A stretch of 64,000 nt of DNA from Panopea generosa (lineage: Eukaryota > Mollusca > Bivalvia > Adapedonta > Hiatellidae), in assembly GCA_029582155.1 (NCBI GenBank), contig CM055901.1, positions 18,500,680-18,564,679 of the forward strand. The letters are read 5' to 3'. The notes under the pieces were generated by a model. That model searched no databases. It was not told the origin of the DNA and saw nothing but the letters and a program-made list of their open reading frames with translations. Shown one piece after another: positions 1 through 64,000 of this stretch (position 1 is its first letter; the number at the start of each line of letters is the position of its first letter). The position numbers and the translations under genes were made by a program.

Positions 1-124
1 TATGCACATTTCAAAATCAAAATTTAACACGTAGCTCGACATATTATATAAATGTTCTGCTTCTTTGATGTTTTCAAATTCTATTTTGAATGTATGTAAA
101 TAAGTATTTATATAAATATATGCC

Positions 125-870
125 TACCATCTAAAAACCATTCTGGGTTACCGTTAGTGGATCCATGACCTTTAGTTTATCTTGAACTCTCGTCATAACT
201 CCCATATCCAATAATAATTGTATTTCCTTTTCAACAAAATTTGATTTTACAAAGATGATTTGTTATTTTTCAAGTGAATACTTGAAATATTGGTTTTAAA
301 TGGTAACATATAACCATCTTCAACGTCTATAATAGATCGATTATTCGATACTTCTTTCCATTTTTGTAAACAGTGTTTTAAACTACCATCTTGAGTTAAT
401 ACATTTTTGTTTTGATCAAGTGTCATGCTCGAGTAAATTGTACTACAACAATTATTCGTTTCTGATCACGTGACTTTATCTGACCAATAAGTCACCGGTA
501 CTTTACAATCGTTCTATATCTTATTATTACTAGAATAGAACTACTTATCTTATTATTTGTATTTCTCTGTGGACACTCATTTTTTCCAATGACCAGGCTT
601 CCCGCACAGAAAACATCCCCATTTGAGCTCTGTCATGGTCCATGTGTTTCTTTTCTTTGTTGTTAAACCACGCTTTACCCATGGGCCTCTTCGTCCTGTC
701 CCTATAAGCCTTCTTGGGTATATCTTCTTCTCGTCCTTGTCGTCGCCGGCCTTAGCTTTTAGACTAGATGTTATCTGCGCAAAGACTCGACTAGAACTGA
801 TTTATCTTAACATAAATGCCTTGTACAAACATACGCCAGAAATCACGGGACCACATATTTGCCCCAAAAG
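125..870 (-). pseudogene. Decayed DIRS/tyrosine-recombinase-type retroelement (gag zinc knuckle and start of pol)
   Basis: Read on the minus strand, about 573-618 encodes a CCHC zinc knuckle (CFLCGKPGHWKK, then ECP after a one-base slip), preceded by a Lys/Arg-rich stretch. Downstream, about 465-250 encodes LKHCLQKWKEV followed by EDGYMLPFK, and about 245-130 encodes FVEKEIQLLLDMGV and MDPLTVTQNG. This order (basic gag with a zinc knuckle, an 'L..W..I....G..LPF' segment, an EI..LL..G segment, then '.PLTV' leading to reverse transcriptase) is what I know from DIRS-like YR retroelements. At least two frame slips (near 247 and near 575) and stop codons show it is dead. The catalytic RT core is not seen. 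A Gypsy-like origin is the main alternative. Confidence 0.5.
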
Positions 871-1470
871 CACGTGATTTTGCTTCTCATTACGTTGAGA
901 CATATATTTTCCCCTCTAATACATACCGTGGAAAATTTCCATTATCAACTTCTACATGCACACTTTTTCCCCCATGCCATTAACAATTGCCCAGGGCTGT
1001 CATCAAAATTAGGACTCTGGGTAGTGATAATGCCAAGCCTAAATGAATTCTGAGTAGTGATAACGCCCTGCTCATCGGAATTATGCAAGGAATGTGAATA
1101 TGAGCCCAATGTAACAGTGATAATAGACAAAATTTAGTTTAGATATACTATATTTAGTACCATGCGCAATAATGTTGTTAAAGTACCTTCCCCTGACAGT
1201 GCTGTACAATTCTATAGCCGGATGTTCTGGACAAGTAGAAAATTGTACATGTCACTGGTCAAGTAGAAATATATACAAGTCACCCTTTACAAAAGTTTAG
1301 TCTCTTTAATAACTTTAATTGGTGCACATACACAATCATGGGAATTAATTACCACTGACCAGTTAGTCACTGCTCTGGATCAATTATCATTCAATTATCT
1401 CCAGGTGGTATTCAATAAGATGTCCAAAAATACATAGCTGTTTTGATGGCAGCATTTATAACCAGTATAA
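871..1470. other. No recognisable gene
   Basis: AT-rich sequence. Only short, non-homologous ORFs on both strands. No splice-bounded conserved peptide or repeat was recognised. Confidence 0.5.
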
Positions 1471-1474
1471 GCTG

Positions 1475-1690
1475 GTTAGCCCCATTAGCTCAGTCGGTAA
1501 ATCACAAAACTTCTAGCATCGAGGTTGTGGGTTAGATCCCCGGGACTGGCCAATTAAAAACAATCGTTCCGATGGGACTTTAAATCGAGGATCCGTGTTG
1601 CAGTGCTATACACTGAGCACACTGAAGAACCAGATGAAACATACAATAAGTTTCAATCTGTATCCTGCACTATCGCCCTGGAACCTAAAA
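1475..1690 (+). repeat. tRNA-headed SINE
   Basis: A tRNA-like head (A box around TTAGCTCAGTCGG at about 1485, B box around GGGTTAGATCCCC at about 1529) is followed by a non-tRNA body. That body contains a G-C richer core (gatgggactttaaatcgagg, then gcagtgctatacactgagca). The head plus body arrangement is typical of a pol III SINE. Several head positions are mutated, so it is not a functional tRNA. Confidence 0.6.
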
Positions 1691-1724
1691 AGATTAACAC
1701 TCTTCTCGGGTAATCGCCAATATG

Positions 1725-2125
1725 GGATGTTTATGTCCGTAAAATAATGTAGGTAAGCTACTTTCGCACCAAACACCATGACAACTACAGATCATCTATA
1801 TTAAAAAAATGTTGATGTTTACAAGGACTTGTATAGAAGAATAGGAAACTTGCATCTCCTGACTAAATGTTGATAAAATCGCACACAAAGGATTACTAAA
1901 TTGGCATGAGCGTTCACAAAATCTCAACTAGTTACCTTTCCATCTCTATATAATCCCTTGATGTTTATGTCTATAAATTTTAGGTTAGCAACTTTCGCAG
2001 CACACACTATGACAAATACAGATATCAAAACACATGGTAGATGTTTATGTCTGTAAATTGTTGGGTTAGTGACTTTCGTGCCATATACCATGACAACTAC
2101 AGATATAAAAAAAATTGGTTGCAGT
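1725..2125. repeat. Short tandem repeat, about 80-bp unit, 3 diverged copies
   Basis: The motif gatgtttatgtctgtaaa, followed by 'actttcg', a 'catgacaactacagat' segment and a spacer, recurs near 1727, 1959 and 2039. The last two copies are 80 bp apart. Confidence 0.6.
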
Positions 2126-2489
2126 TTATGTTCTCTCAACACACTGCGAGTTTGGGTCCAACTGTAGCTTCAATTTCACATGCTTTGGCCCACAGGTGAT
2201 GGTGGTTTCGTCAACCTACCAGTTCATCTACTTTAATTTTGTGTTAAAAACAGGTAGTGGTTTGCCAACCTTAATTAAGTATAGTGTTACGTGGCACGCA
2301 AGAACACTGACAATTGTGGATAGGTGAGAACCAGTTATAGTCTGTTGAACTAACTAGGGCTATATTTATGTAATTGAAAAGTATTAATGAGTAATAAAAT
2401 ATTCAGCATTAGTTTATTTTAACTTAATTTAAACAATTTTAGACAAAACACTGATCAATATCATAAATATCACCAACATTGCTGATGAA

Positions 2490-2850
2490 ACAATCAACCA
2501 CGCATTGGATTTAAGCAACGATGTAGTGTTAGTACTTGGATGGGTGACCGATGTTACTTTAATGGCGACTACGATTTACTTTCAAACCTGTGCCTGCACG
2601 AATCTCTCTTTCTTTGGAATGGGGTGTGATATGGCCATGAACTGCGGAAAGCCACAGGCTGTCTGTTGGGTATAAGCCCTAAAGGTAAAGAGGGGAAGTG
2701 TGAGTGTACATATAGGTCATTTATAAGTACTTCTGTTAAGGTACTTTTACAGTGGCATGGTTGATGTGCACTGATTATATTGTTGTAAGTTAAGCAACTA
2801 AGTACAAGGTAAGTACATGGATGGTTGACCGATGTCACTTTAGCGATATT
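2490..2850 (+). repeat. 5S-rRNA-derived repeat (SINE3-like), two 5S-like boxes
   Basis: Two segments resemble the internal promoter half of 5S rRNA. One is at about 2511-2555 (AGCAACG, then TTAGTACTTGGATGGGTGAC). The other is at about 2783-2833 (GTAAGTTAAGCAAC, then GTACATGGATGGTTGACCG). They are separated by about 280 bp of body sequence shared with a minus-strand copy at 29.76-30.14 kb. Canonical 5S genes carry a comparable GGAAGCTAAGCAGG and TTAGTACTTGGATGGGAGAC. The copies have diverged and lack an intact 5S 5' half. A 5S-headed SINE and a decayed 5S rDNA spacer unit both fit. Confidence 0.55.
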
Positions 2851-3389
2851 CATAATTTTCAGAAATGATCGAATTCAGGTCATGATCGAAAATACGTTAC
2901 GGCACCATACAATTGTAAACATCAAACCACTGTTCATTTATTTTCTGCAATCGCAAGATGGTCATGGTTATTTTGAGAGCCATTTCCAAGACAAAAATGA
3001 TACGATACTACGCAACAATTATCTATACACGTATATTTACCTTTGATAACACCAGCGAACTGTTGAAAACGTACACAATATATAAACAACAATCGGAATA
3101 CTTTTCATTTTAACCGCAATTACTTTGACCGAAACATTGCGAAACATATTTACTGCAGAGCAATGACTTTGTCGTCTGGTTTGGTATTTTAATTTTCAAC
3201 TAAAGCTAAGAATTTTATTCATCAAAAAGGTTTAATTATTTTAATATTATTATTACAGTAAATTTTTTTAAACTTTTTGTATTTTTATTTTATTTGGAAT
3301 AATAGTCACGAGGCAACGTATGGGTTAAAGGTCGTCGTGTTTTTTTTTAAATGCACAACTTCTCACTGAAATCTAGACGTCGCTCGAGT

Positions 3390-3665
3390 GATACCTGACG
3401 GATTTGTAAACGACCCCTATAACAGTAACAGGGGATTTTAATCTTGATACACTAAAGTGTATTTCCTTAGAAAAAAGTGTATTATATTGCAGTACAATAC
3501 AATTCGTCTCAGCTTATACCAGAACCAACTCATTTCACCGATCACTCATCATCATAGATCTCTACTTCGTCAATAAACCTGAAAATATAATTATATCTGA
3601 AGTAGGATAACCATTCGCAGAACAACTTCATACATATAATTGTCCCATTTTTTAAAAAAATTTCT
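3390..3665 (+). pseudogene. LINE (non-LTR retrotransposon) APE endonuclease relic
   Basis: Around 3415-3470 the sequence reads PITVTGDFNLDTLK, containing the GDFN motif of apurinic-type endonucleases of non-LTR elements. About 70 bases further on, in another frame, it reads SLIIIDLYFVNKPENI and ISEVG, stop, PFAEQL, matching the 'S.SLIDL...' and 'VG.PF..Q' pattern of the same domain. The frame shift and the in-frame stop make it a relic. A related minus-strand copy lies at 13.98-14.16 kb. Confidence 0.6.
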
Positions 3666-3870
3666 TATTAGTCAACACATATTACATTTAAAGCGACACA
3701 ATCAGTAAGTAATGTCCTTTTAATGCGTTAAAACTGGTATAAATAAAATATTTAGCTTAAATTGTGACTCTCTTGTTCATGCCTGGTTCAAAATACTTTT
3801 GTACATCGCCACATACATGTTTTAACTAGATCTGACCTGTGAAATATACTCAATAGATTAGATTGTCCAA
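3425..3870 (+). repeat. Inverted-orientation partner of the 13.78-14.16 kb repeat
   Basis: The reverse complement of 13785-14155 aligns across this interval. It covers the endonuclease relic and about 200 bp downstream (shared landmarks: aaagcgacacaatcagtaag, and tacatcgccacatacatg versus tacatcgccaaaatcatg). The shared part extends past the coding relic, so a longer element or genomic segment was duplicated. Confidence 0.6.
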
Positions 3871-3977
3871 TCTCGGTTATATTTGTAAACGTTCGGGAAT
3901 TCCCGTCATTATCGGTTAAAATGCAAGACTGAAGATCGGTTTAGAGACATAAATATACCTGTTAAATTATGACATTC

Positions 3978-4045
3978 CTATGTAGCGCAATAGATAGAGC
4001 TATGGACTGTCGCCTCGTTGATCTAAATTCGAATCCTGACTCCAG
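3978..4045 (+). repeat. tRNA-like SINE head
   Basis: An A-box-like TAGCGCAATAGATAGAGC and a B-box-like AATTCGAATCCTGACTCC are spaced as in a tRNA-derived pol III promoter. No long recognisable tail was seen; AT-rich sequence follows. Confidence 0.5.
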
Positions 4046-4440
4046 ATTAATCAGCATTTGTACATGTTTCTATATCATTAATTATGTTAATAATAGCAAA
4101 ACAATATAAATAACATGTTTATTTCATTTTATAAAATAATTTAAGTATTTTAATTGTTTTTTTAAAGGAATCAAAGGTATACTACCCCTTCTAAAAACAA
4201 TTGTTTTAACAATTTGGCTTCATCCATATAAGTCAGTTTCCATATTCTGGAGGGAAATAAGACATATTCACTTATCACAACAAAAGCATTAACTAAATGA
4301 GTGAACAGAAAATTTTTTTGTCATTTTTAATGACAGAAGATCAAAAACTAGCATTAATCATTCAAACTGGAACTTTATAGAAGTAAAATCAATTGAAAAC
4401 CAACATTTTGATGAGCAGAATGTTAGAAATTATGATATGA

Positions 4441-4990
4441 ATGTGGATGGATGAACAACATGAATTTATTGATACTGATATATCTAATGGTCAGTTGAAT
4501 GGATGTGTTATGAATGAGGATGATGATGAAACTGATGACAAATCAAACTGTGAAAGTGAACATTATAAGGAATGCTTTTGTTCACCTTGTGTGACAACAA
4601 ATGAAATATCGTGGTTAGGACCAATTTCAAGGCCACACTTGAAAAACAGAAATTGCAGGGGAATAAGATACAAAATGTGTTTGGCTATGTTAGAACGGCG
4701 TAATACATGGAGGGAGAAAAATATTTAGCTAAGAAAGCAAGTATGATGAAGAGATCAGGTGTAGATGAATATGTTGTGAGAATTCAAATAGAGATAATGC
4801 CAACATGTGTAATCTATTTAGTGAGGGCACGCTATTACAATCCTCCAGGGGTACCATACATTGCTGGTGAAATCATTGTTTCAATATTCATTCTGATGAC
4901 TACATTCAACTTTTGGATCAGCTACATATCTTGTGACAAATATAAATATACATATACTGTCAAAAAAATAAAAAAAATAATAAAAAATGA
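4441..4990 (+). pseudogene. Frameshifted ORF with a CxCxPC motif, family not identified
   Basis: Two overlapping frames, 4441-4728 (95 codons) and 4707-5015 (102 codons), appear to be one coding unit broken by a shift near 4710-4725. Frame 1 has an acidic run (NEDDDETDDK) and then CFCSPC, WLGPISRPH and RYKMCLAMLERRNTW. Frame 2 continues with KYLAKKASMM, EIMPTCVIYLVRARYYNPPG and PYIAG. The layout (CxCxPC, a basic linker, a W/Y-rich 'R.YLA+K' segment, 'MP.CV..LVR..YPNP' and 'PY.G') resembles a domain I recall from invertebrate hypothetical proteins. I cannot name it or assign a function. No start context or introns were identified. Probably a degraded, perhaps transposon-borne, copy. Confidence 0.35.
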
Positions 4991-5019
4991 CCTATTAAGT
5001 AATCTTATTAAATGAAGAT

Positions 5020-5990
5020 ATCCAGATAATACTGTTTGTATAACTATACAAGTACGTTGCTATACAAGTATGGGTATTATTAGAAAATCATTTCATAAGA
5101 CTGGTAAGTCAGTGCATGATTTGAAGTTTGCATTCCTATCTTTGCATGTCCACATTGGAGTGCATGCCTCTTTGTTTGTAAACAATGGTCACATGACAAC
5201 TCATAAATAAAATGCTCCTCCTTCAAAATTAAAATTTGACTGTTACTGCCTTTAGATTAAATATAATAAGTAAAACATTGTTTCATGTTTCATTCTGAAA
5301 ATTTCGGGAATCATCAGTAATATCAAGACTACGTTACATGACAAATTTTAAGATCACTAAATTATTTTAAATTTGAAAAATACCCTCCCTGACCTGAATG
5401 TAATTTAAAAAATAAGGGAAAACACTCCCACCATCATTACCTCCCTTGTATACCCAAGGTGGGTCTTGAAACCAATATTCACAGTGTTCAGTCCAGTACG
5501 CGTATAATCATTATAATTGAAATAGGCAACGGTCTGCTGTTGATATAATGAAAGAAGACTTCAGAAATCATTTATTCATACCGCATTTTCCAAGCATCAT
5601 TTTTTTAATTCTTAATTGAAAAATGACAATGCTTTCAAAATGTGCCAAATACATTTCGATAAAAAATGAGCATTTAAATAATGAAAATACATTTTTAAAA
5701 ACTAGTCCACTCATTCCAGTAGAATAAAAACTAAACCTCCAACTAATTGCAACAGAAATGAAATGTGTTGTTCTACCTGATATCATATCAAAGGTCAAAC
5801 AAAATAGCATTGCTGGAACCACAATAAAAATGATTATTTTAATGATGACATCAATCTGAAAATATTTTCTACAGTTTTGACAAAATTTGCTAAAGACAAT
5901 ATTCGTGATTTTTTTCATTATTTACTCCTATAAGTAATCATTTTGTTGATCATAAGTATAACAATTATTTAAAGCTAAAGGGATTTTTAA
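5020..5990. other. No recognisable gene
   Basis: AT-rich sequence. A 116-codon minus-strand ORF (5568-5918) encodes hydrophobic stretches but no motif I recognise and has no homologous-looking flanking exons. I do not call it a gene. Confidence 0.4.
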
Positions 5991-5994
5991 AACA

Positions 5995-6145
5995 AATTTT
6001 TAACATATTATCCCAACCACTCAGATCTTGTATAGATTTACAAAATGATTATAGTCTATAAATTAGGGCAAACATATAACCCCACCCACTCAAATCTTTT
6101 ATAGATTTACAATATAATTATAGTCTATAAATTTGGGTAGAGACT
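5995..6145. repeat. Two tandem copies of a 69-bp unit
   Basis: A segment with 'cccacccactcaaatctt', 'tatagatttacaa' and 'ttatagtctataaatt' occurs twice, near 6016 and 6085. Confidence 0.55.
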
Positions 6146-7339
6146 TTCAAGAATTTAAATTAAATCTTACTGAAAATATCAGTTGTATAGACAAAAGTGT
6201 GTTAGTGTCCGTTAAGATTAACATTGACATGTTGCCGCACATGTACCAGATTATCAATTGCAGTCCAGAATAGAAAGGCTCTGTAAAAGGCACTAAGAGG
6301 GTGCAAACATAGTCTATACTAAGGTGGAAATATTTTTGACTTTTCTTGTATTTTAATGACGGGTCTCTTACTTCCATCATGTTTTCCAAATTGTTATTAC
6401 AACTTCTCTTCATACTCCATCATTTCAATATGCCTTTGATTTGATCTTCAGGTTTTCTTCATTATTCTCATACAGTGCATTTCCATCCTAAAATGAAAGA
6501 TGGCTTATATTTGTGCATGGTATAAAGTTAATTAACTCTAAGATGTATGAAGTATGTCGGTGATGTCTATTAACCTTTTGATTGGTTTTAAAATCTAAAA
6601 TGAAGATCAAAGGCACGCATGTGAACTTTGTAACGTGGCAGTCGCCCACCACGACAGTCGCCCACCTGTAAGTGGAAGTCATATCTTCGTGTTACATTTT
6701 ACATTCATTGAAGGTTGCAAAGTTATATATATATTCAGTTTATTTTTTTATTAAATAAGCTACAAGAATGAAATGTTGTTCAACATAGTATCGGATCTCC
6801 AACTACGTTACGTTAGTCGTCATTTATAAAAAGCCTATAATGATTTTACCAACTTATAGCCTAGTGAGCACGTTTGCATTCCAATAGGCTATGTTTAGGG
6901 ATTAACACTTAGTTTTATTATAATAATAGACAGTATACTTAAAAGTAAATGCACTTTAAATAATAATATAAGTGTATCTGGTAAATGGCAGTTTACTTTT
7001 AAATTCATTTAATTATCAACAAAATGCTTTTTTTAAAATCAATATCACTGTATTGAGTAATGTACACGCATAATCTTACACTCATTACGTAAACTCTATT
7101 AACTGTCGATGATATGCTCGGCGTAGTGTTAAAATGTCGTTAATATATTATTGGATAAAATGCCTATTGTTTCAGTTTTGTCTATCACATTAACGTTTTC
7201 TAAATGACATGCTATTACCACCAATACGATGTTAGAACTTATATATGTTCATCAATATCACTTGGTTGGTTTATAAATGCTTATATAAAACATTTTAAGG
7301 TTCGTCAGAAACTTTAGATTTGGAATCGTCCAAGCTGGG

Positions 7340-9165
7340 ATGTCAGGATATATATGGTGTATACACACGTCCTCGCCAGAGTCTCTGCATCTAAATACAC
7401 ACATTTGTGATATAGAGGAACTCTCTCTATGCATAGACACGTCCTCGCCAGAGTCTCTGCATCTACATACACACTTTTGTGATATAGACGAACTCACTAT
7501 GTATAGACAAGTCCTCGCAAGAGTCTCTGCATCTAGATACACAAGTCTGTGGTATAGAGGAACTCACTATGCATAGACACGTCCTCGCCAGAGTCTCTGC
7601 ATCTACATACACAAGTCTGTGGTATAGATGAACTCACTATGTATAGACACGTCCTCGCCAGAGTCTCTGCATCTACATACACAAGTCTGTGGTATAGAGG
7701 AACTCACTATGCATATACACGTCATTGCCAGAGTCTCTGCATCTAGATACACACGTCTGTGTTATAGAGGAACTCACTATGCATATTCACGTCCTCGCCA
7801 GAGTCTCTGTATCTACATACACACGTTTGTGATATAGAGGAACTCACTCTGCATATACACGTCCTCGCCAGAGTCTGTATCTAGATACACAACTTTGTGA
7901 TATAGAGGAACTCACGTCCTCGCCAGAGTCTCTGCAAGTAGATACACAAGTTTGTGATATAGAGGAACTCACTATGTATAGACATGTCCTCGCCAGAGTC
8001 TCTGCATCTACATACACATGTCTGTGATATAGAGGAACTCACTATGCATTGACACGTCCTCGCCAGAGTCTGTATCTAGATACACAACTTTGTGATATAG
8101 AGGAACTCACGTCCTCGCCAGAGTCTCTGCAAGTAGATACACAAGTTTGTGATATAGAGGAACTCACTATGTATAGACACGTCCTCGCCAGAGTCTCTGC
8201 ATCTACATACACATGTCTGTGATATAGAGGAACTCACTATGCATAGACACGTCCTCGCCAGAGTCTCTGCAAGTAGATACACAAGTTTGTGATATAGAGG
8301 AACTCACTATGTATAGACACGTCCTCGCCAGAGTCTCTGCATCTAGATAAACAAGTTTGTGATATAGAGGAACTCACTCTGCATAGACACGTCCTCGCCA
8401 GAGTCTCTGCATCTACATACACAAGTTTGGATATAGAGGAACTTACTATGCATATACACGTCCTCGCCAGAGTCACTGCATCCAGATACATAAGTTTGTG
8501 ATATAGAAGAACTCACTATGCATAGACACGTCCTCGCCAGAGTCTCTGCATCTACATGCACAAGTTTGTGATATAGGGGAACTCACTATGCATATACACG
8601 TCCTCGCCAGAGTCTCTGCATCTACATACACATGTCTGTGGTATAGAGGAACTCACTATGCATTGACACGTCCTGGCTAGAGTATCTGCATCTACATGCA
8701 CAAGTCTGTGGTATAGAGGAACTCACTATGCATTGACACATCCTGGCCAGAGTCTCTGCATCTACATACACACGTCTGTGATATAGAGGAACTCCTTATG
8801 CATAGACACGTCCTAGCTTTAGTATCTGCATCTAGATACACAAGTTTGTGATATAGAGGAACTCATGTCATCGCAAGAGTCTCTGCATCTAGATACACAC
8901 GTTTGTGATATAGAGGAACTCACTATGCATATACACGTCCTCGCCAGAGTCTCTGCATCTACATACACATGTCTGTGATATAGAGGAGCTCCCTATGCAT
9001 AGACACGTCCTCGCCAGAGTCTCTGCATCTACATACACATGTCTGTGATATAGAGGAACTCCTTATGCATATACACGTCCTCGCCAGAGTCTCTGCATCT
9101 ACATACACATGTGTGTGATATAGAGGAACTCCCTATGCATAGACACGTCCTAACTAGAGTTAGGA
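7340..9165. repeat. 70-bp minisatellite, about 26 copies
   Basis: The unit is 70 bp, with core 'cacgtcctcgccagagtctc', 'tgcatctacatacacaagt' and 'tgatatagaggaactcac'. Some units are shortened (gtctgtatctag variant). A block of one short plus two full-length units repeats almost exactly from 7861 to 8056, a local higher-order repeat of about 195 bp. Because 70 is not a multiple of three, ORFs here change frame every unit and are not coding. A shorter array of the same unit is at 28.39-28.77 kb. Confidence 0.95.
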
Positions 9166-9984
9166 TTGGGCCATTTTAGGATAACATTTTATAAAAAAAA
9201 AAAATGTTGATATTTATGATGATTGTGCTGTCAGAAAAAGAAAATTGAATTGATTTGAACTGAATATATTTTTTTTATAATAGTGATATTCGTGTAGATC
9301 TAGTAATCGTGAATTTATTTTAACATGTGTATGTATTTGTTTATTTGTTTCATTGTATTATTGATATGCTCTCATGAAAATTGGAGGAAATAAAATTATC
9401 AATTAATGAATCATATAATTATGTTGTTTATTGTTGTTTTTCATTTCATTTAATGAAAATTGTGTAACGTAGTCATATATATAGATATTTATAAATCACA
9501 TAATATAAGTTATCAGCGCTTTAAACCATGCACATACATATATAAGTAAAGGGATAAGAAAAAGAAAAGAATGATTAAATTGAGACTCATTAGGTAGTTT
9601 TTCTTAGTTTATCACACAATTTCGTGTTGTCATTCATAGATTATTGTCCTTTTGCCAAATATCCCGGAAGAATCCTTAGATTGGCACTGATGACATATAT
9701 ATGTGTGCATTTTGTGTTAACATCTCATAACATTGAGAAATTAATACTTTTTTGTTTGTTTATTTGTTTTAATTCTGAATTTGTATCATCATATTTCACA
9801 TATAATATAATATTTGTGTTCAAGTTGCTGTCTTTGACATATTTCTTACAATTATATTATATTTTGTAAATAGTAAAATGCTTTTTTATGTTGTCGATTT
9901 GCTTATAAACTTGAACTTGGTTAATTTTAATGGGGTTTCACGTAATGCTTGAAAAAAAATGATGCTATTAAGGTTAAATATGTC

Positions 9985-10043
9985 AATTTTTTTGGTGGAT
10001 GAAGACCTCAGAATGAATGTGAGTGGAGTCGCTGTCCCTCCGT
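9985..10043 (-). repeat. SINE family 1, fragment left of a transposon insertion
   Basis: Minus-strand SINE body (plus-strand landmarks gatgaagacctcagaatg, then gctgtccctccg). It is interrupted at 10044 by a terminal-inverted-repeat element and resumes at 11806. Confidence 0.65.
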
Positions 10044-10064
10044 ATGGTGGCTTATTTCTGCCAT

Positions 10065-10510
10065 GTCGCGGGACGCCCACACGACATCACGAAAACACGA
10101 AAACTCGTCAAATACCCTTTTGGCGGATCGCCAACACGATAGAACGACAACACAACAGAACGACAATATGATGGATGATGGACAACACGACGGCGTGTTG
10201 TCGTTTTGGCGTGTGGCGAGTTTTCGTTTTGGTGCCCTATTGTGTCACTCTGTCGTGTCGGCGATCCGCCAGAACGATAACACGACAGCACGCCAAACGG
10301 CCTATTTTTCGTTTTGGCTTGTTGTCTTGACGGTGACCCGCCAGAACGACACGACGACAACACATTAAAAGGCCTATTTGTCGTTTTGGTGTGTTGTCCT
10401 GTCGGCGACCCGCCAGAAGGACACAACTACAACACACTAAATGGCCTATTGGTCGTTTTGATGTGTTGTCCTGTCGGCGACCCGCCAGAACGACACAACG
10501 ACAACATACG
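10065..10510. repeat. 72-bp palindromic subterminal repeats (left end of the transposon)
   Basis: Units of about 72 bp contain 'ggcctatttgtcgttttgg', 'gtgttgtcctgtcggcgac', 'ccgccagaacgacac' and 'aacacacta'. The first half is close to the inverse of the second, so each unit can form a hairpin. About five to six diverged units are visible. Related sequence in inverse order lies at 11555-11790. Confidence 0.7.
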
Positions 10511-11259
10511 TGTTTCGTGTTGTATCGGAGCCTTCTGATAGAGATGCATACTCTTATTATATATAAGTTTTAATTTCAACATGCATGAGAGTCGTGAAAC
10601 GGTGGAGTATACCAAGATTGTATCCTTTAATGTAAAGATAATATTCTATCTGGTGTTTAAACATATATGTGTTATCTGTTCTCTACATACATGCGGAAAG
10701 GACTTTACTTATACACGTGTTTATACACGTTCACTTTATCAAGACAGATAGCATATATGTATCATGATAAAAGACATATAAATGGTACAAAGATGAAGAA
10801 ATAAACAATAATATTAAAAAATTAAGCAAGTGTAAAATTGTAAATATTTTAAGGTTGATGACGATTTATTGTCCATAATATATTACCAATTAAACAATCA
10901 TTTAATGCATATATAGAAGATTACATACGCATACTAGAATTACTGATTAGTAACTGATAAATTTAAAACACAATTTAATCACTTGTAAAAAAGGTACTAG
11001 GTACTAGTCATTCATAAATATGTTGGTTGTTTCTTTATGAAATAAATATATTTAGTTACTGGTAATGCTGCTTTAAAGAAAAAATGTGCAAGGCAATGGA
11101 AATTATTAGACGTTTTGTCGGACAAAACTCAAAATGTAACATGTAAAGTATAAAACAATACCTGCATATCTACATATTAAAGATGAAAATAATGGATAGG
11201 TGAAAGACAAACAAACAACATTTTAATTTAGGCCTAATACAAGCTGGGTAGTTTAAACT

Positions 11260-11420
11260 TATTTATTACTTCGATTTTGAAAAAAGTTATTACAACTTCA
11301 GAAATCTTCCTGGATAAAACCAGTTCTTAGTATATGCAAAAAATGTCTTGCTCAAGGGCCCCACACATAGCCGTGGGTGAGGATCGAACCCACGACTCTC
11401 CGATTCTGGGTTTGTATTTG
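11260..11420 (-). repeat. SINE family 2 copy inside the transposon
   Basis: Plus-strand landmarks 'cttcctggataaaaccagt', 'atgtcttgctcaagggcc' and 'gatcgaacccacgactctc' read, on the minus strand, as a tRNA-like head (B box GGGTTCGATCC) plus a body shared with copies at 35.1, 39.5, 45.6, 47.0 and 47.5 kb. Confidence 0.65.
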
Positions 11421-11554
11421 AATACAACACACTGTTTTAACATAGTTTCGTTGATTTTGTATGGAACATGCGTCATCTATTATCTATTATCGTCATGCAC
11501 GAGATTGACTCTATAGGGTTTCAAGATAATGTGCATGTCTACCGGAAGGCACCA

Positions 11555-11790
11555 ACTTGGCTTGCTGTCGTGTTGTCGTCAGTCTGGCGTTTACACAACC
11601 CGCCAAAACGAAAAATATGCTGTGTAGCTTGTTGTCGTTGTGCCGTTCTGGCAGGACGTCGACACAACAGAACGACAGAAAAAGATGTAAAACTATAGGT
11701 CGCCACGCGCTAAAACAACAACACGTCATCGTGTTGTTGCGTGAAATCCCTCGTTTTTGTTGTTCTGTCGTGTTGGCACGACATGGCAGA
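11555..11790. repeat. Subterminal palindromic repeats (right end of the transposon)
   Basis: 'gtcgtgttgtcgtcagtctgg', 'acacaacccgccaaaacg' and 'gttgtcgttgtgccgttctgg' repeat the left-end 72-bp unit in degenerate form, supporting a single element from 10044 to 11805. Confidence 0.6.
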
Positions 11791-11805
11791 AATCAGCCAC
11801 CATAC

Positions 11806-11930
11806 ATCCATGAGTAACTGGCAAACATTTTCAAATAATATTTTGGCCTCAAATCCGCGACTTCTGCAGTCACAGATAAGTGGTCGTAATATAAGCGTGG
11901 CTGTTGATCACTCGGTCCCATAGGAGCCGA
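11806..11930 (-). repeat. SINE family 1, fragment right of the transposon insertion
   Basis: Continues the SINE interrupted at 10043: 'gagtaactggcaaac', then 'cctcaaatccgcgacttctg', which on the minus strand gives the tRNA-like B box. Matches uninterrupted copies at 15.0 and 20.0 kb. Confidence 0.65.
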
Positions 11931-12854
11931 TCGGAAAGAGAGACCTGGATGGTAAGTGGTGGGTCCCACAGCTTCCCAACATAACTATTTTTGTCGGACA
12001 TACATGTATAGGTTTCCTTTTATGCATATTTGCACAATATAGCGATATTTAGCAATCAAAAAAGAAGATCAAAGACACGCATGTGAACGTTGAACGTGGA
12101 TTCCATCGAGAAGTGTTGGACCCTCCGTACTCTTTAAGTCCCTCTCCAACTTTAGTGAGATACCTCTAGAGTGACGTGGTTCCACTACTTACCACCGCGT
12201 TTCGCATAATCAATATTCAACATACGCTACGGATCTCCGATTATTTCATGGAAGCCATCTCTTATTTAAAGCCTACAAACATTCCATTGACTTATAGCCA
12301 GGTGCAAAAATTTGCATTCTATTTTACTCATGTTCTTTTTATTTTAAAATGCATTATTACATTACATAATAAAAAGTTTTACATTCATGCATTATAAAAT
12401 TTATACCAGATTTTCTAATAAAAGACGATTTACTTTTTTTTTTAATTAATTATCAACAAAATATAAAAACCAAATACACAGTGTTAAATCCAGCACACGT
12501 ACACTCATTCTAATTTAAAGTTTTTCGTAAATAGATAACGGTCGCTTTAAGCGTAATGTTAGAAAGGCAAACAATCGATCATTGGACAACATCGTTGAGA
12601 TAAAGTCTTATATTATTTTGTTTCAGCTATTTACCTGGATTTTTTTGTCAATTTCATCAACGTTGTCGAAATGTCATGCTAGCGCCAATTAGATGCTAGA
12701 ATGTTATTATTATACAGTTTTTCAATATAGTTCACTAATGCCTGTAAATTTTGGCGTTTTAAAGTTCAGCATAAACATCAGTATTCGTACACGGATCGTG
12801 TTTTATTAATTTAGAAACGCCTTAGCTAGAGGTGTTTACATATATGTGTTATCC

Positions 12855-12920
12855 AGACATATCCTAACCAGTGTCTCTGTATCCACATACTAGTATACAA
12901 GTATGTGTTGTTATTTATGG
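12855..12920. repeat. Single diverged monomer of the 70-bp unit
   Basis: 'gacatatcctaaccagtgtc', then 'tctgtatccacatac', corresponds to the minisatellite core 'gacacgtcctcgccagagtc', 'tctgcatctacatac', but occurs once. Confidence 0.55.
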
Positions 12921-13784
12921 TATTAAACGAAGGATATCAAGAAAATTAGCTGAAATAATAAGCTTTATGGAGTGTGTATTAAATAAACACAATTTATCTC
13001 TTTCTAGTATTGTGTATTTAGCACTAAAAAAATGTAATATCCTTATGTCTATGAAAACCGATGACACCAGTATACCTAAAATTTAATGTTATAGATTGAA
13101 GAAAAACAAAAATGTTTAACATTTATTCTGGCTTAAAGCGGTAATGTAACCAGTAACTGAAGATATTTTTATAAACAAAATAAAAAAAAAAAAAAAATGA
13201 CAAACATTTTCGTTAATTTCCATCGCCTCTTATTGATTTATAAACGATACCTGACTTACACGGGAATACAGCAAATCGTTGATTTAAATATCAGTCATTC
13301 TAATATACAAATAAGCTGCTTCGCTGACGGAAATTATCGTGAAAGAAATTATCGTGAAATTTCCGATGATATTCTCGTATACGCCTGTTGAGATCGTACA
13401 TACTCGGCGCATTCCGTAATCCTTCGGTATTAGGCTTCGTAGAAAGTCAAACGATACACCAAAATGGAACTGTTTGTGGTTTTGTTCGAAATACATCATC
13501 ATGGCACATTGAATCATTTGAAAATTAGAAATATGTATGAAATTATGACTTTTTGGTTCAAGTTGCGTATAATACTAGTTTTAAAGATAACAATGAACTG
13601 TTGCTAGATATATGCAAAACATAAATACATTCATTAACATATGTTTTGTTTTGTTCGATTTTGTTTATATGTAAAGCAATTTATGGAATACTGAAAGAAA
13701 GAAATTGTGTTGCTGGTGAAAAAAACAAAAAAGTACATGTCACAGGATTCGAATTTGACAACCTAACCCATTGAGTTTATTCCA

Positions 13785-14160
13785 CAGGTCAGGTCTAGTT
13801 TAAATATGTGGGATACAGCGAGTTTAAATACATGATTTTGGCGATGTATAAAGGTACTTTGCACCAGACATGAACCAGAAATTTATGCTAAATATTTCAA
13901 TTACACCAGTTTAACATGCATTATAAAGATATTACTTACTGATTGTGTCGCTTTAAATGTACTTTGTGTTGGCTAACAAGAATTTTAAAAAATATAGGAT
14001 AATGATATTCATGAAGTTGTTCTGCGAATGGTTCTCCTACTTCGGATAAAATTATATTTTCAGGTTTAGTGACAAAGTACAGATTTATGATGATGAGTGC
14101 TCGGTGAAATGTGACCTTAGTGTATCAAGATTAGAATCCCCTGTAACTAGTATAGCGTCA
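13785..14160 (-). pseudogene. LINE APE endonuclease relic and flank, inverted copy of 3.43-3.87 kb
   Basis: On the minus strand 14150-13985 reads TGDSNLDTLR and then, in another frame after a deletion, RALIIINLYFVTKPENI and LSEVGEPFAEQLHEY. These match the 'GDFN' and 'S.SLIDL' parts of a non-LTR endonuclease and the copy at 3.4 kb. This copy has no in-frame stop in the second block but lacks the segment between the blocks. Confidence 0.6.
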
Positions 14161-15011
14161 ATTATCGTATCTTTTTCAATGCCAATATAATCTTTAATGG
14201 TAGAATGAACAGCATTTGGTGTACTGTAAAAAGTATTTATGAATTTTGATTTGATTTTAAAATAAATATTATGTCAAAGCCATGTTAGAATTCAGATTTC
14301 TTAAAATTTCCATATCTTGATTTTTTGTTCTAGATAATGATCAGTCGTGGCCATGCATGGTATATCAATTTTGATTCTAAGATTCCTATGGCATTGCCTT
14401 GTGCATATCAGTCGCAATATGCTCGGCGTGTCTTGGATAATCAATATCCGATTAAGATTAACAAATTGACATATGTTTGTTTTTATTGAATGTAATAGAA
14501 TTTACATAAATTAAACATATTATATAGCAACCTTAGAATCACATAATGTAAGTTATCACTAACCAAGAAAGTATAAGTAAAAGGAAAATATAGTTTTATA
14601 CGTAGCCTTGCTTAGATTACCACACAATACGACGTTTGCAGTTGCTGTTGCCATTCATATGTTATAGTCCTTTAGACAAATATCCCGGAAGAATCCCTAA
14701 GTTGGCACTTATGACATATGTATGTGCGCATTTTCAGTTTTAACATCTCATAACCTTAGGAAAATTATGCTGTTCTGTTTGTTTATTTATTTTAATTCTG
14801 AATTTGTATTGTCATAGTTCATATATAAAATAAATTATGTGTTTATGTATATGTTTTGCTGTCTTTGCTATATTTATTAAAATTATACTAAATTTTGTAA
14901 ATGACCAAATGTATAATGTTGCCGATTTGCTAATAAAATCGAACTTGGTTAATTGTAATATAGGTTTACGTCATTTTCGACACATAATGATACTAGTTAC
15001 GTTATATACGT

Positions 15012-15235
15012 TTGTTGCTTGATGAAAACCTCAAAAAGATTGTGAGTAGAACCACTGCTCTTCCGTGCGTAACTAGCAAACGTTCCCAGACGGTGTTTTG
15101 GACTCAAACCCGCGACCTCTGCGCTCATAGATAAGAGGTCGTTAAGCGGTTTTGATCACTCGGCAATGAAGCAACCGCGTCATTTACATGCTAAACGCTA
15201 AGGATGACGACATTTGCAGTCGTTGGTCGGAGATT
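15012..15235 (-). repeat. SINE family 1 copy
   Basis: Plus-strand landmarks 'gatgaaaacctcaaaaag', 'taactagcaaacgttc', 'ggactcaaacccgcgacctc'. Read on the minus strand it has a tRNA-like head with B box GGGTTTGAGTCC, a 'gtttgccagttac' body and a 'tatataac' tail. Confidence 0.65.
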
Positions 15236-15384
15236 AATTGATATATAGTTTTATATTAATAAATTTTAACAAAATAGAACTCATGCTCGCTCCCTTCAGT
15301 TGCTACGTTATTGATGTTTGTTACATTGTTACTCCCACATTGATATTTAACTGACCAGTTCGGGAGATCTGGGTCCGTACTACA

Positions 15385-15910
15385 GATACAGTGACACAAC
15401 ACTCAATTTCTAAATATCCTATCAAATAAAACTGGGACAATGATCTTAAAATATCTATTTAGAACTATTAAAATACAGGAAAGGAAAAACGAGACTAAAT
15501 ACAGAATGTGATCCATAAAGGTAGCATGTTATTTGTCATATTGTTAATATGGTTCATTGATATTGTTCATTTATTTCCTCAAACTTTCAGGAGTACATTA
15601 AATACTATAGAAGAAATGAACAAAAACAATTCAACGAACAATATTAGTAAACATATTAAAGAAATTCACAATTGATGCATGTACATGAAAATAAATACTA
15701 TGTATTCTATTCAATTATTTATATACATAAATACGGCGACACAACACAACATAATTAAATAAATATAAATAAATATAAGTAAATATCATATCAATTCAAT
15801 TTGAGAATATGATTAAAATATGTGTTTGGAACTATTCATTCATAGTTAAGATAAAATAATAGATAATTAAGGAATGGGGTCCATAAAGGTGTCATGTTAT
15901 TTTATTTTTC
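15385..15910. repeat. Direct repeat, two copies about 350 bp apart
   Basis: The segment from 'gacacaacac' through 'aaatatcatatcaa...' to 'ccataaaggtagcatgttat' (15390-15535) recurs diverged at 15735-15905 (ccataaaggtgtcatgttat). Confidence 0.5.
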
Positions 15911-18034
15911 TTATTGTTAATTAAGTGGACTTGTTTTTGGTAACTAATTTTCAATTTATGTTTACGGAAAGAAATTGAGTATTAACTGTATATGAAAGGT
16001 GAAATTCTCATATTGTGTATTAATTAATTGATGATTTTATTTTATTTCATTGCATTGCATTTGTGGAGTTCTTCCATTGTTAATCTGCTTTTGTTTGGCG
16101 ATGTATTTTTACCTTTAATTGATTTGATAATAGAAAAAGAAGATCAAAGTCACACATGCGAATGGTAAACGTGGCTTCCATCGAGAAGAGACCACCACAC
16201 CAGTCCCCGCGCGCCTCTATGTCTTTCTCAACGTTTAATGAAAAGACATGGAGGTGAAGGATTGATGTGGTGGTGGACTCCACCACATCAGTCCCGCGCG
16301 CCTCTATGTCTCCCTCAGCGTTTGGTGAGAGAGATATAGATGTGCAGGACTGGTGTGGTGGACTCTTCCCACCGCGCGCTTGCTCTCGTTTGGTTTGCAT
16401 TCGATATTCAACATATGCATCGGGTCTTCGAATATTATTTGACAGTCTCCGTTTGTATAAAGCCTCGAATTATTTTATTGACGTTTAGCCTGGTTAGTAA
16501 ATTTGCATTTCATTTGATCTATGTTACGGAATAAACAATTTATTAATATCTGAATAAAAGAATCCAACTTGGAGATTAGTGCATTTTAAATAATGATATC
16601 AGTTAATCCAGTAAAAGATAAGATCCTTATTAATTCAAGTAATTATTAACAAAATGCTAAATTTAAATCCATATTCAGTGTTCAAACAATCATTTGAATT
16701 TATAAATAGATAACGGTCATTCATCAATACACTCGGTGTAATGTTAACAATGTCAACAATCAATTATCGTACACCATCGTTGTGATAAAGCTGTCTACCA
16801 CTTATACATTATACTGAAAACAAAAATTAATGTTTAGTCATTAAAATTACATGGACAATCACATAGGGTACATTTAAAGCCGAATATGTGCCAGGATGAG
16901 GCAGTGATATTTTGAAGACGCAGTATGAACTTGAATTTGAGTTTGTAACACACAGAATCGGTGATTAAACAAAATATATCATATGTCAATGTAATGGGGG
17001 TAATTTATCGACTTCTTAACTTTCAAGAGGGAATGCATGTACAGTGATGACATATTATGTTTTCTTTACAAGTTTAACATTCTGTGATGTAATCTCTCAC
17101 CATTTACACAGTATTTATTTGTTTAACGAGACAAATAGTGCTTTAAAATTTGTTTAACACAAAAATGTTTTACATAAAAGGGCAATACTTTCAGCCAGAC
17201 AAAAGAATCAATCCAAAGTCTGTTGAAGTTATAATACTTTGACATATAAAATAAAATTTGAAAAATGTCAAATTCTATTTTGTATTATAGTTCAAATTGC
17301 ATGAAAGAACCTACTAAACTTTTGGATCTCATTGTATATATACTCAACAAACTACCACGTATACATTATATACTCGGCAAAAAAATGTTTTGGACAATGG
17401 GGTACAAGGTAATAAAAAACGATAACTACCCACAAGAAAATGATATATCAAAATAAAGGCAAATATGTATTCCATTTAATCCAGAGGCGTAGTTTCTTAT
17501 AGACAATGTAGACATGTGCCTACTCTTCTGTTCTGAGAAATCGAAAAATAAAAATGCCAAAGAAATGCAATATAGACAAACCCCAGTGAATTCAATGTTA
17601 ATATTAAGGATAAACAGGTCCCTAAAAACATAGAAAGATACCCCAAAACGCACATACAACCTCCCTGAAAACACATAACAGAAATTGAAATTACAAGATG
17701 AATATAACCACAAGCAGATAACGCCCGTTAATGTTAAAAATGTCGCGATACACTATTGCATATCATCGTTGAGAATAAGGCAAATCGTACTGTTTGAGCT
17801 AATGTTCTTGTTTTGTTATTGTATATTGCCATCAACGATTTATGAATGTCATGCTAGCGCCAATGAGATGCAAGAACCATAGTATCTCGAAATCACTTGG
17901 TTAGTTTACTAAATAATCGGGATATATATTTATATTTTAACATTTTAAAGGTTTTCAAAAACATTAGTTTTCTTATATGAATTATGTTTTAAAGATATAG
18001 AAGCGTCCTAGCTTAAGGTATATAATACAATTAT

Positions 18035-18100
18035 ATGCTTTAGAGACATGTCTTAATCAGTGCTCTGTATCCACATATACAGGGATATGTTAGTGTTTGT
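18035..18100. repeat. Single diverged monomer of the 70-bp unit
   Basis: 'gacatgtcttaatcagtgct', then 'ctgtatccacatatac', corresponds to the minisatellite core but is not tandemly repeated here. Confidence 0.5.
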
Positions 18101-19212
18101 GGCAAAAGACAAAAATACCAACAAGAAAATTAGCTAAAACAATTAGACAGGCCTTTATGGGGGGTTTACTTGAATAAACATAACTTAACTCTTTCTAGTC
18201 GGGTGTATCTAGCATTTAATATAATCAAGTCATGAAAAACAAAAATGTTAACATTCGCTCTGGCTTAAAGCGGTGCAACCAGTAACTGAAGATATATTTA
18301 TAAAGAAATAAACAACTTGTTTATGAATGGCAAACATTTTTAACGGATACGGGACTCATTTCATTTTATAACAAGGTAAATAATAAGGTACACAGTTATA
18401 TCTATTATACATTAATATAATTTATTGTTATCTATGTCATGTCATATTCAACTGAAAATGGTGCATTTAAATTGTTGTTTTTTTTTGTTTTTTTCAAAAC
18501 TAAGCTTCCTTGTAAGTAGCCATCCTGTATTAGATGTGTTTTATAATTCATTTTTTATTTGTAATGGTATTAATTATGCTGAAAGTTTTTGGGGGTTGTG
18601 TTCTAATGCACACATTTTACTAAATATGCAGACTCGTAATTATTTTTACGTTTGAACTGCATAAACAAAGCATACGTGGCAATTGATCAATTTCTATAAC
18701 AAAAACTCAAGATACGGCATTTTTGTGAATTACGGTCGCTGATACGCTCGGTGTGATCTTAGGAGAAGTCAATATCCGATTTAGATTAAGATATACTTTT
18801 TTCATTTTATTTAATTTGAAACTGATGTAAATTAAACATACAGTATAGCAACCTTAAAATCACATGATGTAAGTTATCAGCAACCATGAATGTATTGGTG
18901 AAGGGACAAGAAAAGGAAAAAGAATGATTGAACTGTATACTTAAATTCTTAGTTTGAACAGGAGAACTTATCCAAACATGTTTACGGTTTATTAAAAAAA
19001 CATTAATATTTATGATGAAAGTGCTATCAGAATAAGAAAATTGAACTGATTTGAACTGAATATAAAGTAGTCATATCCATGTGCATATAATAATCGTAAA
19101 TTTCTTTGAATATGTTTATGTATTTGTTTATGTGTTTCATTGTATTATTGATATGCTCTCCTGAAAATTGGAGGAAATAAAATTATCAACCAATCAATCA
19201 ATCATATATGTG

Positions 19213-19216
<4 letters not shown>

Positions 19217-19243
<27 letters not shown>
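19217..19243. repeat. (GT)n microsatellite
   Basis: Uninterrupted GT dinucleotide run inside segmental copy C, absent from the equivalent site of copy A. Confidence 0.9.
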
Positions 19244-19248
<5 letters not shown>

Positions 19249-19979
19249 TTTCATTTAATGTAAATTACATTTGATTATAATAAACAAAGACACAAACATT
19301 TTAGTCTTCAGTCTTATTCCAATAACAAAAAAAACAAACCACGATGTGTGTTGATTGAACGGTCTTCTAACATGTGTATAATAATGTTCATAAGTCAGGT
19401 ATAAAAATATAATGCACTGAAATACTTGCGTTTTAAAATCCGTTAAGTATATACCAACCTTAGAATCACATAATGTAAGTAATAAGCATTTTGAGACATG
19501 CATGTACATGTATAAGTAAAGGAATAAAAAAAGAAAATAATAATTTAACTGTAGACTCAAGAGATATTTTTGCTTAGTTTACAACACAATATTTAGTTCA
19601 CAGTCAGTGTTGTCATTTATAGATTATTGTCCTTTGGCCAAATGTCCTGGAAGAACTCCTGGGTTGGCATTGATAACATATGTATGTTCATTCTGTGTTG
19701 GTATCTCATAACATTAATAAATTAATAGGTTTTTGTTTGTTAATTTGTTTTAAACTTTAATTTGTATTTTCATAGTTCACATATAATATTTGAGTTCGTG
19801 TATATGTGCTTCTGTCTTTGCTATATCTGTTATAATTATATTAGATTTTGTGTATGGTCAAAGGCATCATGTTGCCGATTTACTCACAAATTAACCTTGA
19901 ACTTGGTTAATTTTAATGGAGTTTAATTTTCGACACATAGTTATACTAGTTAAGTTATATACGGCATATTCAGTTTATT

Positions 19980-20170
19980 GGTGAATGAAGACCTTAGAAT
20001 GTATCTGGGTAGAACAATGTCCTTCCGTGAGTAACTGGCAAACTTTCTCAGATTGCGTTTAGGACTCAAACCCACGACCTCGGCGCTCACAAATGGTTGT
20101 TTAAGCAGCCGCTTCATTCACATGCTAAAGGCTGTGGGTGGCGAAATTTGCAATAGTTGGTCGAAGATTA
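19980..20170 (-). repeat. SINE family 1 copy
   Basis: Plus-strand 'gaatgaagaccttagaatg', 'gagtaactggcaaac', 'ggactcaaacccacgacctc'. Its minus-strand reading has the same head and body as the 15.0-kb copy. Confidence 0.65.
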
Positions 20171-20574
20171 GAATTCGATAATATAAAGTTATATTTATAT
20201 GTTTTACCAAAGTAGAACTCATGCTCGCTGCTTTCAGTCGCTATGTTTTTAGGGTTATATTTTCTAGTCTATCACAGAACCTAATATGTCAGGTATATTA
20301 TCAACCAATGAAAAAAACGGAAATTCTATGCCTGTTCAACAGTTCAAAGCAATTGAACGCTTACTAAACTGTAACGTCATTCAAACTTTCAGTTGATGCT
20401 GCTGACCAATCAACATGCTCAAATGTGGCTTTCCCAACATTGATATTTAACGGACACATTCGGGAGAGCTGGGTCCGTACTGCAGACTAGACGTTTTCTG
20501 AAGTACGTATAAAACATCATGACATATAATAACATACACATAATTATGCAGATTTGTGTTAAATGTTGTTTGTT

Positions 20575-20593
20575 TGTTGTTGTTGTTGTTGTT

Positions 20594-20657
<64 letters not shown>
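20575..20657. repeat. (TTG)n microsatellite
   Basis: About 27 TTG triplets with one substitution. They generate poly-Leu and poly-Thr ORFs on the two strands, which are artefacts. Confidence 0.95.
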
Positions 20658-20839
20658 TTATCGACATACCGGATCGGACCAAGCGTACAAGCTAATCAGT
20701 ACCGATACTATGACCCAATGAGAAAAATATGTGCAATTGTAAATAAACATATAGTTATTGATTGACACACTGGACAACAATAACCGCACTAAATCTTTGA
20801 CTATTTAGCCATCGACAATAATATTTTGGTAGACAATCT

Positions 20840-20935
20840 ATCCTAAGATCCCAATAACAAGGCAAACTGGTACAAACTGGTTTTCGTATTCTACCAAATT
20901 CATAAAGATAACCCTGGACTGCGTCCAGCACCGTT
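20840..20935 (+). pseudogene. Possible Penelope-like reverse transcriptase fragment
   Basis: One frame reads LVFVFYQIHKDNPGLRPAPL, reminiscent of the 'FY.LPKIHK...PGRPI' motif in Penelope-like element RTs. It is only about 30 codons long with stops on both sides. The resemblance is from memory, so this is tentative. Confidence 0.25.
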
Positions 20936-21291
20936 AAACAACAAACACTTTTAACGCCTGGTTTCCTAATAGTATCGCGTACTGTGTGCTAATATAAGGT
21001 TGAGCCAGTGTCCAGAAAAACATGTTAGCTAACGTTATCAAACGTTTAACCGAACTGAAAGCAGACCATGTATAATATTTAAATTGTTCCATGTTGTATG
21101 CACGCTTCTAAACATAGTTCAAACAAGTCCCCCATCTTAGTCTAATTGTTCCTACTCAAAACCCAACCATCCTACCTAATGCCTCCTCCATTCCAAAACT
21201 AAAACTTACTACTGCCAACTAACTGACATATAATTGACAGCTAATTCATATACAAGTCACTTTGTTTATGCACATAGACAATTAAATATAC

Positions 21292-21625
21292 TTAGTGTTT
21301 AACTTCATTTGACAACCAATGGAATCGCTTCAATTTTCAAAATTGTGTCACTCTTATTTGTTAAAATATCTTACAAAATAATTTAAATAATCAGTTCGTT
21401 CTTAATTATTAAGAAATTCATCATCACTTCTCATGCGTGAATAGTATTGCACAGACTCCGCCCTAGATTCAGTTCTGAACGAGACATGTAAAAACTACAA
21501 AACTGAGCGAGTTATCCTTATCAAACATCAACTTTATAATGTCAGTCATCTCTGCTTTAATTGTAGCTCCATCCAGAGTCAGTCAAATGACGTCAAACTG
21601 TCTGTCGAATGACGTTTAACACTAA
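21292..21625. mobile_element. MITE, 334 bp, copy 1
   Basis: Begins TTAGTGTTTAACTTCATTTG and ends with the near-inverse GAATGACGTTTAACACTAA, giving terminal inverted repeats of about 22 bp. An inverted second copy is at 27884-28198 with matching interior (caattttcaaaattgtgtc, attctgaacgag). There is no ORF, so it is non-autonomous. Confidence 0.75.
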
Positions 21626-21639
21626 GCGATCGCTCCCTT

Positions 21640-22495
21640 TGGGTTTTTTAATTCTTAATTTTTTACTAAAAGAACACTCATATTACATTAACCATGTTCA
21701 CATCTCAATTTTAGACCTAGTACGCTATATTTTTGGAGAGGCTCTCACTCATCTTATACGACCTCTTAACTCCCATGAATGCGGGCCTTTTGCCTAATTA
21801 CATAAATGTATTTTTATAACTATTTTTTCCAATTTACTTATGTAATGTATTAACTTCATTGATTCAATAATATTCGATAAAACTGTTTTAAAAATGATAA
21901 TTAATGAGTGACTATAACACAACGACATCAAAGAACAACAAGATGATATGGAAGGCAATACATATTAGGAGATAGTTAACAATTGTACATGCAACAAACA
22001 ACAACAACAAACACCCAGCCATCACCCAACACTCCTGTCAAGAGCGCAAAAACACCCGGTATACAATATGCATCTCGTCGAAATGAACACGAAAGTACAA
22101 CAAGAAAATATAGAGGGCCATGCTGAGCATGTAGACTTATTTTATTTTATTTTTTTTAAATTAGTAAAGGATGAATTCATATTCCATGTACAAGCACATG
22201 TTTTACTAGAGCTCATACTCAACAATGTATATTTACGTTCGTGTACTTCTTGCTGCGAAAACTAAATTTGCAGTGATATTTATACGTTTATGTGCATTTT
22301 GTTAAGTGTACTTGGTTGATAGTTGATTTGGAATTAATAAAATTTTATGACTTTTGACGACAGCTCAAGTATATACTATATAAAAGGCTTCAACTCATTG
22401 TGTTTATTTAAATGATTTTGTTTTGTTTTTATTTTAATTATGGATTGTTCTTGATTCTTTTCAATTCTATTTGCGTTATATAATTTGTCGACCTT
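21640..22495. other. No recognisable gene
   Basis: AT-rich. Short ORFs without motifs; no repeat shared with the rest of the window was recognised. Confidence 0.4.
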
Positions 22496-22499
22496 TATT

Positions 22500-23175
22500 T
22501 TATTTAATCGGAAAAGGAGATCAAAGGCACGCATATGAATATTGGAATCATTAGTATCAGTCCTTCCGCATTGTTGGATTAACACAGGATATTCTTATTT
22601 TGACCTATCCCTCACGAAACTGCAGGGAACCCCATCCCCATAATCGACATCTAGCAAGTGTTCTAGAGAGCGATCTGGCAAATGGGAGCAGATCTCTGAG
22701 ACTGCTCCACAGTTCCATACATTTCTTTTCAAGTTGAATTAATTTGTTTGAACTAAGTAATTTTGGCGAGCCAAATGTACGATAGTCACCAGTTATATAA
22801 AGTCTACAATTGTCCTATTGACTTAAAACATGGTGAAAAAATGCATTTCATATTGTGTATGTTATTGAATTAGCAAGTATTACCGTAACAAAAGAAGTCG
22901 TACTTTAAAATCAAGGCATTTTAAATAATTATATCACTTTTTCCAGTAAAAGACAAGTGCCTTATTAATTCTATTAATTATCAATAAAATCCATTTTTAA
23001 ACCAACATTCACAATTCAATCAAGGACACGTATATTTTTTTTAAATAGATTACGGTGGCTTGTGCGCATGGCGTAGTGTTAGACGAGTCGATAAACGATT
23101 GTTGGGCTAATTCGTTTAGATAAAGGTGTAAGCTCACCATTTATTTTGTTCTTATTTTATAGTAAATATTGTTAA
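22500..23175. repeat. Segmental repeat, copy D (partial)
   Basis: Has the first landmarks only: gagatcaaaggcacgcatat (22518), 'tatcaataaaatcc' (22980), 'gcatggcgtagtgttaga' (23068). The 70-bp region and later blocks are missing. Confidence 0.55.
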
Positions 23176-23179
23176 CATG

Positions 23180-24990
23180 TTTGTCAGTCCGAGGGTGTAG
23201 AGCAAAAAGGGGCTATCTACCAAATTGGTTTTTTAGCATTTTTGCTGGTTTTTGATAGCTCTAGTCCCATTTAACATAGTGTAAAAATATCTAGAATAGG
23301 TTGTCAAACTATTCCAAACAAGAAAAAGATTAAAACACGATGGGGTTATCTGCATAAGCACGAAATCTTGACAGCAACAAGGGTCTATTTTTCAGTTTTT
23401 CATTTATTTCTTTGATATATATAAATTGCACTTTAAAATGTATCTGCGATTTTTAAGTGTATTTTGTTGGCCCAGTTATTCATCCAAAGAGTGTCAAATT
23501 GGACCAGTATGTAATCAATTATTGGCAATTGTTTTGATTAACAGCTTCTAGGTCAATTTTCATTTATTTTATTTATGTGACTTAATGAAATGAAGCAGAC
23601 TAGATAAATAGTCGTTGTTTTTTTATTTTATTTCTGGTTGTGACCAGTTGATTTAATGAACAACTTTAGGTGCAATCAACCGGAAGCGTTCATATTGATC
23701 TAGTTGTGGTTCGTATAGGCCTTTCCAATATTGCCTAGTTTGGTTTGTAATGGCAGACACTGCGTCATATAAAGTGAGATATTTTCTCGATAACAAGACC
23801 AATACAATAAAGTTAATTAATATATAATGAATGCATGCATCGAATGATATACATATATTCATAAATTCACCAAGCAGAAAATTGTAATTAAAAATTATTG
23901 TACGACTATACCTTTACTGTTTATGTACTTATAATTTGTTATGATGGCTTTGTACAGCAGAGTTTTCCATCTCCCTTAAATTTTATGTTTAAGCCACACT
24001 TCTTAATCAAATGTCCCTTAAAATTCTCCAATCTGCCCATAAAATCTCATAATTCAAAGTATGAGGGAAAACACTGTACGAGATTCTCGGTCTCTTTTTG
24101 CAGCAGCATACTAGTATCACTATATAGTCAAAACCCCTCATTAACGCAATTAATTTGTTACTGAGTGAAAGTGATACGTGGAAAGATAAATCACAAATAA
24201 CTTTACTTCCAATACAATATACCGTTACAAGACATTGAAAGCTCATTGATACCATATATATCTTAAATATTTTACTAAGACTGTCTGAAATTCATTAAAT
24301 GGATTTTTTCAAAAGTCTTGAGAAAAAAGAAAAGATTTTCATCCTTGCTCCAGGAGATAGATACACTTTAAAGATGCTTTATCATCAGAAAATGGTGGCA
24401 TAGATTCTAATGATACATGTTCCAGTAATAATTATGTGATCGAGAAACAAAGTACAAAGAACAATGCAGGTTAAGTAAATCAGTGTAAGAAAGTATGAAG
24501 AAAATGAAAAAGTAAAACATGTTAAAAACAAAGGACAATGCCTTAGAAACAAGAACAGCTCTCCTCTGAAAAAAAAAACAGGATATTGCTCTAGACACTC
24601 ACCGAGCAACTTAAGAAAATATTGAATGAAAGTTAAAGGGATTATATTGGCATATTACCATCAATTCCCTGTCCTAAATACACACGCCCAGCATGAAGAT
24701 ACACTTATTTGAGAAATACGCGTCTAAAGTGTCTAATTGCATAACCTCTTTATTACAAACATCGGGATTCTGAAGCCACGTTTTTGTTTTTGTTTACATT
24801 CGCCATTTTCAACGAACCGCTTTCGGGTTTCCGATCAATCATCGGATAACATCGTGAAAACTCGTTTCCGATCTCGTGTTCGAGGCTTTGTTCGGGAAGT
24901 TTACGGAGTTCAATGTAAACATTGTGCAATACTTTATTGCGGGACGTATTAAAGTTTTGACTAATATTCAATTACTGTTAATTTGATAAC
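23180..24990. other. No recognisable gene
   Basis: AT-rich with short ORFs on both strands. A 71-codon plus-strand ORF (24737-24952) is Arg-rich near its end but shows no motif I know. Confidence 0.35.
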
Positions 24991-25025
24991 TTTCAAGTAA
25001 ATAAAGGTTATACATCAATACATAA

Positions 25026-26570
25026 GCATCATTTGTACAGAAATATATTACAAAGAAAGGAGGGCGTTTTTACTGTCTTTTCGTAGACTTTAGCAAAGCG
25101 TTTGACACTTTAATTCATAATAAATTATTTAATAGTATTGCGCGTAAAGGCATTCATGGTAAAATTTTATCTGTATTTAAATCTATGTATAGTAAAACTA
25201 AATGTGCCATACGTACGCCAAATGGTATTACTGATCCATTCCCATGTAATATTGGAACGAGACAGGGGGACATAAGTAGTCCTATTTTATTTTCACTTTA
25301 TATCAATGACCTTTGTACATTATTTAGAGAACGCTATGGTACTGGAATATTTGTCTCTAACGATATACCTGATATCATGTATTTATTATTTGCTGATGAT
25401 GTGACAAGCGTAGCTGAGACTGCGTCAAAGCTACAGATTCAACTAAATGTATTAAATGATTTTTGCATTTCTACAGGCATGAACATTAATCTTAAGAAAA
25501 CTGAAATTATTGTATTTAGAAATGGTGGCAGACTTCGTTTATATGAAAATTGGTCGTACAGAGGAAATCTCATAAAAACAACGTCGTTGTATAAATTCAT
25601 GGGCATTCTGTTGACACCCAAACTGTCGTGGACTTCCGCCAAAAGCAAACTTGCGACACAGGCCAAAAAAGCTATATATTCTATTCGAAATTATCAAAGG
25701 CCATTTGGACGATTTTTACATAATGAACTATTTAAATTGTTTGATTCAATGGTAAAACCTATATTATGTTATGCATCAGAGATATGGGGTCACGAATATT
25801 CAAGTGCAAGTGAGTCAGTTCAGGCTGATTTTTGTAAATACTTCTTAGGTGTTAATAGTTCTGTAAATAATAGCGTAGCGCTCGGCGAGTGCGGAAGGCT
25901 TCCTTTGTGCGTTACTTATCATACAGATTGCATTAAGTACTGGTGTAAAATAATACATATGCCAAATCACCGATATCCAAAACATTGTTATAGAATGCTT
26001 AAAGATTTAGATGATGTTGGAAGAAAAACTTGGGCTTCAAGTGTTAAGAAATTATTGTTTCGATATGGATTCGGGTATGTTTGGATTTCACATGAAGTGG
26101 GGGATATTAATATGTTTATTTTAGCATTTAAACAACGACTATCAGATTGCATGACCCAGTACTGGCATGGTAGTATTGCAGAATCCACACGTTGTGACAC
26201 TTATAAGTACTTCAAAACTTTACTAAATCCAGAAAAGTATCTTTGTATTGAAATTCCCTTTTTACATAAAAAATCTCTTGCCCGTTTTCGATGTTTTAGT
26301 CACAAGCTCAAAATAGAAACTGGTCGTCACGAAAATATTGAAAGGCAAGACCGAAAGTGTACATATTGTTATATTCATGCGAATATAAACGTTATAGAAG
26401 ACGAATATCATGTATCTTTTCTGTGTCCGAGATATGCGGATCTGAGACTACAATGTTTACAGTCTTGGTATTCCGGTGAAAATAACTTAGAAGATTTTTA
26501 TCAGCTACTACAACTAAATGACACCTTCAAACTTAGGAAACTAGCTGCATATATCCATTTTACCTACTAG
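25026..26570 (+). CDS. 5'-truncated non-LTR retrotransposon reverse transcriptase
   Basis: The frame is open from just after a stop at 25023 to TAG at 26568-26570 (514 codons); the first Met is at 25185. RT motif A is upstream of that Met (FYCLFVDFSKAFDTL, about 25068-25112). Motif B follows (GTRQGDISSPILFSLYINDL, about 25257) and motif C (LLFADDVTS, about 25386). A thumb region follows, then a C-terminal Cys/His cluster (CTYC, DEYHVSFLCPRY, about 26360-26430). It copies its own RNA by target-primed reverse transcription. The endonuclease and the N-terminal part of RT are missing, the usual 5' truncation of a LINE insertion, so this copy should not transpose by itself. The long intact frame implies recent insertion. 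The clade is not assigned. It lies at the edge of segmental copy E. Confidence 0.85.
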   Translation, partial: ASFVQKYITKKGGRFYCLFVDFSKAFDTLIHNKLFNSIARKGIHGKILSVFKSMYSKTKCAIRTPNGITDPFPCNIGTRQGDISSPILFSLYINDLCTLFRERYGTGIFVSNDIPDIMYLLFADDVTSVAETASKLQIQLNVLNDFCISTGMNINLKKTEIIVFRNGGRLRLYENWSYRGNLIKTTSLYKFMGILLTPKLSWTSAKSKLATQAKKAIYSIRNYQRPFGRFLHNELFKLFDSMVKPILCYASEIWGHEYSSASESVQADFCKYFLGVNSSVNNSVALGECGRLPLCVTYHTDCIKYWCKIIHMPNHRYPKHCYRMLKDLDDVGRKTWASSVKKLLFRYGFGYVWISHEVGDINMFILAFKQRLSDCMTQYWHGSIAESTRCDTYKYFKTLLNPEKYLCIEIPFLHKKSLARFRCFSHKLKIETGRHENIERQDRKCTYCYIHANINVIEDEYHVSFLCPRYADLRLQCLQSWYSGENNLEDFYQLLQLNDTFKLRKLAAYIHFTY

Positions 26571-26758
26571 GAGAGGAATTTATGTAAGCGGTTCGGTTAG
26601 CTCAGACGGTAGATCATTCGCCCTGTAAGCGAAGGGTCCCGGGTTCGAATCCCAGACTGGCTCAATATTTTACTCGTCCTGTAACATTTTTACAGTGCGA
26701 ATGCTCTACTATCTGAGCTAACCGAACCGCATACATAAATTTCTCTCCTAGTAGGTTA
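26560..26758. repeat. Fold-back inverted repeat at the LINE 3' end
   Basis: The left arm is 26560-26622 and the right arm 26694-26758. Read on the minus strand, the right arm repeats cctactaggagag, atttatgta, gcggttcggttagctcag and a following 'gattcgc'-type end, with few differences. The arms are about 60 nt and the intervening loop about 70 nt. The left arm contains the stop codon of the reverse transcriptase. Confidence 0.85.
26587..26663 (+). pseudogene. tRNA-Thr-like sequence in the LINE tail
   Basis: Contains GGTTAGCTCAGACGGTAGA (A box), an anticodon stem TTCGC/GCGAA with loop CCTGTAA (anticodon TGT, with C at the usual U33), and CCGGGTTCGAATCCC (perfect B box). The acceptor halves (gcggttc and gactggctc) do not pair, so it is a tRNA-derived tail or SINE head rather than a functional tRNA gene. 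Confidence 0.6.
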
Positions 26759-27883
26759 CGTACACATTGTGACGGCTATATAGTGGGAGCAATCAATGTT
26801 CTAGATTGTCCAGTGAAGTCAAGAATAGAAAGACTCTGCAAAGGGATATTGTTAAAACAAAACTTCATCGGTGAAGAAATAGTATATACTAAGTGGGCAA
26901 TATTTCTGACTTTTCTTGTATTTTAATGACGGGTCTCTTTCTTTCATCGTGTTTTCAAATATTTTATTACTATTTCTCTATATATTCCATCATTTCAATT
27001 TGATCTAATGGTTTACATGGCTTCATTATTCAATAGTCATACAGTTCATGTCCATCCTATAATAAAAGCTTATATTAAATTGTGGGTATGGTATAAAGTT
27101 AATTAATTATAAGATGTATGCAAGTATGTCGGTGATGTCTATTAACCTTTTGGTTGATTTAGAAATCGAAAATGAAGATCAAAGGCACGCATATGAACTT
27201 TGTAACGTGGCAGTTGCCCACCACGACGGTCGCCCACCTGTAACGTTTTCTCTTGTAGTCATCATTCGATGCGTGTATGAGCTAACATTACATTTATTTT
27301 GAAGTCATTCATCCATTGGCATATGTATGAAGTATTCGTGTTACATTTTTGAAGTCTTGTCTTCGTGTTGTATCATATATTTATTATTACCTTTTATATT
27401 CATTGGCGTTTACAATATATTCATTGTATACAGTGGGTTTATCTTTCCTTGTGTGTTACAAGAATGAAATATTGTTCAACATACGTATCGGATCTCCAAC
27501 TACGTTTTGGTAGTCGTCACGTATACAAAGCCTACAATAATTTAACCGACTTATAGCCTACTGAGAACGTTTGCATTCCAATAAGGCTATGTTTTGGGGT
27601 TAACAAATAGTTTTATTATAACAATAGAAAGTATACTTAAAACTATATGCATTTAGATAGATATATCAGTTTTACTAATAAATGACAATTTACTTATAAA
27701 TTCGATTTATTATCAACAAAATGCAGTTAGTTTAAATCGATTACACAGTGTTGAGTCTTGTACACGAATATTACGTAAAGTTAATTAACTGTAGCTGATA
27801 CGCTCGGCGTTGTGTTAAAATGTCGTTAATCTATGTAATAGTTAGTGTTCATTAAGTTCATTTTCTAATTGACGCTAACTGGC

Positions 27884-28198
27884 TTAGTGTTAAACGTCAT
27901 TTGACTGACAGTTTGACGTAATTTGAGTGACTCTAGTTTACGATGAAAACTGAGATGATTGGCATTTGAAAGTTAATGTTTGCTATGGCCGTTTCTAAGC
28001 ATAGCTCGCGTGGTTTTGTAATTTGTACATGACTCGTTCAGAATTGAATTTACGCGTGTGCAGTGATGACGAACGTCTTTATGATTAAGAACGAAAAAAA
28101 TAATTACATTATTTTGTATGCTGTTTAAACAAATAAGAGCGACACAATTTTGAAAATTGAAGTGATTCCATTGGTTGTCAAATGAGGTTAAACACTAA
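27884..28198. mobile_element. MITE, 315 bp, copy 2 (inverted relative to copy 1)
   Basis: Begins TTAGTGTTAAACGTCATTTG and ends ATGAGGTTAAACACTAA. The reverse complement aligns with 21292-21625 along its length. It interrupts a block that is continuous in segmental copy A, showing that it inserted after the duplication. Confidence 0.75.
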
Positions 28199-28389
28199 TA
28201 TTGGATAAAATCATTGATATATTTGCCTATTGTTTTAGTTTTTTTGTCTGTTACATCAGCGTTTTCTGAACTATATGAATATGCTAGAACGTATATATGT
28301 ATATCAATATCACTTTGTTGGTTTATTAATGCTTATATGAAACATTTTAAGGTTCATCTGAAACTTTAGATTTGGAATCGTCCATGCTT

Positions 28390-28775
28390 GGATGTCAGGA
28401 TATATATGATATATAGACAAGTCCTCGCCAGAGTCTCTGCATCTATATACACAAGTTTGTGATACAGAGGAACTCACTATGCATAGACACGTCCTCGCCA
28501 GAGTCTTTGCATCTACATACACATGTCTGTGATATAGAGGAACTCACTATGCATAGACACGTCCTCGCCAGAGTCTCTGCATCTACATACACATGTCTGT
28601 GTATAGAGGAACTCCCTATCCATAGACACGTCCTCGCCAGAGTATCTGCATCTACATACACAAGTCTGTGATATAGAGGAATCCCTATGCAAAGGCACGT
28701 CCTAGCCAGAGTCTGTATCTAGATACACAAGTTTATGATATAGAGGAACTAACTATGCATAGACATGTCCTAACG
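28390..28775. repeat. 70-bp minisatellite, about 5.5 copies
   Basis: Same unit as 7.34-9.17 kb ('cctcgccagagtctctgcat', 'tatagaggaactcac'), in the same position of the segmental repeat. Confidence 0.95.
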
Positions 28776-28799
28776 AGAGTTAGAATTGGGACCAAATTA

Positions 28800-29480
28800 T
28801 CCAACATTAAAATCGTACCAATACGTACATACTTATACCAAAATAGTACTACATAAAAAAGTTATATCGTTCTAGTTCTATCATAGTTATGGTACCAAAT
28901 AGTTTTACTACGAGAGCAATAGTACCTCAATAGTAGTACCATAGTACATGTAGATATATTACTGTATTTGCATATTAGCAATAGTACCGCATTAATTTTT
29001 AATCGTAGCTAAAATACCTAGTTGTGTCAAATGACACATGACATATGACATATAACACTAGTACCATAGTTACAATATGCCAGTAATTTTCCGAATTAAA
29101 ATTTATGAATTATTCTTTTATATATAAATTAATTTAAAATAATTATTAAATATCAAACATATTTTATAATTATTTTAACTTAATTTATATATATATCATT
29201 ATATTTTTACAACGATCGCTTTTAAGATTGCCAATGGCACTTTCCCTGTATTACAAAAGAGACAATGAACAGTATACGGGTGATCAGCGTATGTCTAACA
29301 AATTTTCGCCTAACTTACTGCCCCTAAAGTTTTACAAAAGCGTAAACTTGTTTAGTAAATCCGGAAGTATTCAAATCATATGACTAAAATTTACTTTAAC
29401 ACCGGTTCGACCGGAAGTCTGTAGATAATCATATGAAAATTGGAAAATTGTTCAGAAAATTGTATTTTATCTCAAAGAAA
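28800..29480 (+). promoter_or_regulatory. Upstream region of the V-ATPase c'' gene, no clear core promoter
   Basis: AT-rich sequence with no TATA box at a convincing position and no CpG-rich block. Transcription of the c'' gene must start somewhere between here and the ATG at 29483. A 'gtaccatag'-type degenerate motif recurs at 28860-29060. Confidence 0.25.
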
Positions 29481-29482
29481 TA

Positions 29483-29582
29483 ATGGATTATGAAACAAGG
29501 CCTACGAAGAGTATGGGAGTATCTGCCATGCCGATATATGGAGTGGTCGCTTCTTTGGCTACCACTGCTTTGACAATAATAG
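29483..29582 (+). CDS. ATP6V0B: ATP6V0B exon 1
   Basis: Starts at ATG 29483 ([16 protein letters not shown]) and ends in a hydrophobic segment (TTALTII) before donor AG|GTAAAC. Ends in phase 1. Confidence 0.85.
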
Positions 29583-32500
29583 GTAAACGAAACATAAAAA
29601 ATTTATACATCCGAAGTCAAAGCCGTTGAAACAATTACGTCAACTTCAAGTTCATTTTGTCAGTCACTATTCCATTATTAGTAACACGAATTTATGTACT
29701 ACCACAGGGGCTGTTTTAATACATAACCCTATTTTGAATGATATAATAAATTAAAGACCCAGGTATCGCAAACTTTTACCACAACTGGATGCTCTAAAGT
29801 GACCGCAGTCACCCATCCTAGTACTAACCCTGTACTTCGTTGCGTAACTTCCAATACAGTCAGTGCAATTCAACCATATCGCTGTAAAAGCTAGCTTAAC
29901 AGCAAGGCTGTTGTAAGTGACCTATGTACATTCACTACACTCCTCCCCCTCTTTAACCTTTTATAGGGCTAAGCCCCAACTGCACAGCCTGTGGCTTCAC
30001 GCAGTTCCTGGCCATATCCGACCCCAATCACAAGGAAAGAGAGATTCTTTCAGATGCAGGTTCGAAAGTTAATCCTCGTCACCATTAAAGCTTAACTGCG
30101 AGGCTGTTGTAAGTGACCTATGTACATTCACTGCATAAACTATACACTTCAAAGACGTACCAGATGTCAAAACATTGAAAATGTGTAGATACTATACATA
30201 TGGTTGGATAGCTTTTGTAATGAAACGATATGGTACCGATACCAGCGAAATGATACGGTATATTAAAAGCGTGGCAATTTATGATAGGATTGTTGACACC
30301 CGCATTTATTATTATTGTTTTTCAATATTGAGTTTTAATTTATAAGTGCACATTTTGGAAATGAAAGACTATTGTTCAGCAAATAATTATTTATTTTATA
30401 TTTCACTGGTATAAATTGGAATAAAGTAAGAACATCAAAACTATTCAGTGAAAGTCAAACTGTTTGTTTCTGGTATCCAGACTGACCTTATTTTTATGCC
30501 CCATCCCCTCCCCCGCCGTTTTAAATACAGTATAACCGCTGTACATACGTCCTGTACATACCAAAATGGTTTCCGACTTATATAACTTAAGTTTTAGTCT
30601 TGGTTTGTGACTTCACATTCAGGTAATACAGGCATGTTCGTATTTCGTTCCAGTCTGATGATTTTTGATGGAGTTATGCCCCTTTTTGGACTTTATAAGA
30701 AATTGGTTTCCGCTCAATATCTCTTGATCGATTTGATTCATATTTGGTAGAAAGATGTATAGTGATAAACTACAGCTCAGGTCAAAATCCCTGCATATTA
30801 ATTAGGTGTTCTGGGCTTTAATTAGCTGATAGTTTCTGACCTCTAAAGTCTTTATTTATGGACTGATTTTGACGAAAATTCCCAAAATTGAGAAAAATCA
30901 ATGCTTATCTTACCCCTTAATTTAAATTTCAATGCTTTATTCAGAAATTTCAATACTTAAATACCCCAAAATAGTGCTTTTCTAGAGCACTGCTGCCTTA
31001 ACAATGGTTAAAAAATCATTTTTTTGTCTCGCTGCGACGAAGGAGCGAAAGCGAGATTAAGGTGTTACTTTTCTGTCGAACGTGACAGCGTCAAACATTT
31101 ATATTTAGCTCCAACGCTAAGTTTTTCGTTTTTACACTATTTCTCAACAAGTACAAGTGCAGTGCTAGGACACTCATACTTTAATCACAGTTACAACTAA
31201 CACCCTGCATCACATTATATATAGCAGATGCTGAGTGTGACCTACATTTAATTGTCAATTGACATTGCTTTATGCTGAATTTTACCTCCAGCGTTAAGTT
31301 TTCATTTTTACACTTTCTCAATAAGTACTAGTGCTAGGACACTCATACTTGGATCATAGTTACAACTAACACCCTGCATTACATAATGTAATGCAGATGC
31401 TGAGTACTTTTCTTTTTTTTAATTTATAATATTCTTTTTTTATTTTTTATTATTTTTTTTTTATATATATATATATATATATGTTTTACTTAGAAATTGG
31501 TTAAAGTTTTGGGTTTTTTTTAATATGTTTTACTTCAAATAAAGGTTAAAGTTTTGTGTGCAACTACCATCGAGTTCATATCTCAAAAATCCCTTAATGT
31601 ATTTGATCGAAACTTCACAGTACTTCCTACAATATTTCTTAGTCATTAAACCTACTACATTAACCAAGTTAGATTATTCTTGCATGAATGTAATGCAAAT
31701 TTTTGTGTCATATTTTTGCAAATTATGGCTGTTTCTTAATTCATCAAATCAAATAACTATTGTAAATAACCACTCTTTAATATATTATGGAAGTTGTAAT
31801 GTCATTTCTCTGTTACCACTGGATTAAAACAATAATTTTTTAGCTTTACAGATATATGCAGCCATTTTTGTCATTGTCTTTTTTTTTTTCTCTCTCCCTC
31901 TCTCGTGTGTATTAAAAGTCAAAGCAGACACGGCGAGACATATCATTCCGCGGAATTCTTGTTATAATTATTATTTCCAATTGCAGCATTCTACTACCTG
32001 CTGACTGATCAAGGAGGGAGGTTTGATATCGGATGGTAAGTATGTCCTCTGTAAACATTGATCTGTGAATTAAATGTTGGGAGTTTCCAAATCTGTAAAA
32101 CAAAGTCCATGTAGAAATAATGACTTGAAAAAACTTTGATTTAATTGAAAAGAAATCAGTGTGCAAATTAGCTTTTAACATTACAGATTTTATTTATTTT
32201 TATTATGTATTGGCTATAATTTTTCGAGAATAGATTGATAATAAGGCCATAAAAAATAGTTATGTTTCTGGTGGCCCAACCGACCATAACTTTTCACCAC
32301 TGACCATAGTTTTTTATGACCTCTGGGATGAATTTTTTTTTTTCAGCTATCAAGGTCATAAAGAAATATGAAAGGGAACATTTAAGATTATTTCAGATAC
32401 TCACCATAGATCACAGACTCTTTCATTTAAATGTCATTTTCTGGTAACTGTCGGAGATCTTTTCTTTTTTAAAACATACTCTTTGTAGTCTTTGTGAGAA

Positions 32501-35500
32501 ACACGTTTAATAAGTAATGAATATGTATCTCATAATCTATAGATATGTCTTCTAGTCACATAAAAACAGAATTTGAGATTATAAAGAATAAAGATTTTTT
32601 ACTGAAATGCTGTATGTTAAATACAGGGCTTTTATTAAGTTTTGAAGAAGGAGGGTGAAAGGAAAAAGTAGAAGGGGGATTTGGTCCGCATAAAATGAAA
32701 GGAACTCAGCTGAAAATAACGGGGTGTTCAAGTAAGAATAGTAAGTCATATTGCGACAGTGTCGGCTTGAGACAGTATTCTAAATTCTACCACACTGGAG
32801 TATCATGCCGCAGAGGCATGGTATTATGACCAAGCTGGGGATCGAACCCAGGACCTTCTGGATGTGAGGCGACCCTCTAACATGTGAACAGTTGTTAGAT
32901 GTAATAAATCCAAACATGTTCTTTATTCTATTGCAGGTTATTAACAAGCATTACGCCATACATGTGGGCCTGTATGGGGATAGGTTTGGCCATATCATTG
33001 TCAGTTGTAGGAGCTGCCTGGTAAGATATATACCGCATTAAGGCCATCCTGAAGAAAATAATTGTTTGCCATGCTCGTACCTTCTATGACACTGAAAATG
33101 ACAGCTAATCACTTTTTATAGTATATAGTCGCTGCTTCGTCTGTGTGTCCGTTCGTCCCCAAGTTATTGTCCAGGCTTTTTCTCTAAAACCTCAGGTTTG
33201 GAATTTATGAAACTTGCTAGGATTCATCATTATCAAGTGCAGATGGGCATATTGTCTTTGTGTTCCGGTTTCCATGATTTTTCACGGAGTTATGGCCCTT
33301 TGATTCTGTCTGACAAATTTCTTGTCCGCGCTATTTCTTTACAACCCCATGCTAGAATTTTATGAAACTTGCTAGGATGCATCACTACCAAGTGGAAATA
33401 TGTATATTGTCTTTGTGTTCCGGTTGGATAATTTTTCATGGAGTTATGGCCCTTTAATTGAGTCTGTGACCAAATTCTTGTCCACGCTATTTCTCTACAA
33501 CCTCTGGTTGGAATTTTATGAAACTTACTAGGATGCATCATTACCAAGTGCAGATGCACATATTGTCTTTGTGTTCCGGTTTATGGCCCTTTGATTCTGT
33601 CTATGACCAAAGTTTGTTTTACATGCTTGTCATACATAGCCGCAGCTATCCGTCCCCAAATTCTTGTCCAGGCTATTTCTCTAGAACCACCATTGATTAG
33701 AATTTTATGAAACTTGCTATGATGCATCATTACCAAGTGGAGATATACATTTACATTTGATGATTCTTTACAGAGTTGTGGCCTTTAGATTGCAACCGTT
33801 ACAAAATCCTTGTCCTTTCCATTTCTTATCTAGTTGCTGGAATTTTATGAAACTTGCCAGGAAGCATCACTACCAAGTGGAGAGTGTGTTATTGTGTTTT
33901 ATTTCTATGATTTTTCACAGAGTTATGGCCCTTTGATTCTGTCCATTACCATATATCATTGCTTTGATCTTCAAGAACATGGAAGTACGATGAGATTTGG
34001 AACATGAATAATGCAGTAGAGGTCAATGTGTGATGGTGCAGAGTGAAGACCCCAACATCTCTTCCAAACATTATCTTCCCATTACACCCCCTTTCCCTTT
34101 ACAAATAATGCAGCTACTACTCAAGCACTTGTTCAGGGAGCATCCATCGGTTCCACCGATATCTTGTTTATTGACATTCATGTTTTAATTATTTCTGTCC
34201 ATATTTGTTAAAAATGATAGAATTAAAACAAAATCTGGCAAAAAAAAAATAGCTACCTACCCATATGAAACAGTAAATAAACATTATTTTAAGGATGGCC
34301 TTTTTGTTTTTACCAAATAAATTACATGTGTAATACTTATTTACTGATATCTGTTCAATAAATAAGTTAGTAATTCAACCGGTGTAAAACTGATAATCAA
34401 TGAATATCAACACTTTCGGTCATTTGTTTTTATATGTCTACGGGGGTCCTTCGTGGCAGAATGGTCTAAGGCGCCATCTCATGATCACTTGGCTCTCATC
34501 ACTAAGGTCGTAAGTTCGAGTCTAGCTCGCTCTAAGAACTTTATTTGAGAAGTTTGCCAGTTTATTGCTGAAGGGCAGTTGTTCTTCTCTAAAACTTAAA
34601 GTGCCATATATAACCTGAAATGTGTAGGAAATTGTGTTAAACTCCCATTCATATGTATACGTATAGGTTAATAATAATATACTTTACTATTCAAATAATT
34701 AAATTGTTTTCTTAATTCAAAATAAATAAATGTTATCCTATTACAGGGGTATCCTCACAACTGGAGCCAGCATCCTGGGAGGTGGTGTAAAAGCACCACG
34801 TATAAAAACCAAAAATCTCATCAGCATCATCTTCTGTGAGGCTGTTGCTATCTACGGCATCATCATGGCCATTGTCATAAGTAATAATATTGGGGTAAGT
34901 ACAGGTGTGAAATCACCATTGATTTTCGTTCTTATATCTGTAATGAATAGAATGTTTTTACATGGTTGTCATTTGTAGAAAGACCCTAATTTGCAGTGCA
35001 GAAACTTTTGTTTTATTGTTTGTGCACATATATCATAAGAAAGTAGTTTAATCGTATTTATTTTACTTCGATTGCGAAACAAGTTATTACAACTTACACA
35101 AGTCATGCTCGAAATCTTCCTGGGCAGAACCAGTACTAAGCGGAAAAAATGTCTCGCTCAGGGGCACCACACATAGCTGTTACTCGAATAAAAAAGACAC
35201 ATAGGTTAGTTATGACAGCTGATGATCTTGTTTGTGTTTAAAACTGTATTAAGTTTTTCTTTGTATTGATGATCAAAACTGTTGATACATTAAAAACTTT
35301 AATCAATGTTTGGATTAAAAGATGTCTTTACGAAATCACACATCTCGAACATCTATTTCATGTGAAAGTACCGTATATCCAGTAAGTTTAGATGTAGGAG
35401 AATTTCATGGAAAATGAAAAATTGCTGTTGAAAATTAATGTATTTGAAAAATCTTATCTGTTAGAACCCAGGTTATAATTATTATTAACTTCTCTCAGTG

Positions 35501-37742
35501 TAATTAAAAATGTATAATATATTTACAGTATGTAATACAATTGGATTTTGAGCTATGTCTGTAATTGCCATTTCTGTTTCTGTTCATAATTGTATGGGTT
35601 TTTCCTTTCTCTGTTTACCGATAGTACCCACATTACAATAAAATGATGATTATTTTCAGGGATTTGGCCACATTAATGACAGAACAGAAGTTATCATGTT
35701 ATATAAGGTGATTTTGATCTGTGACTTTGTAACCAACAGTTCAGATCTGCTATTGTTTGTCAATGTATGTTTTGGACTTTCTCGTGTGTTTTTGTTTGAT
35801 TAATATCCCCATTATCATAAAACGGTGGTTATTTTCAGGGATTTGACCCCATTAATGACAGTGCAGAGGTTATCAGAGATTCCTACTATGCTGGTAAGTG
35901 GTGCTTTTTTTTGATGCAGCAATAAAATGTGGTTTAATACCATTTTCAACACATTCAGATTATATGGCAGCCAGTTTATATTGGTGGAGGAAGACCTCAG
36001 ACTTAATTTTGAGCAGAATCACCTTTCTTTCGTGTATTCAGTAACTATTGGTTGGTGTCTGTATAATGCAGATCTTGTATGTGCCTCACTATATCCAAAT
36101 AGCTGAGTTATCTAATATCATGGTCCAATGTCTTTTTAGAGTATGTTAAATCATTTGGTAACAGGTAAAAACCAATATATACAAAGTGTTATTTAAAGAG
36201 TCCTGGAAAACCAATCTCATTTCTTATACAGAGGACCTGAAAAGTAAATTGTTTATATACAATTTTTCTGAGTTATGTAATAAAAAGAATCTTACAGACA
36301 TGCTCATTTTTCGATAAATTAATTAAACATTTTGGCCAAAATGTATAATGCTTGGCAAGATTCTCACATAATAAATGATTTATCAACTCGTTTAATAAAT
36401 TCAATATTCAACGCTCGTGTAAGATCTTTTGTCTAATTAATAAATAATCCTTGTATATTTTAATTTCAGCCTGTAAATTCTTACTATTTCACAGTCAGAA
36501 CCAATGTCTAATGTGATGACAAATATTACAAAACGGGCATAAAGGGCCAGACTCCTGATAATTAATTAGTCATAAAACACTGAACTTGTGCGTATAGATG
36601 ATAGAAAGATGAAGTAGATGTCAAGCTAAATGATTTAACTTGCTTAACTTTACATTTCAGGATATAAGATGTTTGGAGCCGGTCTCACTGTGGGTATTTG
36701 TAATATAGCCTGCGGTATTTGTGTTGGAATCGTTGGCTCTGGCGCTGCCCTTGCTGATGCCCAGAGTTCAAGTCTCTTCGTCAAAATCCTTATCATTGAA
36801 ATTTTTGGAAGTGCCATTGGTTTATTTGGAGTAATAGTTTCCATTCTACAAGTATGTATTATATGTCTATATATCTATATAATTAGATTTATTGAATATA
36901 TATTCAAACAACAACACAGTGGTGGTTTAGTGGAAAGCATATGCAATGCATGCAGAAATTTGTGGGTTCAGTTATCAGTCTGGGTCATACCGAAGATTTA
37001 AAAAAATGAAACTTCTACGCTGGAGTTCAGCATTAAGAGGATTAAGTTCTAGGTTTTGTCGGCCTGGTGTCAATATAATGAGACTGGGTGGTGTATCGTG
37101 TGTACAGGCATGGTACTCCAGTATGGCAGTGCTCAGAATACTGTTTCCAGCACACACTGACTGAAAAATTATTGTAAGCGACGGTAACCCCCCTACACCA
37201 TCAACTCAGTACACTACAATTCAAAATATAGTCAGAGAATCTTTTCATCAAGCATTCACGTGTGTATCAGATTTCTTCATATATTGTTTATTCAGAAAAT
37301 GATAAATTTTATTTTATAATTATAGTAAAATCAAGCACATTTAAAAATTTTGTCCTCCGCCTTTCCGCAAAGAAGCTGGGAGACATACATGTAGTGGTGG
37401 TCCCCATCTGTTACTTATCAGGATACAATTCCAGATTTTTGTTCTGTGGAAGTATATCAGGATTTTCCAAACTTTTAATAAGAAAAAAAACTTCTGTTTA
37501 TGCCACTGCCATTTGGAAAATATTGATGGGGTATTAAGTGCTACTCCTTTCATTCATTTAAAACTTAATTTTATTTGGCAAAACATTTAATATTTCCTCA
37601 CACACTGCCTATGATGGTGTATTTGTTAGTTAAGATGATACTGTACAAAACCAGGTTAAGTCTTAATGCACTACATGTTGTTTATTTGTAGTAATTTTTT
37701 GTTCTGTTTTAGATTGCGGGAGCCAAACTAGGATCAGACTAG
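29483..37742 (+). CDS. ATP6V0B: V-type proton ATPase 21 kDa proteolipid subunit c'' (seven exons)
   Basis: Spliced CDS join(29483-29582, 31987-32035, 32937-33020, 34747-34894, 35839-35893, 36661-36851, 37713-37742): 657 nt, 218 aa, all introns GT-AG and phases consistent. The product is the c'' proteolipid of the membrane V0 ring, which carries protons across endolysosomal and Golgi membranes. The family is recognised from near-verbatim segments: [73 protein letters not shown] and [14 protein letters not shown]. Glu109, in FCEAV, is the expected proton-binding carboxylate; Glu192 lies in the second proteolipid repeat. Length is close to the roughly 205 aa of vertebrate c''. The N-terminal 30 residues differ from vertebrate ones, as usual. 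Five hydrophobic segments are visible. Confidence 0.95.
29758..30145 (-). repeat. 5S-rRNA-derived repeat (minus-strand copy) in ATP6V0B intron 1
   Basis: On the minus strand 29890-29790 reads GGAAGTTACGCAACG, then GGTTAGTACTAGGATGGGTG, matching the 3' half of 5S rRNA. The body (tctctctttccttgtgattg, gatatggccaggaactgcg, aagccacaggctgtgcag) matches 2.57-2.70 kb. A segment 'tgtacataggtcacttacaac' occurs twice (30100-30130 and 29905-29935), so part of the unit is tandem. Confidence 0.6.
31085..31410. repeat. Tandem duplication, two units of about 177 bp, in intron 1
   Basis: 'acgctaagttttt', 'ctaggacactcatact' and 'acaactaacaccctgca', then 'gcagatgctgagt', occur in the same order twice, about 177 bp apart. 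Confidence 0.7.
31462..31482. repeat. (AT)n microsatellite
   Basis: AT dinucleotide run after a T-rich tract in intron 1. Confidence 0.85.
31987..32035 (+). CDS. ATP6V0B: ATP6V0B exon 2
   Basis: Acceptor TTGCAG, donor G|GTAAGT. Encodes [15 protein letters not shown], the lumenal or loop segment before the second membrane segment, and splits a Trp codon with exon 3. Confidence 0.9.
32740..32892 (-). repeat. SINE family 3 copy
   Basis: On the minus strand: a tRNA-like B box (GGGTTCGATCCCC), then 'cataataccatgcctctg' and 'gatactccagtgtggta'. The body matches 37.08-37.16 kb. Confidence 0.6.
32937..33020 (+). CDS. ATP6V0B: ATP6V0B exon 3
   Basis: Acceptor TTGCAG, donor G|GTAAGA. Encodes [20 protein letters not shown] and LSVVGAA, a strongly conserved membrane segment, with split Trp codons at both ends. 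Confidence 0.95.
33130..33960. repeat. Diverged tandem repeat, about 155-bp unit, in intron 3
   Basis: About five units carry 'cttgtccacgctatttct', 'gaattttatgaaacttgc', 'aggatgcatcattaccaag' and 'gagttatggccctttgatt'. A lone related monomer is at about 30.62-30.77 kb (tggagttatgcccct). This organisation is common in bivalve introns, from general experience. Confidence 0.75.
34441..34665 (+). repeat. SINE family 1 copy (complete-looking)
   Basis: tRNA-like head GGTCCTTCGTGGCAGAATGG, then GTAAGTTCGAGTCTAGC (B box), a body with 'gagaagtttgccagttta' and a tail 'gccatatataacctgaaatg'. Lies at the end of intron 3. Confidence 0.7.
34747..34894 (+). CDS. ATP6V0B: ATP6V0B exon 4 (carries the proton-binding Glu)
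   Basis: Acceptor TTACAG, donor GGG|GTAAGT. Encodes [20 protein letters not shown], then the [12 protein letters not shown] segment with Glu109. Phase 0 end. Confidence 0.95.
35055..35182 (-). repeat. SINE family 2 copy
   Basis: Plus-strand 'gcgaaacaagttattacaac', 'cttcctgggcagaaccagta', 'atgtctcgctcaggggc' and a broken tRNA-like end. Confidence 0.6.
35660..35707 (+). pseudogene. Duplicated copy of ATP6V0B exon 5 (cassette or relic exon)
   Basis: After TTATTTTCAG the sequence GGATTTGGCCACATTAATGA and onward copies exon 5 (GGATTTGACCCCATTAATGA) 179 bp upstream of it, with its acceptor region. It encodes [16 protein letters not shown], 16 open codons, followed by a possible donor AAG|GTGATT. 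Phase in and out is 0, so inclusion before exon 5 would keep the frame and add 16 residues. It has drifted at its 3' end, so it may be unused. Confidence 0.6.
35839..35893 (+). CDS. ATP6V0B: ATP6V0B exon 5
   Basis: Acceptor TTTCAG, donor G|GTAAGT. Encodes [18 protein letters not shown], the loop between membrane segments 3 and 4. This loop is variable in the family. Ends in phase 1. Confidence 0.9.
35968..36055 (-). repeat. SINE family 1 fragment
   Basis: 'ggtggaggaagacctcagac', 'gagcagaatcacctttctttc' and 'gtgtattcagtaact' match the tail half of the 15.0- and 20.0-kb SINEs. Confidence 0.55.
36661..36851 (+). CDS. ATP6V0B: ATP6V0B exon 6
   Basis: Acceptor TTTCAG, donor CAA|GTATGT. Encodes the second proteolipid repeat: [32 protein letters not shown] and [19 protein letters not shown]. 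Phase 0 end. Confidence 0.95.
36915..37165 (+). repeat. SINE family 3 copy in intron 6
   Basis: tRNA-like TGGTTTAGTGGAAAGCATA and GTGGGTTCAGTTATCAG boxes, then a body ending 'catggtactccagtatggca', shared in orientation with the reverse complement of 32.74-32.89 kb. Confidence 0.55.
37713..37742 (+). CDS. ATP6V0B: ATP6V0B exon 7 (terminal, 30 nt)
   Basis: Acceptor CTGTTTTAG. Encodes IAGAKLGSD and stop TAG. It joins in phase 0 to ...SILQ. The short, polar C-terminus fits the family (a few residues after the last membrane segment). Confidence 0.85.
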   Translation: MAGAKLGSD

Positions 37743-38506
37743 TGCAGTGTGTGTGCCAGGGTGAACAAGACTACATATAAATAGTAACAATAATGTATAT
37801 AAATCTACAGTGTCGCATTAAGCTGAAATGCAGTGATGTACTATGGTAAACGGAATCAGTTATCAGCACGCTACACCAGATTAAACATTCCAAGGTTTAG
37901 GCCGCAGGGCAGAGTAGCCAGTAGATAAAGTCCCAGAAAATGTATATGTGTATTGCTGTTTATATCAGTCTTTAGTTTTATCTTTATAACATTTCTTAAC
38001 CCAGATAATGAAATTATTAAATTAATAGGAAGTAATATACTTCATAAATTGATAGCAGTGGCCAGAATTTAGTGTGGTATACATGACTGCAGGCTTCTTT
38101 ACAGGCCTTTGAGCACAGGGGCACCTCAGCACTTGAATATGGGAAATGGAATCTCCCCACAGTGCTGAAACAATATCTTGCAATTCTCTACCACACTGCA
38201 TGAAAATATTCTGAAATGGACATCAGGGTACTTGATTTCCATCCTGCAGAGACCCTGTATAATAGGTTCATTTTATAAAAACAGTAGTAATCTTCATTTT
38301 TTCAGATGTGATGATTTTACATATACCAATTTATAGGAGAAATTCAAATATGCTAAAGTAATGATTCTAAGTAATAGTTCTTTGTGGGGTTGTGCTTAAT
38401 GAATAATTCAGAAAGATGAGCATTTTTTATTTAAAATGTTTCAGGCATGAAAGCAATTGATAAAATCATATGTTGCAATTGTTAATTTGGAAAATGTTAA
38501 AATAAA
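37743..38506 (+). other. ATP6V0B 3' UTR with AATAAA
   Basis: First clear polyadenylation signal AATAAA at 38501-38506. Further AATAAA hexamers at about 39548, 40162 and 40415 could extend the UTR. The true end cannot be decided from sequence alone. Confidence 0.45.
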
Positions 38507-38509
38507 TTT

Positions 38510-41040
38510 TTAGAAGAAAAAACTGTTTTGTTATGAATGTGATTGAATGAGTGTGTAGTGTAATACAGTTATTAATTATTTTGTAAAGTTGTGTGGCAAC
38601 CAATCCACTTCACATAAACTGTAAATAGGATCATTTTTACAGAAATATATTGATTTGTTGATAAAACTACAGAAACTGTCAAGAATTTCAGGGGATAATA
38701 AGTTGAAGTCTTACAGTTGAAGTGTTGTTAATATTAAAAAAATGACAGATATTTGTTGGTTTTAATGTACATGTGTATTGCACATGTTTTCACTAAGGCA
38801 AACATAAGAGAAAGAAAAATTGAACATGGCCCTTTACTGAATCTGTAAACGCCACATATATTGTATGTTGTTTATTTAGATTCTAATGAATTAAATGTAG
38901 GTGTAATTGTCTTGAAATTAAAAGTGATTTCTGAAGACATCTGATAGTGTGTGTTGTAGAAATAATTAATCACATTAAAAAAAAGTTTTAGTGCTTTACA
39001 TATTGTATAGGCAGTGTGTCTGTGTATTGTGTACAACAGATTTGTTACTTTTAGACTACAAAATTCATATTGAATTGCATTTTTTGCATCCCACAGCAAA
39101 GTTTGAGGGGAATGCAAAATGAGGCCAAACTAAGTTTATTATTATGCACGTTTGGCAAAACAAACAAAATGTTTGCCTTATATATATACTTTAAGACATT
39201 TCCTGCATGACACTATTTCAGTTAATGTCGTCATTATTGTGATACATGTATGAATTCTGTACATCCATGTTGGTAATGTGCAACATGTGGACACTTAATG
39301 TTGCTATGTAGATAATATTAATCAAGAGTTTGTGCGACAATTTATTTGTTTATTTTTCTAGTCTGTACTAGAGGTTTTTGTGTGTCAAACTTTGATACAT
39401 GTAGTTAATATATAATTTTAAGGGGGAATATTTGCATTTTAAATTCAAATTTTGTAGAAGTATACATGTTCTTAGTACTGGTTCTGCCCAGGAAGGCTTT
39501 GAGAACGACTATACACATTTCATGGGTTTGTTTCATACCTGATATGAAATAAATCTATTGAGAAATGTTTTTACCCAATTTGACAGATTTATCACATTCG
39601 TCATCAACATATGTATATGCTAACAAAACCTGAAGTGACGACATTCCTCTTTAAAAAGTTATTTAGAAAATATAAACTATTCTTTTACATTTAAACCAGA
39701 ACACTTTTATGTTGTTATCTGCTTTCTATGACCAAGTGATCTGATCAGTTTTATTTTGAAATTCGTGAACTATTAGCAATGAAGTTGAATGTTTGAGTCT
39801 AATGCTGTAGCCATGACTTTTAAGTGAGGGATATGGCGGTGTTACTCTGTTTTGTGTTGTTAACAAAGGTATTGCTACTTAATGTAGCAAAATTTTCGTA
39901 TTCTGAGAGTTAAAGAATAGCAGAATGTGAAGTGTTAATTCGATAATTTTACTATCTTCAGTAGTTGTTAAGATTTATAAAAACAGCTTTAAAAATAATT
40001 AATGGAGGGAAGCCAAAAATTAAAAAACACGGGCGCGTAAATAGCTGCGTAAAATAACAAATATCTGCACAGCATATTAAGAAAAGATGATTGTATATGA
40101 CTGTATTTTGTATAATATTTATTGACGAATTTGACATATTGTAAAGGGTATAAACTATTAAAATAAATATTTGAGCTAGTATGACTTCTAACTGTCGATC
40201 TTTAGGTGAAGAACAACTTTAAAAACCGATAATTTCTGTACCAGACAAAGATTGTATTTGTGTATCCGAAGATAGGATTATATTTCCAAACAGGTTTTGA
40301 CAGTTGCAAAGCTGCCATTGATAAAGAATTGTAAAAACAATGATATGTTTCACCTACCAACATGCTCCTTTGTTGTATTTTTTAAAGTTTAATTTACTGT
40401 CATGTGATATTAAAAATAAAAGAGCAAAATACGAAACAGTGTTAGGGTCCTTTAATGCCATATTGAACATATTGTACTGGATTTAGAGGGAATGCGATTC
40501 ACGACACTTTCACCTTTTCGAACATTCTGTCTGCTGCAGCGGCAACGTTCCAGCATTGCATTTTTGCATTAAGCAGTTTCTCAAAGCACAAGGTGAGTTT
40601 TTCTGATCACCCTGTGCTTGTCGTCCGTCCATTAACTTTTTGTGGTGTACACTCTAGCACCTGCATTTCACATTGGCTCTTCACTAAACTTACTTATAAA
40701 ACCATAATATCGCGGACAAGTTCTTGAACTGGCCAACTCAGATAATTAATGTCAAACGTTATGGCTCTTGAAACTATTTTGCATTGTGTGCACTTGAGTA
40801 CCTGTATTTTTCATTTGATCCTCACCAAATTTACACAGTAGTTATAAAACAATATTATCTCGAACAAGTTCTTAAACTGGTCAAATTCGGAATATCATGC
40901 TATGATATTGCATCTTTGTCTGGTCTTGTGTTGCTTGTTAGACTTATGTTTGGTCTCGTTCTGTTATAAGGTTATCTATGGGAGATAAACGATTCGCAAA
41001 TTGTCTTGTATTGTTGAAAAAAGGTCTCGGAAGGTGATTT
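38510..41040. other. Convergent intergenic region, AT-rich, no gene
   Basis: No conserved ORF. Contains a SINE family 2 fragment (39460-39510) and, at 40570-40960, a diverged dispersed repeat with 'gatcaccctgtgcttgtcg' and two similar halves ('acaagttcttgaactgg', 'acaagttcttaaactgg'). Confidence 0.4.
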
Positions 41041-41049
41041 TCTTTTACA

Positions 41050-41240
41050 GGATACAGTATGACCTGTGTTAATGGTCACCTCTATTAAGCAACCACTTGT
41101 CTTAATCAGCCACATTTTTATTTATCATTTTTTATATTTTTATCTTTTATCAACCTGTATTAAACAATTGCCTACCTTAAGGGGATACTTTTGCTCTCTT
41201 GAATAGCTGCTTCATACAGCACATTTTCTCAAGTAAAGTG
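41050..41240. mobile_element. Degraded TIR MITE, relative of 43271-43449
   Basis: 'gacctgtgttaatggtcacc', 'taagcaaccacttgtcttaa' and 'aacctgtattaaacaa' parallel the intact copy 2 kb downstream, but the termini are decayed. Confidence 0.55.
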
Positions 41241-41330
41241 TTTAAACTAATCCTAGTTTGAACTCACAACCCCATAGAGATAAGTGTTCTTGGGACAACT
41301 CCTTAAACCACTCGGCCATGGATATTAAGA
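41230..41330 (-). repeat. tRNA-like SINE head, minus strand
   Basis: Plus-strand 'gtttgaactcacaacccc' and 'ctccttaaaccactcggcc' are the inverse of a B box and an A box spaced as in a class II (Leu/Ser) tRNA. Confidence 0.5.
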
Positions 41331-41399
41331 TTTGGAGTGCAGAGTTTCCTGGGATTGAGATTAATGATATTGAAACTGTCCTTTGTATAGCATGTGAGT

Positions 41400-41870
41400 A
41401 GTCGTAAATCCTTGGTCTGGGAGATACCTGTAGTCATTAATCCTTGGTCTGGGAGATATCTTGATATTGTGTGTATGGTTTGCATTGTAGCTAGGCGCGC
41501 TAACCATTGTCTGGTCTGTACAGTTATGTCCGGTTGTTAAGATTACAAAAATCGGAAGTTCTCTTGTTGGGATTTCATTTATCTCCCTTTATGAAATTTC
41601 ACTGTATCGTCATTCACCAACGAGTTTGTATGTCTGTCCTTTATATAGCATGTGAGTAGTCATGAATCCTTAATTGGATCCTACTCACATAAAGCTGTCA
41701 CTTCATGTATTAAAATTGCCCGTCCAGTCCAGATGTGTTGCATGTAAAACCATAGTTTATAAATCATGGTGGGTTGGTAGATTTCTTGATATTGTGTCTA
41801 TGGTTTGTATTAAGCTAGACGCGCTCTCTGTAGTCTGGTCTGTACATTTATGTCTGGTTGCTCACAAATA
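41400..41870. repeat. Tandem/direct duplication of about 350 bp
   Basis: The stretch 'gtcctttgtatagcatgtg', 'gtagtcgtaaatccttgg...', 'cttgatattgtgtgtatggtt', 'gtctggtctgtacagttatg' (41380-41530) recurs diverged at 41635-41860. Confidence 0.5.
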
Positions 41871-41984
41871 ATTATCTCAATATATATATTTATTTATATA
41901 TATTATTTATTTCGCTCGAATGAGAAATAAATTCAGACATTTGAACGGTCACAAGTTCCTGAGTATTGCTTTTTTGAGAGGTAA

Positions 41985-42055
41985 TCTGGTTGATACGGGG
42001 ATCAAACCACAATCTTTACCGCGAATGACCAGCAATCCACTGAACCCCGGCTAAT
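41985..42055 (-). repeat. tRNA-like SINE head, minus strand
   Basis: Plus-strand 'acggggatcaaaccacaatc' and 'ccactgaaccccggc' read on the minus strand as B-box and A-box-like sequences. Confidence 0.45.
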
Positions 42056-42279
42056 GGGCATTTGACCTTTGTATATTCATTTTCCAATCAAAGGTCAAGG
42101 TCACAGCATCCGAAAATGTAAATACTTATCAATATAGCTTGTTTGCATCCATTATAATTTTACACTGCAAAAATATTAACACATCAATCATTATTATTTT
42201 ATTGTGAATAAACATTTGAGTAGTATGAACATAGATATAAATATATTTATAAAGTATCAAAAAAAACGCCAGCATTTAA

Positions 42280-43180
42280 GTATGTAGTATAAAAAATACT
42301 TGAAAACACTGGAAACACAAGCAAATGTTACAAGAGGGCCGGAGGACCCTCTACTAAGTTTTGAACTATTTTTAGTAATGGTGGCCATCTTGAATTTCAA
42401 ATCGAATAAAAAATCTTCTGTATAGTCTCCTTTGCAGAACAAACATCCATGTGATGTTTCAGTTTAACTGGCCTAGTGGTTTCAGAATAAATGGAAAGAA
42501 AAAGAGAATTTTCTGTTTTCCTCTGTATCCTTATGTTAAATTCTAAGTCCCTTTACAGGGCCCCTATAAATTTAAGCCCCTAAATTCTTATCTGCAATTA
42601 AACCCCAACACATTGGGATAATTTATGCCAAATATGTACAAATCTGACATACCGGTTCTTAATAAAACGATTTTAGTAATTCCCAATTTTTACCCTTTTG
42701 GGCACATCCTGACCCCTTAAGACAGTGGAACCCAGTCATTTTTACAAATCTGAACCTCCTTCACCAAACAATGCTTTTGTGAAGATAAAGGCAAAATTAT
42801 TTCCATTTAAAAAATTTATATATATATATTATACTGACATGTGTCATCGGGGCGGAGTAATTTTTAACCCTAGGGACGCCATTTGAACAAATCTAACAAA
42901 ACTATAGTTGGTCATCATTACTACACAACTATCTTGAAAATATGTTGGGCCGTTCATGAGAAGAAGATTTTTTAAGTTTTGGACTTTTAGTAACGGCGAC
43001 CATCTTGAATTTCAGATCGAAAAAAAAATTCTATATAGTCTCCTATGCAATAGAAACATCCATGTGAAGTTTCAGTTTAATTGGCCTAGTGGTTTCAGAG
43101 AAAGTGCTGCTAACAGACGACGGACAACGCGCCATCGCATAAGCACTTCTGGCCTTTGGCCAGTAGAGCTAAAAATTGTC
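42280..43180. repeat. Two direct copies of a dispersed repeat (about 200 bp each)
   Basis: 'tggccatcttgaatttcaaatcg' (42380) and 'cgaccatcttgaatttcagatc' (42998), each followed by 'tatagtctcct', 'aacatccatgtga', 'gtttcagttta' and 'ggcctagtggtttcag'. The second ends 'ttctggcctttggccagtag', a terminus I associate with bivalve repeats. Confidence 0.6.
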
Positions 43181-43270
43181 CATATATGCCTCATACAACT
43201 AACGTTCATATAATTATAACGTATCAATTGTCACACACCCATACTCATACACATATACAAAATATATATA

Positions 43271-43449
43271 CAGTCAAGCCTGTATAAGCGGTCACCTTTA
43301 TTAAGCAGTCACTTGTCTTAAGCAGCCAGATTTGCAATTTCCCATTTCCATGCTTTCAAAGCTAATTAACCTGTATTAAGCAACAATCTGCCTTAAAGGG
43401 CCACTTTTGCACCTTCCCTTGACTGGCTGCTTAAGACAGGTTTGACTGT
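43271..43449. mobile_element. Intact TIR MITE (about 178 bp)
   Basis: Begins CAGTCAAGCCTGTATAAGCG and ends with the near-inverse GGCTGCTTAAGACAGGTTTG followed by ACTG. Flanked by TA-rich sequence, compatible with TA target duplication. Non-coding. Confidence 0.7.
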
Positions 43450-43450
43450 G

Positions 43451-43480
43451 TATATAAATATATATATATATATATATATA
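43451..43480. repeat. (AT)n microsatellite
   Basis: AT run directly next to the MITE. Confidence 0.85.
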
Positions 43481-43775
43481 CTTCTGTGTTTCCTATATCT
43501 GATTATTACACGCTTTAATATACAAATCCATCAGAAACATTGAACGCAACCAATTAAACAAAATGGCGGGATTCGTTATTGAGTTCCATGGTTCTAAGGA
43601 CTTAATTCAAAAGCTCCAATATTCTATGTAATAAATCTGAATATATTTCATAACAAAATAAAATGTTAATTTGATAACGAAAATATGATACTAATATGTA
43701 CACATAAAATGATAATTAATGTTAATTAACATGTCTTTAGTTTGGCAAATATCGGTTTGAATTGTTAGTACACAT

Positions 43776-43781
43776 TTTATT
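43776..43781 (-). terminator. Candidate ENPP polyadenylation signal
   Basis: AATAAA on the minus strand only 15 bp after the stop codon. It is the nearest signal but very close, so a more distal one is possible. Confidence 0.3.
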
Positions 43782-43795
43782 TAATTTTGTAATGT

Positions 43796-43930
43796 CTACG
43801 GTCTCTGTGGAAGAAGTGTGCGAAGACGGACGCCGTCATCGTATTGCAAGGCGGTGAAGAAGTTCAAACCGGTTATCAACTCTACGTCACGTACCCTGGC
43901 TTCGTTTTGCAACAGATATTCTTCAAATGT
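43796..43930 (-). CDS. ENPP terminal exon
   Basis: Acceptor with a good pyrimidine tract (CCTTTTTCAG). Encodes TFEEYLLQNEARVRDVELIT, then GLNFF and RTLLPQRP before stop TAG (43796-43798). Matches the C-terminus of the ENPP1/3 nuclease-like domain (vertebrate RARVTDVELITGLSFY). Confidence 0.95.
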   Translation of the reverse strand, partial: TFEEYLLQNEARVRDVELITGLNFFTALQYDDGVRLRTLLPQRP

Positions 43931-46494
43931 CTGAAAAAGGATGCAAATTTGATTATTACTTAAAATTGTGTCCGATGCAGTATTTTGACGAGATGATAGA
44001 TACTGATATACCGGTAGTTATGTTACGGAGAACTCAGTGGCATGTAAGTGTAAAGTGCCATGACCTCTTGCCTCCCACCGTGGTTTATGTGAGAAAGTTT
44101 GCCAGTTACTTGTGGAAGAACGTTGGTTTGTTTAGATTTATCAACAAATGAAAAAGTGATATGTCGTTATTATGTAACATGTAATGTGTGTTGAAAATAG
44201 CATTAAATCACATTCAAAAAAATATTTAAATTTTCACCAGGGCAAGGTTTGCCGTTCTCGTGACGAAAGTATTAGCATCAATGAACAAACAAAAATCAAT
44301 TTGCTCAGAAGAATAAATCTGTTAATCCATTAACAATTTCCGAAAACAAATACATTGCCATGAATACATTGTACTTTGGTTTAAAATGCTGGCGAAAATG
44401 CTATTCCGTATTCCTCCCACGTATCCTGTGATCCAATTTCATTCTTCCTTTTAAAGGTCATTCATAAATATTACGTAAATTAGAGACAAATTATAATTTG
44501 CGCATATTGTTTTTATTTTTTCACATTTTTAACTAAGATTCAAATTATGTTTTTGGCACAGCCTTATTATAAATACATTTCCACGCTCATATATTCCCAC
44601 TAATAACCGAACTTTTTATGCATGGCCGATTCAACAGCAAAAAAAGAACGCGGAAGGATATATTTAGCGGTCAAAGCCGGAATTGCTCACAAATTCCGCC
44701 GAGAGCACGTTCAATTGTTAATGCTCGCTCAGGTATAATGGATAAGAAACAGTACCTTGCATATTGTAACAACAGCAGAGTTCGGCAGGATATAAGCGTT
44801 TGTTGTGAGTGCTTGACACTGATTTAAACTGTAACCGCTTTCTTGACATCTTGTTAGGATCACATAGAAATGACTTGCTAATGTTTCGTTTCTGTAAATA
44901 ATAGATGTATGAACTGTTTTATAATTAACTCTAATGGTGGGCAATGATGATGTACAACTACAAACAGAAAATATACGAGATTTGAGTTTTTATTGACTGC
45001 GAAATATTTGGTAGGTTTGAAATATCATTATAACTGCTTTCAAAGTAAAACTAATTATAGATGTGTAAACATATTTAAATAGTAGTGGCGATCGTTTTCG
45101 AGACATGATTTCTTTATTTCAATTTAAACATATATTGCATACATCTCGTATTGTACATATAAAAATATAGGGAAAATTATGTGGCCACACATTCTCTCAG
45201 CATATGGTACTTCCATTCCATTTTTAACTATGCTCCTCTGTGTTCGGTTTTGAAGGCAGATAAACAAGGTTTTGATAATAAGCCCACTGCTACGTTTATC
45301 ATCAGTGCATTAGACACAATATTTACACAGTGATATTTTGGATTAACTTGCGAATACACATAACTTATGTAAATAACAACAAAATCAACTTTGTAGGATT
45401 CCCGGTGATTTTGTATTTGGTAAGTAACTTGGAACTTTCGTTTTAATAGTAAGTCTGTTGAAGCTTAAGAGAAATAGTTGAGATACATGGATAGGGCAAC
45501 TATAATGTAAAGCTTGAAAATACAATTATATAATATTTATGAAAACATATTGAAGGAAAGTAAGCGCAAACGTTTTTAGTAATTTATATATAAGTTATTT
45601 TAACTCGATTGCGAACAAAAGTTCAAAGTTTAAATGAATCGCTCTCGAGTACGCTTCTTGGGTAGAACCAGGACTGAGTGTGTTTTTTTACAGACATCGG
45701 GTCGAGCAGGGGATCGAACCCCAACCTTTGGCGTGACGTCAAACACTCTCTCCACAATAGTACCGCCCCGCTTTAGTTCAGCGCAAGAATTGACCAAACT
45801 CGTGTTAATGTCACCCATACCGCATTGTTTGTATTCTGTCGGGAAGACTGTCGTGGTTGTGATCAAACACCGGTCCGACAACGACATTTATCTTTGTGTG
45901 CTTGTTCACCCGGTCCCGGATATGGTTTTGTAGTGGTGTCCAAGTAGCTGATGGGAAGAAACAGTTAAACAGTGTGTATAGAAGTCTTTTGTTTATTAAT
46001 AGGGTGCATAGAAGGCTTAACGTCCTTCAAACGCAATTTTTTGTAATACTGAATTTGTTCTTTTATCCCAGATCTTCTATCATTTATGTTGACAGCAATT
46101 AATTTGTGTTTCAAAGTGATGGAATTGTTGGAAAGAAATTGAAAATAATCAAGAAAAAAAATTGTCTTGGTCTATCTTTTATGTCATACAATACCCATAC
46201 GTGAGTTCTGTAAGACGTTTAGTATAGTTTTACTGGTAGCTATATATCGACTGTAGTTGTCTCATGAAGCACATGTCTCTGCCAGTATTACCACACAATC
46301 CAAACAAGCTTCAATATTTCGGTATAGTGTACACACATCTCACATGAATACGTTCTTGTATAGAACCATATAAGGAAAATATATTAGAATTTTTGTATGC
46401 TTTGTTGTATTCAAAACTTGTTTTGGCTATTTATGAATATAATATCAAAAACCAAGGTATATACAAAGTGGAAATCTTTTTTTCTTGAATAAAC

Positions 46495-46567
<73 letters not shown>

Positions 46568-49500
46568 TTATCTATATATGTATATCTTTTAAATTTTTTA
46601 GTCATCTGTTTCTTATTTCATATGTTCTTAATGTAAACTCATTGATTAAAGACCACACTTTTATAATATAAATGTTATGGTTATTATTCATATTTCATCA
46701 ACATATTGTTTAAGATATTAATATACTTACCGTTAATAAATGATTCGCTCATTTTCATGTAGTTTGTCGAAACATAGTGCAGGAGAGGGGAAACGCCGAC
46801 CAGTAAATCTGGAATGGTTGAAGTTTTTGCATTTATTGCCCCAGTAGTGCAATACTTCATGACGGTATGTGTATACAAATTTAGATGACATTTTGCTCCT
46901 TTTAGCCACAATGGGCGGTATATGCATATGTTTAAAGTATAGACGCTCCTTAATAGTTTAAAATTATTAATTTTAATTTAATTCTGAAACAAGTTACAAT
47001 TTAAGAAAATCACGCTCGTGGTATTCCTGGGTATAACCAGTACTTTAACATATGCCGATAAAGTGTCTTGCTCAAAGAAATCACAAATAGCCGTGGCGGA
47101 GGATCAAACCCAAGGTCCTCCTATCCCGGCTCCGATGTTCTACCGTTGGACCATGCGCTCCACGTACAGATGTAAATATAAAGTTGAAGTGTTTCCATCT
47201 CATTAAATATAAGCGTCTCTAAATTTAAAAATATATTTAACATACAATTAGATTGTATTACTCATAAATGTATTTTACCGTCTCTGAAAAGTGCAGTCCA
47301 GCGTTCGCTGGAATTAGACCCACAATACCCTGTACCATCGTAGATGTTTGGTTTAACTCTGGGATCCGGCAAAATACAGCCCGTGGCTGTAGTTCCTGAC
47401 TGTAAATAAACATAAATATTAATTTACCAAAGTTGGAAACATGATATCAATTTAAACATACTTGTTTTACATCGACTGTAAAATGTGTTTTAAACAAGGT
47501 ATGTAAACCCCGCTTATTGTCTTCCAGGGTAGAACCGTCACTAAGCACATGCAGATACGGAGAGTCTACTGATCCTGCACTTAGCTCCACCACTAGATCA
47601 CGTACAAACAGGGTCGAAATTACAGGCGACGGTGCACCGTCATCATGACATATTATCCAAGTACATACTATTGCTTTATATCGAGTTCAGCAATATCGCC
47701 GCATTTTAAACATTTAGTATAAATAAAATGTAGTGTCATACTTTCGAAAAATATTAACAATGACGTCAACCCGAGGGAGGGTGGGGTACTCCCTATACCT
47801 TGGTTAATACATATGTGCCGCCGTTTTGACCCCTCTTCTTGGACATATGGTGTAGAGTTTGAACCTCCTTCTGAACACATAATGTAGATTTTTTACTCCT
47901 TATTTAATCCTTAATGACAATGTTGAAATGTTTAGTTGTGTCAATGTTTTTCACTGCAATACATTTTCTTCAAATACAAAAAAAATATATTGTTCATAAG
48001 ACAAATGAATCTTATTCTTTATGAAATTCAAGAGCTTATGCCAGTGTTTAGACCAAGTTTAACATAAATTAAATGTATACTTTTGACACCATATTATTGT
48101 TTGAATGAACGGCTTAGACCCCTATAATTGGTTTGAATGTAGAAGTTTGGCAACTAAATTTAGGCTGCAATGTAGAGTTTGTGCCTATGTTTTGAAGTTC
48201 ACAGGGCACGTATGTTTCTATTTTCAGGTCAAGTGCCCCCAACCCCGTGGACGTCAACGCCATTTTAACTGGTAGAAAGAAATGTACTACTCAATCAATA
48301 TTGATATCACTAACTTTTTGAGAACGAGATTCTATCTACGTCACAGTATGCGATATTTAAACAGCAGTGTGACGTATAGCTATCACGTGACTTTTTAAAA
48401 TTAATGTCTGACCTGAGAGCTACTCATTGTGCGTGATATCCACATTGGGCTGCTTATGTCATCGTTGTAGCCAGCGATATAGCCGGGCTGTTGGAGCAGG
48501 AAAGCGTTTCTGGACAGATCACTATTGGTATCTATCATTGGGATTCCCAGCGGCGCATGCTCAGATATAACGGAAGAGTTGGCAGTGCTGATCAATGAAT
48601 TGTACACATCATGTATCTGCAATTCAAATAATCTTATTTTACTACGTAACGTAAGAGCTAATATAAAGAAAATAATAAATACGTTGACATGTTCAAAGAA
48701 AATAATCGTTTAGCATATTGATAATGAAAGTACTTTTTACAGTTTTTAGCCTTATTAAAGTACGATTAAAGTAACCTTAGAATTGTATAACGATATTTAC
48801 CCAAATAGATTTTATAAATAAAGTAACCTTACATTTATGTAATGACTTTAACCTAAAAAGTTTATATAATCAAAATTACCTTGTATTTATAAAATGACTT
48901 TAATCTAAAAAGTTTAAATCATTTAAATAACATTATATTTATATAGTGTCTTTAACCTAAATATTTTATATTATCAAAATTACCTTATATTTATAAAATG
49001 ATTTAAACCTAAAAAGTTTATTTAATCAAAGAAACCTAACACTTACATGACCTTATATTGATATCGTGGCATTAACCTATATAGTTTATATAATGAACGT
49101 AACATTATAGAATATTGAATGAACTTATACCAATACTGTGTATAATGACAATGGCAATACATTTAGAGTTTATATAATGAATGTAACATTCTAGAATATT
49201 TAATGAACTTATACCAATACTGTGTATAATGCCAATGGCAATACATTTAGAGTTTATATAATGAATGTAACATTACAGAATATTTAATGAACTTATACCA
49301 ATACTGTGTATAATGACAATGGCAATACATTTAGAGTTTATATAATGAATGTAACATTATAGAATATTTAATGAACTTATACCAATACTGTGTATAATGA
49401 CAATGGCAATACATTAAGAGTTTATATAATGAATGTAACATTATAGAATATTTAATGAACTTATAACAAAACTGTGTATAATGACAATGGCAATACATTT

Positions 49501-52500
49501 AGAGTTTATATAATGAATGTAACATTATAGAATATTTAATGAATTTATACCAATACTGAGTATAATGGCAATGGCAATACATTTACAGTTTATATAATGA
49601 ACGTAACATTGCAGAATATTTAATGAAATTATACCAATACTGTATACAATGACAATGGCATTACATTTACAGTTTGTATGATAAACGTAACATTATAGAA
49701 TATTTAATGAACTTATACCAATACTGTGTATAATGACAATGGCATTACATTTAGAGTTTATATAATGAATGTAACATTATAGAATATTTAATGAACTTAT
49801 ACCAATACTGTGTATAATGGCAATGGCAATATATTTACAGTTTATATAATGAACGTAACATTGTAGAATATTAAATGAAATTATACCAATACTGTATACA
49901 ATGACAATGGCATTACATTTACAGTTTGTATGATAAACGTAACATTATATAATATTTAATGAACTTATACCAATACTGTGTACAACGACAATGGCAATAC
50001 ATTAACAGTTTATATAAGAACGTAACATTGTAGAATATTTAATGAATTTATACTATTACTGCGTATAATGAAAATGGCAATATATTTACAGTTTATATAA
50101 TGAACGTAACATATGGGATATTTAATGAACTTATACCAATACTGTGTATAATGACAATGGCAATACATTTTATGTTTATGTACATAGCGTAACATTATAG
50201 AATATTTAATGAACTTATACCAATACTGTGTATAATGACAATGGCAATACATTTACAGTTTATATAATGAATGTAACATTATAGAATATTTAAAGAACTT
50301 ATACCAATACTGTGTATAATGATAATGGCAATACATTTAGAGTTTATATAATGAATGTAACATTATAGAATATTTAATGAATTTATACCAATACTGTGTA
50401 TAATGGCAATGGCAATACATTTACAGTTTATATAATGAACGTAATATTGTAGAATATTTAATGAACTTATACCAATACTGTATATAATGACAATGGCATT
50501 ACATTTACAGTTTATATAAAGAACGTAACATTATAGAGTATTTAATGAATTTATACCAATCATGTGTATAATGACAATGGCAATATATTTAGAGTTAACA
50601 TAATTAACGTAACGTTATAGAATTTTCAATGAACTTATACCAATACTGTGTATAATGACAATGACAATACATTTACAGTTTATATAATGAACGTAACATT
50701 GTAGAATAATTAATGAACTTATACCAATACTGTGTATAATGAAAATGGCAATATATTTACAGTTCATAAAATGAACGTAACATTGTAGAATATTTAATGA
50801 ACTTATACCAATACTGTATATAATGACAATGGCATTACATTTACAGTTTATATAAAGAACGTAACATTATAGAGTTTTTAATGAATTTATACCAATCATG
50901 TGTATAATGACAATGGCAATATATTTAGAGTTAACATAATTAACGTAACATTATAGAATTTTGAATGAACTTATACCTATACTGTGTATAATGACAATGA
51001 CAATACATTTACAGTTTATATGATGAACGTAACATTGTTGAATAATTAATGAACTTATACCAATACTGTGTATAATGAAAATGGCAATATATTTATAGTT
51101 TATATAATGAACGTAACATTGTAGAATATTTAATGAACTTATACCAATACTATGTATAATGACAATGGCAATACATTTATAGTTTATATAATGAACGTAT
51201 CATTATAGAATATTAAATGAACTTATACCAACACTGTGTATAATGACAATGGCAATACATTTACAGTTTATATAATGAACCTAACATTGTATACTATTTA
51301 ATGAACTTATATCAATACTGTGTATAATGACAATGGAAATACATTTACAGTTTATATAATGAACGTAACATTATAGACTATTTAATGAACTATATTGAAC
51401 GTAACATTGTAGAATATTTAATGAACTTATACCAATACTGTGTATAATGACAATGGCAATACATTTACAGTTTACATAATAAACGTAACATTGTAGAATG
51501 TTTAATGAACTTATACCAATACTATGTATAATGACAATGACAATATATTTACAGTTTATATAATGAACGTAACATTGTAGAATATTTAATGAGCTTATAC
51601 CAATACTGTGTATAATGACAATGGCAATACATTTTATGTTTATATAAATAGCGTAACATTATAGAATATTTAATGAACTTATACCAATACTGTGTATATG
51701 ACAATGGCAATACATTTACAGTTTATATAATGAACGTAACATATATAATATTTAATGAACTTATACTAGTACTGTGTATAATGACAATGGCAATACATTT
51801 ACAGTTTACATAATGAACGTAACATTATAGAATATATAATGAACTTATACCAATACTGTGTATAATGACGATGGCAATACATTTACAGTTTATGTATTAA
51901 AAAGGTGACCTCAGCTATATAAAACAGAACATTTTGGTAACATGATTTATTAAAAAAGACATTGTTTTGTGATTAGCTGTACTTTAAAAACAATATCGTA
52001 GCATACCATATCAGTCGTGACATGTGTACAGTGGCGGAAGCATGCTGATGACCTTACATAGGTCACGTAATCGTCCGCATCAGCAAACGCAGTTGACGAA
52101 TTTCTGTACGAGTCCGTATGATTCATCTGCTGGGTTCGTGGGTTTTGTAATATATGGTTCAGGGAACCAGCCGTGCCATTATTAGGAGACGCTGTGATAT
52201 TTAACACATCTGCAAATAAAGTATGTCACTGTTGTTATAGACTATTTTGTATATTTCATCAGGGGGTCGGGGGCTCCGAGGCCAAATGGTTAATGCCTTA
52301 TAATAATATTTTTTTTATTATTATTATCATTATTATTAAATAATATATTATCATTATTATTAAATAATAACTATTATCATTATAAAAGCTAAAATGCATG
52401 TCGTTAATTTGTACTTGCAAACATATTGTAAATTTATATCTGCAAACATATTGTAAATTTGTACCTGCAAACATATTGTAAAGTTCAATATTTTCGAACG

Positions 52501-55500
52501 GCTCCACTGTCACATTCCATTTGAAGGCTGGGCCGTATGCAAGGAAAAGGGCCTGAAGGAACAGTTACATGTGGTTTTGATTTCTCTCATGAAAATAATA
52601 AACTAGTATATCATTTCATCTCCGTTTTTTTGTTAATACTATCTCAATACGTTGACATTATACACTATTAATCTTAAACATTAACAATAATTTATAATCA
52701 CATACACATTTTACTTCAAATATCTGATGTAAGTTTACCTCTATGATCTGTCTGTACAGTAAAGTATAGCATATTTCATTTTACAACATCAATATTGTAA
52801 ACTGTATCACTATCTATATTCGGCATTCTCTTATCGTAAGCATGTACATTGTATATCAATATTTAACGGGGCTTATTATTTATGAAAGTCGAGAGTTTTT
52901 TTTTCAGTTTTATATACATGAATTATCGTACACCTTTTACTTAGGCATTTTGTCAAAAACGTAACCAATCTTTCTCCATACAATTTATACAGATGGTTTA
53001 TTTTCATCACACAGTTTTAATCATATAAACAAACCATTCAATCTTTACTATTTTCCATATCTAAACGACATAAATTGTTAAACATTTACCTCCATGCTTT
53101 TATCTATGTTGTCAAATCCATGATTTCCACCCCAGCATGTTTTGATATAACTCCTGAATAATTAAAAAGTATTATACAAAAGTAAGAAAGTATATGTCCA
53201 ATAGGAGACGCACAACCCAAAGGACAGCGTCACCACAACACTACAAATATAAGTCCAAAAGGAGACACAATATTCAAAGGACAGCATCACCACAATACTA
53301 CAACTAAATGTCTAAAAGGAGACGCAGTATTCAAAGGACAGCATCACCACGACACTACAAATAAATGTCCAATAGGAGACGCAGTATTCAAAGGACAGCA
53401 TCACCACAATACTACAAATAAATGTCCAATAGGAGACGCAGTATTCAAAGGACAGCATCACCACAATACTACAAATATATGTCGAACATGAGATGTAGCA
53501 TTCAAAGGACAGCATCACCACAACACTACAAATATGTGTCCAATAGGAGATGCACCGCTCAAACGACAGCTTCACCACATCATTACAAATATATGTCCAA
53601 TAGGAGACACACCACTCAAAAGACAGCATCACCAAAATACTACAAATAAATGTCCAATAGGAGACGCAGTATTCAAAGGACAGCATCACCACAACACGAC
53701 AAATATATGTCCAATAGGAGACGCAGTATTTAAAGGACAGCATCACCACAACATTACAAATATATATCCAGAAGGAGACACAGTATTCAAAGGACAACAT
53801 CACCACAAAACTTTAAAAATATGTCCAGTAGGAGACGCAGTTTTCAAAGGACAGCATCACCACAATACTACAAATAAATGTCCAATAGGAGACGCAGTAT
53901 TCAAAGGACAGCATCACTACAACACTACAAATATATGTCCAACAGGAGACGCAGTATTCAAAGGACAGCATCACCACAATACTACAAATATGTGTCCAAA
54001 AGGAGACGTAGAATTCAAAGGACAGCATCACCACAACACTACAAATATGTGTCCAATAGGAGATGCACCGCTCAAACGACAGCTTCACCACAACACTACA
54101 AATATATGTCCGATAGTAGACACACCACTCAAAGGAAAGCATCACCACAACACTACAAATATATGTACAATAGGAGACGCACCACTCAAACGACACATCA
54201 CCACAGTACTACAAATATATGTCCAATCGGAGACGCAGCATTCGACGGACAGCATCCCCAAAACACTACAAATATGTGTCCAATAGGAGACGCACCGCTC
54301 AAACGACAGCATCTCCACCGCTCAAACGACAGCATCACCACAACACTACAAATATGTGTCAAATAGGAGACGCACTGCTCAAAGGACACAAAAAACACTA
54401 CAACTATATGTCCAACAGGTGACGTAGCATTAAAAGAACAGCATTCCCGCAACATTACAAATATGTGTCCAATAGGAGGCACACCGCTCAAACGACAGCA
54501 TCAACACCGCTCAAACGATAGCATCACCACAACACTACAAATATGTGTCCAATAGGAGACGCACCGCTCAAACGACGCAAAAAACACAGCACTGCAAATA
54601 TATGTACAATAGGAGACGTAGCATTCAAAGGACTGCATCACCAAAACACTACAAATATGTGTCCAATAAGAGAAGCAGTATTCAAAGGACAGCATGACCA
54701 CAACACTACAAATATATGTTTAATAGGAGACGCAGTATTCGAGGGACAGCATCACCACATCACTACAAATATGTGTCCAATAGGAGACGCAGTATTCAAA
54801 CGACAGCATCACCACAACACTACACTTATGTGTTCAATATGAGACACAGTATTCAAAGGACAGCATCACCACAACGCTACAAATATGTCCAATAGGAGAC
54901 GCAGTAATCAAAGGACAGCATCACCAGAACACTATATATATGTCCAGTAGGAGACGCAGTATTCAAAGGACAGCATCACCACAACACTACAAATATGTGT
55001 CCAATAGGAGACGCACCGCTCAAAGAACACAAAAACTACAAAACTACAACTATATGTCCAATAGGATATGTTGCATTCAAAGGACTGCATCACCAAAACA
55101 CTACAAATATGTGTCTAATAGAAACGCACTGCTTAAAGGACACAAAAACCACAACACAACAACACCATAAATATAACTTATAGATAGAATGACAACGTCG
55201 TTTAGTACAATACATGTATATAGAAGAAGTGACAACATGAGTTACCGCATTGTAACGATCAGACCTAAACCAAGTTTATGAGTGCTCCAACCTCGCTCTT
55301 CCAGAGTCGTCATATCGTAAAACGATTTAGTGTCCCCAGCATTTTACACTCTTACAAGTACGACAGCATGTATGCATGCACTGTGTAAAATACTCATAAA
55401 GCGAGACAGTGTAAATCAAGGAACTGACAATCTAACCAAAATAAAATTAAATACTGTCAAAGTATTGAAGCCAAACAATAGGTTCATATATTCAATTATG

Positions 55501-58500
55501 GAAACGTAATGTCATGATACTAAATTCAAGTCAAAATGTTTAATACAAAACAGAACAACAGAGAGTTAACTGATTTTAATTAATTATATTTTAAAGATAT
55601 AATTAGACACTAGAGATTTCTGTCAATTTCATGAAATATTAATTAGTGATAATTTAGAGAAATAATCAGAACTTGTATAAACTTTAATTACTTAACTTAC
55701 CAGACATTTCGAAAAAAATGACAATGGCATGAATCAAATCTTATACATTCGCATATTTCTGTCAAAACTCAAAATTTGATTATTGTGATTGGATACTCCG
55801 TGTCGCCGTCTCAGGAACACTTACCCCTCACCGCGCTATGGTCGTAAGTTCAAATACCTGATTGTTCCAAAAACATTATGCGAGACAATTCACTAGATAC
55901 TAGTCGAAGGACGGTGGTTCTGCTCAGATTCATTCTGAGAACTTCCTCAACAAATACATCTGAGTATGCCATATATAACCAGAAATGAGTGAAAGTGTCG
56001 TTTAACCCTATTCGAAAAATTTACCTTGTCACTAGCCATCCGGATTCCATATCCAACAAGAAATCATCAATCCTATCGTTGTTAGTGTAGTGATGACGTA
56101 CCGGAAGTGACGATTTCCTGTATACATTCATGTGTGGACTTGCACAGGTCAAATTTGCAAAGAGGTCAGCAGTCGATGCTTAAATATGAAAAAAATAGGA
56201 AAATGGTTAGTTGTCTTAAATTTCTTCAAATAACAATTTGTGTCAAAAGAATAAATACATGTTATTCCTTTTATAGTGTAGAAACGAAATTGTTTTCCAA
56301 TGACTTTACTAATTAATTCTCTATTAAACTAAGTTCCTTAGCATGTTATTAATAATATTTTTATAATTATAACCAATTGAAAATAATTCATTTTCAAACG
56401 CACTATAAGCAATATCTCCCTTGGTTTACTGCATTATATATTTACTACACGTATGCAGAAACTTGAATCAAAACTGTAAATTTCATATTCATTATTTTTC
56501 GCACACAAAAGTGCCGACGTGCCGTAAAACTCAACCTAATCATTGAGTGTTGCAAGTTTACTTTGTGGCTACTAACCCGGTTCCTGTGCTGGTAATATAT
56601 CTCTGGTTGTGCTATTGTATATGTATGTATTAGCGATCCGTCCAAATGCCCCTTCCCAAACATAGGTATTTTTGCTGAGGTAGTCATAATCTACGTCGTA
56701 TTTCAACTTTACAAGCTGTTTGCAACTCACATCTTCCATTCCTGCAATATATAAAGTAATCCATGTTTCATTTACAAATAATTTACAAATAATCAAGTCA
56801 TTCGAAGAGACGAGTAGTTGAATCGCCCGCGTGTGTGTGTGGTGGGGGTGATGCTAATGACGATGGGGTTATGCCCAGAAGTATTAATGGCGGGGTGTAT
56901 GGGTAGAATGTGTTGAAACTTAAACGAAACTTCTGCATATACTTTCTGTCTAAGTTCTTGAATATTTCAATATGATGCATAAATATTATACATTTTGGTT
57001 AAACATTGCTAGGTTGGTATGATTGAAACCAAGCTCGGCTCTACCAACACAATACATTACCCCCAACCACCACCACCCACCCACCCACACACACTTGGTC
57101 CCTACGCCATAACTTAACGTATCTGTATGGCTGTTTTTGTGCAGTACTAGTGTAACATTGTGTAATACTAATATACGATAAACTAATGGTCAGGGACATA
57201 ATTTATACGGCAGATCTATGATGACTGAACTATAGAGACTTAGATTGTAGAACAGACCCAGCTCTCGCGCTTTGGTCCGTTACATAGCAATGGAATTTGA
57301 ACACGTTGATTGGTCACTTATTTCAGGGAAAGTTAAATGACGTCATATTTCGATAACGTGAAATAGCTTTGATTAATTGTGGGAAAGGATAATCTGCTTT
57401 CCGATTGGTTGAACAGACGTGAATCGGGAGACTTATGCTGACGTACCGTGGTCTGCTATGATGACAAGGTTGACGCAGTTGTGAAGATTCTTCTCCACCA
57501 ATCCATTCATAAGTTGCGCAATGGTTTCATCCACCTTCTCCAAAGCTGCACCAATCTGTAACAAAATAATAGCTTACACAATTGGCATTCCAGGATTTCA
57601 GGAAAGAATGGTTAGGTTAATTGGACATCTGTTAGCCCACCTCGGTGCTGTATAAAGGACGCTAAATATTCAAGCAAACAAACATTTTATTTATCTCTCT
57701 TTGTATTATGTTCTTGAAATATTTGGTGAAATGTTAGCTTGCCTCGGTTTTTCTTTAGTGTGTTTTATGCTTTGGCATTTCTTTTACGATGGATACTACG
57801 AACACCCCTCGTATATGTGAGCTTAATGGCACACTCAAAATAGATGCTAGTAATGTAGTATTGTGATAGATATATTAAATATACTCCTATTTTCTTGAAA
57901 GGGGCATATAACTATAGCGATTGTATGAACGACTTCTTATTTCACAATTTTGCGATCATTTATTCATTAGTTTTAACCGGAATGTAAGAGGAAAAAATTC
58001 CAAAAAAATATCAATTTGTATGCTTGATGATTTTTACCTCACCTGAGCCCAAGGCTCACAGGTGAGCTTTTGTGATCGCCTGGTGTCCGTCGTCCGTCGT
58101 TAATTTTTAGCTTCTAATAAAGGAGGCTGTTTTTTATATGGATATATAGTGAAAACTTTCTTTCGATATCTGATATCCAGATATCCGCACAAGGATACTA
58201 TTGTTGTCGCACAACTCGTCTACTCTGTTACATCTTTAAAACAAATCAAAATTCTAACTACTCGCCCATCTCGTGTTTCTGGAATTTTGAATGTACATGT
58301 TTTATATAATCTACTTAACTGTATCAAGGTCACTCAGGTGAGCGATATAGGGCAATCTTGGCTCTCTAGTTATTCATATATTCTAGCGCTTTTACTTACA
58401 TTTATAATTTTTAAAATATGCAGTGTCGGGTAACAAAACTTGAAATTGTTGTTTCTATAATATATGTTTATACTTTCATATAATTTGATACTCGAACATG

Positions 58501-58649
58501 TGTTACACTCGTATTCAGATTCTAGCCTTTAAGTTCATTTACTTGTAAATTTTATCATGCTGCAGTCATCTCTTATAAAGACTAGTATATAGATCTGTAT
58601 TGTAATTGATATTATTGTTATATGATCAAAATACCAATTTCATTTTTCT

Positions 58650-58720
<71 letters not shown>

Positions 58721-61700
58721 GCTTTTTTAACATCATGAGTTTATATGTTAAATTAAGGGTGCACTTTGTAAATATGTTAAGGGCCTCATTAAAGATTGAA
58801 ATTATTCAAATAAATTCTCTCGTTAATGAAGTCTTTATTATTATGATAATTATTATTATTATCATTATTACTATTATTATTGTTATTATTATCGTAATTA
58901 TTATCATAAAGGATAATAATAATAATAATACTTATAATAATATGACACAGTAAAACAAAATCAACAATAACAATATCCAGTAAATGCTTTATGATTCAAG
59001 ACAAACTGGGAATTTCCAATTTAATGTTCCATTTATATTTCCTTTGACGTATTCAAGCACATACACTAAAGAGGAGATTGTATTTAATTACGTTTACATT
59101 ATTTATTGGTTTACCCCACCTGGTACTCAAATTAGGTGACTAATTCAGTTAAATTTCATCTGACCATATTATTCATATGTTCCAACATCGATGTGATTGC
59201 TTTTACGTAATCCCGATATCAATTTGTCAGTTTGTCTAGCTCTCACAGCGCGTCATTATCTCTTGTACATCAAGTGTTATTGTCCTCCAATTTGTTGTCC
59301 ATATTTCGTCCAGTGCTTTCTCGGCTCTATATATTCAGCCATTTAGATAATATAAGCAATAACTAAGATAATACCCATTAAGTTTATTTCATTGTTTAAA
59401 GCGAGTTCAGCGTGGTAAACTTCATTTACCCAACAATAATGTCTTCAATAGAACATTAGTCATTTTAGAAAGTATATACAAAGCATCGATTATTGGATTA
59501 TGTTCAAATTAGGAAATTTTGCAGAATAAATATTATTCCATTTTGTAATTTTTGGGGATATTTTTGACATGCGGCGTTGGATTTTTGTTCAATGGAAAAG
59601 CCTAGCACGTAATTTGGATTGCCCCTCGTGTGGGTGAGTAGTGAAATAACTAAAAAGGAGAATTTTTAAAAAGAATAAAACAAACATGGCTTCGACTGAT
59701 GAAGGTATGTTAGACTTTCAATCCGATTTAAGACGCATCGGCGAAGGTTATTTAATGTTTGTCATATGTGTTGTTGGTGTATTTGGAAACCTCCTGGCAT
59801 TTGTCACATTTTCAGCAAAATCCGTTAGAAAATCAACAACGTCAATATATCTACGAGCTCTAGCAATCGCAGACATTTTGGTTCTGTTGACAGCTGTTTT
59901 CCGTTACAAAACTTACAAACTGTTCTTGAACGATGAGGACGAAATCGACTCTGTGTTTTACTTCGACGCCTACGTGGAAGTATATATAGAACCTTTACAT
60001 TGGACAGCTCTTGGATCTTCCAGTTTTATCACAATAGCGCTGTCCTTGGAACGATACCTTGCCGTGAAATATCCACTGTTGATCAAACGATCCTGCTCTG
60101 TTACTATAGTACTTTTGTGTATTTTGACTGTAGTTGCCGTGGCTGCTGTAATAACCTTGCCGAATTTTACTTCATACACAATCACTAAATTCCATTTCTT
60201 AGGAATTGATGTTGCCGTGGCAACGTTGACTAAAATGGGAGAAACTACTTTATATCCATGTACATATCACAACTACATCGTTCCGATTCTCTGGTATATA
60301 ATACCAGCTATTTTGCTGTCAGTCCTGAATATTCTGCTTTCAGTCCACGTGCAGAAATCTACACGGATTCGTGTCGGACTGCCACATGTGTCAAATCCAA
60401 ACAGGAAACTGACGCTACTGATTATTTTCATTGTGTCAGCTTACATTTTGTGTAATTTCCCGAAATGTGTGTTCATGTTCTACAAACTGATTCATGAAAT
60501 GTCGGATCAAAACGAATGCATTCAAAATACCAACAAAATAAATTCTCCGGACACAAAGGCCTACCTCGTCATCGAGGTTATAACGGAGTTACTCAACGTT
60601 TTGAACAGCTGTATGAACTTTTTAGTGTACTGTCTTGTTGGCACAAGATTTCGGAAAGAGCTGAAGAGAACTATTACTTGCCAATGGGGAAAGAAAACTG
60701 AATCTTGGACTTTCCCTACAAATCAGCAATCTTCTGTCATAAATAAAGACAGTGGAATATCAGCTTAAAGTACCTTAGAATTTACACACAAAGATGTAAC
60801 TCTTTAAATGCAAATTCCACCAGACGCATTCGCTCCTACTACTTTCTGTTCGGAGAAAATGCAACCCCTGCAATCTACTTTCATTCTTTTTGCAACGAAA
60901 CGTTAGTTGCCACAACTGTGTCAAACTTCTATATGAAGTAGGGAAAGTACAGCGAACCCAATTTGGACATTAGAACCGGAATGAATGTAAAACTGACATG
61001 AAAGTAAACAATAACAAGTTCGTCAAGTGTTGTTTTTTTGTGTGTTTTTACCAGATCTTCAAGGTCATTTATTTTTATTAATTATAAACTCAAAAGAAAG
61101 CTCTTTATAACAGGAACCAGTTTCACTAAAATCTCAATTTCTCTAAGTAATTACTTAAACGTATTACACATTTAATGAGCACCTAGTATTGAAATAATAA
61201 CAAACCTTTACTCATTGGTAATTGATAACATGGAAAAAGACTAATGCAATTGCAGTTACAGCGTTTCAAAATATTGAGATGAGGAAAATCTCAAGTTGAG
61301 ATGTTAAGTGAAAGGGGGGCCTGGTTCATAAAATGGCTATTGATTTAAGTTACAGAGAATAAAGTATTTATAATTTAAACAATACTTCTTCCACATCACT
61401 TGGACCATGTTTGTGTCCGGCCAAGTCGGGTTCGTCAAAGTAAAGTGTTATAAAGTCTGGTCTCTCGCCATCGGGCAATGCCATCCAGGATAGTACAGTG
61501 TCTACTCGTGATGAATACGATACGGAGCTAAAGACATAAACAAAAGTTGTATAATCATTTTTGCAAACGCAAAAGATACAGTCAAATAAAGATAAAATTT
61601 TTGGTAACTATTGTTTAAGTTTGTATATCAATATAAATGTACACACTACCAGACATGTGTTTATTTTCATTATATATATTGCTACCCTCAAAATTGCATT

Positions 61701-62317
61701 TATATGTGCATCTTTGACGTAGTATAGACATTTTTTAAAATATTGCTATTGTTCAAAGTATACAATGTTACTATGTTGTGACAAGTATACTGGTCAGACC
61801 TAATACCGCGAGTCTAAATTTTTTCAACCATGTAAAGAATGGCGTCAATAATAAACAGTAATAAGGTTACACAAGTATGCTGAGCAATAAACAATTGCCG
61901 ATACAAAATGCAAGCAAATACCGACGCTAACGGAAGTTGGAGCTTTGCGCATGTCTTACCAGTTTGTTTTTATACGGGCATTCGCGGTAATAGGTATATT
62001 GCGGTATTAGGTATACTGTATATACATTTGATGCTGTATTTTTTTCTTTAGTCTATCGCTTGTAAATATTGATTTAAAGAGCGAGGTTGGGCACACGAGT
62101 AATCAAGTTTAAGCCTTTCGGTGGCGTGTTGTGCTATTGAGCTTCTAAAACGGCGACATTTGGAAACATCTTAATTAATGCAGGCAAGAGAAGCGGAGGA
62201 TTTTTCAGTAATATCTGAGGCTGCTGTTCCAATCATTATCTTTAATGACAATCCAATATGTTATGCGTGTATTAACATCTTACCCGTCATATGCCTTCCA
62301 GATGTCGGGATGCATAC
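43796..62317 (-). CDS. Ectonucleotide pyrophosphatase/phosphodiesterase, ENPP1/3-type (14 exons, 5' end outside or unfound)
   Basis: Minus-strand exons from 62317 down to the stop at 43796, about 600 codons, each flanked by AG/GT with matching phases. ENPP ectoenzymes hydrolyse extracellular nucleotides through a two-zinc site. Visible metal ligands are Asp and His in FDEPDLAGHKHGP, Asp-His in IIADHGM, and His in CWGGNHGFDN. The catalytic Thr and first Asp would be on exons not found here. After PNNGTAGSLNHIL come the linker and the nuclease-like domain (ISSPMWISRT, INVVVGPVFD, SHFYVILTRC, ARVRDVELITGLNFF), present in ENPP1-3 but absent from ENPP4-7. The Ca-binding loop reads DHNHDSLPD where vertebrates have a DxDxDG type, keeping three likely ligands. 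The Cys-rich part of the lasso linker is lost. Introns hold two minisatellites and a nested GPCR. Confidence 0.9.
44040..44130 (+). repeat. SINE family 1 fragment
   Basis: 'gtgagaaagtttgccagtta' and 'cttgtggaagaacg' resemble the body of the family. Confidence 0.4.
44756..44891 (-). CDS. ENPP exon (nuclease-like domain, SHFYVILTRC)
   Basis: Acceptor TTTACAG, donor AAG|GTACTG. Encodes NETLASHFYVILTRCQESGY and, after a short linker, TTNAYILPNSAVV, matching vertebrate 'PTHFFIVLTSC' and 'SAYILPHRP'. The HRP motif is replaced by NSA. Phase 0 end joins TFEEYLL. Confidence 0.9.
45600..45770 (-). repeat. SINE family 2 copy in an ENPP intron
   Basis: Plus-strand 'ttgcgaacaaaagttc', 'cttgggtagaaccagga', 'gggtcgagcaggggatcgaa'. 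Only about 45 bp from the exon at 45815. Confidence 0.6.
45815..45947 (-). CDS. ENPP exon (GPVFD and calcium-loop region)
   Basis: Acceptor TTTCTTCCCATCAG, donor GG|GTGACA. Encodes TWTPLQNHIRDRVNKHTKIN, then VVVGPVFDHNHDSLPDRI. Corresponds to vertebrate '[20 protein letters not shown]'. Confidence 0.95.
46500..46565. repeat. (TA)n microsatellite
   Basis: Long uninterrupted TA run in an ENPP intron. Confidence 0.95.
46731..46898 (-). CDS. ENPP exon (nuclease-like domain, middle)
   Basis: Donor ACG|GTAAGT. Acceptor AAAAG is weak; an alternative AG three bases further in keeps the frame. Encodes AKCHLNLYTHTVMKYCTTGA, then VSPLLHYVSTNYMKMSESFI. The next exon continues NATWTPLQNHI. The end aligns with vertebrate 'LLTSNIVPMYQSFQVIW'. 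Confidence 0.75.
46975..47165 (-). repeat. SINE family 2 copy in an ENPP intron
   Basis: Plus-strand 'ttcctgggtataaccagtac', 'aagtgtcttgctcaaag' and 'ggaggatcaaacccaagg' with a complete inverse tRNA-like head up to 'accatgcgctccacgtac'. Confidence 0.65.
47279..47399 (-). CDS. ENPP exon (nuclease-like domain, CILPDPRV)
   Basis: Acceptor TTTACAG, donor ACG|GTAAAA. Encodes SGTTATGCILPDPRVKPNIY and then GYCGSNSSERWTALFRD. Aligns with vertebrate 'NCLYQDLRIPLSPVHKC'. Ends in phase 1. Confidence 0.8.
47515..47605 (-). repeat. SINE family 2 fragment
   Basis: 'cttccagggtagaaccgtca' and a truncated tRNA-like end. Confidence 0.45.
48413..48616 (-). CDS. ENPP exon (start of the nuclease-like domain)
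   Basis: Acceptor GAATTGCAG, donor CAG|GTCAGA. Encodes IHDVYNSLISTANSSV, EHAPLGIPMIDTNSD, FLLQQPGYIAGYNDDISSPM and WISRTMSSSQ. Aligns with vertebrate 'PYGRPRIL', 'CLLQQQQFLTGYSLDLLMPLW'. 204 nt, phase 0 at both ends. Confidence 0.95.
48740..49085. repeat. 52-bp tandem repeat next to the 84-bp array
   Basis: 'tgactttaacctaaaaagttt', then 'ataatcaaaattaccttg', 'tatttataaaa' repeats with exact 52-bp spacing at 48843, 48895, 48947 and 48999. About six diverged units. Confidence 0.8.
49085..51895. repeat. 84-bp minisatellite, about 33 copies, in an ENPP intron
   Basis: The unit contains 'aatgtaacattatagaatat', 'ttaatgaacttatacc', 'aatactgtgtataatgac' and 'aatggcaatacattta', then 'gtttatata'. Neighbouring copies are exactly 84 bp apart (for example 49264 and 49348). 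It fills most of the 3.4-kb intron between 48616 and 52058. Confidence 0.95.
52058..52209 (-). CDS. ENPP exon (end of the catalytic domain and linker)
   Basis: Acceptor TTTGCAG, donor TAT|GTAAGG. Encodes VLNITASPNNGTAGSLNHIL, the conserved ENPP 'PAPNNGTHGSLNHLL', then a polar linker (RTQQMNHTDSYRNSST) that lacks the cysteines of the vertebrate lasso loop. Confidence 0.95.
52411..52486. repeat. 25-bp direct repeat, three copies, spanning an ENPP splice donor
   Basis: 'ctgcaaacatattgtaaatt' occurs at 52411, 52436 and 52461 with 25-bp spacing. On the minus strand the first copy is the exon end and its donor (TTTGCAG|GTAC), the next lacks GT (GCAGATAT) and the third again carries one (GCAAGTAC). 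Confidence 0.85.
52465..52552 (-). CDS. ENPP exon (ALFLAYGPAF)
   Basis: Acceptor CCTTCAG, donor GCAG|GTAC. Encodes ALFLAYGPAFKWNVTVEPFE, then NIELYNMFA, matching vertebrate 'QALFIGYGPAFKHG...FENIEVYNLMC'. Confidence 0.95.
53090..53153 (-). CDS. ENPP exon (metal-binding GGNHGFDN)
   Basis: Acceptor ATTCAG, donor GAG|GTAAAT. Encodes SYIKTCWGGNHGFDNIDKSM and E. His in NHG is the third-site zinc ligand of the family; the usual preceding Asp or Phe is Asn here. Confidence 0.95.
53190..55170. repeat. 57-bp minisatellite, about 34 copies, in an ENPP intron
   Basis: Unit 'tgtccaataggagacgcagt', 'attcaaaggacagcatcacc', 'acaatactacaaataaa'. A second variant has 'gcaccgctcaaacgacagc'. The length is 19 codons, so frames persist along the array: CPIGDAVFKGQHHHNTTNI and SNRRRSIQRTASPQHYKYM on plus, VVVMLSFEYCVSYWTYICS on minus. 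These give ORFs up to 250 codons. It lies wholly between splice-bounded ENPP exons, so I treat it as intronic repeat rather than a gene. Confidence 0.95.
55795..56010 (+). repeat. SINE family 1 copy in an ENPP intron
   Basis: Head with 'tggtcgtaagttcaaatacc', body 'cgaaggacggtggttctg', 'cagattcattctgagaac', tail 'tgccatatataaccagaaat'. It ends about 15 bp from the exon at 56025. Confidence 0.65.
56025..56178 (-). CDS. ENPP exon (LPVRHHYTNNDRI)
   Basis: Acceptor TTTCATATTTAAG, donor AAG|GTAAAT. Encodes STADLFANLTC, then SPHMNVYRKSSLPVRHHYT and NNDRIDDFLLDMESGWLVT, matching family 'HPNMTVYKKEDIPERFHY.NN.RI'. Phase 2 end completes an Arg with the next exon. Confidence 0.95.
56577..56741 (-). 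CDS. ENPP exon (DHG|MEDVSC)
   Basis: Acceptor ATTGCAG, donor CCGG|GTTAGT. Encodes MEDVSCKQLVKLKYDVDYDY, then VWEGAFGRIANTYIYNST. Corresponds to vertebrate 'MEQGSCKK...GPAARL'. Confidence 0.95.
57447..57555 (-). CDS. ENPP exon (IIADHG metal site)
   Basis: Acceptor GTTACAG, donor ACG|GTACGT. Encodes IGAALEKVDETIAQLMNGL, then HNCVNLVIIADHG. Asp-His of the DHG motif are zinc ligands. Confidence 0.95.
58020..58370. repeat. Dispersed repeat with 'caggtgagc' ends
   Basis: 'ctcacctgagcccaaggctc', 'acaggtgagcttttgtgatc' near the start and 'ggtcactcaggtgagcgata' at the end. The sequence 'gcctggtgtccgtcgtccg' is a pattern I associate with bivalve dispersed repeats. Confidence 0.55.
58651..58720. repeat. 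(GT)n microsatellite
   Basis: About 35 GT units with one interruption. The 115-codon ORF over it is an artefact. Confidence 0.95.
58845..58935. repeat. (ATT/ATC/AAT)n microsatellite
   Basis: Impure trinucleotide run of ATT and ATC triplets, ending in AAT repeats. Confidence 0.85.
59686..60768 (+). CDS. Class A (rhodopsin-like) GPCR, FMRFamide-receptor-like orphan, intronless, nested in an ENPP intron
   Basis: 360 aa; start context AAACATGG is good. Seven hydrophobic segments. TM1 has GN (Asn35), TM2 LRALAIADILV (Asp63), TM3 ends LERY (Arg123) and AVKYP. TM5 has Pro207, TM6 CNFP (Cys256, Pro259) in place of CWxP, and TM7 is NSCMNFLVY (Asn311-Phe312 to Tyr315) in place of NPxxY, followed by a basic helix 8 (GTRFRKELKR). 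The TM7 and TM6 forms are those of FMRFamide/peptide-type receptors of invertebrates. The usual TM3 Cys (position 98 here) is Glu, although the loop-2 Cys192 is kept, so the canonical disulfide seems missing. It acts in the plasma membrane; ligand unknown. It lies antisense inside the ENPP intron 57556-61385. No intron is seen in the coding part. Confidence 0.9.
   Translation: MASTDEGMLDFQSDLRRIGEGYLMFVICVVGVFGNLLAFVTFSAKSVRKSTTSIYLRALAIADILVLLTAVFRYKTYKLFLNDEDEIDSVFYFDAYVEVYIEPLHWTALGSSSFITIALSLERYLAVKYPLLIKRSCSVTIVLLCILTVVAVAAVITLPNFTSYTITKFHFLGIDVAVATLTKMGETTLYPCTYHNYIVPILWYIIPAILLSVLNILLSVHVQKSTRIRVGLPHVSNPNRKLTLLIIFIVSAYILCNFPKCVFMFYKLIHEMSDQNECIQNTNKINSPDTKAYLVIEVITELLNVLNSCMNFLVYCLVGTRFRKELKRTITCQWGKKTESWTFPTNQQSSVINKDSGISA
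61386..61527 (-). CDS. ENPP exon (FDEPDLAGH metal site)
   Basis: Acceptor TCTTTAG, donor GAA|GTATTG. Encodes SVSYSSRVDTVLSWMALPDG, then RPDFITLYFDEPDLAGHKHG. The Asp and His of EPDxxGH are zinc ligands. Confidence 0.95.
62284..62317 (-). CDS. ENPP micro-exon (34 nt), first recognised exon
   Basis: Acceptor ATTTCAG, donor GG|GTAAGA. Encodes MHPDIWKAYD and splits a Gly with the next exon, matching family 'G.FPDIYKMYNGSV'. Starts in phase 1, so an upstream exon must exist. Confidence 0.85.
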
Positions 62318-62329
62318 CTGAAATGAAAG

Positions 62330-62796
62330 AACAAGTTAAACAAAATGAAACCATGTTAAAATATTGTATCGAATGTTATTTGAATACATTATATGGAGTG
62401 AGTACTTTGTTCGTTCATCTTAAGAGGTGGTATTCACCAGCCATTCTTGAACTCAAGAATGAATTTTGAAAAACACACTTAGAGACCATTTTTAAGACCA
62501 AAATTTGCATGTAGGGACACCTAATATAAAGTCAAATAAACTCTCACAATTATTTTATCTGTCATGGTAATCTAGATATTTAAGTGTCTAAGAATATTTT
62601 CAAGAGTTATTTGTGAATACGACCCCCGAACACCTGATAGACGAGGGACAGAAGAGCGAAATTGGGTGTACCAGTAAACTAGGTTTAAGCTACACAACAG
62701 CGGTTCTAAGACCAATCGTTTCAATGCAGAGGCCGCTGATGTTTCTTCTGTATGGTTGTATTATGAATAGCACATTTATATCGATTTATATTTCAT

Positions 62797-62847
<51 letters not shown>

Positions 62848-64000
62848 ATACAGGCCATATTACAAAAACGTGCAAGCTCAAACAAAATGAAGTTGTATAT
62901 TATGTACACCTTGTATTGGAACATCGGATCCAGGCCAGAAAAATGCTGAAGTATTTAAGCCTTGTTTCTTAGCGGTCAACCAGATCTGGAATTGAAACAG
63001 AAATATATATATATATAGTAAAATGTATACTGTGCATATAATGTTGAAAATCAATTGTTATGTCCACAAACTGTCACTTATTGTATCTAGATTATATATG
63101 GCTTAACAAAACTAACACTACAAGATCACAAGGTTTCAGTGTATTGTGGTGACTGTTGTTTTACCGTTCCACTGTGACGGCCAGTGTTGTCATTACTTCT
63201 GTACATCCGATATTTTATATAATGAAAAGTTTGTGCAGTTATTGCGCTTGCGCTGTTGTCATTTGAATATCACGTTTGCTGTTGGACATGCATTTTTTTA
63301 TATTTAGTTCAAACTTAAATTTTCTGAACCTAAACTACATTTAACGAAAGAAAGTTATAATCGGTAACCTGGATTTATTGATATTTCGTCAACACTAGTT
63401 TGTAAATTTCATATTTTGATATATATTGAACAAATTCATTGGGCATATTTTCAGAAAAATGCATTTAAATTCAGACAGAAATAAACAAAATCAAAATGCA
63501 CTCTTCGGGTGATACATTTCAAAACGTTCTATACGTTTATTGCTATATTAATTTAAATGAAATTTCCAGACAATAGGCTCAATGATTTGTTCATTTGATT
63601 GTATATCAATTATAAAATGTACACATAAGTTGAGGAAATATTAGTAAATCAAGGTGACCGGTGATTAATTCTGTTGGTCATATTTGTTCTTGACTAAACA
63701 CCACAATCCTTTAAATTAAACGAACAGTTTTGTTATATGTTATCTTACATCATGATAAAAATCAGTATGGTTGCAGGTAAGAATAGGTCCACATTCGATA
63801 TCTGCAGAGGGTAGGAATCCTCCATATGGGTATCATGTCCAGTATAGTATTTCTTGTCATTTACATTACTGTGGTTAGATTATAAACTCCTATGTGGTTT
63901 CCATAGTGTCAAAGGAGTGATGGCAAGAATATGAACACGTTATATCAAGCATGTTATAAGATTCAACTGATTGAATGATAGGATTTGCTGAAATTCTGCA
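62330..64000. other. ENPP intron or 5' region, no exon recognised
   Basis: I searched the minus strand for the 'GEPIW...WPGS' and 'TKT..NH..LVTG' segments expected upstream and did not find them. Contains a (CT)n run and AT-rich sequence. Confidence 0.4.
62799..62845. repeat. (CT)n microsatellite
   Basis: Uninterrupted CT run of about 23 units. Confidence 0.95.

Follow-up and report, generated by a model that had tools for sequence, protein, structure and literature searches.

The analysed window (64,000 nucleotides of Panopea generosa, C8:18500680-18564679) very probably holds an old single-exon GPCR gene of the FMRFamide-receptor/Srw-like group, lying antisense in a long phase-0 intron of copy A of an ENPP gene, as an independent gene for which no functional link with its host is needed. 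At the level of sequence, direct support extends to both coding structures, as judged from homology together with splice signals, to the nesting, to the receptor-free introns of two sister ENPP genes and to a dispersed family of single-exon receptors. The G+C content of the window is 33%; a chance origin of the receptor and ENPP frames is excluded by their homology.

The host gene runs on the minus strand. Its receptor-bearing intron (57556..61385, 3,830 bp) has GT...AG ends and holds the receptor on the opposite strand; two tandem ENPP paralogues have an intron at the same position. The intron lies between an exon at 61386..61527, carrying the metal-site stretch FDEPDLAGHKHGP (PF01663 134-182, E = 7.3e-10), and an exon at 57447..57555 that ends in the ADH metal-site stretch (PF01663 186-219, E = 2.8e-08); both have an AG acceptor and a GT donor. 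Exon 61527-61386 closes with a whole codon, which makes the intron phase 0; the receptor coding sequence falls wholly within this intron, judged by sequence and not by transcript. Upstream on the minus strand are exons at 62284..62317 (GMHPDIWKAYDG; tblastn identity of 76.9% to copy B and 66.7% to copy C, with splice sites) and 62910..62985 (identified by pattern scan, splice sites and alignment to ENPP3), and two further 5′ pieces sit 190-807 bp past the right edge of the window.

On the 3′ side, the exon following the ADH exon begins GMEDVSCKQL (56575..56741, minus strand); it was placed by its acceptor and frame and its 3′ end is approximate. Its first residues alone enter the ENPP3 alignment, it has no Pfam match of its own, and its match to copy C is weak (E = 0.13). 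A probable exon at 53090..53140 (minus strand, approximate bounds) was found by pattern scan and bears the metal-site stretch NHGFDN, which reads NHGWDN and NHGYDN in copies B and C. Two further minus-strand exons, neither with a Pfam match of its own, were recognised through the tandem copies: one beginning ALFLAYGP (52466..52552), 72% identical to both, and one beginning DVLNITASPNNGTAGSLNHIL (52046..52210, approximate 3′ end), matched by tblastn at 42.5% and 50%. Tandem arrays of 57-bp units (53191-55162, between exons of copy A, with frames open on both strands) and of 84-bp units (49083-51893, beyond the last ENPP exon found) also lie in this part of the window; both unit lengths are multiples of three.

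A 228-aa chain of seven ENPP exon pieces, among them the two past the right edge of the window, aligned to solved ENPP3 with an E-value of 3e-82, and the alignment runs across the receptor-bearing junction, with one extra residue there and one more at another joint. The same chain matched ENPP1 at 2.6e-81, and ENPP3 and ENPP1 ranked ahead of ENPP2 and ENPP4-7. Copy A has the stretches LDGF, TKTFPNH, FDEPDLAGH, ADHG and NHGFDN, which we take to be those bearing the catalytic Thr and the six metal ligands of ENPPs. By sequence likeness the host is thus an ENPP1/3-like gene, resembling these ectonucleotide pyrophosphatases over the 228 aa compared. The original prediction had described a receptor nested in opposite orientation in a phase-0 ENPP intron between exons with metal-site motifs; splice sites, the PF01663 matches and the ENPP3 alignment uphold this description, and the coordinates it gave for the receptor and both flanking exons proved exact.

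When the genome (1.47 Gb, 39 contigs) was searched in full with an ENPP profile, more ENPP exons came to light next door on the same strand, and the adjoining region C8:18564001-18624000 yielded two further genes, B and C. The host is therefore one of three tandem ENPP genes. The two exons flanking the intron in copy A share 54% and 51% identity with those of B, and 63% and 54% with those of C. The homologous intron lies in the same place, in phase 0 and with GT...AG ends; its length is 915 bp in copy B and 3,225 bp in copy C. A tblastn search detected no receptor in either of these introns (best E = 6.9 for B, 0.86 for C), nor did they hold any ATG-started ORF longer than 70 aa. Counting ATG-started ORFs of at least 61 aa, and setting aside the receptor and the frames overlapping it, the intron of A has one (72 aa), that of B none and that of C two (68 and 70 aa); stop-to-stop frames at five ENPP pieces on C8 span 49-100 aa. 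Since the sister introns are without the receptor, the nesting is specific to copy A and was either gained there or lost in both B and C.

The receptor ORF (59686..60768, plus strand) encodes 360 aa in one exon from ATG to stop. It matches the Pfam profiles Srw (PF10324, E = 2.6e-20) and 7tm_1 (PF00001, E = 3.8e-18) over nearly the full length of each profile, scoring 73.4 bits against the Srw cut-off of 22.2 and 66.4 bits against the PF00001 cut-off of 30.5, the latter across profile positions 1-260 of 260, as expected of class A. These matches place the predicted protein in the rhodopsin class, within the FMRFamide-receptor/Srw-like group. An in-frame TAA precedes the ATG at 59647-59649 with no ATG between the two, so an upstream coding exon is not needed. 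By sequence, the closest solved relatives are neuromedin-U receptor 2 (1e-13), followed by the angiotensin type 2 and neuromedin-B receptors; the label "peptide-type" in the original prediction holds in this sense, as a statement of sequence similarity only. Most likely the product is a seven-transmembrane receptor that responds to a small ligand, such as a peptide, and acts through G proteins. Counting against that reading, the N-terminus carries no N-glycosylation motif, the sole one being NFT at residue 160. AlphaFold2, given the receptor as a single sequence, returned a mean pLDDT of 40.9 and a pTM of 0.27.

With a threshold of E = 0.001, a protein search for relatives of the receptor gave at least 113 genomic matches, itself included; the figure is a lower bound, since scoring covered 113 of 402 candidates. 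The matches listed are spread over 17 contigs, and a hand count found no in-frame stop in 108 of the 113, with stops in the other five. The one-exon structure thus appears to be the rule of an old, dispersed receptor family, which speaks for an ancestral intronless family rather than a recent retrocopy. The original prediction had left the choice between retroposition and such a family open. Recent retroposition, in which a spliced receptor mRNA would have been reverse-transcribed into the ENPP intron, is very unlikely. Two features would suit it, the one-exon structure of the receptor and the presence of a reverse transcriptase frame elsewhere in the 64-kb window. Yet the runner-up to the nested receptor, among the matches listed, shares 29% identity with it and is likewise a single frame; when the receptor region (59600-60800) was searched as DNA, no second copy turned up, the locus itself being the sole candidate. 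No exact flanking duplication was present either, the repeat pairs bracketing the receptor being 17-20 nt long at 80-85% identity.

The highest other identity among the matches listed is 33%, over a partial stretch. An intron-bearing, closely related parent was not found among the 113 of 402 candidates scored, in a search that reads exons singly and that a parent split over short exons could escape. Around the receptor no clear poly-A tail or target-site duplication was seen, features that an old copy would have lost to decay. For the two best relatives (L057 and L058, two of 112), the translated flanks within ~10 kb of surrounding sequence showed no obvious exon when read by eye. The nearest other match on the same chromosome, among those listed, is ~1.7 Mb away; a PF00001 genome search that scored 147 of 1,391 candidates, and whose listing does not include the nested receptor, was used for this distance only. 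Ten single-exon matches with frames of 355-366 aa lie in both orientations on contig C18 (15.49-16.08 Mb). This group suggests a recent local expansion, since L024 and L030, the two members included in the tree described below, are nearly identical.

Thirty of the 113 loci were fetched and 29 aligned, L016 being left out because of an in-frame stop. All 29 match 7tm_1, and 26 of them match Srw. In the whole-length alignment the nested receptor is 17-25% identical to the other 28 rows, compared with 29% to its best-scoring relative. It retains D63, R123, P259, N311 and Y315, which are invariant among the 29 aligned members, as well as N35 and P207, conserved in at least 90% of them. In a maximum-likelihood tree of these 29 rows, all relatives from its own genome, it falls within a 12-row clade (support 98/99). 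Its end branch of 1.89 is the fifth-longest, and its exact place is accordingly unsure, as the tree program warns of long rows. Position 3.25, counted back without gaps from R3.50, is Glu and not Cys. Cys at 3.25 is common, though not universal, in class A receptors, and in this numbering scheme we take it to form the TM3-ECL2 disulfide. It is absent from all 12 rows of the receptor's clade versus one of the 17 other rows (loci L009-L038).

The long end branch could hint at relaxed constraint. Taken further, it might mark the frame as a decaying relic, expressed nowhere, that has gained no stop so far, a notion to which the in-frame stops in five of the 113 family matches listed also lend something. 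We regard this as improbable: the frame is full-length and keeps the conserved positions of the family, and a neutral frame would be unlikely to last to the ~29% identity that separates it from its next relative. An intact, old member of the intronless family remains the preferred reading of the receptor gene.

A DNA search with the whole intron scored 40 of 7,033 candidates. An interspersed repeat within the intron and outside the receptor (58028..58385), with rows on many chromosomes, filled the list, and by itself the search is uninformative on receptor copies. The matches listed comprise 47 other rows, none of them over the receptor: at least 39 at 88-90% identity over 58121-58385, at least five at 80-91% over 58028-58120, two near the low end of the intron, and one inverted match of the intron's own AT-rich stretch.

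Several other features of the window were recorded. The segment 25026-26729 contains a 514-aa reverse transcriptase frame (RVT_1, 3.3e-23), followed ~23 bp on by a tRNA-Thr gene (26590-26664); by eye, an inverted copy of the start of the tRNA lies ~50 bp beyond that gene. A non-LTR element that targets tRNA genes or carries a tRNA tail is one possible reading of this segment. At 7361-9151 and 28413-28771, ~19 kb apart, lie two arrays whose 70-bp units are almost the same. Two exon-like ATP-synt_C pieces (PF00137) lie on the plus strand at 34730-34975 and 36648-36998, and presumably represent exons of a V-ATPase proteolipid gene.

The original prediction also held that antisense overlap allows mutual regulation of receptor and host. 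Such regulation is conceivable, and we found no support for it; the coding parts of the two genes do not overlap. The first canonical AATAAA past the receptor stop lies at 61358..61363 (plus strand; motif only), just short of position 61386, the edge of the ENPP exon; the second, at 61585, is beyond exon 61386-61527. Given these positions, whether the receptor mRNA would reach the ENPP exon depends on which of the two signals is used. At the usual distance from AATAAA to cleavage, an mRNA using the 61358 signal would end at about the exon edge, and the overlap may then be nil.

We give little probability to a functional antisense pair, a reading under which the receptor and ENPP would control one another through their transcription or RNA, for example by way of a receptor 3′ UTR that enters exon 61386-61527. 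The opposite strands and the placing of the two signals on either side of the exon would suit it, and transcriptional interference between nested genes is reported to have RNA-seq support in Drosophila (PMC8467205); on the other hand, two tandem ENPP copies do without the arrangement, and a survey cited in PMC3786989 is reported to have found no significant correlation between host and nested expression. The more specific proposal, that the 3′ end of the receptor mRNA reaches exon 61386-61527 and tunes ENPP splicing, in an arrangement acquired by one of the three tandem genes, is just as far-fetched. Were the pair functional, the cluster would amount to a natural experiment in which the two receptor-free ENPP genes serve as controls. 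For the host transcript, work in Drosophila reports that poly(A) signals within introns are normally ignored (PMC3890989).

For the independent receptor gene that we favour, the course of events can be outlined as follows. The receptor would have entered the ENPP intron, or been retained there, as a dispersed intronless duplicate. It would be transcribed from its own plus-strand promoter as an independent gene, giving an mRNA, unspliced or spliced in the 5′ UTR, that encodes a seven-transmembrane receptor. The ENPP pre-mRNA, for its part, would lose the receptor by splicing along with the intron.

The arrangement is an ordinary one, as single-exon, opposite-strand genes in introns are documented and common. 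Nested structures are reported to hold 4.3-8.7% of protein-coding genes in seven vertebrates, about 6% of Drosophila genes are given as nested (PMC3786989), and the ratio of intronic to intergenic space in metazoans is said to be ~1:1. A literature search on nested genes with GPCR or bivalve terms returned, among the matches listed, no title or abstract opening concerned with this receptor/ENPP pair, which does not imply that none exists. As a discovery the case is modest, since nested, opposite-strand, intronless genes occur widely across the animals that the cited papers survey. Its value lies in being a clean and checkable instance of dispersed single-exon receptor genes landing in the introns of other genes, with the receptor-free homologous introns of two tandem ENPP copies as a built-in comparison for the effect of nesting on host splicing or expression.

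Among known receptors, the FMRFamide/myosuppressin/Srw group is one close parallel, Srw being the best Pfam match, although the nested receptor stands apart through its low identity, 29% even to the best-scoring relative in its own genome. A weak but clear relationship of the srw family to the receptors for FMRFamide and myosuppressin has been described; against a peptide-signalling role, the same authors hold it unlikely that SRW proteins serve as receptors for neuropeptides and speculate about peptides from the environment (PMC2576165). Candidate chemoreceptor families in Aplysia are reported to be chiefly single-exon, among them AcCRb with 38 full-length intronless genes of 319-364 aa (PMC2700072), and like the family here AcCRb is a large multigene family of single-exon rhodopsin-like receptors. 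The Aplysia families are described as clustered, whereas the nested receptor's nearest listed match on its chromosome is far off, at the distance given above. For the nesting itself, the closest parallel is 2mit inside timeless2 in Drosophila, likewise a protein-coding gene wholly within a host intron and on the opposite strand; 2mit contains one intron and is reported to keep its nested position among Drosophila species (PMC3786989), whereas the receptor described here is a single exon.
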